Below are positions 1 to 64,000 of a stretch of 64,000 bases of DNA, in pieces. A program made the translations under genes and the position numbers. Position 1 is the first letter of the stretch. Each line of letters opens with the position of its first letter. This DNA comes from Saururus chinensis (lineage: Eukaryota > Streptophyta > Magnoliopsida > Piperales > Saururaceae). Below the pieces are notes generated by a model. That model did no database searches, was not told the DNA's origin, and saw only the letters and a list, made by a program, of their open reading frames with translations. The stretch spans positions 41,166,014 through 41,230,013 of the forward strand of contig CP141144.1 of assembly GCA_035235625.1 (NCBI GenBank), given 5' to 3'.

Positions 1-743
1 AGCAAAAAGGTACCCCCACAACTTGCATAAACAAGATGACAGTTTTGTTCAGTAAGACCCTCATAAAAATGTTGCACTAATTGCCACTTAGGGGCAGCAT
101 GATGAGGACACCTCCTAAGAAGGTCCTTAAGTCTATCACAACTCTCATGGAACTGTTCAGTGGGAAGTTGGGCAAAAGTGGTTATGGCCATTCTCATTTG
201 GTTGGTCTTACCTATGGGGAAGTACTTTTTAAGGAACTCTTGTTGCATTTGGGCCCATGTTGTGATAATGTTTGGCTCTAATGAGTGAAGCCATTCCTTA
301 GCCTTATTTTTCAATGTGAAAGGAAAAAGGCGAAGTTTAACAGCTTTATCGGTTAAATTTGAGAGCTTAAAAGTTGTGCATAGTTCTAAGAAGTCATCTA
401 GGTGCCTATACGGGTTTTCATTATTAAGCCCATAAAAGGATGGAAGCATTTGAATGACATTGGGCTTAATTTCATAATTTTGAGCAGCGATCGCTGGCAA
501 CCTAATGCATGAAGGGGAGGTGTACTCATTAGGAGTGTAATACTCCCTTAGAGCTTTAAGTGGTGTATCTACTAACTGATGTTCAACCATGTTGGGGGTA
601 GAAGTAGTGTGGGTAGAGGAATTGGTGGGAGAGTTTGGGGGTGTAGGGATGTAAGTCGAGGGCAACTCAGCTCTCCTAGATGTCCGCTCAGGCTCAGGGT
701 CAAATAGTACTAATCGAGGGAGTAAGGAGCGACGACTACGCAT
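1..743 (-). CDS. Athila-like Ty3/gypsy gag polyprotein, N-terminal part (runs off left edge)
   Basis: Reading the minus strand from the ATG at 743 gives 247 codons without a stop up to the window edge. The protein opens with a basic stretch and an LFDPEPERTSRR segment (about residues 13-24), then a Pro/Ser/Thr-rich linker. The retrotransposon gag core follows at about 95-245, with RLFPFTLKNKAKEWL (138-152) and EFLKKYFP (169-176), both typical of plant Athila-group gag. The gag core packages element RNA in virus-like particles. It lies about 300 bases downstream of the primer site, as expected for the first gene after a 5' LTR. The open frame suggests a younger element than most others here. 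The rest of gag and pol lie outside the window, so whether the element is functional cannot be judged. Confidence 0.82.
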   Translation of the reverse strand, partial: MRSRRSLLPRLVLFDPEPERTSRRAELPSTYIPTPPNSPTNSSTHTTSTPNMVEHQLVDTPLKALREYYTPNEYTSPSCIRLPAIAAQNYEIKPNVIQMLPSFYGLNNENPYRHLDDFLELCTTFKLSNLTDKAVKLRLFPFTLKNKAKEWLHSLEPNIITTWAQMQQEFLKKYFPIGKTNQMRMAITTFAQLPTEQFHESCDRLKDLLRRCPHHAAPKWQLVQHFYEGLTEQNCHLVYASCGGTFL

Positions 744-1039
744 ACACCACAAACACACGACACAATTTTAAGTGTAAAAAAAAGGGAATAACAAGCAAAA
801 ATTAACTAAGAAAAGAACTAAAAATAAAGAGAGAAAAGGGTCTTGCAAACCGAAGAGAAGCACTATGCTTGTCGATGTCCACTTGTGGCCACAAGTGTAG
901 AGAGCACGATCTTCAACTCCGCCTACAAGATCAAATTAAAAGAAGGTAAGAAACTAAGAATTCACCTAAAAACTAAAGTAAACTGAATCTAAATTAGATA
1001 GAATTATCCTAATACTAATTGAGTAACAAATCAACACTG

Positions 1040-1057
1040 TCCCCGGCAACGGCGCCA
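1040..1057 (-). other. Primer binding site, tRNA-Asp type
   Basis: The minus strand reads TGGCGCCGTTGCCGGGGA, the complement of the 3' end of plant tRNA-Asp(GUC) including CCA. It starts six bases after the LTR end (1064). It is the minus-strand primer site of the element whose gag is at 1-743. tRNA-Asp priming is known for the Athila lineage. Confidence 0.85.
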
Positions 1058-1063
1058 AAAACT

Positions 1064-2429
1064 TGATTGTTTATAATAAAACCCTTTGCAAGTGTATAAG
1101 GTAATTGTACTAGGATAAGTATTTAAGGGTTGTCGAACCTCAGGGATGGATGAATTATTACTAAATCTAAAGAGGAATTTGCTGATTAAAAACTAGAAAG
1201 AACTTAAACTTAAATTAAGTAAAGGAAAGAAATCAACTAGTTTAAAACAAGAGATTAATATGATGAAAATTACTTAGGAAATTGAATCCACTATAGAACC
1301 ATAACAATTCCTTAACTTTTAATTTAAATCTAATGTGAATATGAACAAGTATTCTCAGCTACAAGCTAGAATTACTTCAAAAAGAATCATTAATTAAATT
1401 CCAAGGCATGAACTATCTTCGACAATAGCATGAATCATCTACACTAAACTAGCTATAAGCATGACCCGTTTCATCTTAGTATAACTCATCCAAGTCATTA
1501 ATTATCTGAACATTAAAACTATTGTATGAACATCTCATCTAAACCACAAAAATTAGAATCGATGAAAATATCAAAACCACATCAATCTATCATCTACAAG
1601 ATAATAAATCAACATAGATTTGAATAAACATTAAAAACTCTTCCATTCAAAAGGAAATCCTTATTATACAATTGTCATCATCCACAACTGAGATCTAAAT
1701 TAAAAAGAAAAGAAACTGGAACTTATCAATAGTTTCATCAACTCCTAGGTAAAAGAATAGTCTAGCCTTCCATTGTAGAAGAAAGCACTTGAATATCCAT
1801 TGAAAGATTTGAGTTCTCTTCCATCTTCTTCTTCCTTTTCCTCTTCATAAAATCTACTGGAATCCCCCAATTTTAAGCCAAATATGTCTTTTTATAGGCA
1901 TAAGATCCGTAGGAAGAAGTCAAATATGAAAAGGATTGAAATTTGGGTCAAACAAGGAAATTGCGCGTTATGCCGTTCGGACGCCCTGCATGCCCATTCG
2001 AACGGCTACACTGTTTCTGCAATCTGGACAATTTTCCTGGACAGTCCATATTCTGTTCACTAAGTTTTTCTTCATGTCCATATTAATTTTTAACTTGTTT
2101 ATAACTCCGAAAAGTTGTCCAAATCACTTTAAAGCATCTCAAGACTATTTTGAATTATTTCCAAACATCGTCCAAGTACTTCGATAAGCGCACTTTACCT
2201 ACAAAACATAAAATATCATACTTTAGATATGTACAATATAATTAAAATCCCAACTTTGTTCAAATACATATCTAAACTACTAATAACTATAAAATTATTA
2301 ATAATTAAACTAAAATACTAATTACTATCTTAATCTAAATAAACTATAAATAACACTAAATTAACCTAATCTATACTATCAAATAAGGTAAAAAGGCATA
2401 TAAAATAGATATATATTTCATACTTATCA
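1064..2429 (-). repeat. 5' LTR of the Athila-like element
   Basis: On the minus strand the LTR starts TGATAAGT at 2429 and ends AATCA at 1064, giving TGAT...ATCA termini and 1,366 bp. The primer site follows directly. The same family is present as a solo LTR at 55049-56231, with long stretches matching by eye, for example around 1740-1870 and 55430-55620. The left-side partner LTR is outside the window, so no TSD can be tested here. Open frames in this interval are LTR noise. Confidence 0.85.
1972..2006. repeat. Hairpin inside the Athila LTR
   Basis: Arms GCCGTTCG (1972-1979) and CGAACGGC (1999-2006) are perfect complements around a 19-base loop containing CCCTGCATG. In the solo LTR at about 55292-55326 the right arm is intact, while the left arm differs by two C-to-T changes, both at CpG positions. 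Confidence 0.6.
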
Positions 2430-4121
2430 GTGGTATAGAAACATTGAGCCCATAACATTTTGAAAAAATGGCAGTGAATAAAATGATGACACACTAAATC
2501 ATTTGCTAGTACTCACAAGATTGTAAAACGAATACATATGCAAGCAATGATGTAGTAGATCAAAATTTGGCAAATTATGTTAGGACCATGGTATGGGTTC
2601 AGGCCCATATGATTTTCCCTTGTTTGCGGTTTGGGTGAGCCAATATGGGCCAAGCATCTAAAGATAGTCGGGGCAGTTGCGCCGACTCCATAGGAACAAT
2701 TGTGACACATTCTCATAGAACCCACATCTGACACACATGTATAGTAGACATGTGGTCATGCCTAAGGTGTGCATTGTGGGGCCCATTCCTAGAATATGTT
2801 TCCATGGTTGGACCCATGGTTAGCAAGGGATCGATCCTGTCATAAACATAGTCGTGTGCAAGGGTCGAGGCAGCCTAATTAATCCCATAAAGAATTGACA
2901 TAGGCCTAATGAGTTATGCCCACTTATGGAATGAGGTAGTTAAAAAAGGGGGGGAAACCCTAAGCTCTCCCCCTATCTCTTGGCATGCTCACAAAGGGGG
3001 AAAGAAGAAAGGGCCGGAAGCCCCTTCTCCTCTCTCACTTGCCGTCTTCCTTCACATGGAACACCTTGGGATTTGTGCCAACAACTAGATCCAAGAGAGA
3101 ATTCAAAAGAAGAGCTTAGACATCAAGATATCTACAATCCAATGCAAAGGGATTTTGCGGGATTTATACATAGACAATGTATTTCTCTTATTATCTTTAT
3201 TGAATTGATATTCAATTGTGAATAGGGTGTTGACATTAAGGGAATTGGTGTTCTAGGGCAAATCAGCCTTAAAGGTCAGTTAGTATTATCCCTTGATTCA
3301 ATTTCAATTAATTAGATGCTCCTTGAATGTGTTTATTGCTTATGATGCTTTGAATTCATATGCATGTGTAGAGATTTGCGAACAAATTTAGGATTTTCTC
3401 AAGTGTGCTACCCCTTGGGCTCGCACCTACCTACCCTCCACTATGCCACCACCCTACAAACTAATCCATGCAAACAATCTGATACTATGTGGAATGGGAG
3501 TGTGCCATACATGGAGCCAAAAAAACCTCTTGCAATATCATTGATTTGTAATTTTTGGCGTTGATGATGTATTAGTAGGTTAAGACTCGACATAAGGTTT
3601 CGACCAGTTGACAAAGTCATGCAAAGTACAATATATTTTGAGTCACGCCAATGTTTGTATAAAAGAAAATAGTGTTTTACTAAAGAACATGTTTATATGC
3701 ACCCCCAATAAATCCCTCGGTACAACATTTCACTAAAAAACCATATATTTTTTTACTCTTTCAAAGCTAGTAACCCATTGTTTCTCTTACCAATTACCTT
3801 AATTCAAATTAACTCCCAACTTCCTCTTCCACCCCGGCAAAGGCAGCAATATCTCCAACAACGGCCCTATCTTCGGTAGCAGCCCTACCTCCTCCTCTTC
3901 TTCTTCTCCTTCTTCTTTTTCATTTCCTCCTTTTTAGCCTACAACATGGAGGAACAATTACACCGCCTTCGTGTCATCAGCTGAAAGGGGCCGTGGCCAG
4001 CCTAACTAGGCCACCATTCTTTTGCAATTTTGACTCCCATGTTATTCATTGTACTATTCTTTTGCAATGTCAGTGCAAATACAAAGATTTGTTTCAACAA
4101 ATTCTTAGCCACCCTTACCAT
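2430..4121. other. Non-coding stretch, repeat-like, no gene seen
   Basis: Only short ORFs without recognisable domains. Patches such as 2580-3060 have the look of LTR or leader sequence (G run, then a CT-rich tract), but I found no paired ends or TSD. Confidence 0.4.
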
Positions 4122-4500
4122 GGGTCTGGAAAGCGAAGAGGATTCTCAATGACAAGTCGCATCTTTGGCAAGTCATTAGAAACATCAACCAATACGACAT
4201 GAAAAACATAATCTCAAAAGAAAAGCAGTATAATTCGAAGGAGAATGAGAATTTGAACTTGTTAACAAGATTTAGAGACATTTATTTGGGCAAAAAGTTA
4301 TTCTAATTATGAAGAATACCAGCTACAAAAAGGAAATTTCTTGAGAGACATTATCCTTAACTTCGTTTTGGCAGGCAAGGACTCTACTTCAACGGCTTTG
4401 ACATTGTTTTCCTAGTTTCTCCCTTAACCAACTTGAGATGCGAGAGGTAGATTTACGAAGAAATACTCAAAACGGTGTCAATTATGGGGAGATGGTAGGA
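4122..4500 (+). pseudogene. Cytochrome P450 relic (CYP86-clan-like, I-helix region)
   Basis: Two fragments in different frames resemble the middle of a CYP86-clan P450 (CYP86/94/704). From 4122 a frame reads VWKAKRILN followed by a helix and NLLTRFRDI, matching the 'LWK.KR.LN ... DLLSRF' stretch. From about 4328 it reads FLRDIILNFVLAGKDSTSTA, the I-helix oxygen-binding region (A/G-G-x-D-T/S). In-frame stops follow at once, and a shifted frame gives IYEEIL, the expected continuation. The N-terminus, the ExxR motif and the haem-binding Cys region were not found. Family members hydroxylate fatty acids; this copy is dead. The exact subfamily is uncertain. Confidence 0.6.
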
Positions 4501-4571
4501 GGACCCAGGGAAGAATGCAATATGGTCCTCGGGTACGTGGAGCTAAACTGAAGGAAAATGATATTTTTTAC

Positions 4572-4706
4572 TTCACTTTCTCTATACCAAAAGCCTACTC
4601 ATGCTTTGATTGGATAAGAAAAAGTAAATCTCCATGTTATAGAATGTGACTTATCTTCTCTATCCAATCAAGAGGTGGAGTAAGCTTTTAATGTAGAAAA
4701 AGTGGA
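4572..4706. repeat. Short foldback (MITE-like)
   Basis: The first and last ~47 bases are imperfect inverted repeats: TTCACTTTCTCTATACCAAA... against the complement of ...GTAGAAAAAGTGGAA, meeting at TTGATTGGATA. There is no coding capacity. A TSD was not resolved. Confidence 0.6.
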
Positions 4707-5640
4707 ATAGGAATATCAGCTTCCAAATAGTTGACTGGTCTAGCATTGGCTTGCATGGCCACAACCAGATCTAGCGTTGACTGGTCTAGATCTAGCCACA
4801 TCTCTTGGCCATAGTTATTGTTGTCAAACTAAACTAATAGAATTTAGCTACTGTGAGCTATCAGCACAGATACTGTGCATGAAAATAAGCAATGAGGTAG
4901 GTGCAGGGAGAAAAAATTAAGATATTATGAGGTAAATATGAGAGGTTTTAAAGCCTTTTAGATGGGGGTAAAAAGAATGGGGTACTGAGGAGATTATTGG
5001 GGTATGTTTAGACACATTATTTACAAAATAGCCCTCAACTACACTATATTATTTAAAATATCACCAATATTTATTTGTGCAATTATGGAAATTTCCCTCC
5101 ACGCTAAGGGTAAAATTTTATAGCCCGGCCCACCTACCCAGCCCATAAAATTGCAAGCAAGAGAACAAAACAATTTTGGGCCCAATACTAAGATTGGGCC
5201 ATAAATTTTTTGGCCAACCTTAAATAGGGCAAGGGGCAAAAAGTTGGTAGGTCTATTAGGCCCTCTCACAAGTAATAAAATAATTATTTTTAATTTTTTT
5301 GATAATATGATGGAAGAAGTTGCATATTTTAAAGAAGTTTAGGAAATTTTAAGTTTGTATGTCATCATAATTAGTGTGAATGACCCACATGAAGGCCAAA
5401 GGCATATTCTCTCATTTTTTATGCGGTTAATTAGTGGGTCCCACCCATTGATTATAAATTTTTAATTAGAAATATTTTTAATAAATATATAAAAACACAA
5501 AAATAAAAAAATTTCTCATGCCCCAACTCGAGCCCACTTAGGGCAAGACTTTTGAAAGCCTGCCTAGGGCCAAGGCTAAAAAATGGGCTAGCAAGCTAGG
5601 GCCATGACATAACTCCAGGCCAACCTGGTAAGGCTGCTAA
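4707..5640. other. Non-coding stretch, nothing recognised
   Basis: AT-rich with GGCCCA-rich patches (5120-5240, 5520-5630). No gene, RNA or paired repeat could be supported. Confidence 0.4.
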
Positions 5641-5835
5641 TAAGTCGAGCCAGCTCATCAAGCTGAACAAGTTCGGCTCGATTTGACTCAAATTTGGCTC
5701 AACTCGAATGGAGCTCGACTCTAGTTCAGTTTGAATTCGAAAGCAAACAAGTCGATCTTAAACAGAGACCAACTTAAATCGACTCAACTCGACACCTGAT
5801 TGGTTCGACTCAAAATCAACTCAAAGCTTGACTCG
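5641..5835. repeat. GCTCGA/GACTCGA-rich terminal repeat of hAT type
   Basis: Starts near CTGCTAATAAGTCGAGCC and carries many GCTCGA/GACTCAA words. The same composition marks the two ends of the hAT element at 48827-49000 and 59240-59448, so this is probably a detached hAT end. The partner end was not found. Confidence 0.5.
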
Positions 5836-6482
5836 AATCAATTTATTATATATCACTTCTTATATATTATACTCATATTATATAAATTTCTTAACTTTTA
5901 CCTTTCATGTACCCATAATATTTTATATTATTCTATAAAATATATATACTATATATACATTAATATACAGTATATAATATACAATATAATATGGTATATA
6001 ATACCCATATTATGCTATTATATTTCAAACAAATATAGATCCTCCTACTAATAAAATTGAGAATGTAGGTATGATAAATTATTTTATTCCTATTCTACCC
6101 TTGTTCATCTGTATAATATTATTTAATTTTTAAATACTACCTTTAATCATTCTAATCCTAACAAATATAAATATGTAATTCTACTTGCATAATAAGCATT
6201 CTTAATTCAACCAATCATATTAGTTTAGAATTAGAGATCTAGTGAACTATATATAGATTTTGCCTACAAATATATCTAGTGAACTAAGTATAGATTTTCT
6301 TGTTGATTTCCAATTACATTGATTTTTCTTTTTACATGCAATCCAAACACTATGAAATATGTTATTGCTCAGGTCTAAATAGTTTGCTCATCATGAATGT
6401 TTTTGTAGTCACTAGAGTAATTAGAAATGAAATATGTGAATAGGAGTTGTTGTGGCTTTGGTGAATAGTTTAATTTTTGTAG
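5836..6482. other. AT-rich non-coding stretch
   Basis: Very AT-rich, including TATA-type runs at 5935-6000. The open frame here is a composition artefact. Nothing else seen. Confidence 0.4.
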
Positions 6483-6490
6483 CTTATTAT

Positions 6491-7208
6491 CATGGAAGGC
6501 CATAGCGATACGAATGAAAGTATCGATGTCTTTGGATATGGGTACGTATCAATGATATGCTTGGTACGTACCGAAACGGGTATTAACCCTTTTATAAACA
6601 TACAAAAATATTATAACTCATAATATATCATTATAATTCTTCTTTTATAGCATAATAAGACCGTAAAATATCGTATCAATAGATATGGGTATTCTAAAAT
6701 TAGTTCATTTGGAACCATACACTATTATGCTCTCCAACCCCTACAAATTATTGCTTCTTCTTTCCCATATTCAATGCTCTAAAATTAGTTTATTTAAAAA
6801 AAATAATATGCTTAATATGAATCTAAGTTATATGTTTAAATAAATGTATATTCGTGGAGCACTATATATAAAACAGTAATTATGTAAATTGCATGGACCT
6901 ACCCGTATTGATCACATATAACTTTAAAAATATTATTTTTATATAACAAAAACTTAAAAATTCAAATAAGTTGGGTTTGAATTGTGTTTTTGTTTTTAAG
7001 AAAAAATATTTTCAAAAAAATATTTTTTTTAATTAAAAATATTTTTAATTAAAAAATATATTTTTTAAATACAATATCAATACGTATCGGCTATATCGAT
7101 ATGGCATGGCTGATGCGCATCAGATTTTGGTGTGGGGGGCATACCACCCCCGTACCCGTATGGGTCTCAATTGATACGGGTACGTATCAACCAATATGGC
7201 CTTCCATG
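6491..7208. mobile_element. hAT-type MITE with perfect TIRs and 8-bp TSD
   Basis: The 718-bp unit begins CATGGAAGGCCATA (6491-6504) and ends with the exact complement TATGGCCTTCCATG (7195-7208). It is flanked on both sides by CTTATTAT (6483-6490 and 7209-7216), a perfect 8-bp target duplication, which is the hAT hallmark. Subterminal zones repeat GGTACGTATC-type words near both ends (6535-6580, 7150-7190), likely transposase-binding sites. The AT-rich interior has no coding frame, so the element depends on a transposase made elsewhere. Confidence 0.88.
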
Positions 7209-7363
7209 CTTATTATATAAAATTTTTTATATAAATAATATTAAAAAAATAACAATCAAAATAACAGAGAGATAAAATATTTATCAATATGGTGTTCCTT
7301 TTTGCTACGCAGGCACCGGCTAGGCACTAGCACCTGCATGGATTTTTTTTTAAAAAAGGAAAA

Positions 7364-7732
7364 ATTATTAAAATAATAATTTAAAAAAATATTTACCAAA
7401 ATAAACCACTTTGGGAAATATTTTCCAAAGTGGTGTTCCTTTTTGCCACGCAGGCGCCAACCAAGCAACTGGCGCCAACTTGAAACCAATTTCAAGTTGA
7501 CGAAACCGGGTCAACTTGAAAACGGTTTCGTCGTTTAGAATGACAAAATCGTTTTGAAACCAATTTTGTCGTTCTAAATGACGAAATCAACTTAAAAATT
7601 TAAAAAAAAAACCACGCTAGCGCCAGCTGCTTGGCTGGCGCTTGCATGGCAAAAAGGAACACCACTTTGGGAAATATTTCCCAAAGTGGTCTATTTTGGT
7701 ATATTTTTATTATTATTATTTTAATAATTTTC
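7364..7732. repeat. Long foldback element
   Basis: Arms of about 90-100 bases: 7364-7455 pairs with 7635-7732. The arms contain a further palindrome, TTTGGGAAATATTTCCCAAA at 7664-7683. Next to it lies TTCCTTTTTGCCACGCAGGCG, mirrored as its near-complement. The centre (7496-7580) holds several GACGAAA/TTTCGTC pairs. A related single end lies at 7225-7300, and an inverted copy of that end at 58927-59000. No protein is encoded. Transcribed, it would fold into a long hairpin. Confidence 0.7.
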
Positions 7733-7744
7733 CCCAAAAAATCA

Positions 7745-8700
7745 TAATTTTTTCCTTTAGAAGGACGAAATGAGTACGCTTAAATCAATACAATGCACCA
7801 ACTTCTTCCTTCGGAAGGACGAAATAAAAAATGAACTGATTTTGTCTCTCTTCTTCCTCTCTCCTCTCCTCTCTTCTCTCTCCCCTCCCTTTATTCACTC
7901 TCTCTCCTCTCTCTCTCTCATCTCTTCTTTCTATTCTCTATATCTTCTCTCTCCTCTCTTCTAAAGGATGAAATCATGAAAAATTTAAAAAACATTTTGA
8001 TTTCGTCATTCATAAATACATTATATTTTATTTAAAATTTAATATTTTAATATATACTATATAAGTAAGAAAAAATTTAAATTAAATTTTCTTACCTTCT
8101 CACTACTTCTAGGGCTCACATTACACACATCAGAGGGAGACAAGGAGAGAGAAAGAAGAGACAAGAGAAGGTGAAGAGAGAGAAAGAGGAGAGAGAAGAA
8201 GAGAAAGCCAAAGGAGAGAGGAGAGAGAGAGATTAAATAGAGATATAGAGAGTGTGTGAAGAGAGAGATAGGAGAGAAGAAGAAGAAGAGATATAGCCGA
8301 AAGAGAGGAGAGAGTAAATAGAGAGATGAGAGAGTGAAAAGAGAGAGGAGAGAGAGTGTGTGTGAAAAGAGAGAGATGAGAGAGTGAAGAGAGAGAGAGC
8401 TAATAAAGAGAGAGAGGAGAGGAGAGGAGAGGAGAGAGAGTGTGTGTGAAGAGAGAGAGGAGATAGCGAAGAGAAAGAGGAGAGAGTGAAGAGAAAGAGG
8501 AGAGAGAGTCCAAAGAGATGAGATTAGAGAGGAGATGACAAAATTATTTCATCGTTAATTTCATTCTTTTAAAGGATGAAATCGGTACATTATACTGATT
8601 TCATCCTTTAAAAGGACGGAATCAGTATATTATATTGATTTCGTCTTTTAGAAGAACAAAATCAATATATTATATTAATTTTGTCTTCTATAAAGAAAAA
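7745..8700. repeat. TC-rich arm, GA-rich arm and TTTCGTC/GACGAAA palindromes
   Basis: 7845-7965 is an almost pure (TC)n-type tract and 8126-8530 an almost pure (GA)n-type tract, so the two can pair as arms around 7966-8125. At 8560-8690 three successive units of the type GATTTCATCCTTT-AAAGGATGAAATC alternate with ATATTATA spacers. Open frames here are low-complexity artefacts. Confidence 0.6.
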
Positions 8701-8766
8701 TTTATAAATTTTTTTGAAAAAAGCCACTCATATTATTCTTTATTTTTAATATAAATTTTTACAAAC

Positions 8767-8861
8767 AGCCACCTCTCATTAGTGTTTTACAAAAAGCCAC
8801 CTCTCATTAGTGTAAAAGCCACCAATTTATTTCCTTCTTTCATCAGCCACCTCTCATTAGT
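8767..8861 (+). repeat. Three copies of an 18-bp repeat
   Basis: AGCCACCTCTCATTAGTG occurs at about 8767, 8795 and 8844 with irregular spacing. No function is evident. Confidence 0.65.
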
Positions 8862-8934
8862 GTTTGTAAAAACCATAAATTTTTGGTATGATTTTACACT
8901 TTTAATAAAGATAGTTTTCAATTTCTTAATAATT

Positions 8935-9310
8935 TTAAATTATTTAGAAGCATTTATTTAGTAGAATTCCTTAAGGAAGTGGTAGAGCTCTTAAAAACGA
9001 GTGGATCGAGCCTTGAACTACACAAATTGAACATTGGGGTTGAAAGTTATAACCTCAGGAAGTACGCCACATAGGCAAAACCCACTTGAAAAGTACAACA
9101 TAGCCCACCTATGTAGGTCTAGTTTTGTAAGGCTTATCAATACAAGCCCAATGGTACCAAGGACGCTTGAATTGTAGTTTGAGAGAGAAAGTTATGTGCA
9201 TTTGAAGTTTTTAATTTTTTTAAATAAATACTAAAAATTAAATTATTGAGTCAAGTTGGCATTAGTAGCTGACACCAGCCAACCCTCAATGCGCACAATG
9301 CACGTGCAGT
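8935..9310 (+). repeat. Relic of LTR family B
   Basis: Carries the same ordered blocks as LTR family B at 50640-50910: CCACATAGG..., CACTTGAAAAGT, a TACAAGCCCAATGGTACCAAG block, then a GCTGACAC block. Truncated at both ends. Confidence 0.5.
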
Positions 9311-11430
9311 AAAAGCCCTAGATAATATGTCATTGAAATTGAAGTTCAAAACATGCATGTGTGTACATTAATTAGTTTAGATACTTTCATCTAACGTACA
9401 TCTCAAAAACCTTAGTTTTGATGCAAAAATCCTCCTCCTTACAAAACCTTAAGTTGACACAACTTCTACTTTGGTGCCAACTTAAAAAACTACACTCCCA
9501 AAACAATCCCTTGTCTGGCATGCAAGTTGAAAAAAACTTTCAAGATGGTGCTCCATTGGTAGGAGGTTCAAGGGTTTGGGCTTTCCAATGATTCTTCAAT
9601 GGTGGCCTTTACAAAATGTCATAAAAGGAGATAATTGAGGAGTAAGAGAGGAGGAGGGGAAACAAGGGAGAGAATAGGGTAGGAGGGGCTAACTCTTGGG
9701 AGAAAAAGGGGGCAGGGGGCCGTAACTTGAGAGAGAGGAGAGAGGGTGGCCTAAGGGAAAGGGTTCCTTTAAAGGGAGGAGTCCTATGTTGGACAACTTC
9801 CAACATACTTAGGAATTTTTCCAAGTTTACAAGAGTCTATCCTTCCAATCAAGATCATATCAAATCCTACCATAAGATGAAAATTCAAATAAAAACCAAC
9901 CATCTTCAGGTCCTGCAACTAGGGATCACTGCATTGCCTAGCAGGCAAACTGACGTGCCCTCGCTTGGCTCATGTTCATGTACCCACTTATCTATTTTCC
10001 CGATTTTTTACCTAATTAGACCAAAATGTACCAACTTATCTATTTTTCTGATTTTTTTACCTAATTAGACCAAAATTTAATAAAATAATTTTTAATTAAA
10101 AAAGAATCAAGGGTATTATTTTGCATCTTGCTTACTATGACACTTTAGCTAACTTTTATGGAATAAAATACAATGGGATTAGGCTTATCTGTAGCCAATA
10201 AAGCCTAAAAAAAGCTTATCCCCTTTGGTGAAGCTTTTCCTCCATTAATATTCTCCAAATCTTCAAAATGTATTTCTAATTTAGAACTTGACTAAGAGTA
10301 ATCCTTGCTTCAGGTATTAGAACAACTAATAATGTATTTATAACTAAACTAAATTACCACTATTAAGAACCTTATGATCCCAATGCTCTTAATGATTCTG
10401 ATTTCCTATTCGAAGTACAACTTATTTGATATTTTAGGCCTGTAACCCAAGGCAGTTTTGAAAGCCCAAAACCTATATCAATTGAAAAGAAGAATGGTTG
10501 TCGTTAAAAAGTTTTTAATAAGTTGGTTATTTGTTTATAGTACGTTGTCGTTTAAAAAGTTCCTGGACCATATCGACTCAGAAAGACGTTCAGGCAGTCA
10601 AACACAAACAGTTGCCTGAAGTTTCCAATGCTTGGAGTCGCTATTGCAATTGACTAATTAATTTTTTATGTTTTTTTTTATAATATATTATATATAGTTC
10701 TCAAAGTTACAGACGGGCGAGGACTTCGAAGTCTTTTCTTTGGCCTGTACCACGCTTAAGAAAGAAGACACTTAAGTTGCACTAATCTACCAAAATAGCC
10801 TCATCTATTATAAAGTTGAGCAAAAAAAAAAAAAAACTGATGCAAGTAGAAGGGAAGCAAGTGGAGAATTAGGAAACTTGTAAAGCCTGTTAAAAAGCTC
10901 CAATTTAGAAAAAGAATCATATGAACATAAGATAAATTTATGGGCACTTGGACCTTACCAAGAATTGGATATTATCTATGTACTTTATTAGATGTGTGGC
11001 ACATAAATTATTTACTTGATAAATGGCAGTCTATTTGGTTAATGTTTCATAAACGGATTGAAACTAGGTTCAAAGCTTCAGAAATATATGTGTATTTTTA
11101 TATTAAATTTTAACATAGGAAATTATTTTTCAATGCACCCCATATAGTTGGGGGCATGCTTATGAGGTGTATCTCACAATGCACGCACACAAATGTATGC
11201 AACACATGCATACATACATGTTCATTAATAAATATCGCAAACACCACTTTATGATATTTTAATGGCAATGGGAAACATTTTGTTAGATTGAGATCTTATT
11301 ATTAATACAGGGACAATTGAGTAATTTAAATTTATTTACCCTATGAGTAATAGGACTTAATGGCACTTGATCCACTCGATATATGCCTGGCAAGATGTGC
11401 TGGACGCAAATAAGGCGACTCTATTAAGGG
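9311..11430. other. Non-coding stretch upstream of the DUF2921 gene
   Basis: No recognisable gene. A short duplicated segment (GTTGTCGTTAAAAAGTT and TTGTCGTTTAAAAAGTT) lies at about 10498 and 10545, and a duplicated CTTATCTATTTT...GATTTTTTACC block near 9985-10075. Confidence 0.4.
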
Positions 11431-12235
11431 TATGTTTAGATTGGTGGAAAGCAGGGAAAGGAAATGAATCTTTTTAAAATCTCTCAGTTTCTACTTTTTG
11501 GTGCAACGGAGAAAGAGAAACTAAAGTAAAAAGTGAGAAAAAATAGATAAAAATTTGGCCCAAAAATTTTTCACCCATTAACCCATAGATTTTGTGAAAA
11601 AATTATTATTCTAAATATTTATATTTTATTGCTACTACTACCACTACTACTATCGCCGCTACTGTCGCCACTACCATCACTGCCACTATCTCTACTATTG
11701 TCGCCGCCGCCACCACCACTACCTCTACCACTATCACCACCGCCACCATCATCGCCACCACCACCACCACCATTTCTGTCACTACCACTACTACCATTGC
11801 CGTCACCACCACTACCATCGCTACCACGCCGCCGTCACCACCACCACCATTGCCACTACTACCGCCGCTATCACCGCCACTACCACCAATCTCACCGCCA
11901 TTACTATCTCTGCTACCACTGCCGCCGTTGCTGCCACCACCGTTGTTGCTGCTGCTACCACTACCGTCGCAGCTACCACCGTCACCACCACCACTACAAC
12001 CGCTGCCACCACAACCATCATTACCGTTACCGCTACCACTACCGCCACTACTACCACCACCACTATTACCACTATCATTGTCAATTTTCTTTAACATTAT
12101 TTGTGTAACCAAACAGTAAAAAATATTAATAATCTCCTAGTTTCTCTTTCACCTGAATTCACTTTCTCTTTTTTTTTTCTTTTTCTTTCTCTTTCCCTTT
12201 CTCCCCGTTTCCACCAAGGGTCTATTTGGGTTTAA
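11431..12235. repeat. Foldback with a degenerate (CCN)n trinucleotide core
   Basis: The ends are imperfect complements (GTTTAGATTGGTGGAAAGC at 11436-11454 against CCGTTTCCACCAAGG near 12207-12221). The core 11630-12085 is a long degenerate run of ACC/ACT/GCC/GTC triplets. It keeps several frames open on both strands at once, giving apparent Gly/Ser-, Pro/Leu- or Val-rich proteins. That is a composition effect, not coding evidence. Confidence 0.65.
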
Positions 12236-12726
12236 AATTTTGAAAAATGGAAGTAAATTTTTTTCAAGTTATATTCAATCAACTCAGCATAAAATTAGAA
12301 TTAAAATTTTATAAAATAAATTTCAATGGAATTTTAAACCTATTTTGTAAACTTTAAACTTCTACGTACTATTATTGCACTCGTATGCACTAGCCGTTTT
12401 AAATAACACCCAATATAAATAAAATATTTTAAAATTTTTAACTTGAAGGTATCGATAGCAAAAGTTATAGTTAAAAAATAAAAAAATTTAAAATAAGGAA
12501 CGAGAAATTGAGAGCCAGAATTGGCCGGTGATTCCATCGAATAGGAATCCGAATCTTTCATCGGATGAAATTTTTTAATTCCGACCCAATGGCATAATAG
12601 TAATAATTCCTTCTAACATCGGCAATTGTTCGCCCACCATCTTCATTAAAATTACAAATTTCTCTCTCACCCTCACTGGAGGGAAGACTTCATCAAGCTT
12701 CAGAGGAGCTCAGACCAGCTGCAAAT

Positions 12727-15558
12727 ATGGCGGCAAATTTCCCGTCTTCTTCGCGACCTTATCTCTGCAAGAGGTCCAGAGCTTCTTCCGTTTCCCAATC
12801 GTGGGTTCTCCTCCTTTTCCTCTCCATCCTTGCCCCTCCGGCTCTTTCTGCTTCGTCTTCCCAAATTTCCTACTCCGAGCACTGCAATTCCGTCGTTTCC
12901 GAGTCCGCCGGCGTTGGAGCTCGAATTTTCCGGAAGGGGCTTCTCGAACTGAGAAACGGGTACTTCACCGGAGGCGAGCAGCTCTTCCCGGACGATCCCA
13001 GCGCCCTCTACTCCCTCCCCAAGTCCGTCCGCCTCATCTCCTCCCGCCTCGTTCGTTCCCATGCCGTTGGCATCTTCAAGGTCCAGACCACTCTCTTTCT
13101 TGTAGGCGGGAACGTCTACAACGAGTCGTTTGTCCGGTCCCGGTCCAACCGTTCAAGGATTGCCCACCGGAGGGGCAGAATTAGCTTCCAACTGAGGGGA
13201 TTCTGGTCTGAAGTTTCCGGTAAGCTCTGCCTGGTTGGCGCCGGTTATGGATACTCCAAGCAAGGTGACTTACTTGATCTCTCTGTGGTAGTCAAGCTTA
13301 ATTATGCCAATATTTCGACGATCAAAACCAGTTTAGTTTCTGGATCGATTGAGAGCTTGAGCCCTAGTGGTAATTCGAACTACTTTAATCCAATTTCCTT
13401 ACTGGGTTTTGCTGAAAGTGCTTATAACTATACCCTCTTGTCGGATGCCGAAAAGGGTTGTTCTAGTGTTGATGATGGTGTGCAGAAGCCTCTCAGTCTG
13501 CAGAAAGAAAGGAGCTTTTGCTCCATTCTTTGGGAAATAGCTAGTTATGGGTTTCAGTTAGAATACCCCAGTGATTGCAAAGTGGGAAAGTGTAGTCCTT
13601 TAAACGGTAGTGATGGATTCTTGCCTACTTTCATGTCTGTTAGTAATACTGAATGCATAGATGGTGCGAGATTGCATTTGAGATTGGGATTCTATAATGA
13701 TTCTACCATGGATCGTTACTATCATCCTCTGGCGCCACAGATATCGATGGTGAGTGAGGGAGTCTGGGATGATAAACAAAATCGGCTTTGTCTTGTGGCT
13801 TGCAGGATTGTCAATTTCGGGAATTCTCTGGCCGATGCTTCGGTTGATAATTGTACAATTGGTTTGTGCTTGTGGGTTCCTCAGGTCCTGTCAATTAAAA
13901 ACAGGAGTTCTATTGTGGGGAACATGTGGAGCAACAGAAAGGCTAACGAGTCTGGCTATTTTGGCAAGATTGTTCTTAAAAGCATGGAGAAGCAGTCTAT
14001 GCGCATTTCTGGTCTTAAGTATGAGTATACTCAGATGGATCTTGCTAGCAAATCATGCAAGAGGAAGGATGCAAAGAAAACAGGAGGCAAGAAATATCCG
14101 GATGGGCAATCTTATGGAGACATGAGGTTTGACTTATCTGTGAAAAATGCTGAAGGAAAAAGTGTATGGGGCTATTCCAACCCTCTGACATTGGGTGAAA
14201 GTTTCTATGAAAATTATGGCAGTGTGATGATAGATAGTTTAAGTGACAGCTCTGCTGAAAGTTATGGTACTGTTGTAGAAAGTTCTGCAAGTGAAGCATT
14301 GGCCCCAACCTCTACTCAAGTTGAAGTCATCAGACCAACCCCAGCTATTCTGAATGTCAGCTATTTCATAAGTTTTAGCTTATCGCCTGATTACAAATGG
14401 CGCAAGGGTTTGTCCTCTGCCACGCCTTCAGTTTCACAAACAACTGTAGGCATCTTTGCCGAAGGCATCTATGATTCCAACACTGGAACTCTCTGCATGG
14501 TTGGATGCCAGAATTTTGGTAACTCATCCTTCGACTGTGAGATTGCGATCAGTGTCCAATTTCCTCCGGTGAACCCAACTGCTGAAGACAAACTGAAAGG
14601 CACCGTTAGGAGTACCCGCAGAAACTCGGATCCTCTCTACTTTGAGCCTTTAGAATTGAATGGAAATAATTTTTTATATGAAGTTCAGGAAAAAGAATGG
14701 ATGTGGAGAATGGACATTGAAATGATCATGGTTCTCATCACACTCACTTTGGCATGCATTTTCATTGGCTTGCAGGTCTTCCATGTAAAAAAACATCCAG
14801 ATGTACTTCCCTCTATATCACTTCTGATGCTGCTTGTGTTAACTCTTGGGCACATGATTCCTTTGGTTTTGAACTTTGAGGCCTTCTTCAATCAACATAA
14901 TCGGCAGAATGTCCTCTCCTGGAATGGCGGATGGCTTGAGGTGAATGAGGTTATTGTGAGAATTGTCACAATGGTGGCCTTCCTCTTGATGTTTCGCCTT
15001 GTCCAGTTGGTCTGGTCTGCAAGATTGGCGGAGGGAACCAAAAGGGAGTTTTGGGTATTGGAGATGAAGGCTGCCCGCCTGTGCTTACCATTGTATATCA
15101 TCGGTGGTCTAATTGCTGGTTATGTGCACTGGAGAAAACCCGAAGTTTGGATTTTTGCAGAGTCCAGGCACTCTTTGTGGGAAGATCTTAGATCTTATTG
15201 TGGCTTGGTTCTTGATGGCTTTCTGCTCCCTCAGATTATGTTCAACCTATTCTCACTTTCAAACAAGAAGGCCCTCTCCCCATCTTTCTATGCAGGAACA
15301 ACTGTAGTTAGATCATTCCCACATGCATATGATGCTTATAGAGCTCATCACTATATTCCTCATTCTAATTCATCTTATATTTATGCTAATCCAAGTGCAG
15401 ACTTGTATTCCTCTACTTGGGATATCATTATTCCAATTGGAGGATTATTTTTCGCTGTGGTCGTTTATATGCAGCAAAGATGTGGAGGTGCTTGCATCCT
15501 TCCCTGGCGATTTAGACGTTCTTTGGAGTATGAGAGAGTCTCTGCTGTTAATGGCTAA
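12727..15558 (+). CDS. DUF2921 family membrane protein
   Basis: A single uninterrupted 943-residue frame. The ATG has A at -3 and G at +4. An N-terminal signal/anchor (WVLLLFLSILAPPALSA, residues about 26-42) leads into a long ectodomain with two similar halves: the motif KLCLVGAGY in the first and TLCMVGCQNF in the second, with FQLRGFWSE-type strands and many N-glycosylation sequons. About six membrane segments follow (near residues 662-684, 695-720, 738-760, 786-803, 826-845, 898-915), then a short cytoplasmic tail. This order is that of plant DUF2921 proteins such as Arabidopsis At1g52780 and At4g21700, which are also intronless. Related FLYING SAUCER-type proteins add a RING-H2 domain; none is seen here. 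The biochemical role is not established; a secretory or endomembrane location is inferred. GC content is higher than in the flanks, mainly in the first 600 bases. Confidence 0.92.
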   Translation: MAANFPSSSRPYLCKRSRASSVSQSWVLLLFLSILAPPALSASSSQISYSEHCNSVVSESAGVGARIFRKGLLELRNGYFTGGEQLFPDDPSALYSLPKSVRLISSRLVRSHAVGIFKVQTTLFLVGGNVYNESFVRSRSNRSRIAHRRGRISFQLRGFWSEVSGKLCLVGAGYGYSKQGDLLDLSVVVKLNYANISTIKTSLVSGSIESLSPSGNSNYFNPISLLGFAESAYNYTLLSDAEKGCSSVDDGVQKPLSLQKERSFCSILWEIASYGFQLEYPSDCKVGKCSPLNGSDGFLPTFMSVSNTECIDGARLHLRLGFYNDSTMDRYYHPLAPQISMVSEGVWDDKQNRLCLVACRIVNFGNSLADASVDNCTIGLCLWVPQVLSIKNRSSIVGNMWSNRKANESGYFGKIVLKSMEKQSMRISGLKYEYTQMDLASKSCKRKDAKKTGGKKYPDGQSYGDMRFDLSVKNAEGKSVWGYSNPLTLGESFYENYGSVMIDSLSDSSAESYGTVVESSASEALAPTSTQVEVIRPTPAILNVSYFISFSLSPDYKWRKGLSSATPSVSQTTVGIFAEGIYDSNTGTLCMVGCQNFGNSSFDCEIAISVQFPPVNPTAEDKLKGTVRSTRRNSDPLYFEPLELNGNNFLYEVQEKEWMWRMDIEMIMVLITLTLACIFIGLQVFHVKKHPDVLPSISLLMLLVLTLGHMIPLVLNFEAFFNQHNRQNVLSWNGGWLEVNEVIVRIVTMVAFLLMFRLVQLVWSARLAEGTKREFWVLEMKAARLCLPLYIIGGLIAGYVHWRKPEVWIFAESRHSLWEDLRSYCGLVLDGFLLPQIMFNLFSLSNKKALSPSFYAGTTVVRSFPHAYDAYRAHHYIPHSNSSYIYANPSADLYSSTWDIIIPIGGLFFAVVVYMQQRCGGACILPWRFRRSLEYERVSAVNG

Positions 15559-16796
15559 TTCTCAGTGAGCATTAATACCTAGTCTTTGTCAAGTAAAGGT
15601 TATGGTAAAAGTACTTAATTGTTGTGTTTTGCAATTTATACATCTACTCTGTATGTTTCTGAATGATGTGTGCTACAGATGTTTTAGCTTTCATTCTTCT
15701 TCGAGAATATATTTTGTAACTAGATCTCTGCTTTAGCAAAGCCATAAACATATTTCTATTGCTGCATTATGTTGGATTCGACATTTGAATTGAATGTTTG
15801 TAGAGGCAAAACACCAGCTGACCATCCTCATGTGTTCAACACTTATACGACGTTTTGAAACCTAGACTGTTTAAAAATCGAAGAGATAAATTGCAGTTGG
15901 GAGTTTAAAAAAATGCTTTTTCCATATTGCCTAGCCGAAAAGGGAATATTCTATATTGGTTTTTCCAAAAAATGCCAGCATATCTAGACTTACATGATAT
16001 AAAAAAAGTTTTGGATATAAATACCTTTGGGTTAGGGTTTTATATCGTGTAAACCTATTACATGATCGCATTTACACGCAAACAACTTCATAGATAGGCA
16101 ATTTCAATAGTCCGATAAGTGAGATGTGAATATGCAGTGTAAGTTTTGATTTTTGACCCATCTCACCAATGATTTAAAAAAAAATCATATCGATTTCCAA
16201 AGTTCAAAAAGTGAAATGCGAAAAAACTTAGCAAAGTCCGATTTTTCTTGTTTTTGAAAAGCGATTTTGAAAATTTTCACCCTAAAGCGAGTTTTAGCTA
16301 TGAAGTGAGGTTCCTTCTTGAGTGTACATTGATGCAATCCCAGTAAAGTAGTGAACTTTAGCGAAAATTACCACTCGATTGAGGGGTTAATCTAGCTTGG
16401 ATCAATTTCACGGTAAGGCCTTTCTTTAGCTTTAAATCATCTGTTCGTATACACGATGTTTGATATATCGTGATATGGAACACACGACATAGTTACTACT
16501 TTTATCTCTTTAGTAGATTGTCGTGTTATCAAGTAAATGATATATAATATATTGTGTTATTGATAATATAATATTCAATATAGATGTCCTATCATGTATG
16601 CATAGCATACATAATGTGTTATTAATAACACGATATACGAAAGATGACATTTAAATGTTGTGCTATCGTGTCTGAGAAGGCATCATATTGTGTATCCGAT
16701 AACACGATATATACATTTAGTGTGTATTTATATGTTAGTTAATTTGAATTAAAGCTACTCTTTGATTTTGTTCACAACTCATTGTTGTTGTTGTTG

Positions 16797-16881
<85 letters not shown>

Positions 16882-16904
16882 AAGAGCTACAAGAGAACAG
16901 TCAA
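15559..16904. other. DUF2921 3' flank, then 5' flank of the Ulp1 relic
   Basis: 15559 to about 15780 is the likely 3' untranslated region. From about 15880 the sequence changes to repeat-like DNA. From 16053 imperfect palindromes of the type ATCGTGT...ACACGAT appear, including a perfect 16-mer, GTGTTATTAATAACAC, at 16616-16631. A long (TA)n microsatellite (16798-16880) ends 24 bases before the relic's ATG. Confidence 0.5.
16798..16880. repeat. (TA)n microsatellite
   Basis: About 41 uninterrupted TA units after a GTTGTTGTTGTT run. It produces Ile/Tyr-repeat frames on both strands that are artefacts. Confidence 0.95.
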
Positions 16905-19900
16905 ATGGCAGAATCAATGAAGGCATCAGAAGAGAAGAATAAGAAAATCTATGGGAGGAGACTAGGTCTCGGAATGAATAGTTTCCCCGCTAGTCTTAGA
17001 CTATCAAAAGACCTCGTTGAATTGAGGTCAGGATGAAAGGCAATGTTGGAGGAGACTGGGTTCTACCTAGTATATGATTGTGAGCCAATAATTTTCTCGA
17101 GGCTTCTCCTGGACTTTCTAATAGGTGACTATTGGGACGACTCACAAGAAGATTTTAAAATACGGGGAAAAATTCTACCCGTAACAGTCGAAGAAGTCAC
17201 ATTGATAATGGGTTTGAGTGCAAAAGGGAACCCGTTGAAGTTGGATAGTGACGGGAAGGCTGCCAAAGGCAAAGGGCAATTCTTCAAAAGGTTCTTTGCA
17301 GGGAAGCGGCCTGAGAAGAATTTGGTTGAAGAAATTTTGAAAGAAGTGGCTAAGAACAAATGAAAGGTCTCCAATGAGGACTTAGCATGGTTGGCCATCA
17401 TATACATGGGGGTCCTCATTTTATCCACACAGATCAATAGATCCATCTCTCCATCTTTGTGTGACTTCATAGATGACCTCGCAATTGTGGGGAGGTACAA
17501 TTTGGCTAGGGTTGTTCATATGTTGATTAGAGGCATATCATTAGCCCACTAAAACATAAGGAGTAGACAAGATGAACACTCCTCCACCGCCAAAATTCTC
17601 GTTGGGGCTTCATTTGTGCTTCGGGTAAATGTTGTATTATCCAGAATATGATCGGTACGATTAGTGTAGTATGAATAACACGATATTGTATACACACTTT
17701 AGGTATATCGTAGTATGAATCGCACAATAGTGTGCTTATCGTGTTTCTAAAAACATGATATGTAACACAAAAGTGTACATATCATATTATCGGTAAGACA
17801 ATATAATACTCTATCGTGTATATGCAATTACACAAATCGAGACATGCATGTAATCAATAACACGATGAATTTAATAAACATGTTATCCATGACACGACAA
17901 ACATGACATATGTTGTGACAACCCTGATTTTCGGTATGTTTTTAAAACCAATAATAGAGTTTTTAATATATTTTTGTTAATAGAATATTATTTTGGGTTC
18001 AGTGTCAAAAGAGTTGTGGTAGAACTCTAAAAGATGAGCATAATGGTTTCTAAATCATTCAAATCGGACATAGATGTTGTGAGTAATGACCTTGAGAAGT
18101 GCACCTCATGGGCAGAACCTAGGGTAAAACTTATCTATGAGTGATCTTATTTCGAAGGGCTTTTCGATACGAGTCCATTGGTACAAAAAATGTGTGATTC
18201 TAACATATGGTTAGAAAGTTATCGTGTTTTAAAATTTTGAAAACTAAAAAGAAAAAAAAAATTTATGGAAGGCTGATGCAAGCTAACAGAGAAACTGTGT
18301 CAGCCATCATTGCATCATGCAGTACGACTGTGTGATGCGTGGGCCACGTGGTGGGCCTACGTCATGCGGGTCATCTGCATGACCTGTAGGACCCGCATGC
18401 GGATCCCTGCCACGCACAATGTGCGACGGTTTTTTCTTATAAAATTCTACTTCCATGTTGAACTCCGGTCATTTTCAGTTCTACCACTCTTCAAACTTCT
18501 TTTTCTCCATTCTAAGTCATTCTAAGTCCGAATCAAGTCATTTAAAAGGTGTTTTCAACTAATTCGACCATGTCGTACGCTTTGAAGGGGTTAGGTTTTT
18601 AGTCTAAGGCCTCTTCAACTACCGAATTTATACCGAAACCTAAAGTAGGATGTCTTAAACTCTAACATATAATTTTATAAGAAAATGATATGGTAGTGGT
18701 CATGTGATCGATAACACAACTATATATATTGACGTATTACTTTTAATAAGATAGGTCGACAAGTCATGTCATCAATAACACGCTTTCTTCTCATGTCGTG
18801 TATTTACTAATACAAATTGTTACATGATATATGTAGAGAAAAAGGAGCTGAAAGTTGGCTCCCTAATAAAGGAGAAGGATTAGAAGGTTTAAAGGACTGC
18901 AATAACCAGATTCCTCAAGAAAATTAATGAGGAAGGGGTCCAATCCCGGGAGGTCAATGAACAATCTTGAGAGGAAAAAGAAGTGGAAAGCAGAAATGAA
19001 ACTAAAAATAAAAAAGTAATGCCACAGAAGCAAATAAAATTAAAAATAAAGAAGCGAAAAACTTCAGATGCTAGCCCTATCGCATCCCACTTACCTCCCG
19101 TGCCTAAGAGGATGAAGTACACGGTGGCTAATCCACCGGCTCATCCATCTAAGGGGGAGGAACCAACCAAGGAGGTGGCCACTGAGGGTTTGAAGAAGCC
19201 AAAGGCATACAACAACTACATTAAAGAGAATATTGCACAGACGAAGTGGCCAACAAGGGAGGAGTAGAAGGCAAAGCTTGGGGATGAAGTTCCATTGGCA
19301 TCCGTCCTTGCCCCATATGATATCCCTACACCATAGGAATTTTCAAAAAAGTCTCTGACCCCGGAAATGGTGGGATCAAATGTTGCTTCTAGCACTGCCA
19401 CTATATCAAATACCCCTCCAATTAATCAGGAACTACGAGAAAGTATCTGACAAATGATAGACGTGGAAGAGCAAGCTAACCAGAAGGACAAGGAGAAGGT
19501 CACTTTGGAGCCACACAACTACCTTGATCTACAAATGGTGATCCACATGGAGATTCAATGGGTTGAAGATTAGGAGACCATCTAGGATTTTTTGGCACTC
19601 CCACACAAGGAATAGCCCATAGTGAGGCTTCTCTACACTCATTATGTGTCTTTGCTTAGGTAGGAGTACACAACGAATGAGATAATATTGTATTCTTGAA
19701 CGTATGTTGCATTACATAGCATGTTATTAATCACACTATAAGTAAACGTGGCAAAGGACCACTTTTGTTGATCACTTTATTGACAATACAAAACATCCAA
19801 ATATCATTGTATCAATAACACGATAATTTTCAAACGATATTATGGTGTATCACTAGCGTATTTTGTGATTACACGACATAATTTATGTCTTGTTAGCGGT

Positions 19901-20503
19901 TACATGATCTAGCCACATGTCATGTTTGTAGTGGCATGACTTATCGTACGTCGTGGTATCACTAACAATATTATTTTGTTGATGATTTTAGGTCATAGAC
20001 GTCTTTCGCCAACTTCTGGAGATGCACAATACAAGATATCCCATGCTTTATCCTGACTATTTTTTTAGGAGATTTGCTATCTAGCACTACTACAAAGTTG
20101 GGTTACGACATGACAAGGAGGAGATGCGCCCTGAAATTGTTGGCCACTTGATGAAGAGGTTGAATGTTAACACCGAGAGTGGTTTCATTCCAATCTACAT
20201 CACTTGCCATTTTCATCTGCTAATTGCCCGCTGCTAGGAGAAGAAGTTTAGGTGGTATAACCAAATAAAGGGTGACCACAATCACCACTTTGCAGATGTG
20301 GACCACATTCAGAAACGTGTTGCCGAAGAAATGGAAAGGGTCCTACACATAAAGGGTGTGACAAAGTGGCCATTGATGAAGATAAAAAAATTCCCATATC
20401 AAGAGATGAACAAAGACTGTGGTGTATTCCTCATGTATTATATAGCGAAGCTGGCCGAGGAGTCCTTCAACCTGATTTTACCCAAACGGAGTTCACAAAT
20501 TTG
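16905..20503 (+). pseudogene. Decayed Ulp1-like (C48) cysteine protease gene of transposon type
   Basis: Three exon-like blocks share a consistent protein sense. Block 1 (16905-17624) starts MAESMKASEEK and holds an N-terminal domain like those fused to plant Ulp1-type transposon proteins (RYNLARVVHMLIRGISLAH near its end). Block 2 (about 18839-19659) is Lys-rich and charged. Block 3 (19992-20503) is the protease domain: GFIPIYITCHFHLLIA holds the His region, and NKDCGVFLMYYIAKL the catalytic Cys. The Asp position seems replaced by Asn (RWYNQI). Donor-like GTAAAT, GTAGGA and GTAAGA follow the blocks. More than ten in-frame TAG/TGA/TAA codons interrupt the frame, but I see no frameshift inside a block. 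Ulp1-type proteases process SUMO; copies like this ride in MULE- or CACTA-type elements. Which carrier applies here is unknown, as no terminal repeats were found. Confidence 0.72.
17914..18660 (+). repeat. LTR family B fragment inside an Ulp1-relic intron
   Basis: Begins TGTGACAACCCTGATTTTCGG at 17914 and carries the block CGATACGAGTCCATTGGTAC (18167-18186), found as CGATACGAGTCCATCGGTAC at 50734. The right end is not sharply defined. No TSD found, so it is probably truncated. Confidence 0.6.
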
Positions 20504-22084
20504 GTAAGAGTTCACATTTGTGCGACAATTCTTCATGGGCATATCAATTAGGAATTCAATCTAGTGTGGATCAATTGTAATATGGCCTCAAAATTTTTTA
20601 ATGTAGTGTTACTGACAATACACAGCTTATAAATAGACTCAACTGTTTTATTTTAATTCCCTATCGTGTAACCTGTGATAGCCTATCATAGTTGATAACA
20701 TGACTCATGTACATTCCATTATTGTAAGATTTATATCATATAATTCGTGATAGCTGATCGTGTAATCAACTATGCAACTTTACTTCAGTCGTGTAACTGC
20801 TAATGCAACTTATGTATGTTTCTTGTTTCTACGATTCACATCATGTAAGAAGCATGACACGTATTCATAAGTTGGTTACTAAAAACATGAACGCTTGTCA
20901 AGTCATCTAAGTTGGATAACAACTTGTGTAAGAAACAACACACCAAGGGTAATGTTGTGACATCATTTAGTCGACCGTTGTTGACATTGGCCCGTTAGTC
21001 ATGTATCCAATCAAATGCCCTATATTTATGTCGTGACATATTATTGTGATGATCATGTCATCGAAACGATGACTATAAGTTTATTGTGTCATGGATAATG
21101 CAAGAAGGATGAATTTGCGAAAAAAAAAGGACTGGAAGACAACATTGCAAAAACGTACTAACTTTTATTAATGATTTTCTTTTCATAACAGGAGTTCATT
21201 ACAATGATACTATTTTTTGTAGAACTTAAAAAATACAAAAAATCCCGTAATCGACCACCATATGCGTTCTCCTTCCATGCTCTGTCTGTAAGTTTTAGCA
21301 TCTGTCTCCTCGAGATCGTCCACCACCAACTGCAAGGGAGAGAGAAAACACAGTTAATACAATAGAAGATTCAAATGAAGTTTCTACAAAAGAACATACA
21401 CCAACTATCTCTGTGACCATAGCCTGGTAATCCACCAAATAAAATGCAATTAGATAATTGGGACATTGAAATTACACCCGACTATGGTCCGTCCTCCCCA
21501 GAGGCGAATGAGGACCGCACGAGTTTACTCATCCACCAACTGAGGTTGACAAATTCATGATCGGGCATAATTTAAATGGCCATATTGGCCCACTTTTTAT
21601 TCGGTTGGCTGACCATGTTGTGCTCATAGAGACAGATGGTGTTCAATCCATCCTGAGTATTATCCCAACAGTCTTCGGGAGTCTCACCGATTCGTGTCTT
21701 GATCTAACCAGAGGTCCAGATTTATAATACCCAATTCAAGTTGAGTCCAGCATCAAAAATTGGAAGCAAATTCATGTTTAATGTTTAGTGAATTAGAAAT
21801 GGATGCATGCTTAATGCTAACAAAACGGACTGACTCTTCGGAAACGGAGTGACTCTTTGAAAATTGATAATAATGTTATTGTCGTGTTATCGATATTACA
21901 ATGTTAAGGATATTGTGTAATTGGTGACACAATGCATAAAAAATATTATATTCATTGAATTTCTTACCATGATTGGTAACAGGTAAAGAATTTTGACATG
22001 TCTCAATTACACAATATGTATACAGTGTAGAATTTTTACAAACAAAAAATCAAAAAATCATGTGATTCTTATGTATGTCGACCA
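20504..22084. other. 3' part of the Ulp1-relic carrier: palindrome array and possible minus-strand coding trace
   Basis: 20580-21110 and 21880-22040 hold more ATCGTGT/ACACGAT-type imperfect palindromes, for example GTCGTGTTATCGAT at 21881. Between them, 21470-21730 gives on the minus strand a fairly open reading with segments such as IGETPEDCWDNTQDGL and MPDHEFVNLSWWMSKLV. I do not recognise it. Confidence 0.4.
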
Positions 22085-23118
22085 GTTCTTTTTCAATGGA
22101 GGCCGACCAATCACAGGCTGGACTCAGGGCTAGGATGGTCCGAATCATCTCTGGATGGTGGACCGACCAGTCCCAGCATTGTGGCTAGCCGAGGCAATTG
22201 CAACGACGACCAGTGGTGAAAATTTTCGTTATAGAGAAGGTAGAGGTGGAGCCATTGGGCACGGGTGAAAGCAGAGCAGCCACCCATCGACGGTGGGGCT
22301 TAGTCCATTGAATTCACTGCTCATCAGTGAACCGGATTGGCCCGACCACAAGATTGGTCGTGGCTGCCTTTGTAGCTACCGGTAGCCAGCAGGCATCTAG
22401 CCGATTGAACGAAAATTTGGCTCTGAGCGGTTGTGGGGGCTAGACCCATTGGGATCGCTGCCTAGCGGCGATCTGGTCGGCCCTGGCCGTCACCCCACCA
22501 TGGCGGCTAGAGGCAATGCCACCAGAGGCATCTTCACCTCTGGAAGGACGTGGGGAAGACGACCCGTGACGCGGGTCGTCTCGGATGGGTTTGGGTCGAG
22601 TTACCCGAATCAATTAATTCAAGACCGGAACCGGGTCTATATTTATAAAAAAGGGGATCCTTGAACCAGGTCCAGTTCAAGAGGCTATACTTCTTCAAAA
22701 AATATAGAAACGTTACCGGTCGACTGTGAGAGGGAGACAAATGTCTTGACCAAGTTTTAGGTTGAGGAAATATCTCAAAGTATGTAAAAGAACCATTTTA
22801 CCCCTAATAGATAAATTATCATATAATATTTACATACCCAACTTAGGGGCTCCGGTTCAGTGGCTTATGAGTGATCTTAAAAATTGGAAATATTCTCAGT
22901 GAGAGTTTAATGGGCAACCAAAATATAGACCAACCCAATTAGTGAGGAAAAATCCCAGTGAGTGGATAAGTAATTGTTTTTTCCCTAAGGTTAATCATAA
23001 ACCATTAAGATAACCAAGGTCGGTTCAAGGGGCACACATCCCCGGTAAAAATCAAGAAAATGACACTAAGTCCATGAAGTCAAGTAGTATTCTTGAGACA
23101 AATTTTAGACCATTTAGA
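22085..23118 (+). repeat. Truncated copy of LTR family E
   Basis: Direct-repeat partner of about 27080-28290 inside LTR E. Shared ordered blocks include GGATGGTGGACCGACC/GAATGGTGGACCGACC, AGCAGCCACCCATC, GACCAAGTTT, CCATTTTACCC and AACCAAGGTC(A/G)GTTCAAGG. It is cut on the right by the LTR B copy starting at 23119. Confidence 0.65.
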
Positions 23119-23833
23119 TGTAACTCCCTAACCCGGAAATCCCAACCTGGACCGGGGGTTAGATTGGAAGACAGAATTGGAGTGTGTTAAAATAAGCAGA
23201 ATAATGAAAACCGACTTACCAGAAGCTACTGACTCTGAGTGCGAGAGTCATAGCATTCATCCATGAACTGTAGAGCTTTAACATTTCGTTGTACATAGAT
23301 CAGAACAAACCTAATTTTATAACTAATTTGGATTGGGCCAACATTATCGTTCCATTGGTTGCCTACATACGTATTAGATACCATCTCTAACATTATTCCA
23401 ATATGATTGGATCCAAACGTAGTTCTGCCTAATGGCTAATACATGCATCAGGCATCACAAAATCATATACGTTAAAATACATATATCCTTATATCCGAAT
23501 AATCATTCGGAATCAAATAAAAATCTTATAAATCATCAGAGTAAAACAGAAGCCAATACATCAGTGAAATACACATCTCATATAGGTGAGCAGAATACTA
23601 ACAAAACCACACATCCAACTATATCATAGAGTGGAGCAAAACACACAACAGAGCATGTTGGATCATATCAGATCCTATTAGATAATATCATATTTCATCC
23701 GACCCTACTGATCACATCAGATAATATCGGAGTATATTAGATCACAATAGAGCATTTTAGTGTAATTTGGATTACCACAGAATATATCAAAGTAGATCGA
23801 ATAGGAACATATCAACATATATCAAATCATAGC

Positions 23834-23880
<47 letters not shown>

Positions 23881-24623
23881 TAATTATTATATTACTAATT
23901 AAGATGTGCATTCATATAAATCATATTAAATTAGATGGTTAGAAAATCATACTTCCCTGTAGTTCCAAAAGTGGCAACATTCGGAGCTACTTGTTTCCTC
24001 AGGGTGTCTTCCTTTTTAGGTCTGGAGATGGCAGGAAAAACCTCTTCTAACTCCATAATACTTTTCTCTTTTCGTGCCCATAAGCTATGGACAGAACCTC
24101 CCCTTTACCCGAGATACTTTTCTCACAATACACCCATAGGCGACAGACAGAATTTCCCCTTACCCAAAGATATTTCTCGCTTTTCCTGCCCGTAAGTGGC
24201 GGATAGAACCTCTCCTTACTCGGAGATACTTCACCATTCTTGTGCTTGTAGGTAGCAGACAGAGCCTCCCCTTACCTGGAGATACTTTACCATTCTTGTG
24301 CCCATAGGTAGTAGACAGAACCTCCCTTTACCAGGAGACACTTTACTCTTCCCGCTCCCGTAGGCGGTGCACAGAACCTCCCCTTTCCTAGAGATACTTT
24401 ACCCTTCCTACGCCCATAGGCGGCTGACAGAACCTCCCCTTACCCAGAGACATGTTACCCTTTCCATGCCCGTAGGCGGCTGACAGAACCTCCCTTTTCC
24501 GGAGATACTTTACCCTTTCCGCGCCCATAGGCGGCGGACAAAACCTCCCCTTTTCCGAAGACACTTTACCCTTCACATGCCTGTAGGTGGCAGACAGAAC
24601 CTCCCCTTACCCCAAGACGTTTC
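23119..24623 (-). repeat. LTR family B, minus orientation, truncated
   Basis: Starts TGTAACTCCCTAACCC at 23119 and runs antisense to the end half of LTR B at 56232-57118. Shared blocks include AATCATTCGGA, the ATACATATATCC region and GCATCAGGCATCACAAA. It continues into the ~62-bp minisatellite at 24080-24615 (CATAGGCGGC.GACA.AACCTCCCCTT units), also present in the other copy at 54770-55045. It stops abruptly at 24623 where LTR D begins. Confidence 0.7.
23836..23878. repeat. (TA)n microsatellite
   Basis: About 20 TA units within the LTR B copy. Confidence 0.9.
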
Positions 24624-26101
24624 TGTAAGGACACTCATTTTTGAACCGATTTATTTTAATGTAATTTATCGGTTATTGTGTAGTTTAAGCTTTTTTTATT
24701 TAAATTTTGTGGTTTTCAAAAATAAATGAGATTTCTAAATGTTTTAAGCAAAAATAACTCTACTTTTATGAGTTTTAAGTATTTTTTAGTCAATTTTGAA
24801 GTTTTGGGATTTTTCTGATGTTTCACTAATTTTCCAAAAATTAGGGTTTGGCAAAACCCCCCTGTGGGCCCCACCAATAAAATTAGGATTTTTTGACCAA
24901 ATTGACCCATGCATAAACACAAGCTTATACAAAAAAAAATTTAGAATTTCCTCATATTTAATTAGTGCTCAAATTATTAAAATACTCATTTTTAGCCAAA
25001 AATTCTATTTACACCCCATTAGTTCATTAGGTATACCCCAAGCTCTACTATAAATAGAAAGGGTTGAGCCATTTTCCATTTGGGAATAGGCTGGGAGAGG
25101 GTAGTTAAGGCCTAATTCCCCAATTAGGCCCGAATTATAAATGGATTAAGGTATGTTCTTTAATCAAGCCTAAACCTTAGGTTTTCTCTTAATTCATTCT
25201 TAATCGTGACTTTAATCATGGTTTTAATCCATTTTGAAAGCATACAACTACTAATTTACCTCTATTCTCCAAGCCTTAATCTTCAAAATCTCATTTTTAA
25301 GCTTCTAAAACCCGAGATCTAGTGTTTACTTTTAGCTTTTCAAAGCAAAATCAAGATTAATAGTATGTTAACTTAAAATCATGTTTTTGGAAGTTTAGGA
25401 AGCTCAGGGGAATTGTAGTACTCTGATTGAGATTATATATTTATCTTCTCCTGGTTCATGGTTTGCTACTGTCTTGCAGAGCAGCTTTGGTGTGAACTTT
25501 TATGATTCACTGATTTTGATTCTCCTACTGGGTATGAAAATACTCATGTTCTTTTTCTCTAATCCTCAGGCACTCCAGGGACTTCCGTGGGGCCTAGCTC
25601 GAGAGTTGCTTAGCATTTGAGGATACTCTTTTTGGATTGCAGGTCAATTTTTGATTCTATTGTTCCTTGATTAATTTATGTCACGATCTGTTGTAAATAA
25701 ATTTTGAAGTACATGTATTAAGTGAGGTGAGCGCTTTTACATGTATTATTTTGGACTTGTACATGGACTGTATTATTACTTTCGACTGTTATAGAACTTG
25801 TACCCAGCTATGCTTGGGAAAATATATAGAAAACCCATGGCCATAGCAATTTTGTCTTTTGTTTGTTATTCATGCCGGGGGATGAATGAACTACGAGCTT
25901 TGAATGTTTTATCGTTGTTATATCTTTGTTTTGAGTTGAAAAGAAAGTATTGAGATGGATTTGATACAAATGAATGAGAATTATAAAAATGTTTTTCACA
26001 GGTTTCGTATTTTCATCAATTTTCACCAATTTACAGTCGTTATATTATAAAATTTTTGTTTAAATTTCATAAAAATTATTTTGAAAACCCTGGGTGTGAC
26101 A
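24624..26101 (+). repeat. LTR family D, plus orientation, short form
   Basis: Begins TGTAAGGACACTC and ends CCCTGGGTGTGACA. A TATA-like ACTATAAATAGAAAGGG lies at about 25048. The same family sits in reverse at 50972-54388, where its complement reads TGTAAGGACCCTC...GGGTGTGACA. This copy is 1,478 bp against 3,417 bp and lacks the region holding the GGATGTATCTCTAA repeats. The flanking five bases (GTTTC left, CATAC right) differ, so no TSD supports a simple insertion here. Confidence 0.72.
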
Positions 26102-26289
26102 CATACTTTCCATCTCAACTATATCATTCTCGTTCCATTGATCATCACCCCACACTTCTTCAAATTCTTCTCACCATAATTACAAGGGTTGTATGGAGGT
26201 TCATAGTTATGAAATAAAGTCCTTATCACACCCATCAATGGTGACATTTTTTCTAATCGAGTTTAATTGACTTCTATCACAGGTTCTAT
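26102..26289. other. Short remnant between LTR D and LTR E
   Basis: 188 bases, no coding signal. Possibly a piece of the original Ulp1-carrier sequence isolated by the two insertions. Confidence 0.35.
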
Positions 26290-29200
26290 TGTAACGCCCA
26301 AGCATTTTTAAAATTTCTAAAGTTGACCACGTGGAAAATAGGGTATTTGACCCCTTGGACTCCTTGTGAGAATAACTTGTTCAGTAGTTAGAATTGGTAA
26401 CTTAGACTATATAGATAGAAAGTAGACAAAAAGAACTTCAAAATACCACCAAGAACATGCAAATCGGAGTTCGGATGAGGGAGATATGACCGTTCAAAGT
26501 TGAACATAACGCTCAGGGCCCGTTTACCTAAATTAGATGCATGAATTGTCAGTTTAAGTCACAATACAGGCCCGATTAATTATAGTGATGGAAATTAATA
26601 AAAAAAGGGTCCAAGTAGCCTATTTGGCCCAACTTCTAAGGGTATTAGGAACCCTAATCCTCATGCTTATACAAGGGGCTAATTAGGCTTATGGAAGGGG
26701 GAATCAGAGCTTTTGATTGGTTGGGGAGGAGAGAGAAGAAGCTGCCCAAAGTGGAGTTTTTCGGCAGGGAGGAGAATGCTTGTGAGTGCTCAAACCAGCA
26801 TTTTGCGAGGTATGATGGTGACTTGTTCTGCTTTTGTTATTTAAATATAATTATAATTTAATGCTAGTATACGAGTTTTAGAGGAGTAAAACATTTAGTT
26901 TTATGTTTCTACCGGAGTTAATTTTTCGGCAATGCATAGGTTGTGGATTATGGAAGGGCGCAGTGGCCTCACCGAAGGCCCTAACTCCCTTTGTCATATT
27001 CATCTCTACCGCTGAGGGCTACAGCCACAGCCGTGTCGATTGTCATGAAGAGTTCAAAACAAGGAGAAAAGAGGGCAGAGCTCTGGGCTCTCGACGGAGT
27101 CTGACCAGTCATTGGTTGGACTCAAGGCCAGGGTAGTCGGAATCACCGCTGAATGGTGGACCGACCGGTCCCCACCTTGTGGCCAATTGAGGTAGCTACA
27201 GCAACAGCCAATGGTGAGCAGTACATTAAAGAGAAAGAGAAGACAAAGCCTTTGGGCATAGGGTGGAAGTGGAGTAGCCACCCATCACCGGCGGGGCCAA
27301 CACCATTGGAATCACCACTTGACGGCGATCCATGGTCTGGCCCTGCAACTAGTGGTACACCGATGGTGGCCAGTAGATGCTGGCCACACAGGTAAATCCC
27401 AGATCTGCCATGCAGATCTAGGAGCCCCCAGGCATGAGCACCAGTGTTTGGGTTTCTGCCCCAGCTGTCCCGACGTAGGCGGCTCCGCTTGTGTCGAGAA
27501 GTCAGACTGGCGGCAGCTGGACACGCAGTCCAGCCGCCACCGGCAGGCCCGTGGGCATCTCCATGAGGAAGATGACCCGCACGCAGGTTAGCGGGTCTAG
27601 CCCGATTCCGGGCTAGAACTGATGACCCGGCCTAGGTCGATTTTAAAAAAAAAGAGACATTTCTAATTTGGGTCCGATTCCAGTGCTTTCATTTGTCGAA
27701 AAAATTTATAAAAATTATTATGTGAGCCAATAATCTCAATGTGTCTCTTGACCAAGTTTCAGATCGGGAAAAAATTCCAAAGTCTATAAAATAACTATTT
27801 TACTCTTAGAAGTGAATCGTAGTAATATTTAATTATCTGTCTCGGGCTCCAGTTCAGGGTGGTTTAGATGTTAGAAAATTTTGAAAAAAATTAACTAACT
27901 ACTGGAGGAGCATGGTGAGTGACTCACCAAGTTCCAGCCTAGAAAAAAATCCCAGAGACTATAAAATGACCATTTTACCCTTAAAGCCAAGTTGCGGTTT
28001 ACTTAGCTGACTCAGGGTCTCTGGTTCATAGGCCTATGAGTGGTTTTAAAAATTAGGAAAACTCTTAGTAAGATTTTAATGTGTACCCTAAATATAGACC
28101 ACACCGCATAGTGAGAAAAAATCCAGTGAGTAGATAATTAACATTTTGGCCCTAGGGTTAAGGGTAAACTATTAAGTCAACCAAGGTCAGTTCAAGGCGC
28201 ACACGACCCCGGTAAACGCTGAAAAAAAATTACCCTGAGTCCATGATGACAAGTAGTAACATTGAGCATAATTTTGGACCCATTAGATGTCAATACGGCT
28301 TTTAACAAAAATGATAGAAATACCCATATGAGCAGACCGCCCACGTTCACATGCATGGAAGCATAAGTCGAATTGAGAATGAAGCCTTGGGAGAGGGTAA
28401 CGACTTAAAATTAATTAAAGGTTAGTGAGATGACCAGAATAATCTAAGGGAGGGTACCATACCCCAGGTAGTAGAATTACCCTAATACCCTTAGGGGGCA
28501 ATATATTCTGCTTTCGCTAAAACAGATGACCTAGCTAACCATGAGTTAGGGTACTCTATAATAAAGTTAAATGGCTTTAAAGGGGAGGGGTGTGACCATA
28601 AGTAACACAAAGACCTTTATAGGTCATATTCTCATTGTTTAAGGTAGTGTATTACACATGTCTGCAACGCAACACAGTAATAACTAGGTAAGTATATACA
28701 TAACTCATTGATGTGTTGAGTTATTTACATTATCGGGCTTGAATTTGCTGAGTCGTAGCTCTGCAAATGGGAGCAATGGGCCTTTGTTTATTATTATAGA
28801 CTTGTATAACTTCATGTTATTTATGTTAATTATTCTGATGTATACTTTTATTATTAATGTATTAACTTATAATTGTAACTTGAGATTAATCAAGAGATAT
28901 AGGTTGTCATTGGATTTGGGGGAGAACACATAATCAAGATAAAGATTAAAATACCCTCAATGGGGTTTGGGACTGGTTCATGGAGTAAATTAGGACATGA
29001 CATAGAAACTTGCATCGGTTAATGAACCAAGGCAATTATAGGATGTTCTCTGAGTCATAGCTTAGTGGATGAGCAATTTATTGGGCCGATTCACAATGTG
29101 AAGAGGGCCCAAATGGTTGGGCAAATACTTAACTAGATAAAATTAATCTAGTATGAGTTTCAAATGTTTGGGGGAGCCGATGGTCATAAAGACCTTAGGC

Positions 29201-30325
29201 TTCTATGAGTTATATTACTAATGTCTTAGAAGATTTTTTTCCCAGAGTTGAGAGGGTGGAGATTGTGATACTTGTATACTTCACTGCCATGATGGTTTGG
29301 GTATTGGCTAGCGAGGACTTTACTACGTATTGTTTGCAAGTCTTTACAGGACTATATAATACACACGAAAAGCAGAGTTACATGAGTATTATGGAAGACT
29401 TGTGTTTTTCATCAATCTGTGTTCATAAGTAAAGTTGTGATCCTCTTATCTAGATTCGTGGCAGGCTATTAAGAGCCCTTGGGATTTGGGTCAAGGTGCT
29501 ATTAAGCAGTCTACTCCAATGTTGGAGTTCTATATCTGGGGATTTCTTCGAAAGTTAAGTTATATTCGAGTGAATACATATTTATATCATATTAAACCTA
29601 GAGTTGGGTTAACATGATGAAAGGTGATTAGTACCATATGTCATTTTAGTTGGCATATAATATATTTATCTGTCCAAGAGATTAAACAGGGGTATCAATT
29701 ATTAAACAAGGGTTGTGAAATAATTAATGATAATATTTATTTAATTAGCACAAGTGGAACAATTAAAGGATTTACATAAAATATAGGTTGATTGAAAATA
29801 CTTAAGCATTACATGTTTGATGTTATGCTTCTTGAAATAGGTAGAACTACATCTAGATCTAATCTTGTTGGAAACATTGAAGATATTGTCTGATAAATAC
29901 GTAAGCAACTAACATCGGGTGATGTTAGCCCGATTTAAAAAATATTAATAAAATATTTTGTTCTTTTATAAACTCTTCTCCTAAGGGTGGAGAGGTTCCG
30001 TTGTTCTCTAGGTGACGACAAGTGAGACTAGGAATGATGAGCACGATATGTAGTTTATTGTTTCTACAATTCTGGTACCTAAGTATATCTTTGGTGTAAA
30101 AGTCAACTTAGTTATTTATTTTGAGATTGATGACAAACTTGTATTCTTTATGAATTTTTGAGACGTATAATAATAAGATATATTTTGATATTCGCATTTG
30201 TGAACCTCAGTTATCATAATCTTAATATTTAATTGAATGGTTTGTATTGTACTTAAGAAAAAAAAGTTCCCGAGACTTACCATTCATGTTATTTAAAAAA
30301 ACTTTTAAAATTTTGGGTCATGACA
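26290..30325 (+). mobile_element. LTR family E, probable solo LTR
   Basis: Starts TGTAACGCCCAAGC at 26290 and ends TTGGGTCATGACA at 30325, the TG...CA termini of a Ty3/gypsy LTR. The flanks are TCTAT (26285-26289) and TTTAT (30326-30330), a 5-bp TSD with one transition. The 4,036-bp interval has no polyprotein frame. Its part 27080-28290 recurs at 22085-23118. ATCGTGT-type palindromes resume directly to the right, as expected if E split the Ulp1-carrier DNA. An additional insertion within it cannot be excluded because of its length. Confidence 0.6.
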
Positions 30326-31685
30326 TTTATAGTCATTGAATTGATGTAAGAAGAATGATATGGATTTATTGAGGGTAAATTTTTCGGTTCTCCCAATCTA
30401 CATTGGATATAAACATATTAATCAATATACGATATAACTCAACATCGTGTATTCAATTATATGCTTACAAATAATATCATGATAACGCTAACACAATAGG
30501 AATACAGGTCATGTTATTACATCTACGTTGAAAATAATGTGTTATATCGTATGTGTAAGTCGCATCATTACATATGCAATAGAATAAAAATCATATTTTT
30601 CTTCACACAATATGTTTTGAACTAAACATGATATCTTCGATGTCATGTGCTCAAATACACAATAAAGTACAGTCTCGTGTAATCTAAAATTCATTGTTAG
30701 CTGACAGTTTCAAAATTAAACTGTGTATCATAGACTCCCATGTACAATAAAAAATTAGAGCTGAGTTAAGCCACTACCATCGGTGATTTAGCTTTATTGA
30801 ATATCTAGTTCCTTTCTCTTGATGGAGATTTGTTATTGTTGTCGGGCTCTTTCATCTTAACATACAATAATAACGCCTCTTTATTTACCTTCTTATAAAT
30901 AAAAAAATAACGACCCCTCTTCATCTTGTAATTCATATATAATGGATGGTTGAAAAAATAAAATTAAATACTTCAAAACCATATTACCATTGATGACAAG
31001 TCATTCTGACTTGAAGCAACAACTCGTCAAACCTCACTAGTGAATCAATGTTCATCAACCGTACCTTTCTACCTATATACATGCCAATATTACCTACCTC
31101 TTTGTTGTACTATATATAAATACTAATCATATCTATTAAGGGGCTTAAAGAGTAATCAAATCCACCAAAATAAAGCTTTAAAGCCTTTAGAACCCTGAAC
31201 AACTTCTAGAGTATAAAGGTTTGTACTGAACAAGGACACTCACTAGTAAGTCACCACCAATCACCTCCTGTTGACAACTTTCGATTGCTGCCAATAAATC
31301 ATAACCTACCCAAACAACACCACACTATTCTAATATTCATTTATTATAATATAATAGGTAGTGAATTTTTTTAAAACCTAAAGACAATTTCATTCATAAT
31401 CTAATAATATAACATTTACATTTAGAATCAAATGAATATAAAATATTGAGTTCTTCAACCAGGCAATATAAAAAAACACTTAAAAAAACAAATTATTGTA
31501 ACCTAAATAATTTTATTTTTATAAAATTGTATCCATGCTAAATTATCCACCGGTAAGAAATCAAAACGTAGTGTCCTACATTGATTTAGTGGATATAAAA
31601 ATTGTACATGAAACAAGCTATGGGAGCAATAAAACCTAAAAGAAAAAATTAATATGGACAAGACAACATATTGGAAACTCTGTGC
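30326..31685. other. Resumed palindrome-array DNA and non-coding sequence
   Basis: 30400-30700 again carries degenerate ATCGTGT/ACACGAT words. 30700-31685 is AT-rich without recognised features. It ends at the TSD of the gag-only element. Confidence 0.45.
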
Positions 31686-31690
31686 CCGGG

Positions 31691-32579
31691 TATTAGCCCC
31701 TTAACTTGACGGATGCAGAAAGGGGGTGGCTACCCCCTTATTTGGCAGCAGACAGCCAAGTTTTGTTAGGCGACGGACAGCCTATGCAACCCCTTGGGCA
31801 CGGACGGATGTTGGGACAAAGCGGGAAATGTTCTGGACGAGCTACTCGTCTTGCAGAGTAGGCTAGGTAGGAGTCCTTGCGCGGGCGGGACTATAGCAGC
31901 GAAGCTGGGCATTGTTTGGACTTAGGGGAGGACTCCTAAGGCGGATGGGATTCAGCTATGCTGGTTGGCTGCACTCCTAATTAGAGTAGGAGTCCGGGCA
32001 GCAGGTTCCTAGGACAGACATGACTCACACAGGCAGGCTGTTCACACTCCTAGGGCGGATGGGAGTTGGAGTGGCTGGTTTCCTCGAATGGGCTGACTCT
32101 TAGAGGCAGCATGGCGATGGACTTCTAGCGAAGGACGAACTCTTAAAGACTTCCTAAACTATGCTGGGGCAGAATGAATTTGGGCTGAGAGTTGGACAGG
32201 GTGAGAACTCTTGTATTGGGTAGGTTTTGTACTCCTAGTAGCACTAAGACGGCCAGCTTCAGGCTGAGTCTTTATAAAGGGATGAGCAGGGCGGCCATGG
32301 CTGATTATGATTTGATTTCTTCCTGCACAGCAAACCAGGGAGCAAGAGAAGAGAGTTCTCAACCTAGTGGATCAGCCTTTGCCCTCTCCCTACATTGTAT
32401 TTTAGCGGACAGAAATATAGCTTAGGCTGAGACCCTTGCACTAGGTCGGATTGTGTTGTTGTTTTGCTTGTGTTTCCCTTACGCATACGAGTGGGAAGGG
32501 AAGAGAGTGGCTGCTAGCTGCGCGGTGTAGTCAGGCCATCACGAGTGTAAACGCTAGGCAAAGCTTCGTGCCCGTGACA
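31691..32579 (+). repeat. 5' LTR of the gag-only element
   Basis: 889 bp, aligned along its length with 34223-35122. It includes TCTTTATAAAGGGATGAGCAGG (TATA-like, near 32271), matched by TCTTTATAAAAGGATGAATAAGG at about 34801. Confidence 0.88.
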
Positions 32580-32772
32580 ATTGGTTCCATTGTCGGGATA
32601 CTGAAGGAGGTGAAAGCTCTGTATGGTCTTTGCGAAGGAGTTGGCTGAAGGTGGTTGAATAGCTAGGATACTCGGAAGGGGTGAAATCCTTGCAAGTTGT
32701 TGCTAGACATATCGGAATCCTTGCTGCGTGCACTCCTTTCCTTGACGAGTTGCTGCAAAACAGCGAGCTTTG

Positions 32773-33936
32773 ATGGTAGGCTCAATGCTTACTCGCATTA
32801 CTGAGCTCGAGGCGAAGGTGGATGCGATGGCCATAGGGAATGGGACGTTGGCTGAAATCCAGACCTCGTTGCACAACATCGACAAGTGTTTGGCCCTCTT
32901 CAACCAACGAGTGTCTCTGCTTGAAGTTGCACTGCACCTTGACAAGTCTCAGGAAGAAGGCAGTCCGGCTGAAGGGGCAGCACATCTTACTACATTAGCG
33001 GCTGATGTGGCTACGACGACAGACTATCTTAGGCAGCGAGTGAAACAAGTTGAGGAGATAGCGACAGCAAAGTTGGGCGAGTTGGTGGATGAAGTGTTGT
33101 TGCTGAAATGGGCAGTCATTAACGCTCCATCCCGAGATGGGGGCGAGACTTCATCTCAGCAAGTTGCGAAGAAGACAAAGGTCCCTGAACTGAAGGCGTA
33201 TGCTGGGACGCGAGGCGCCAAGGAGATAGGGAACTTCCTTTGGGATATGAAAAGCTATTTCACGCTGATCCATACGCAAGAGGGGGAGAAGGTTATCGTG
33301 GCAATGATGTACCTTGAAGGGGATGCAAAGTTGTGATGGTGGACGCAGTTGGAGGATGATGCAGCTACTGGTCGGCCAAAAATAGGAATGTGGGATACGT
33401 TCAAGAGGGAGTTGCAAGCGCAATTCCTTCCCAAAAATGTGTCTTGGATGGCTCGAGAGGCATTGAGGAACCCTCAAGCATACGGGGGCAGTCCGGGACT
33501 ATGTTAAGGAGTTTCAGTCCCTGATTTTGGGTGTGACGAACATGACAGAAGATGGCAAGCTATTCTACTTCATGGCAACGAGCTGAAACGAAGGGAAGTA
33601 GAGGACCTTCCCACAGCAATTGCAGCAGCTGATAGCTTGGCGGATTTCAAACAAACTCCTGCTGAGCCAGCAAAGAAGAATGGGGAAGCAAAGACATCCA
33701 ACAAGGAGGGCATTAAAGGTGGTAACGGTGGCAAAGCAAAGGGCAGCAAGCAGCCTAGCTGGCCTAACAGAGGTGGTGGCTGTTTCATATGCGATGGGCC
33801 GCACCGTGCACTTGTCGCTGAAGAGGAGAAGGAGGAATCTGAGCATGAGGAGGTAGCCCAGATGAGTCCCTTGCAACGAATTGAATGTGTTCGGTTGATG
33901 GAGTCCCCGCTTGAGGGGGCAGCTTCGGGTCATTGA
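32773..33936 (+). pseudogene. Decayed Ty3/gypsy gag of the gag-only element
   Basis: From the ATG at 32773 the frame has an N-terminal coiled-coil-like region (LTRITELEAKVDAMA) and the capsid-type core (VPELKAYAGTRGAKEIGNFL, MMYLEGDAKL). It then meets TGA at 33334, where relatives have Trp. The same frame continues (WDTFKRELQAQFLP), shifts frame near 33480 (VRDYVKEFQSL), stops again at 33583-33585, and ends in a Lys/Gly-rich tail with GGGCFICDGPHRA. That zinc knuckle has two Cys and the His, but the last Cys segment is missing, apparently by a small deletion. Capsid assembly and RNA binding would be the normal role; this copy cannot make a full product. Confidence 0.8.
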
Positions 33937-34222
33937 GGATTCGAGGGAAAGAGGGGAGTGGACTCCCCAAGCCTTAGCTGATCGAAGCAACTAAGGGCCG
34001 CACTGATGCAAAGATTCGCAGGATTTGTAGGTAGCGGGTGTTGCTCAAACTTGGCCGAAAGATAACTTAGGTTGAGCGGAAGTTGACTTGGCCGTAGTGC
34101 GATGGGAAGTGTTAGCTTCTTGCTGGTGGGTTCAGCAAGGTGGATGGCTTCATAACTTTAATCCGTGCACTTGGGAAGTTGGGGCTTCGACGAGGGCGTC
34201 AAAGAATCAAGTGTGGGAGGCC

Positions 34223-35122
34223 TGTTAGCCCCTTAACTTGACAGATGCGAAAAGGGGGTGGCTACCCCCTTATTTGGCAATGAACAGCCAAGTTTTGCTA
34301 GGCGATGGACAGCCTATGCAGCCCCTTAGGCACAGACAAATACTGGGACAACGCAGGAAATGTTCCGGATGAGCTACTCGCCTTACAGAGTAGGCTGGGT
34401 AGGAGTCCTTGCGCGGGCGGGACTCTAGCAGCGAAACTGGCCACTGCTTCGACTTAGGGGAAAACTCTTAAGGCAGATGGGATTCAGCTATGCTAGTTGG
34501 TTGCACTCCTAATTAGAATAGGAGTCCGGGCAGCAGGTTCCTAGGACGAACAAAACTCACACAGACAAGCTGGTCACACTCCTAGGGCGGATGGGAGTTA
34601 GAGTGGCTAGTTTCCTCGAATGGGCTAACTCTTAGAGGTAGCATAGCGATGGACTTCTAACGAAGGATGAACTCTTGAAGACTTCTTAAACTATGCTGAG
34701 GCATAATGTACTTAGGCTGAGAGTTGAACAGGGTGAAGACTCTTGTATTGAGTGGGTTTTGTACTCCTAGTAGCACTAAAATAGCCAGCTTCAGGTTGAG
34801 TCTTTATAAAAGGATGAATAAGGCGGCCATGGCTGATTATGATCTGATTTCTTCTTGCATAGCGAACCAGGGAGCAAGAGAAGAAAGTTCTCAACCTAGT
34901 GGATCAGCCCTTGCCCTCTCCCTACATTATATTTCCAACGGACAAAAATATAACTTGGGCAGAGACCCTTGCACCAAGTCGAACTGTGTTGCTGTTTTAC
35001 TTATATTTCCCTTGCGCATACGAGTAAGAAAGGAAGAGAGTGGTTACTAATTACACAATGTAGTCAAGCTATCACAAATACGAATAAATACGAACGCTAG
35101 ACAAAGTTTTGTACCCGTGACA
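34223..35122 (+). repeat. 3' LTR of the gag-only element
   Basis: 900 bp, TGTTAGCCCC...CCCGTGACA, preceded by a purine-rich GTGTGGGAGG that could be the polypurine tract. Followed by the TSD copy CCGGG. Confidence 0.88.
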
Positions 35123-35127
35123 CCGGG

Positions 35128-36547
35128 TAACATGACTATGAGATGACAATGAGCTAGGCGACACAAGCTCCATGAGCGTCCAACACGTGCGTGCAACTGG
35201 AGCATATAAGCTAGGCACACAAAATACCCCATTCACCTAATTTGAAAAATTTTCAGCTAATAATCATTCTGGCTTCATATTTCAAAACAGTGGTACTGTG
35301 GCAGTATCAAACGCCAGCTCATTTCTGTAGCTCCTTTACAGCACAAAATGGTGACTTTTCCCTCGTTCCAAGTAACAGTTATGACTTGGGCATTTTAAAC
35401 ACTCAGACCTAAACAATTACATAACAACACTAACTTCCATCATGAACTGTGGTCATTGTCAAAATACATAGGCATACAGTAGCTCAACCAACATCGTATT
35501 GCAACGGGGAATTGGAAAAAGGAGGGCAGAGAGAGAGTGAGGATGCAATCATGCCATAGATGTTGCGTTGTAGCAAAAACAGACAACCATGATGTAAAAA
35601 TTCAATCCCACGAGTCTCTTCTGCACAAATGACGAAAAGGATTAGGAATTGCAAAATTCCCACAAAGGACCATAAAACTAGGAAAATCTTGATATGCACA
35701 CATAACATTAGGCGTTATTTAATGGGAGGCAATGGCAAGTTTAAGCCACTAAAAAACAACTTTAAAAAAATCTACTACACAACTCAACAAATTTGATACA
35801 CAGCCGAAGAAGGTAAATCACTTTTTCTCTTCAGTTTTGTTCTTAGGCAGTGAAGGAGCCAAACAACAGGGATGTGACAATTCCTTAAAATAGAAAGAAA
35901 AGCAACCTACTGAGACTCAGTGCAGCTCGAAGCGTAAGTATTCATCCATTTAGCTAGAATCAGAAAATACCATATACAACCACCTTTTGATTGTACTTCA
36001 TAGCCTTATTACTGTATAATCTACAGATGGAAACTTCCAATTTTTATTAGTTTGGTGTTTCTCACTAAAGAAGATCATTTAAGAAAAGGTTTTAGACATT
36101 TTTCAATTAAAAATAGGAAGATTGGAGGGCACAGGTGACCATAAAAGAATAAATAAACCAATTAATAAAAACGACTATACAGAATTTGTACAAAAAAGTT
36201 AGTTTTCTACAACTTAGCACAAAGTCAACCCCTAGAACTTTGATTGCCTAAAAAAAAACCGCAAAATATAAATTTCTATCTGAAATTATTCAAAAGCAAG
36301 TAAACATTTCTTTTTCTTTGCTTTTTTGGTTCCAATCAGATCGTTCTAATTTGCTTGACACTAGTATATCATTTGTATTTCAAGAAAAAGCATCAAGAGG
36401 TCATTATGACACAGGAAATCTGACAAAATGACTGGATGTGATTTTGAAGAGTACCTTTTCACAAAAGCTATTGCAGACATTGACTGGGAGCTCAAAACTA
36501 ATTCCACATTCTTAATCACCCAAAGACTAATAGCCATAACGCAACAC
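35128..36547. other. 3' flank of the cis-prenyltransferase gene
   Basis: No gene recognised. Probably contains the untranslated 3' end of the minus-strand gene ending at 36548. Confidence 0.4.
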
Positions 36548-37414
36548 TCACGACCATGATTTTTTCCTTTTGTCCAAATATGGTTGGACACGTTGGTATT
36601 CTAAAATGGTCCAAACCAAGTGCCTAAGAGAGATTTCTGGCCATAGAACCTTGGACGTAATCAGATTACAAAAACTAGTCTGCCACAAAAGGAAATTACT
36701 CAGTCGACTTTCACCGGATGTTCTAACCAATATATCAGGGTCAGGGCATCCAGCTGTATACAGATGGCTCTCCAAATCCGCCACTTTAATCCAATCAGTT
36801 TCCAGGTCACACTCAAATAAGTTAGAACAAGTAGGCACAAGCTTCAAATTGTCCTCTTGAATTGTGCTCCACTTTTCTCTACAAGATTCTTGAACAGCAT
36901 GAACAATTTCATGAGTGCAAGTGTATGCTAAACAAACAGAGAGCACTGCACTTTTGTTCCCAGCTGTTGCTGCCATAACTTTCTCTGCTGCTAGCTTCAC
37001 TGGTACGCTCAAAAGATCTAAGTTCCCAAAGAAATTAACCTTAATTCCATACTTGTTCACTATACTCTCTTCCTTGAGTAAGCCTTCCATTTTCTCCAAC
37101 ATCAAATCCATAACACGTTGAACTTCATCAGAACTTCTCTTAAAGTTATCAATGCTGAAGGCATAAATCGTTACATACTTCACGCCCAACTCATAACAAT
37201 ATTGGAGAATTGACATGAGAGCAAAAAACCCTACTTGGTGACCAACACCCGCTTTCAAATTCCTACTCCGTGCAAACCTTCTGTTGCCGTCCATAATGAA
37301 TGCAATGTGCAGTGGGATGGGGCCAATGGAGAGTACCTTAAAGAGGAAATCCCGAAATAAGTCATATAGATGCTTAAATAATCTTTGCAGAAAACCTCCA
37401 CAGCATTCTTCCAT
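36548..37414 (-). CDS. cis-prenyltransferase (dehydrodolichyl diphosphate synthase-like)
   Basis: A single-exon 288-residue product that elongates farnesyl diphosphate with isopentenyl units in cis to polyprenyl/dehydrodolichyl diphosphate, normally at the ER with an NgBR/LEW1-type partner. All family blocks are seen: HIAFIMDGNRRFARS (36-50, catalytic D42), GHQVGFFALMSILQYC (58-73), YAFSIDNFKR (84-93), and DPDILVRTSGESRLSNFLLW (225-244). The last holds the diphosphate-binding Arg and Ser residues. Length fits plant enzymes of this class. The start at 37414 is chosen because an in-frame upstream ATG (37432) overlaps TATGTGTAG, which looks like the 3' end of a 5'-UTR intron (acceptor at 37425-37426). 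The dolichol-type branch is favoured over rubber-type enzymes, but chain length cannot be read from sequence. Confidence 0.92.
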   Translation of the reverse strand: MEECCGGFLQRLFKHLYDLFRDFLFKVLSIGPIPLHIAFIMDGNRRFARSRNLKAGVGHQVGFFALMSILQYCYELGVKYVTIYAFSIDNFKRSSDEVQRVMDLMLEKMEGLLKEESIVNKYGIKVNFFGNLDLLSVPVKLAAEKVMAATAGNKSAVLSVCLAYTCTHEIVHAVQESCREKWSTIQEDNLKLVPTCSNLFECDLETDWIKVADLESHLYTAGCPDPDILVRTSGESRLSNFLLWQTSFCNLITSKVLWPEISLRHLVWTILEYQRVQPYLDKRKKSWS

Positions 37415-40225
37415 TGTCAGGAACCTACACATAAAATAAAATTGTGGAAATTAAGATGCAAAAAATAGGACACTTCATATGGAAATCTAATTCTTCCTAA
37501 CTGTAGAAATCCCTTTTTCCAAAAAGGCTCATAAAACTTAGGAAACAAACCACATATGAGACGCATCAAGCCATAAGAAGAATAGCTTACATGACAATAC
37601 TACTCTGTCCAAAACTAAAGGTGACCCTTAGTCTGAAAACTACCAGCCCACTGCAACTTAAGTTTATAGTTCCAATTTTACATATCAAGTAAGCAACATA
37701 TGGCTAGGCAGATAGACTAACCGGAAAAAGATAGTTATTATTAAGCACAATTCAAATACAGCCACATTGGCAACAGTGGGATGCAACTTGCAATCACCAT
37801 CTGCCGTGGTAAAACGAAAATTTGGCTACTACCCAATAATAGGACAAGTGAGAACAATCATGAATTAATAAAGCACTAAAACAATCATGGGGGCTCAAGA
37901 AATCTCTCATTTCAGAAGTTATATTTTCATCCAGCTTTACTATTTAATCCCTTACAAAATCCCCTAGTTAGATAGATCCCTAATCACAGAAAGAAGTCCC
38001 AATTGAACAAGACCGAAAAGATCCAAAGTGCAACAAAATACTTGTAGCTAAAAATTAGCACAAAAAAGCTGAGAGAAAAAAGTTTAATTTGGAACCAGTA
38101 ACGAACCAAGAATTGGGGAGCAACCTTCAGTTGGAAGCTCGGCAAGCGGATCAAGCAGATCTGCACAACAGAGACCAATATTTCCTGAAGCTGGTATCTT
38201 AACTCTCAGCTCTTCATCCCTTCTTGACTCATGATCGTACTAGGAAAAAGCCCAGATGACCTCGTACAAAGCTTTGTAGACACTAGAAATTCGCGAGGTT
38301 ATTATTTACAATATTGACCGAGCTCTAAGGATGGGTAGCGTCCACAACCAGGTCCCTGTCCCAGTCGACTCAGTTGTAAATTTCATCACGGAAGAAACAG
38401 AAAAAAGAAATAAAACTTCCTGGTGATTTCAATTTAGAAAAAGGTTGGTAAAAGGAAATAAAAGACCAAGACCCTCGTAGATCAGCATTACATTTAGGGG
38501 ATGCTAATGAATCATAGCTTCTAGAACATTCATAATATTCAATTGTGCGGTGGCGTTGATTTGGGAGTCGATGACAGATACAGATATGGACGGAAGATTG
38601 GGAGGGGAAAAGAGAAAGGAGGATACCGGTGCCTTGGCCGGATTTTCACTGGAATCACGCCGTCGACTGATGGATGGATGGATGGATGGAGAGGGGGGGA
38701 GAAGAGAGGCTGAAGCCGCTGAACAATTTGACCGGAGACCCGACGTGAGTTAAAGAAATGAAAACATGTTTGTTCTGTAACTTGGACCGGACCGAGGTAC
38801 CCATCCGGGTCTTTGCGAGCTGACAGGGAGAAAGGAAGGACCGCCAAATCAATTGCCCATTCGTCCAAGCCGGACGTGAGGATAAAATAAAATAAAACCA
38901 CTCCTCCTTCCCCCCGACTTCTCGAGTCCCCTCTGCTTGTTGGAGTGGAGAAAGGCCTTCGGCTCCCGCCGCTGCCCGCCGTCCCATTTTCCCTTGCGCC
39001 TTTCGACTCCCCAACCTTGCCTCGGACAAGCCGCACCTCCACGTCTGAACTTGCCACTGTTTACGATGACGCCTTACCGTTTGAGAATTTTCGTCCGTTT
39101 CTATCTCGTCCGTCGAACCGGCGTTCACTTCTCGCTCATAAACTACTAAGAAATGGAGGCGTAAAATTCATGTGGTCGACCACAAATTATTGAAAAAAAT
39201 ACTACTGAATTAAGTATGATCATTCAAGGCTGAGCCCAGATTGCAAAAACAAAAGAAGGAACAATGGGTATGAAGAGGATTGGGGAGATGAAACTGAAAA
39301 GCAAGTTGACCGTGTCGGAATATGCACGCTCGTATAGCTGGGTTGAGAAGGAAAGCCTAAAGCCAAGAAAGCAGGCGAAAATCCCAAAAGGAACTACCAT
39401 CTCATTGTCAGTTCAGAGAGGCTGCATCTTCCAAAAATCATAGTTTACATGAAGGAATTTTTTTTCTTTTGGTAAAATTAAAATCAACCTGGTAGACAGC
39501 TATACACCCAAATATGCATGCGGAAGCACAAAGGCATAATGACGATCTTTCCCTTTTTTTCCCTCATATAGATTTGATGTAAACAAAAAAGAATAATAAA
39601 ATATACGACTAAGAAAGGAAAGGACGTAAAAGTAACATTGACTACGGGACTAGAGAGATGCCCTATAAAAAAAATGTGAGTTGTTACGAACGTACCCTTG
39701 GGTAGTTGACTCTGTAGTACTTATCGGTAGAGTATAGCGCTCACTTGTTGGTAGGGTGCCTGGAACACAGTACGTAATATAGTATTATATAGTTAATTAA
39801 AATAATTTTAAAATAAAAATGTAAAAGTAAAATAGTTAAAAATAAAAAATTCTATCGTACTACTTTCCAGCTTTTTAACAAGCGTGATATGATAACCGGG
39901 CCATGGGTAATATGTATCAAGCCTGTTGTTTGCATATACAGGCTCGGTTGGGCGCCCGTTCCCACTAAAGGTTCATTTGTTTCGTCTAAACCTGAATCTG
40001 AAAAGCCAACTGAAAATTCTGAAAAGTCCACAATATGAATTTCGCACTGAATTTGAATCTAAGTCAAATCTAAATCTAAATATGAATATATTTAATTTTT
40101 AAAAAAATTTAAAATAAATAAATTTTTACTTTGTACTAAAAAAACCTTATTGTAGTAAAGATCATATGTATAGATTATTCGTAATAAAGCATTTGGCATG
40201 AAGCCTTCAAATGCCAAATCATTTC
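37415..40225. other. 5' leader/intron and intergenic DNA
   Basis: 37425 to about 38200 probably contains the 5'-UTR intron and first exon of the cis-prenyltransferase transcript, whose exact start I cannot fix. 38540-39190 is GC-rich with overlapping open frames on both strands that show no domain. 39200-40225 is AT-rich and featureless. Confidence 0.4.
38669..38690 (+). repeat. (GATG)n microsatellite
   Basis: Five GATG units followed by GA. Confidence 0.9.
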
Positions 40226-41003
40226 TCATTTCTCATTTCTCAAGGGGCAGGCATGGATCTCCTTACCACACATTAAAGCTCTCATCCTAGAACAAGGAGA
40301 CAAGGCCACAACCAAAATAACATTTTTTGGTGCCATATGAAATTGCATTTTTCGCAATAAGTTGAGAGCCTCAAAGCACTTATTATTTATTCGGAGTCCA
40401 AATATTATTGAGCTCCATATTATTATATTCTTCTCTCCCATTCTCTTAAAGACCTCCTATCAATGTATTTACACTTGGAATACAAATACATCAACATATT
40501 TCTTATAATAGAATAACAAATAAGCCCTCTCATCCTTGCAAATTGATGTAGCTTGATGTCAATATCCAAAAGACCCAAAGAAGCAAAAGCAGATAAGACA
40601 GTCGCCACCATAACCTCATTTGGCTCAATCCCCTCCAACTTCATCATCTCGTACATTTTTATAGCTTTAGAAGGCAAACCATTATTCTCATACCCTGATA
40701 TCATAGCTATCCAAGAAACCACATCTTTAGACACTATTCTAGCAAAAATTTGATTAGCTTCTTCTAATTTTCCAACAGTGGCATACAGTTGTATCAATGC
40801 ATTAGATACAGTGGTATCAATGCGTTAGATACTGAAATATCAGTTGCAAACTCTGTGTTGATTGCGTACCCATGAATCTCTTTTCCTAGTTTCACGTCAC
40901 CTAATAACTCGCAAGCTGAGATGAGACTAGTGATGGTCATCAAAACAGGTAGCACCATGCAATCCTGCATCGTCAAGAACAACTTCAACCCTTCAAAACA
41001 TTG
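40226..41003 (-). pseudogene. PLS-type PPR protein relic, ECB2/VAC1-like
   Basis: Minus-strand fragments match, in order, consecutive PPR units of Arabidopsis ECB2/VAC1 (At1g15510), a chloroplast RNA-editing factor. Segments are QCFEGLKLFLTMQD, TITSLISACELLGDVKLGKE with NTEFATDISVSNALI, KDVVSWIAMISGYENNG, YSKCKYID, then SSIIFGLRINNKCFEALNLL and ALMCGKEIHA. The frame breaks twice. At 40787-40832 a 23-bp segment is tandemly duplicated, shifting the frame after VSNALI. Near 40440-40460 about a dozen codons are lost at the join. The protein's N-terminal units and the E/DYW end are missing, so only about 260 codons remain. A functional copy must lie elsewhere if the species needs it. Similarity was judged from memory of the family. 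Confidence 0.8.
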
Positions 41004-43366
41004 AGTTAAATCTAACAATGGGTCCTTAGTCATTAAATTTAGACTAAAAAATGGGCAAGTTGTTGATAATGTAAAATATCCTATATAACAATTGAATGGA
41101 GATAAGAAAGACCAACTCCAACCTATATCAACCTGACCCAACTTTCCCTATAACAGACCAGAATTACATTAGGTTAATTGCGCCGGAGCCCAAACAAACT
41201 AACAGCAGAAGCCAAAATTAATTCAAGCACCAAGCAAATTTTTGCCTCTTTTGGCCTTTGAAGGTAACAGATCTGAGTCCAGTATCAGTTTGAATACAAC
41301 TCTAAGCCAATGAGTGCAAAAATTAGCCAAAGAAGACTGTTTTCGCAAGCAAGCATCTCAACATTAGAAGTTTCACATAGTGATAATTTTACAGCACGCC
41401 AACGGTAAAGTTCAAACATGTAAGAGCAATCAGCTCAGTCCCAGAAAAACAGATCATTAGACAAAAAGAATGCCAGCACCAATCCTGCCCAAGACTCTAA
41501 GATGAAACTAAGAGCACAGACCCATCATCAATCAGCAAAGCAAATGCCAGAAGGAAAAGAGGAAGAAGGATCCCATTTTTGACACCCAAGTGAAAGTTTT
41601 TTGCAGTTAAAACAAAGAGGCAAGGAGAAATATGATATACCCATATAAATTCAGAAGCCAATCACCAGAAAATTCAACCAAACAACACCCAACTCTGCAA
41701 CCACTAAAAAATCAAACCGCTAAGCAAACCAAATTGGTAGCAAGAACTATTTTGCTCTGAGAAAATATCATTTGAAGCAAATGTCATACGTATAGGTATG
41801 ATAGAAGAGTATAAAAGAAGTGAGAGAGGCCAGAACACACATTTAACCATTTTAATGCCAGGAGGGAATCACCATACCAAATCACAGAGACTCTGTTGCT
41901 AATTAGCATATTTCGGACCTACCCACTTAAACAAAAAAAAACTAAACAAGTTTAAGCTCCCATAAACTTCGAGACAGTCCCACAACTGCCAACATAGTGA
42001 AAATTTCTTACAAGCAGAAAAATCACATAGCCGAATATCACAAATAGAAATAACCAACCTGGTTAAGCTTATTTATCTAACATGAGTGCAATTTTTCAAT
42101 CATCGCCAAGATTGGCTCTACAACTTATAGACAATCAATTTCAAAACCACGCATAGATGCCAAAGTGAAATTTTCTTATACAAAACATTTTCCTAGAAAA
42201 AAGGGACAATTTTTGGTGCACACAACGTTCCATCCCTTTACAAAAGAACAAGCACTAATAAATGCAAAAGCCAAAAGAGAGACGGGATCCTTAGGAATGA
42301 CACAATATACCAAAAATAACTCAACAATTTCAGCTAATTTAACAGGTAAAAATCACAAAAATGTGTTATCAAGCAGATCAAACAAATACAAAAAGTAGTG
42401 TACATAGTGACAAACATACTGATTACAAATCCATAGTGCATGCTTACTCGAACTGTCAACAGCCCAGAATATAACCAGTAAGGCAACACAATTCGGGTAA
42501 AAATAGGAGAGAGAAATGCACATAAAAATACCCACTACAGGTCAAAAAAGGAAAAAAAAAATTCTTTACGGAAAATAGAACAAAATGTTTACCTCCCTCT
42601 AGTACCAATCCTGATGAGGGAGAGCTTAGTCAGCGACGGGTGCTCAACAGTGATTCAAATTGGGGAAGATCAGTGGGAAAGGAAAAATACCCAGTTCAGA
42701 GTCTTCGCTGCTTTTAAATTGGGGAAGATCAGTGGAGAGCGTCCAGAGATCGAGATCCCGAGGACGCTGCTGGAAGGGGCGTATAGGAGCGCACGCGCGT
42801 AGGGGGAGGAACGACAAATTGGAGGCGGATTTCCTGGTGATAGAAAAGCAGAGATGAGGAATGAAGGATTCGGAGCACCAGATAACGATGGTGAGATCAA
42901 TTTTGGGGGACAGCAAAAACAGTGAGAGAAGAGGGACGAGGGAGATGAAGAGAGGGAAAGGGAAGGAGTGGAGGCCGACGGGAAGCAGAGGCCAAGGTCG
43001 GAGGAGTGAAATTGGCTGCGGCTGCGATCGGGAGAGGAGAGACGATCGGGGTCGCGTTTTTCAGAGGCAGTAACTTTGGGCGAACCCATGACTTGGGTTC
43101 GTCCATGAACCGGGATGAATCCGGTCTGGGTTTTGAAACATTGTTTCGAGCCTAAACGCCTCGCTCTCCTTGCTCGCTGCAACAAAGGCGGCGTCTCTAG
43201 CTCACCTCCGCCGTCTCTTCACCGCACCTAGTCGCCGGAGGCCGAAGCCTCCACCTCCTCTTACACAATTTCGGTTTTCCAGAGCATTTGCTCAAATCAG
43301 TACCTAATATTAGCCCATTCCTCTGAACGAGTACAGCTTTGGCTTCCTGAATATATCGGTCTCAAG
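41004..43366. other. Intergenic DNA with possible divergent promoter of FCF2
   Basis: 41004-42590 is AT-rich without coding signal. 42600-43090 is GC-rich, with open frames on both strands lacking domains. On the minus strand a strong donor-like GAGGGAG|GTAAAC lies at about 42593, which hints at a minus-strand leader exon. About 43100-43366 is the likely first non-coding exon of FCF2, ending CTCAAG|GTAAGTG at 43366. Confidence 0.4.
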
Positions 43367-43380
43367 GTAAGTGTTCATCT

Positions 43381-43672
43381 GGCTCTTCCATATAATATAA
43401 AATTTGAATTCTTTTCTGTTCTGGTGATAATGGGTCTCTTCTGAATGTGGTGAAGTATTTCGATTTTTTTTGTTGTTGAAAGTGATTGTTGTTTGGAAGA
43501 GTAAAAAAATTGATATTTTTATTTCTGGCTCTTCCATGTAACATGCAAATTGAAGTTCTTTCTTGTGCTGTTGATAATGGGTCTCTTCTAAATTTGGCGA
43601 AGTATATGGAATTTTTTTTTGTTGAATGTGATTGTTGTTTGCATGAGTAAGAAAAGTCTGATTTTTTCCTTT
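43381..43672 (+). repeat. 146-bp tandem duplication in the FCF2 5'-UTR intron
   Basis: Copies start GGCTCTTCCAT at 43381 and 43527 and stay aligned through TGATAATGGGTCTCTTCT and GTGATTGTTGTTTG. The inferred intron runs 43367-43691 (GTAAGTG...GATTAG). Confidence 0.75.
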
Positions 43673-43692
43673 ATGAATGAAACTTGATTAGT

Positions 43693-46600
43693 ATGGATGA
43701 AAGCAAGTCCACCATCGGCCTTTCATGGGCGCCAAACTTGTCTTCTCTATTGGATGGTGGGCAGAAAGCTCATGGTAAAGATGTAAGTGAACCAGTGGAG
43801 AGGGTAGTTGAGCCGGAGCTTGTGGATGGATTGTTTGTGCCACCTAGAGATCTGAAGAAGTTGAATAGGTTGCTTAAAAAGAAAGTGAAAGATACAACTG
43901 GGAAAAATTGGTATGTTGGCTATAAAAATTTGTGGCTATTTCTAGTTTGTTGTTTATTGGGGGTCTGTTAATCTGTTTTTGATATGCATGATAGGTTTGA
44001 TATGCCTGCCCCAACTGTCACACCTGAGATAAGGAAGGATCTCCAAATTCTGAAGGTTTGATCTTTTTGTTGGTTTTTTGTTCAGATAAGTTAATTATGA
44101 TTTGAAGGAATGCTGCTATGGTATTTTTATCTCTCTCTCTCTCTCCCAATGTGGCACACTACACACCCAGTCATAAAGAGATACATGAGCATGAAAATGC
44201 ACTGAACTGATAAGTATTATCGTTTAAAGGGCATTTTGATCTGATGTGATGTAACTGGTTGAGCTTTAGGGTCTTTGGAAAGGGAGTAAACCTAAAACTA
44301 GTTTTGATGTTTGTCAGTTAAATTAGTCAGTTTTTGTCTGATGTGCTATCTAACGAGTATAAACGTTTCGTATAGAAATTTGGAAGATACTGCATGGCAT
44401 GCAGAGCTTAGCCAAACAATGTTGCACTGGGTCATTAGTATGGAGACATCTATTATAGATATTCTAAAATTTCAGCCGGTGGTTGGGTAACTGCTTATTA
44501 TTTTGGTGTGATGATTGAATCTATGAGTTAGTTATCTAAGATGGTGTTTTCTGGATCTATATTTGTGGATTTCAAAGGGTAATATAATGTTTGGACTTTG
44601 TGTTGTTTATTTGCTTATTTTGGTCTCAAAGAGTTGTTTTTCTTCATCTTTTGTGATGTTTTTTTTTTCTTTTAGAGTTTCAATGTGATTTTCCCTTATA
44701 GGATTTTATGATGTATGTAAAGGGTTTACTCTGGTTCAAGAGGCCATAAGACACTATGGATATAAATTGGCGTTTTTAGCAGGCAAAGCTGCATATCTGC
44801 AGTGTCATGCTATCTGAACTCTGAAAAATGATTTAAGTTATGGACTTGGAAATTGAAGTGTTGTAACAATTAATCTATAGTTAGTCCCTTCCTTAGCAGT
44901 TTGTGATTATAGGAGAGAGCTAGAGGTTTTGGTGCAATTCCCTGCATATGAAAAAGTTCTCAGAATGTATCTATTGTGTTTATGTTGCCACGTAGAGCCC
45001 AAGTGATCTTACATGTCCAGGGGAGTACTCATCTATGTAGTCCATTACCAAACAGCTTGAGCTTTTGGAGAAGAGGTCCAACTAACAGCTATGATTGGCG
45101 TTTAAGTTTGGTTCAATTTCATGGTGCTTGTCAAGTTGAGTAAGGGATGGTTTTAGATAGTAGCTACCAACTTTTTTTAAGAGGTTTAAGAGGGCAGATA
45201 GCCTGAGCTGCAGCTCTTTGTGCTGCAGTTCATGCAGCCTATCAGATTTTGCTCCCTGGCTAGCCATTAACCTGGGGAAAAGCCCCTGGTCATCATCCAA
45301 CAACCAGGGGTATCTCAGTGCACTAGCCCGCTTCCAGTTGCACCATAATAAAGCCCCCTTTATACAGGTTCAGCTGGACCATGTGTCTTTTTGTTGGATG
45401 AATATATGAGAGGCAGACAGGATTTTTGTTTTTTTGTTTTTTGTTTTACCTTTTGTAAAACAGTTGACTGTGAATAGTATAATTACAGTAACACTTCTAA
45501 CAATGATGTGAAGTAACCGATTTTACTCATTTGGTGCTTTCCGTTCTACCTTAATTGGATACCAATATGCATTGGGCAAACGAGGGGAAGAGGAAAGAAG
45601 ATTAAACTTTTCACTAATTTGTTTGTTGTGTTTTATATTTGATAATATTTTAGATGTTGAGCACATCAGGAAAATACATATCAATGCCTAGTCTGAAGTT
45701 ACAGTTATTAGTTGAAACTCTTGATTGCATTGTTAAAGTCATGATTTTTTTCCACAATCCGGTGTTATAGCTACAATTAGAAGCAATTTTATTACGTCCT
45801 CTTATTCAAATAGAAATCATAACTTCTATCCTTTTATTGTTGAAAAGGAGAATTGAAGAGTATTTTGCAGTATGATCAACTTGAATTGAATCCACTACGC
45901 CTGTTATATTATGCATCTCTTGTAAGAAACAGACTCAGTTTCTTTTCAACATCAGGTGAGAAAGAACACTGGTAAACGTTTACCTTGAATACTAGAATTA
46001 TTATCCATCAGGTGAGAAAGAACATTGGTAAAATTTTACCTTGAATATGAAAATTATTATTTATCAGGTGAGAAAGAACACTGGTAAAATTTTACCTTGA
46101 ATATGAAAATTATTATTTCTCAGGTGAGAAAGAACACTGGTAAAAATTTACCTTGAATATGAAAATTATTACTGTATATGATAAAAAGAAGATTCACAAA
46201 AAAGAAGTTCGATAAGATTTCAACAATGAAATCAATTATTATGTATGATTTGGGTGAATAATACTTTATCCTATTATATGTAAAAAGCAACCACATTTGT
46301 TATTATCTACCCAGGTAAAAGAAGATTATTGATTATTTGCTACATGTGTTGATGACTACCTTCATACCTCTTTAAGATGTGGATCTTGAAAGTGCAGCTT
46401 GCTTTTATATTTATCTGCCATTTGTCAAGACATGAATCAGCTCTAGAACTTTACTTATTTATAAGGACATAAATAAACTATATGGGCAAATAATACAGCC
46501 ATTTAAATTAGGATAAATCATCAGGGAGGAGCAAAGCACCCTAGATGACAAAATGGCTGAAAAACGTTGTTAAAAATACTTAAATGAGACATACAATTTT

Positions 46601-48570
46601 TGTTTCTGAAAACCAAGAGATAGCACAGTAAGCAAGAAGTTAATTTCTATGTCATAAGAAATAGACCTGGGTCAGCCTGCTGATATGGAAGGCATAGCTT
46701 TACACTGCTTCCTGTTGCTTAAGATTCTTCCATGCGAATTAAGAATTGTTTTATGTGGTTTTATAACCAAATTTTGTGGGAATTCACTTAAAACTTCCAA
46801 ATGTTACAAAATCTAAAGTTAGATTTTGTATTCAAAGAGGCTCTAAGTCAAGCATGCTGTCTATGCCCAACTCACTATAGATTGTATGATTAAAATAAGG
46901 TGATGATGCTTTTTGTTGTATAGAATAAACTCCTTGAAGTCATGGATGATTAAGACGATATGTAGTTTGATGATTAAGACAATATGGAAGTAAATTGCAA
47001 ACGCTTATTTTCCTCTCCTTGGTGTTTGGTGTGACTTGGAGAAAAGTATTAAGAATGTTATGGGAAAAGTCAAGCCAAATAGTTTGTTCAAGGGGATTAT
47101 GATGAGGAAAAAGTTAATATGCGCTGGGCCACATATTTCAAATATAAGCTGGGCCACATATTGCAAGCCGTCAGATCAAGATTTGATGGTTCGCTTGTTT
47201 AAATTCCTCTTGCCCCCTGTGCTACGAGAGCCGCAGCCACACGATCAAAGTTGTTCGCATATAAATGGGACTCTTATGATGATTAGGTTCTATGTTTAAC
47301 TTGGAATCTTTTCACTATTGAATTAAAATTTCCATTCATTTCTACATGTGCTTGGAATGATACTTTTTTTTACAATTCTGCATTATGTTGGCATATTTAT
47401 GCTTTTCTATCTTATGTACTAAAACTGTTGGTTGTGCCTTGGTTGGGATGGTTAATTTGGTTTCTTGGCTTTTGAGTGATAGGTCCCACAATTATTTGTT
47501 CTTCATATGATAATCTGATGTTTTAATTATGATGCAGCTTAGAAATGTAATTGATCCAAAGAGGCACTACAAAAAGGGTGATTCTAAGACGCTTCCAAAG
47601 TATTTCCAGGTGTGCCAAGCTTTTGAACTTAAATGATGCATGTTTCTAGTTTGGGGCTTTCTTTGTGTATCATTTTGGTTTTACTTCGGTGGATAAAGGA
47701 TTCTGAAGTTGTGATATTAGATAATTTGGCTTCTAAAAGTGATGAGACTTGCGTAAAAAAAAGAAAAAAAAAAAGTGATGTGTCGATTGTTGGATTATTC
47801 ATATATCATAGGTCACACATGATGGCATTAAGGCTACCACTACCAGGACTTGCCTAGATGATGACAGGGGCAATGATCACTGTAATAATGCCTAGGCGCA
47901 TGGGGAGTTACCTGCTTTCTGAAATTATATTACATGAAGTGATGTGTATGAGCAGAATATTATGTATTGCTTAGGCGTCAGTCAGCAGGCACCTCTAGTT
48001 GAGTTGCTTTAATTGTTGAAGATGCCTAGGCAAGCACCTTAGACATTTGCTGGCATGAAGTGCCTACGTAATTTCTATTTTGTCCCTCAGCCGTGCCTGG
48101 GACCACCTTAACGGCATTATTCAGATGGACTTTTCCCTGCTTCCTTAGAAACCCACTGGGAGTTTTCTTATTATTTTACAGCTAATCAGTTGGCTGTCCT
48201 ATGTACATATGTAGGTGGGCACTGTTGTGGAATCTGCATCGGACTTCTTCTCTGGTAGATTGACAAAAAGAGAGAGGAAAGCAACGCTTGCGGAGGAGCT
48301 ACTTTCAGATATAAATCTTACTAAGTATAGGTAAGTTTACAAATTTTATCTTTGCCCGTAGAAGTGAAATATAAAGAGGGAAAATTGCATTCTGGTTGCA
48401 AATTGCTTATATCAATGTGCACCACGGGAATTACAAATATTGACATGTTTTACTAAAATTTTAGGAAACGCAAAGTGCGGGAGATTGAGGATAAACACAG
48501 GCCTGTTGGAGTGGATAAGTGGAAGATTAAAGGGCGGCCGACAAGGAAGCGGGCAAAGCTAAGAAGATAA
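43693..48570 (+). CDS. FCF2: FCF2 pre-rRNA processing protein, five coding exons
   Basis: Coding exons 43693-43910, 43995-44055, 47538-47609, 48215-48330 and 48465-48570 join in frame to a 190-residue protein; every intron is GT...AG. The Fcf2 domain starts in exon 1 (VPPRDLKKLNRLLKKK) and covers the hallmark WFDMPAPTVTPEIRKDLQIL, made across the first junction. LRNVIDPKRHYKK, PKYFQVGTV, the FFSGRLTKRERKATLAEEL block and a basic tail ending RKRAKLRR follow. Yeast Fcf2 and human DNTTIP2 (TdIF2) belong to this family and act in the nucleolar small-subunit processome, in early cleavages of 18S precursor rRNA. This plant copy has only the conserved core, as usual in plants. The start follows a 5'-UTR intron ending directly before TATGG. 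Intron 2 is large (44056-47537) and carries a tandem array at 45953-46176. Confidence 0.93.
45953..46176 (+). repeat. Four copies of a 56-bp repeat in FCF2 intron 2
   Basis: Copies start CAGGTGAGAAAGAACA at 45953, 46009, 46065 and 46121, an exact 56-bp period. Each contains CAG|GTGAG, a good splice-donor match, and a GGTAAA..TTTACC core. The core is a perfect 14-bp palindrome in copies 1-3 and imperfect in copy 4. Confidence 0.9.
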
Positions 48571-50971
48571 TTTGCTCTATTATGGATGTTGTATCGTTCT
48601 CTTTGGATGTCAATAACATTGCAGTTGCTCATCTTAGGAGCATATGCTATTGTATTATGTAGTCAACATTTAAATTGTCACTTGGGAGGCATATACAGTC
48701 CAGTTCTTGCATGTTAGCAGTTCAATTGTCACTTGGGAGGCATATCCTTATATCTTTCGGGAGAATTATAGCAGTTGATAATAATCTAGAGAGAGATTAA
48801 GGTTTAATAGGATGAGTATTGTTACGAGTGTCAACGAGTTGAGCTGAGTCGAGTATTGAGCTTATTCGGCTTGAATTTGAACGGTTGAAGTTCAGCTCGA
48901 AGCTTAAATAGGCTCAAAATTTTCAACTTGAGCTCAGCTTGAACTTTAGTTCAAATTATAATAAGTGAATCTTGAGGCTAGACTTGAATTAGGTTCGAAC
49001 TAAAAGATAAAAATAATATAGATGAAAATCTAAACTACATGAAGTATCATATATATTTATATGTTTTTAATTTTAAATACTAATAAATATATTTTAACAA
49101 GTATTACGATTACACCTTGAACATCGACTATATAGTCACTAGGCATCTAACTCTATAATCACTAGAAAAGAAGAAAATTATAACAAATAAATTTGTTACA
49201 TATGCTTAAAAAATACAACATTACCATTTTCCTTTTTTTATATGCCTATAGTCACTAAAAAAGCTACAAAAAATAAAAACTCACTTAGACAACATTACCA
49301 TCTACTTCTTTATATCTCCTTTTCTTTACTTGCTTATAAATAACTTGTAAAGGAACTATTTTTTAGCCTTAATATGCTTCTAAAGAATTTCTGAGTACAT
49401 ATAAAAAGATAAACATTTTGTAAGTTGAGGATGGTCCTTGTGTATTGCTTCAACTTTTGAAGAATTTTCTACTCATTCTTTTGTAAACTAAGGTTGATCC
49501 CCCTAGTGTTATGCTTCTTTTAGAAAAGTTTTTTAGTATAATAGTCATATATTTAAAAGTAGTTTAATTTTTTGTGATATCATTTTGACTCTCAGTCATA
49601 TATTTATAGATTTATTTGGTTTTTCAATTAAACTAATTTTAGTGCATTATAAAAAACTAAATAGAGCTATTAATTTAAGACAGATGGAGCATATTAGTGT
49701 TTGTGTTTGTAATATTTTTATTTTTAAAAAATATATATTATACATGGAAATTGTATTTCTATTACAATTTAACGAGAATATATATCATAAAAAAAATTAT
49801 ATGAGTTTGAGCTCAAACACATCAACGTGAACTAATTTATCATGGGTCATCAGATTGAGATCCAATGGTGCAAGGAGATATAAACTAATCTACCTCCTGA
49901 GTTATGTGCGTTATTGGATCAAAATCTGAGGGCTCACAATATCGAGGCTCACGCAGTCGTGAGTGAGCCTTAGCTCATATAAACAGGTCTCATATATCAT
50001 ATATGATATATAGTATTGGTATATATGTGATTATATGTTATTTTGTATACTTTATCTGTCCTAGATTAATAACTCCATTTAATTTTTCAAAATGAACTAA
50101 TCAAATGGAGCTATGATGTGCCGACATAGGCATAATCGATATTAAGGAGGTTCACGCAGTGAAAGGAGAGATACAAGGAAGAAAAAAGAGAAGTTCTGAG
50201 TAATTCCAATAGCATAACCATAAAACAAAGAAGGGGATCGCCCTTCTTCCTACGGAATCGCACCAAGCTTTGCCAGGTCGGCCCAATTCCCTTCTCTTTT
50301 GCTGATGACTCCAAGTTTGAGATGTACATGAAGACTTCTCTCAACCCGGCCTTCAATAAAATCTCGCACACCATATTAAGAAGAGATATTTTCAAGCTAC
50401 ACAAAGAGTACAAATAGAGCTTACAAAAACCCTAGAAACAATTTGGATAAGATTGCTCTAACTTCCAATATTTGGACTTATAATGACTCATTTTTTTACT
50501 ACGCCTAACCTGAGGGGTTAAGGGAAATTTTATAATTTTTTGATAAGTGTTAGGGGCTTCCAAGGGATGAAATCCTTGCATATGGGCAGAGCTTAAAGTA
50601 ACGAGCATATTGAATCGAAGAACATGTGAAATGGAGGTTAGGAGTGAAAATTTTGACATCGGAAAACATGCCACATAGGAGGGTCTCACTTGAAAAGTGC
50701 ACAATAACCTACCCACGTGTGGTCTATTTTCAGAGAGCTCATCGATACGAGTCCATCGGTACCAAGAATATGTGATTCCGACTTCATGGTAGGAAGATAT
50801 CGCATTTTGAAAATGGGATATTATTGGAATAAAATAATATGAGAAAAAGTCTAGAAAATGGGAATAATGATAAAATAGACAACGTTAGTGGCTGACACAA
50901 GCGTGGGTGTCAACTGTGCCGCATGACGCGGGGGCCTGCATCATCGCAGGCCGTGCGTCGCAAGCTGCACA

Positions 50972-53900
50972 TGTCACACCCCGGTGATGCCCGACCCGAG
51001 CCGAACCCGGTCCAGGGGCCGGTCAAGCGCGCGGGGGCGACGAAGTGAAAATTGAGAAATGATCTAGCGGAAGACTTAACCCTAACCACGGGCGATTAAC
51101 AGCAACACGGAGTGCGCACAATCCTTTGAGCAAGAGTAAATAAAAGGGAAGAAAAAGGTGTTGCTTATCACAAAGTAAACAACAATCTCAAACCCACAAA
51201 CTTAGTTAAGTAAAGCCCACACCGGCTCAAAATAAGTCATAATCATCACAACTGTAGTATATGACATAAATCCAAAACAAGAACCCTACACAAAGGTTCG
51301 AACATAAAGCATGAAACAAACGCAGGTAAGTCACTCAACGATCTCCATCATCACACCCAAGCTACCTCTGACCTTTCCTCAAAGAGGCAATCCTGTCCGT
51401 CTGCGTGTCACACCACGCAGCCCCAAATCAAAACACAAAAGAGGGGTGAGTTTTAACACTCAGCAATGGTTTTAATATCACTGTCAACGTAGAAAATACG
51501 ATAGCTTAGAAATGAGATCGTTCAGATCAAAGATTTACATGGTGCATCACTTTCTGATCACACATTCATATCACCTAACACTGCATCATAATGCATAATT
51601 CAACCTGCATGAATGTATCTCTAGCATACATATTCCCACATGCATTCACATCATAACCAATCCTGCATGGATGTATCTCTAACATACATATTCCCACATG
51701 CATAACATCATCACAATCTGCATGGATGTATCTCTAACATACATATTTCCACATGCATTTTATCATCAAAATCAACATGCATGGATGTATCTCTAACATA
51801 CATATTCCACATGCATAACATCATCACAATCTGCATGGATGTATCTCTAACATACATATTCCACATGCATAACATCAAAATCAACATGCATGGATGTATC
51901 TCTAACATACATATTCCACATGCATAACATCAAAATCAACATGTATGGATGTATCTCTAACATACATATTCCCACATGCATAATGTCATCACAATCAACC
52001 TCTATCAAGGAGTAATCGTACATTAACGTCACATAGACGGGAGCATAGACAAGGCCATGAAGGCGTGTCATGGTCCAAAATTCTACACAAGAATTCAAGA
52101 AAGATCGGGGTTGTCAATCCGTATCTTTGCTCGCCACTGACGATCCTGGCCAAGGATGTCCCATTCTCACACAGAGAATCTAGAGCAGGGGTGTTCGCCC
52201 AGGGACATCTCCTGCGGAGGGAAGAGCCCGAGTTCTCACACAGAGAACCCTAGAACACGTGGTAGCGGGGTGCACACGGCATACCACACTGGATTCTCAG
52301 GGTTCAGATGACACACATAATAATATTCTCACATATCCGCAAGACAAGTACACAACTCGTCCCCACATCATTCCATTAAACAAGACTCAACCCGGGGAGT
52401 GCACGTTCCACACAAGAACTTCAAATCGTTCCACACAGGAACTTCAAATCAAAATATGTCCTTTCGGACCAATCAACTTGCGATTAATCCACGACCGATC
52501 AATCCGGCACACAATTTCATCACATTGCATCCAATCAGTCAAATTCGATTAATCACGATGAAGCCTCACTTGGAAATCCATTTTCATGATGCGTGCAGCA
52601 TGGTACATGCGTGGGCAAAGCATACATGAATCCTAATCCATGATATGTGCGCTCATCAGCCCCTAATGCATCATTCCTACTCACAATGTCAAGCTTCAAC
52701 ATCATCATTTAACCCCCACATGTGTGTGTGTAACTAGTAGAAGCCTTCCACATAATGCATATCAACATACTTGAAAATCAACTCACTACCACACTACACA
52801 TGTGAATTTCTATCTAAACATGAATTCCAGCGGAAATCATAGTAGAAGAATCGTCGAAATCATAGCTAAATTCAAAACTCAACCACAAAGGTTAAAACAC
52901 ATATAACATCACTCATTTCATCATTGAGTCATGGCATTCACCCACATCCACACACCACTAACCACAATCTATCATGACAAATCAGTCCAACAATGATTGT
53001 AGTCCTACTGAAAACATGCTTAACCAAAGGGAAACAACTATTCATAATTTCAAAATAACGATTCCAACATCATGCCACAAAACATAAGTCATTCCACCAT
53101 CTCTAAGCATATATCTCAACTCCATAAACTCAATAGCATGCATTTCCAGTAGCCTAACATAGCTTAAAATACTCCACATTCATATAAAATTGGCAAGCTA
53201 AAGTGGAATCATCAAAATAGACATCATACACACAACACACAATTTCCTGTGTAGCCGATCGATCGCCCTGCAAGGCCGATCGATCGCCAACACGGCAGAA
53301 CAGTCATCTTCTTCCTTTCGCAAATCCAAACCGAAACACCATAGTTAACACTTCAAATCCACATCTAACACCCTAATCATCATCAAAAGTCCTCCTTGAC
53401 TTCCAGAATATCAAACCAAACCATAATAATGCAAAACCCTAAGAAATCGGGATTAAATAATTTCATTTTCTAATCTTACCATTAACACACTAAATCAAGC
53501 AAACCATTTCGAAATAAGCCAAAAATGGAGAGTTTTACCATGGATAAACAGAGATTTCGAAGACCCATTACCTCAGCACTTGATTAAGCTCGGATTGAAG
53601 AGTCACCCTTCTTGAAATCCTTGAAAACACAATGAGTTTGAATTAAACTCTAATAGAAATCGATTTACCCAAGAAATCCCTAATTAAACCTTAGATCTAG
53701 GGCTTGTTGGTAGTAAAAATTGAATTTTGAATGTTAGGGTTTATAGTAAAACACAAATCAGTAGCTTTTGATGGTCAAAAATGAATTGAATCAAGGGGAA
53801 AATGGTAGATTTGGAAGAAATTAAGAGAAAAGCCAATTATCAGTGCTTAATTAGAGTAAGCTTACCTTAATCGGCTTCTAATTCGGGCCTAAGTGGGGAT

Positions 53901-54388
53901 TAGGCCAGCCCTCCTTCCTTAGCCTATTCCCAAAAATGGAAATGGCTCTGGTTTGCCCTTTTATAGTATGGGTTGGGGTAGGCATAGGTAAGTTTTGGGG
54001 TGTAAATATGAAAAGTAGGCTAAGAGTGGGTATTTTGCAAATTTAAGCACATTTTAAGCCTAATAAAATTCTGAAAACTTTTTTGGGACCTTAAGTATAT
54101 GTCTAGATTCATTTGACACAAAAATAAATTTTTTTGACAGTGGGGCCCACAGGGGTCCCGCCAAAACCCTAATTTTTGGGAAAATAGTGAAAATTCCGAA
54201 AAATCTCAAAAATTCACATTTGGTTTAAAATCACTTAAAACCACTAATATTGAAGTTAATTTTGGTTAAAACTATCACAAACACTATTTATTTATGAAAT
54301 TACCGAATAAGATCAGAAAACGCGTAAATCTCACGATAACCCATAATTAACGAAAAACAAAACCGGTTCAAAGATGAGGGTCCTTACA
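50972..54388 (-). mobile_element. LTR family D, solo LTR, long form
   Basis: Plus-strand termini TGTCACACCCC...GGGTCCTTACA. The TSD GCACA is perfect (50967-50971 and 54389-54393). Orientation is minus, judged by the TATA-like ACTATAAAAGGGC near 53958-53970 and the match to 24624-26101. The 3,417-bp unit holds the GGATGTATCTCTAA tandem repeats and a doubled GCCGATCGATCGCC motif at 53257-53290. There are no internal genes. Confidence 0.88.
51591..51985 (-). repeat. Minisatellite inside LTR D
   Basis: About seven units of 53-60 bp, each with ATGTATCTCTAACATACATAT followed by CCCACATGCAT or CCACATGCAT. Units differ in the ACATCATCACAATC or ACATCAAAATCAAC spacer. It produces Met/Cys-rich repeat frames that are artefacts. 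Confidence 0.85.
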
Positions 54389-54769
54389 GCACACGATGCA
54401 TAGCGCACGCATTTGTGGTTCGTTTCATGCATTCCCGGGCATTCCTCTATAAATTGGAATTCCATGCAGACATTTGGAGGTGTTTTCTTCTGAGTCTATT
54501 TTCATCCGTTTAAAAGTTGTTCCTAACTAATTCGATGGTGATTTATGCAATGGTATGGTCTATTCCTCGAGTTGGCATTGCTAAAAGGGGGAATGACTTG
54601 AGGCAAGAGGAGGCGCTATCAGCTACCCTAGTGCCTCAAAGAGAGAGAAGTGGCTCGGAGAATGAGGACGCTCTGTCCTCTATCATCTGGCTTCATCAAG
54701 AGAAGTGGCCCAAAGTAGGGGAGGCTTCATCCTCCACCAAAGGGCCACATAGTGTGAGAAACTTCTTCA

Positions 54770-55045
54770 GGTAAGGGGAGGTTTTGTTCGTAGCTTATGA
54801 GCACAAAAAGAGAAAAGAGTTTCCGCGTAAGGGGAGGTTGTGCCCGTTGCCTACATGCACGTAGAGAGAGAAGTGTCTCCGGGTAATGGGAGGTTCTACC
54901 CGTTGCCTTCGGGCGTGGAAAGTGTGAAGTATCTCCAGGTAAGGGGAGGTTTTGTCTGCCGCCCAAAGGCGCAGAAAGTGAGAAGCACCTCTCGGTAAAG
55001 GGGAGGTTTTGTCCGCTGCCTACCGATGCAAGAATTGAGAAGTGT
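54770..55045 (+). repeat. ~62-bp minisatellite inside LTR B
   Basis: About five units of the form GTAAGGGGAGGTTTTGTC...GCCTACNGNGC...GAGAAGTGTCTC. The antisense copy at 24080-24615 has about nine units. Confidence 0.75.
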
Positions 55046-55048
55046 CTC

Positions 55049-56231
55049 TGATAAGTATAATTTGTACATTATTTTATCCTTAATTATTCTATTGTCTAGT
55101 CTTATTTAAGAGTTAGTATAGTTTAAATAATTAGAAATTAAATTTAATTAGGTTAGGAAAAGCTTGTATGATGTTTTGAAGTAAATTGGCTTACTTATAT
55201 TAATTTTGTGCAGATTCTTCATTGTCATTCGAATGGGGTTTAATGGCGTTCAATCAGTTAAAGGTGATTTGGAAAAAAAAAGACAGTGCATCTGTTTGAA
55301 CGGGCATGCAGGGCGATCGAACGGGATAATGCACAATTTCCTATTTTGACTCAATTGTGAGTCCTTTTCATAATAGACTTTATCCTATGATTCCTATGCC
55401 TATATAAAGACATATTTGGCTTGAAATTGAAGGATTTTGGTAGATTTTTTGAAGAGAAAAAAGTAGAAGAAGATGGAAGATCATTCAAAGCTTTTAATGG
55501 AGATCAAGAGCTTTCCTCTACAATGCAAGGCTAGACTTTTCTTTTACTTAAGAGTTGATGAAACTATAGATAAGTTTCAGTTTCTTTTCTTTTAAATTTA
55601 GATCTTAGTTGTGAATAATGACAATTGTATGACAAGGATTTCCTTTTTAATAGAAGAGCTTTTCATGTTTATTCAAATCTATATTAATTTATTATCTTGT
55701 AGATAATAGAATGATGTAGTTTTGATATTTACATTGATTCTAATTTTTGAGATTTAGATTAGATAGTCATGCAATAGTTTTAATGTTCATATGATTACTG
55801 AATCGGATGAGTTATACTAAGATGAGATGAGTCATGCCTATAATTTAGTTTAGTGTAGATGATTCGTGCTATTGTCGAAGATAGTTATGTCATGAATTTA
55901 ATTAATATTTCTTTTTGAAGTAATTCTAGCTTGTAGCTGAGAATATTTGCTCATATTCACACTAGATTTGGATTAAAGGTTAAGGAATTGTTATGGTTCT
56001 ATAGTGGATTCGATTTTCTAAGTAATTTTCATTATATTGATCTCTTCCTTTTAATTTAGTGATTACTTCCTTCACTTAATTTAAGTTTAAGTTCTTTTTA
56101 GTTTTTAATAAATAAATTCCTCTCTTAGATTTAGTAATAATTCATCTGTCCTTGAGGTTCGACAACCCTTAAATACTTATCCTAGTACAATTACCTTATA
56201 CACTTGCAAAGGGTTTAATTATAAAAGATCA
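55049..56231 (+). mobile_element. Athila-family solo LTR
   Basis: Starts TGATAAGT and ends AGATCA, 1,183 bp, with the perfect TSD GTCTC (55044-55048 and 56232-56236). Homologous to the LTR at 1064-2429 read in reverse. No primer site follows it, so it is a solo LTR left by LTR-LTR recombination. Confidence 0.9.
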
Positions 56232-59200
56232 GTCTCTGGGTTTGGGCATAAAAAGTGAGAGAAAAGCCCTGAGAAAGGGGAGTATTTGTATGTCGCCTTC
56301 GGGCACCATGAGAGAAACGTTCCAGAGTAAGAGAAGGCTCCATTCACCATCTCCAGATCTGAAGGGTAGGATGCCCTAAAGGAAAGAGCAACTCCGAATG
56401 TTGTTACTTCCAAAGCTATAGGGGAGTAAGTATTTATGACCTTCCGATTTAATATGATTATATGAATGCATGTGCTAATTAAGATATATGTTATGCTTTG
56501 ATCTTATGTATTTTAATATACTATGCTTTGATCTGATCTACTTTGATACAATTTGTTATGATATGATATGGTCGAATGAGATCTAATATGATATGATGTG
56601 ATTCACCCTGATGTGTTCTATTCCGCTCTATGGTAGAGTGGGATGTATAATTCTGCTAGTGTTTTGCTCTGCTCTGTGATAGAGCGAGATATGTGATTTT
56701 GTTGTTTTAATAGTTTGTGTTTAACTTCGATATTTTATGAGATTTTTGTTTAACTCCGAATGATTTATTCGGATATAAGGATATACATATTTTAACGTAT
56801 ATAATTTTGTGATGCCTGATACATGTAATAGCTATTAGGCAAAACTACATTCGGATCTGATAATATTGGAATAATGTTGTACATGTTATCCAATATGTTT
56901 ATAAGCAACCAATGACATGACAACATTGGCCCGATCTAAATTAGATATAAAAATAGGCTTATTTTTACCTACGTACAATGGAGCTCTAAAGTTCTGTAGT
57001 ACGTAGATGAATGTTACAGTTATTACACTCAAACTCCATCGCTCATGGTTGGTTTAAATTTTTTGGAACCCGAATTTTGGGTTACCGAAACCCTCGGACC
57101 ACGTGTCGGGGTGTTATAGGACTAGTATAAAAAAATTGCTATGCATATGTTACCACTCATTTTATAGATGAATCATGGACATTAAATAAAAGAATAATAT
57201 ATCTTAACATTCTAGAATATCCTCATACAGCTTCAATTATTAAAAAATCATGGATGTATGCTTTAAATGAATACTCAATTAAAGATAAAATTATGTTTAT
57301 TACTTAAGATAATGCATCTAATAATAATTTAGTGGTAGAACTTTTAGAATCTCATTGTGATCACATTGGTCTAATTGAATCAAATAGATTTCATATTAGA
57401 TGTACATGTCACATAGTTATTTTATTTGTTCAAGATGGTTTAAATATAGTCAAACTTAGTATTCAATTAATTAAAAGTAATTTCTTACATATTACCTCTT
57501 CATGTTACAAGGATTTAAAAACTTATGTAGATTGCATGGTAGGATATATACAAAATTTCAATTAGATGTTCATCATAGGTGGAATAACACAGATTTAATG
57601 TTAAAATCATGTCAATGATTTGAAAGTTTAATTATATGTTGGGCTACAGAAAAGTTACCTCATCTAGGACTTAATGAAGGTTATTTTTCCATATCTATTT
57701 GTTTCATACAATTTCTATATGTTTTTCATAATATTACTACAAATTTATCTAGAATTTACTATCATACTTCTTGTTCAATTCTAAACTACTTGTTTGATGT
57801 AATTGATGCATTTGCACAATATAGAGAGGTTAGAGCATTTGTATATCTCGTGAAGGAAATGAAAACAAAATTTAATAAATATTGGTCTCATATCCCTATA
57901 ATTTATTGTTTATGGGTTGTAATGGATCATAAGGTTAGATTAGAAGGTGTACAAATTTAAATTTAAATTTATGGTATACGTGAGAACGTAGTCCCTATGC
58001 CGATGAAAATGATACTCTATATTAAACTGTAAAAACTACCTTATGTTCTTTATACAATATATATGAAATATAATTCATGAGTCAAGACAGAATCAATCAA
58101 CTTTTTCTTCTGTTCATATGCATATTCCATGTAACATTAAGTCTTGGATTTTACTTAATAGCATAAACAAAAATTTAGTGTTAATAGTAATGAATTATCT
58201 AACTATTTAAATGCTGATTTGAACCTCATTATCTCCTCCAAACAACTTAGTAATGTGAATGTTTTAACTTGGTGGCAGACACATGGAAGTAACTATTTTA
58301 TATAGTTTGTCTTAGCTCATAATTTACATAACACCCTTAATGTCCACAATAGCATCGGAATTTGCCTACTTAGTTAGATGTTAGACGAAAGGCAAAGTCG
58401 ACTAACACCGAATGCGGTGAAGACATGTATTTGCTTGAAAAATAAGTTGGACACAAAAAAGGGCATAAGTTCCCCATTTTGAAAAGGAAATAGGATAAAA
58501 TATAAAAAATTGGACAATAAATAATTAGTTAATAATGTAATTGAAGGTTTCATATTATAATTATAAATTATGGATAGGTAATTGCATGTCAACTTGGTTG
58601 AGATGTACTCATTCTATAGTAATGTAATTATGACACTCATTTTGTGAGTTACAATTCTATTGTGTAATTTTATGAATTATTTGATAAATATTTTTTAGAT
58701 TTTTTATGTTAGTTTTTTAAAAAAATTACACGGATGGTTGGTTTAGTGGACTTGGTTGACTGGCCCGTGGGCAAGTCCAAGCCCAACTCCCCCCCCTTTG
58801 GGCCTGGCTTGCCTAATCATCAAGCCCCAAAGAGTTCAGGCCTACCCCTAACTACAGCAGAGGAGTTAGGGGCAAGGCAACAATGGCTGAGAATATGGTG
58901 ATGGTAGTGGCAGCAACAAACCGAAATTAAAAAAAAAGGAACACCATATTGGGAAATATTTTTTCTCTATGTTATTTTCGTAATTATTTTTTTTAATATT
59001 ATTTATATAATTATATTTATTATATGAGATATTTGAATAACATTAGTTAAATTTTTGGTGACAAATGAAATTCTTTTGTAGGGTATTTATTAACTCTTAT
59101 TCTAACCATAGATTTTGAAATAATATTTACAACTTTAATAGAATAAAATTATGTTTGTTATAATTTTTTTTATTTTTGTAATATTGGTATGATTCTCTAA

Positions 59201-59448
59201 ATTAATATGGATTTTTATAGAAAAAATAGTTTGGGTTGAAAATGGGATTCGAGCTCAATTCAAACATAGGTTTGAGTTGATATAGTATGTTTTCGAGCTC
59301 GAGCTGAAGTCGAGTTTCGAGTTTTTTAGTCGAATCGAGCTCGAGCCAGGCATCGAGCTGTTCGATCGAGCTTGAACTGAGCTTTCAAAAATCGAGCTCG
59401 AGTCAAAAAACCTGAAAACTTGGTTCGACTCGGCTTGTTAGCACCCTT

Positions 59449-60548
59449 ACAAGCAACCACAACAAATATCTCTATCTAGTCTTCCTAATCTCATTTTGAG
59501 AGCTTTGATAATTTTTTTACCCACAAAACACTCTCTTTGCAGTCAATTGTTGGAGCTTGCTAATATTTAAAATACCCTAAGAGCTGAGATGAGCTCCACT
59601 TGTACTCCGCCTTGAATGGTGATGAAACTCATCTCCATACTAGTAGTAAAAGGGTAAAATAGTAAATAAAGAATTATTTAACCTAAATAACATATGGAAT
59701 GTGAGAGACATTGATGGCACCAGTGTCAAGGATATAAACTTGAGTACTACTTACACTGTCTTTCATGATGAATTCTTGCATCTTCCGCTCATTCCGGTAG
59801 TGTTTACAACATTAGTTTTCTCCGATCGCTCATCTAAATAACAATGGGTGTATTCTTCAGTGTGAAAGTTCTAAAAATCTACGAGTTCATACAAGATTTC
59901 TAAGACATCAAAACTTGATGAAATATTTATAAAACTGATGAAAAAGGCAAGAGCCTCCAGATTGAAGCCAAATGTTGGACACATATACAAAATATGAAAA
60001 AGTTTGTTACAAATAAGCATTAAAAAAATGCCTTTCGAGAATAACAGCTCGTTGGATGCATTGAAAATTGCCCAGAAATACATGACACCGAACATATAGA
60101 TACATGCGTTATTGTGACAAATGTAGTTGTATTTAATTTTTGAAGCCATAAACAATTAATTTCTTATGACTGGTATATATAATTTCCACATGACACACCC
60201 TGTTTTAGCACGAAGGAATCAGCTTATATATCTCGCACCATGACGATCGTCTATGGGACATTGAAATCTACCCCACATTGTTAGTTGCTTGCTATTCTTA
60301 CACTTTTACATACCAATCTAAATATACAGGAGTATAGTTACTCTCTCCGTTCAAAATCAACTAATTTAAGATAGTTGTTAACTTGGGACACAGGGAGTAT
60401 TTGTTAATTAATACCCACTATAATTAATTTTAAATTAAGTGACTAATGTTTGGTAAATTATGCACAATATCCATAGTTGAAAGCTGTGACCTAAATGAAT
60501 ATCATGTCATCTTTAGTCCCTAGGGTGACAAGCCCATATGTATGGATT
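59449..60548. other. Non-coding stretch between the hAT end and a foldback
   Basis: AT-rich. Short open frames without domains. Nothing recognised. Confidence 0.4.
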
Positions 60549-60769
60549 GGGAAGTATTTTTCATACCCCGCTCTATAACTCGATCGTAAGAAACACATGT
60601 AAAGCATTTATTTTTGAAATCGATGACATACACACTAGCGCACGTTAGCATAAGTATCACTTATGCTAACATGCGCTAGCGTGTGAGCCATCAGTCTAAA
60701 AAACATAAATGCTTCATATGTGTTCCTTATACTCGGGTCAGAGTAAAGTGAGCATGAAAAATACTTCCC
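60549..60769. repeat. Near-perfect long foldback 3' of the MLP gene
   Basis: Arms of about 105 bases run from GGGAAGTATTTTTCAT (60549) to CTTCCC (60769). They meet at a tiny loop around 60655, where ...GTTAGCATAAG pairs with CTTATGCTAAC.... The inner ~24 bp are almost perfectly paired, the outer part imperfectly. No coding capacity. MITE-like, and transcription would give a hairpin. Confidence 0.8.
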
Positions 60770-61044
60770 ATGGACTGGTCCATGGGTGTTTGTACATTGG
60801 TGTTCCTTTCATTCTACTGTTTTCACAAAACCACCCACCAGCTATTCCAACTAAACTCATAGCAAACTAGATTAATATAATTTAGAACAAAATATGAGAT
60901 AGTGGGCTTTCCCATGTCAACAGATAACAACATAGAAATTGTAACATTCTTACAGTTAAACATGACAGCACATGTTTCGTGGTTTCTACATCCCCTTCAC
61001 AAGTGATAGGCATTTCTTCATGGACCACACTAACATCTCCCTAA

Positions 61045-62384
61045 TCAGCAAAGTTGGTATTTCTCAAAAGATTTGATGAACCCAAGTGCGGCGTCTTTGG
61101 CCTTCTCCGGTGGCGGCGTGGCCGGCAACACTGGTTGAAACTCAGCTTTCCACTCGACAATGCACTTGCCTGACTCTTGCCCTGGCACAGGAGAGAAGGA
61201 GAAGGTGACTATGTAGGGATCATACATGTTCCTCAGCTCGCCGGCTATGACCCGATAGGTGACCGACTTCCCAGCCTCCACCCTCTCTATCTTCTCGGTT
61301 GATTCTTTCACATAACTTCGAACAGCTGCATTTTTTGCATCAATTTAATTTGTGTTCCAAAAAAATGATTATAAATTATCTTATAGGCATGCATGAAATA
61401 TGAGCCACTCTTGTTCTTGTTGTTAATGGTCGTCGATGAGCAGACCCACCTAACAGATAAATCTAATAATGTTTTATCAAATTCAGTTATTTTTAAGGAT
61501 CATGTTTATATGAGAGCATGCCTACACACTTAGCACGGACCCTTTTTGGCCGCTTTACTTACGGGCAGATTATGATCCGCCCACCTTCGTCATGGTACAC
61601 ATGCACCATTGGATGGAGATCCGATGACACATGATGTGACAAGCACACCAATCGATGTGTGACCTGAAGCTTATTACCTTTTTTCTGTTTTTATACCTAG
61701 CAAAAAAAGAGAATTATTTATAAAAGGTAATAAAAAGTAAAAGAGACAAAATTGTAAAGAATTGAGCCTTCGAAAAAAAATCAAGGAGTTAATCAATAAT
61801 AGTATAGAAAAATTATTGGTGTTACTGATGTCAAAGAGAAAAAACCTTAAAACAAAGAATGAAGAGTCTATCACTTCCTCTTAATATGGACAGTACATAT
61901 TCATTGTCTGTGTGCAGGGCTGGCTAAAATAGGGGTAGTAGTCAATTCATCGTAAAAAAGTTTGGCATATGTGATGAAGATGTAGAGTTAATTTCAGAAA
62001 CTTTGATGCAGTAAAAAAGTGATAAACGGATAAAGGACCAAATCTTTCAAATTTGTAAATATTTAAGAACAACGAAAAAAGTCATGGTCATAAATTGTTC
62101 TAAAGAAACCTGGCTTTTACTAAATAAAAGAGATTTTTAATTGCTCAAGGAGAGGGATACAAGCTATGATGGGCTATTGAGCTGATATGGAAGAATAGGT
62201 TGCAGAGATTACCAGGACCCAGCCTGAAGAGTCTCAAGCTCCCAGGACTGCCATCTCCCAGAAGGTACTCAGCACCAGCAAGCATATCCGGGTTCATCTT
62301 GCTTATAATCTCGTTGTTTCTGTACATATCCCATGCTTTCTCCGCAGGGATATTCAGGACAACTTCCCCCCTCATGCTGTTCAT
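61045..62384 (-). CDS. Bet v 1 / major latex protein (MLP)-like protein, two exons
   Basis: Exon 1 is 62384-62213 and exon 2 is 61325-61045, joined through a GT...AG intron of 887 bp to a 150-residue protein. The single intron lies after LGP, at the family's usual place. The product starts MRGEVVLNIPAEKAW (residues 4-18), has the glycine-rich loop GDGSPGS (43-49), and continues across the junction as LGPAVRSYVKES. It ends with the C-terminal helix PPEKAKDAALGFIKSFEKYQ. Bet v 1 folds bind small hydrophobic ligands (hormones, alkaloid precursors, flavonoids), and many members respond to pathogens. The ligand cannot be told from sequence. No signal peptide, so cytosolic. A second in-frame ATG at residue 4 could also serve as start. 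A TATA box and TGACGTCA boxes lie upstream. Confidence 0.92.
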
Positions 62385-62435
62385 CTCTCTCTCTCTCTAT
62401 CTGAGAGCTGGCAAGTTTTCTCTTGGAAATGGTGG

Positions 62436-62444
62436 TTTATATAG
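62436..62444 (-). promoter_or_regulatory. TATA box of the MLP-like gene
   Basis: Minus strand CTATATAAA, 52-60 bases before the ATG at 62384. Between the two lies a short GA-rich leader. Position and sequence fit a plant core promoter. Confidence 0.65.
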
Positions 62445-62711
62445 AAAGAACACTATGACAAAAAAGAATCATAAGAACATACAAAAAAGTCAATTAGGGC
62501 CACATCCTGTGTACTTAGAGGATTGCATTATTCATGGAATATCTAGCCTCAGTGACAAAAATAGTATAAAAACAACGGTGGGATTGCTTTGATAGGAATC
62601 AAAATTGTTAAGGCCTCAAAGAAAGTAGATTCTTTTCCTTTGTGGCCAAGTGGTTCTTGGAAGCATATATTGCTCTTAGCTTCAGTATAAAAGAATAAAA
62701 AAATGCTTCAG

Positions 62712-62719
62712 TGACGTCA
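62712..62719. promoter_or_regulatory. TGACGTCA box 1
   Basis: Perfect bZIP/TGA-type palindrome about 328 bases upstream of the MLP ATG. Part of a ~22-bp direct repeat (ATGCTTCAGTGACGTCAT core) shared with box 2. Confidence 0.6.
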
Positions 62720-62765
62720 TGAAGACAAATAATGTTGATTAATGGGGCTCGTAAAAATGCTTCAG

Positions 62766-62773
62766 TGACGTCA
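62766..62773. promoter_or_regulatory. TGACGTCA box 2
   Basis: Second perfect octamer, 54 bases beyond box 1, in the second copy of the direct repeat. Confidence 0.6.
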
Positions 62774-62997
62774 TCAACGGCGTTTACACGATGATGCTAC
62801 TCCGTTATGTAAACCTTGACGTTAGTGTGGCATTACTCAAAAGAATAATAGCATGCACACACAAAAAATCATTCCAATTTCTTTATCTACTCAAGCCTTC
62901 TGTTTTCAGTTTTTCGTCCAAAATCAATATAAGATATGTCAAAGGTGGCAATTGGCAGCATTGGAAGATACCGCTTGGGAGTCCTTCGTGAAGAGTA

Positions 62998-63005
62998 TGA
63001 CGTCA
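62998..63005. promoter_or_regulatory. TGACGTCA box 3
   Basis: Third perfect octamer about 614 bases upstream of the MLP ATG, in a different sequence context. Confidence 0.5.
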
Positions 63006-64000
63006 GTTTGCTTGTTTTCTTTATCTAGATTGTTGTTCAGTGATAACTACTGTTAGTACTGTAGTATGACTGGTCTGTGTGTGGCCTCTATTTCCAACCT
63101 CCAGCTAAATCTGAGGTGTTGATCTGTAGACTTAAAGATGATGATCCATTGGCCAGACAAGGGAGACCCCACCTTGATATTGAAGTTTTTATGTAATAAC
63201 TTAGTACGTATCATATCTGAATCTAATTCCATTTAGGCAATAGAAATTCTTAACCTTGTTGAGTGCGCCCCCTTGTCAAACGTGGGAGCATATAACTTTG
63301 GACTGGTATGGCCATCTCTTACTATATTTTTTTCTATATTATTATGTAATGTGGAAAGATTTTTTGGTCCAACCTACATGTTAATGAATATGTGCTAACA
63401 TGTACTAATGTGTGCGCTGTTGATTTTGTGATCAACGATTCCCCTCTATGTATGCCCTCTTTTATAGCAAAATGAGGGGCATCTACATTTTAATATATAC
63501 CCATTCCAAAGCCAGAAGCTATTAGTTGAAATGGGTGGGAATTAAAGAGGATAAAAAAGGGTGTTCAAATTTAAAATTGAAACATTAGTTCTATGCTTCT
63601 TATAAACTTATGATACGGATTTTGTTATTACAATCTCGTATTTTTTGTCTACCTAAGATGAGGGATGATGAACAAAAATCCATGTGACCGAATGGTCTAT
63701 ATACGCAGCATGTTCGATATACACATGAAGATTTTATGGTACCTTTCATTAATATAAACAACATAAGTCTTTTTAGCGCAAACATTTTCTGCTAAGGTAT
63801 AATACATGAGCTAGTCAACATGCCATCTGAAATTTACAATTGGCACATGCCAAGAACCTAGAGATAATGTTTATTATTACAATTCCTAGTATTTCCATAG
63901 TGCAAGGAAGCGAAAGCTTGTAAAAAACCACCTAAAAGGAAAGAAGAGCTTGCGACGTAATTATTTGTTTAAATCGTGACATGTGGGAAGGATCTTACTT
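63006..64000. other. Distal upstream DNA, nothing recognised
   Basis: AT-rich. Short frames only. No gene or repeat pair could be supported. Confidence 0.4.

Follow-up and report, generated by a model that had tools for sequence, protein, structure and literature searches.

Insertions within a nested cluster of transposable elements can be ordered by their arrangement. With REANNOTATE, 3619 nested insertions are inferred in a single run on Arabidopsis thaliana (PMC2672092). For the Athila elements, a nested, heterochromatic habit is described (PMC545599). The Del (Tekay) group of Ty3/gypsy chromoviruses, as characterized in PMC4029996, has LTRs of 1143–4831 bp, with a U3 start like TGTAACACCC and, in U5 type A, GGG at positions -8 to -10 along with positions -1, -2, -3 and -6. 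The ratio of solo LTRs to full-length elements is given as a regression intercept of 2.69 for fifteen plant species in PMC7251063 and as 2.3–3.2 for inverted regions of two peanut relatives in PMC6189423.

The locus described here lies in a 64,000-nucleotide stretch of the Saururus chinensis genome, called the window below. It is almost certainly a layered relic of four insertions: a hAT element, a retrotransposon of a family denoted B inside the hAT element, and an Athila-like element and, probably later, a member of a family denoted D inside B, with all the LTR retrotransposons reduced to solo LTRs. B (50479–57118) is directly adjoined by exact copies of GGACT at 50474–50478 and 57119–57123, D (50972–54388) by GCACA at 50967–50971 and 54389–54393, and the Athila-like LTR (55049–56231) by GTCTC at 55044–55048 and 56232–56236, all read in the sequence (no strand is assigned to these target site duplications, TSDs). 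The ends of each unit are those shared by its family and were set independently of the TSD fit; because they were not picked to match, each 5-bp agreement has a chance probability of about 1 in 1024. The sequence-only reading had announced readable TSDs for all four components; the three 5-bp TSDs indeed abut the LTR units exactly as claimed, whereas the hAT element has no readable 8-bp TSD. The claim that all three LTR units are solo likewise stands, given that a TSD abuts each of them on both sides, leaving no room for a primer-binding site (PBS) or polypurine tract (PPT), and internal sequence is absent.

The B LTR runs on the plus strand in three pieces. The first, the 5' part of the LTR (50479–50971), starts with TATAA, the commonest terminus in the relatives being TGTAA; the second (54394–55048) contains a 56-bp tandem array (54773–55049) and, at 54448, the sequence TATAAAT, which we take to be a candidate promoter motif; the third, the 3' part (56237–57118), ends with GGGGTGTTATA, where the relatives mostly have GGTGTTACA. 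The D solo LTR (3417 bp) is antisense to B, its sense strand being the minus strand (TGTAAGGACCC...GGTGTGACA), and contains tandemly repeated units of about 55 bp at 51601–51999. The Athila-like solo LTR (1183 bp, TGATAAG...GATCA) is on the plus strand.

The host of the nest is a decayed hAT element on the plus strand, with best limits at 48823–59449, where the ends resemble terminal inverted repeats (TACGAGTGTCAACGAG and TAAGGGTGCTAACAAG) that are imperfect and weak (61% identity over 76 bp). An 8-mer scan of both ends, allowing up to two mismatches, yielded four pairs, none of which abuts the ends; because there is no 8-bp TSD, the hAT boundaries and the insertion of the hAT element itself are less certain, and decay could be the reason for this absence. 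The transposase gene is represented by plus-strand remnants: an N-terminal one (50163–50478; NPAFNKISHTILRRDIFKLHKEYK) that reaches the B insertion point, central and RNase-H-fold remnants (57124–57960) identified by a Pfam match and by similarity to another locus, L011, and a C-terminal one (58186–58302; SNELSNYLNAD...LTWWQTHGSNYF). The hAT-like RNase-H domain PF14372 matches within 57619–57957 with an E-value of 6.7e-6 and 26.7 bits, 0.3 under the curated cut-off of 27. The N-terminal piece shows no Pfam hAT match and is 54.8% identical over 42 amino acids to L011, which holds matching hAT transposase pieces; the C-terminal remnant has no match among the other loci compared and may correspond to the hAT dimerisation region, which it resembles. 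The fragment is thus named a hAT relic on its transposase and is not an intact member of the group. B interrupts the codons TGG-ACT-AGT of the decayed transposase gene, and the hAT copy in L011 has an empty B site, with 60.6% identity over 396 bp across the insertion point and, around that point, 28 of 31 identical bases, from ATTGCTCTAACTTCC to GGACTAGTA.

Most of the B relatives begin at the same base as the focal copy, with TGTAACGACC or a close variant. Non-canonical TA..TA termini were considered for the family and rejected: most relatives have TG..CA, so that the TA ends of the focal B are read as apparently mutated, although those in L009, L011 and L024 also start with TA. That B is an LTR is established by L019 and L014 (the latter together with L070), which contain an LTR, an initiator-Met type PBS (AATGGTATCAGAGC and AATGGTATCAAAGC), an internal region, a PPT and another LTR. 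The internal region is short in both full-length copies; no open reading frame of at least 80 amino acids was found on either strand of L014, and none above 70 amino acids in the forward frames of L019. The B family is probably non-autonomous.

Taking out D and the Athila-like LTR in silico, each with one of its TSD copies, leaves 2030 bp of B, in agreement with the relatives that lack a large insert or deletion (about 1.86–2.4 kb; the B relative in L011 is 1.1 kb long, and inserts lengthen those in L013 and L026). The finding that the sequence-only reading had named as fatal, D or Athila sequence belonging to B itself, was not made: most other B copies are contiguous and none contains Athila sequence. 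Such a compound LTR, which would reduce the number of insertions, has some observations in its favour, as D-type sequence also occurs in the B copies of L010, L028 and L026 and abuts a B-family LTR at position 24624 of the window. However, in 18 of the 21 main B copies from 20 loci (without the additional B fragments or second LTRs of L010, L014, L017, L018, L019, L024 and L026) the D site is contiguous, with less than 0.4 kb between the flanking parts, the exceptions being L010 and L026, with D-type inserts of their own, and L025, where the second part is missing; no Athila match falls within B in any of the 20 loci. Moreover, the D unit in L010 runs in the other direction from the focal D and has a different TSD (AGCCG); the D-type inserts in L028 and at window position 24624 occupy another place, within the tandem array; exact 3' ends of D number 1377 across the genome; and in the flanks available for 20 sampled D copies (on the 5' side a few hundred bases, on the 3' side 100–1500) B is matched only by a 59-bp piece, remote from the D end, in a single copy. 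Together, these observations leave the compound LTR with a negligible probability.

Each of the three nested events has relatives that lack the insert, the D and Athila sites aligning weakly at the exact point. Of the 20 loci, nine give a single alignment bridging the Athila site with probes of 200 + 200 bases, and one gives such an alignment for the D site; with shorter probes (120 + 120 and 100 + 100 bases), alignment was confined to the right side for the D site of L018 and the Athila site of L009. B changes rapidly around the D site, where exact-point alignments are weak, and the Athila site is in the B tandem array, where the alignment register is ambiguous; for the remaining contiguous copies, the reading relies on the short spacing of the flanking matches. 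D-type inserts near the GC-rich stretch of B are seen in the focal copy, L010 and L026, too few to argue from, and a preference of D for inserting into B is unsupported in the limited flanks of the 20 D copies.

The D relatives begin with TGTAAGGACC and finish with CGTGACA. All 21 resolved copies among the 25 sampled are TSD-flanked units (the other four being L046 and L049 from the first 20 and two of the five in the added sample). The same would be expected of a complete non-autonomous unit that moves by itself and makes a 5-bp TSD, in which case D would be no solo LTR. The occurrence of TGG within 0–6 nt of the D ends (149 of 1377, compared with 143.7 expected by chance) fits this as well, but the genuine PBS, of the initiator-Met type, begins 7 nt past the LTR end, just beyond that pattern, and is present at 43 of the 1377 exact 3' ends. 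The full-length form consists of the LTR end followed by GAGTTTT and TGGTATCGGAGC, an internal region of about 3.7 kb and a PPT before the next LTR; paired-LTR relatives with PBS, PPT and pol domains are L071, L072 and L079, and C1:26328813/26335851/26342881 is an LTR-internal-LTR-internal-LTR array with PPT and pol domains. The internal region matches protease, RT, RNase H and integrase, and pieces of it also match SH3_Tf2-1. These full-length relatives and the 43 PBS-bearing ends rule out a PBS-less mobile unit for the family, and it is scarcely conceivable that D is such a unit rather than a solo LTR.

For the Athila-like LTR, 19 of the 39 scored copies (the focal one excluded) align over positions 1–1183 and three more over at least 1177 bases. 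Another Athila-like copy in the window has TGGCGCCGTTGCCGGGG, a tRNA-Asp-type PBS located 6 nt past the LTR, followed by a gag open reading frame (Retrotrans_gag) within the approximately 1 kb of internal sequence that the window contains, and a decayed form of the same PBS is found in L083. A tRNA-Asp primer-binding site is a feature of Athila, and the PBS together with Retrotrans_gag in the window copy marks the family as a putative Athila member of the Athila/Tat group.

The first step was the settling of the hAT element, whose transposase gene is now decayed, followed by entry of a Del/Tekay-like retrotransposon of family B into this gene at TTGGACT|AGTATA. The B LTR then received an Athila-like element in its 56-bp tandem array and, probably last, the Del/Tekay-like D, antisense to B, in a GC-rich stretch about 55–60 bp upstream of TATAAAT. 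All three retrotransposons became solo LTRs, and the most likely mechanism is that the two LTRs of each element recombined, which leaves one LTR and both TSD copies. The insertions, their nesting and TSDs, the insert-free relatives and the presence of PBS-bearing relatives in all three families are observed, and we infer the recombination step as well as the placement of Athila before D. The order of events had been claimed to be fixed, which is supported for hAT, then B, then D and Athila separately inside B, but is too strong for D relative to Athila, two neighbours within B. For this last step only divergence suggests Athila before D: the nearest scored relative of the Athila-like LTR is 90% identical over 1183 bp, more distant than those of D (96–97% over 1.8–1.9 kb, or 96.3% over the whole LTR for the copy in L010), on the assumption that nearest-relative identity, which depends on family history, tracks age. 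The reverse order, D first and Athila second, is compatible with the nesting by itself, and the D copies are not extremely alike beyond the last 449 bp; it appears improbable.

The degree of likeness among the D copies varies along the LTR. The best 40 of 3067 first-look candidates are 98–99% identical to D over the last 449 bp, the very stretch by which they were chosen. Across the last 1.9 kb, the difference from the focal copy is 3.2–4.0% in five copies; across the first 350 bp it is 3.4–6.9% (mean 5.3%) in eighteen copies, and comparisons among these eighteen give a median difference of 4.6%. Gapped BLAST identities of 89–96% include length changes of the array. A brand-new D family was accordingly rejected, as only the selected 449 bp differ by 1–2%; because the copies otherwise differ by roughly 3–5%, D is the youngest family here without being brand new.

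All three LTR units in the nest are solo, from which the sequence-only reading had concluded that LTR-LTR recombination occurred repeatedly within one 10-kb spot, which would make the spot special. A local recombination hotspot is, however, very unlikely, given that the solo state prevails in B and does so overwhelmingly in D. Among the 19 B copies besides the focal one, 12 could be resolved (L025 and L028 being left aside in this classification): six are solo with an exact TSD, three are solo with one mismatch and three are longer elements, so that six to nine of the 12 are solo. For D, the scarcity of PBS-bearing ends and the sampled copies tell the same story, and end counts give about 30 LTRs in other states, all of them TSD-flanked solos as far as sampled, per full-length element. 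B and D solos are thus expected wherever these families lie, and the three in this nest need no local hotspot. With copies still only about 3–5% apart, D might be converted to solo LTRs at an unusually high rate, possibly not long after its elements insert; this reading was given lower odds because D is not brand new, and we consider it tentative and rather unlikely.

The nest offers a clean test case for annotation software, with three exact TSDs, a split gene and insert-free relatives. The many similar solos and few full-length copies of D provide a test of how LTR length and age affect the rate of solo formation, which is usually blurred by old families; were the fast conversion real, D would lend itself well to measuring how often LTR-LTR recombination occurs in a plant.

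Judging from their LTR ends, B and D appear Del/Tekay-like, Del and Tekay being two names for the same lineage. Compared with the Del pattern of PMC4029996, B matches at U3 positions 3, 6, 9 and 10 and in U5 type A, and D matches in U5 type A, with G for C at U3 position 6. Unlike Del, the full-length B copies have a short internal region without sizeable open reading frames; no chromodomain is among the D domain matches in the open reading frame pieces scanned, which stop short of the frame's end. The nest is of the same kind as the clusters for which, with REANNOTATE, order is read from nesting and solo LTR ages are bounded through their hosts (PMC2672092); it is a single four-layer case from another genome and shows no difference in kind. 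Solo formation by LTR-LTR recombination is likewise shared with the plant ratio studies (PMC7251063, PMC6189423). The nested cluster is therefore correct but ordinary, and the single unusual point is the excess of D solos, about 30:1 against ratios near 2–3 in those studies, which pool families (PMC7251063, PMC6189423); single families with D-like ratios may well exist elsewhere.

The sequence-only reading had described LTR B (50479–57118, TSD GGACT), inserted in a hAT transposase gene and carrying, at separate sites, LTR D (50972–54388, TSD GCACA) and an Athila solo LTR (55049–56231, TSD GTCTC). With positions 48600–59800 read directly and every junction checked by script, this nested structure proves real and well read: exact 5-bp TSDs adjoin all three LTR units, and the unit ends are set independently by relatives in the searched genome (516 Mb, 11 contigs). 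The window occupies C5:41166014–41230013 of this genome, whose genes and TEs appear plant-like. Most copies of the B family start with TGTAACGACC and end with GGTGTTACA, or nearly so, the corresponding focal ends being TATAA and TTATA; D copies start with TGTAAGGACCC and terminate in CGTGACA. Of the 39 other copies scored against the Athila-like LTR, 19 match its full 1183 bp and three more at least 1177 bp, at 86–90% identity. After removal of D, Athila and one TSD copy each, B measures 2030 bp, inside the size range of its relatives without large indels. The cluster is an ordinary kind of structure: PMC2672092 gives 3619 inferred nested insertions for A. thaliana alone.

The alternative, that D or Athila sequence belongs to B itself, was examined in 20 loci of 10 kb fetched and mapped around B copies, containing 21 main B copies (fragments left out of the count). 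The parts flanking the D site lie <0.4 kb apart in 18 of the 21; L010 and L026 each have a D-type insert of their own at this site, and L025 is missing the second of these parts. No Athila match was found inside B in the 20 loci, the sole match, in L020, lying outside B. Joined 200+200-base flank probes spanned the Athila site in 9 of the 20 loci and the D site in one (L018); shorter probes gave one-sided alignment only, at the D site in L018 and at the Athila site in L009. All loci and probes considered together, D and Athila are not part of B.

The D site is a GC-rich stretch, variable among B copies, a short way upstream of TATAAAT at 54448; the Athila insertion site is within a 56-bp tandem array of B. 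The D-type inserts in L010, L026 and the window (50972) are all within or close to this GC-rich stretch before the TATA-like motif, three cases being too few to judge. A second B-family LTR occupies 23251–25331 on the minus strand, where a D-type LTR start, 69% identical, adjoins at 24624, its single candidate far end (26094) having no matching TSD. In another locus (L024), a B copy has a further B LTR (4529–6774) inserted in its 56-bp array, with TSD AGGTT.

The left flank of B codes for NPAFNKISHTILRRDIFKLHKEYK, with KIALTSNIWT in another frame, and the right flank resumes with CYAYVTTHFIDESW and, further on, a part resembling RNase H (PF14372, E 6.7e-6; score 26.7 bits, cut-off 27); the other hAT pieces tested matched no hAT family in the Pfam scan. 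The B insertion lies in the transposase codons TGG-ACT-AGT. A relative in L011, where the transposase pieces are separated by about 100 bp, is continuous across this point (60.6% identity over 396 bp); its best stretch there has 28 of 31 bases identical, only four of them right of the junction, and the alignment continues beyond at about 65% overall (91/139). The hAT has weak ends, 61% alike over 76 bp and best placed at 48823 and 59449, and no 8-bp TSD was seen at them. About 80 bp in the right half (58933–59012) match three copies at 7227–7303, 7363–7444 and 7651–7729, perhaps a small repeat.

By nesting, the hAT came first and B second, with D and Athila later. Identity to the nearest relative is about 65% for hAT near the insertion point (one relative), 80% for the first piece of B, 90% for the Athila-like LTR and 99% for the last 449 bp of D, the stretch by which the D copies were chosen; as a rough clock only, this suggests that D inserted last, after Athila. 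The focal D differs by 3.2–4.0% from five copies over the last 1.9 kb, by 5.3% on average from eighteen copies over the first 350 bp and by 3.7% from the L010 copy over the whole LTR. Among D copies (window 50972, L030–L054), the last 449 bp are 98–99% alike versus about 95% in the first 350 bp; this partly reflects query selection, and perhaps also conservation or gene conversion.

The B family includes longer elements. In L019, the LTR is followed by AATGGTATCAGAGC, an initiator-Met type PBS, and by an internal region of 2919 bp, after which come a PPT and the second LTR. The LTRs differ by 17% over 1661 compared positions in L019 and by 25% over 2279 in L014. These copies, with short internal regions, look non-autonomous or decayed because long ORFs are lacking: none of at least 80 aa on either strand of the L014 internal region, while in the forward frames of L014 and L019 none exceeds 76 aa. 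The family looks non-autonomous (LARD-like). For D, TGG within 6 nt of the LTR end shows no excess (149 observed, 143.7 expected), and a mobile unit without internal region was therefore considered. This is refuted by an array on C1 (26.33 Mb; L071–L073, C1:26328800–26343370) ordered LTR–internal–LTR–internal–LTR, as unequal recombination would make, in which the 7.03-kb spacing of three D ends led to the true PBS spacer: the LTR end is followed by the 7-nt GAGTTTT, TGGTATCGGAGC, an internal region of ~3.7 kb and a PPT. Scanned piecewise, this region has protease, RT, RNase H and integrase matches. By the Del attachment-site rules given in PMC4029996, B fits the type-A U5 end and the U3 rule, whereas D has the type-A U5 end and deviates from the U3 rule at position 6.

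The window also contains the 5' part of an Athila-like element (3–2014, minus strand), whose LTR end adjoins TGGCGCCGTTGCCGGGG, a tRNA-Asp-type PBS, at 1057, followed by a 255-aa gag frame to the window edge (PF03732, E 1.7e-20); only the last 950 bp of its LTR align with the focal LTR. The D LTR (53255–53281) and the Athila-like LTR (55298–55324) have in common a 27-nt inverted match of 85%, a CGATCGATCGG-like palindromic motif, although the lineages differ. Elsewhere, an unbroken 943-aa ORF with DUF2921 domains (PF25333, PF11145) at 12727–15558 is likely a host gene.

Among 19 other B copies, six are solo with an exact TSD, three solo with one mismatch and three in longer elements; the remaining seven gave no class. 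All 18 classifiable copies among the 20 top-scoring D copies are TSD-flanked, 17 exactly and one (L052) after a two-base shift of a mutated end; five more from the exact-end list gave two exact TSDs, one with a mismatch and two without class. Ten C1 D ends chosen for a same-strand neighbour had the PBS in three cases and none in seven. Genome-wide, the exact 18-base D end occurs at 1377 places, with the PBS next in 43 (3.1%; 95% interval 2.3–4.2%); both the end and the PBS heptamer had to match exactly in this count, so full-length copies with a mutated PBS are missed. Assuming one two-LTR element per PBS, about 1291 of the 1377 ends are left over, some of which may be LTRs of broken elements. 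Three solos at one spot are consistent with the prevailing solo state of B and D in this genome. What deserves to be kept as a lead is the excess of solo D LTRs: about 30 leftover ends per full-length element, versus published solo to full-length ratios near 2–3, which pool families in the figures of PMC7251063 and PMC6189423.
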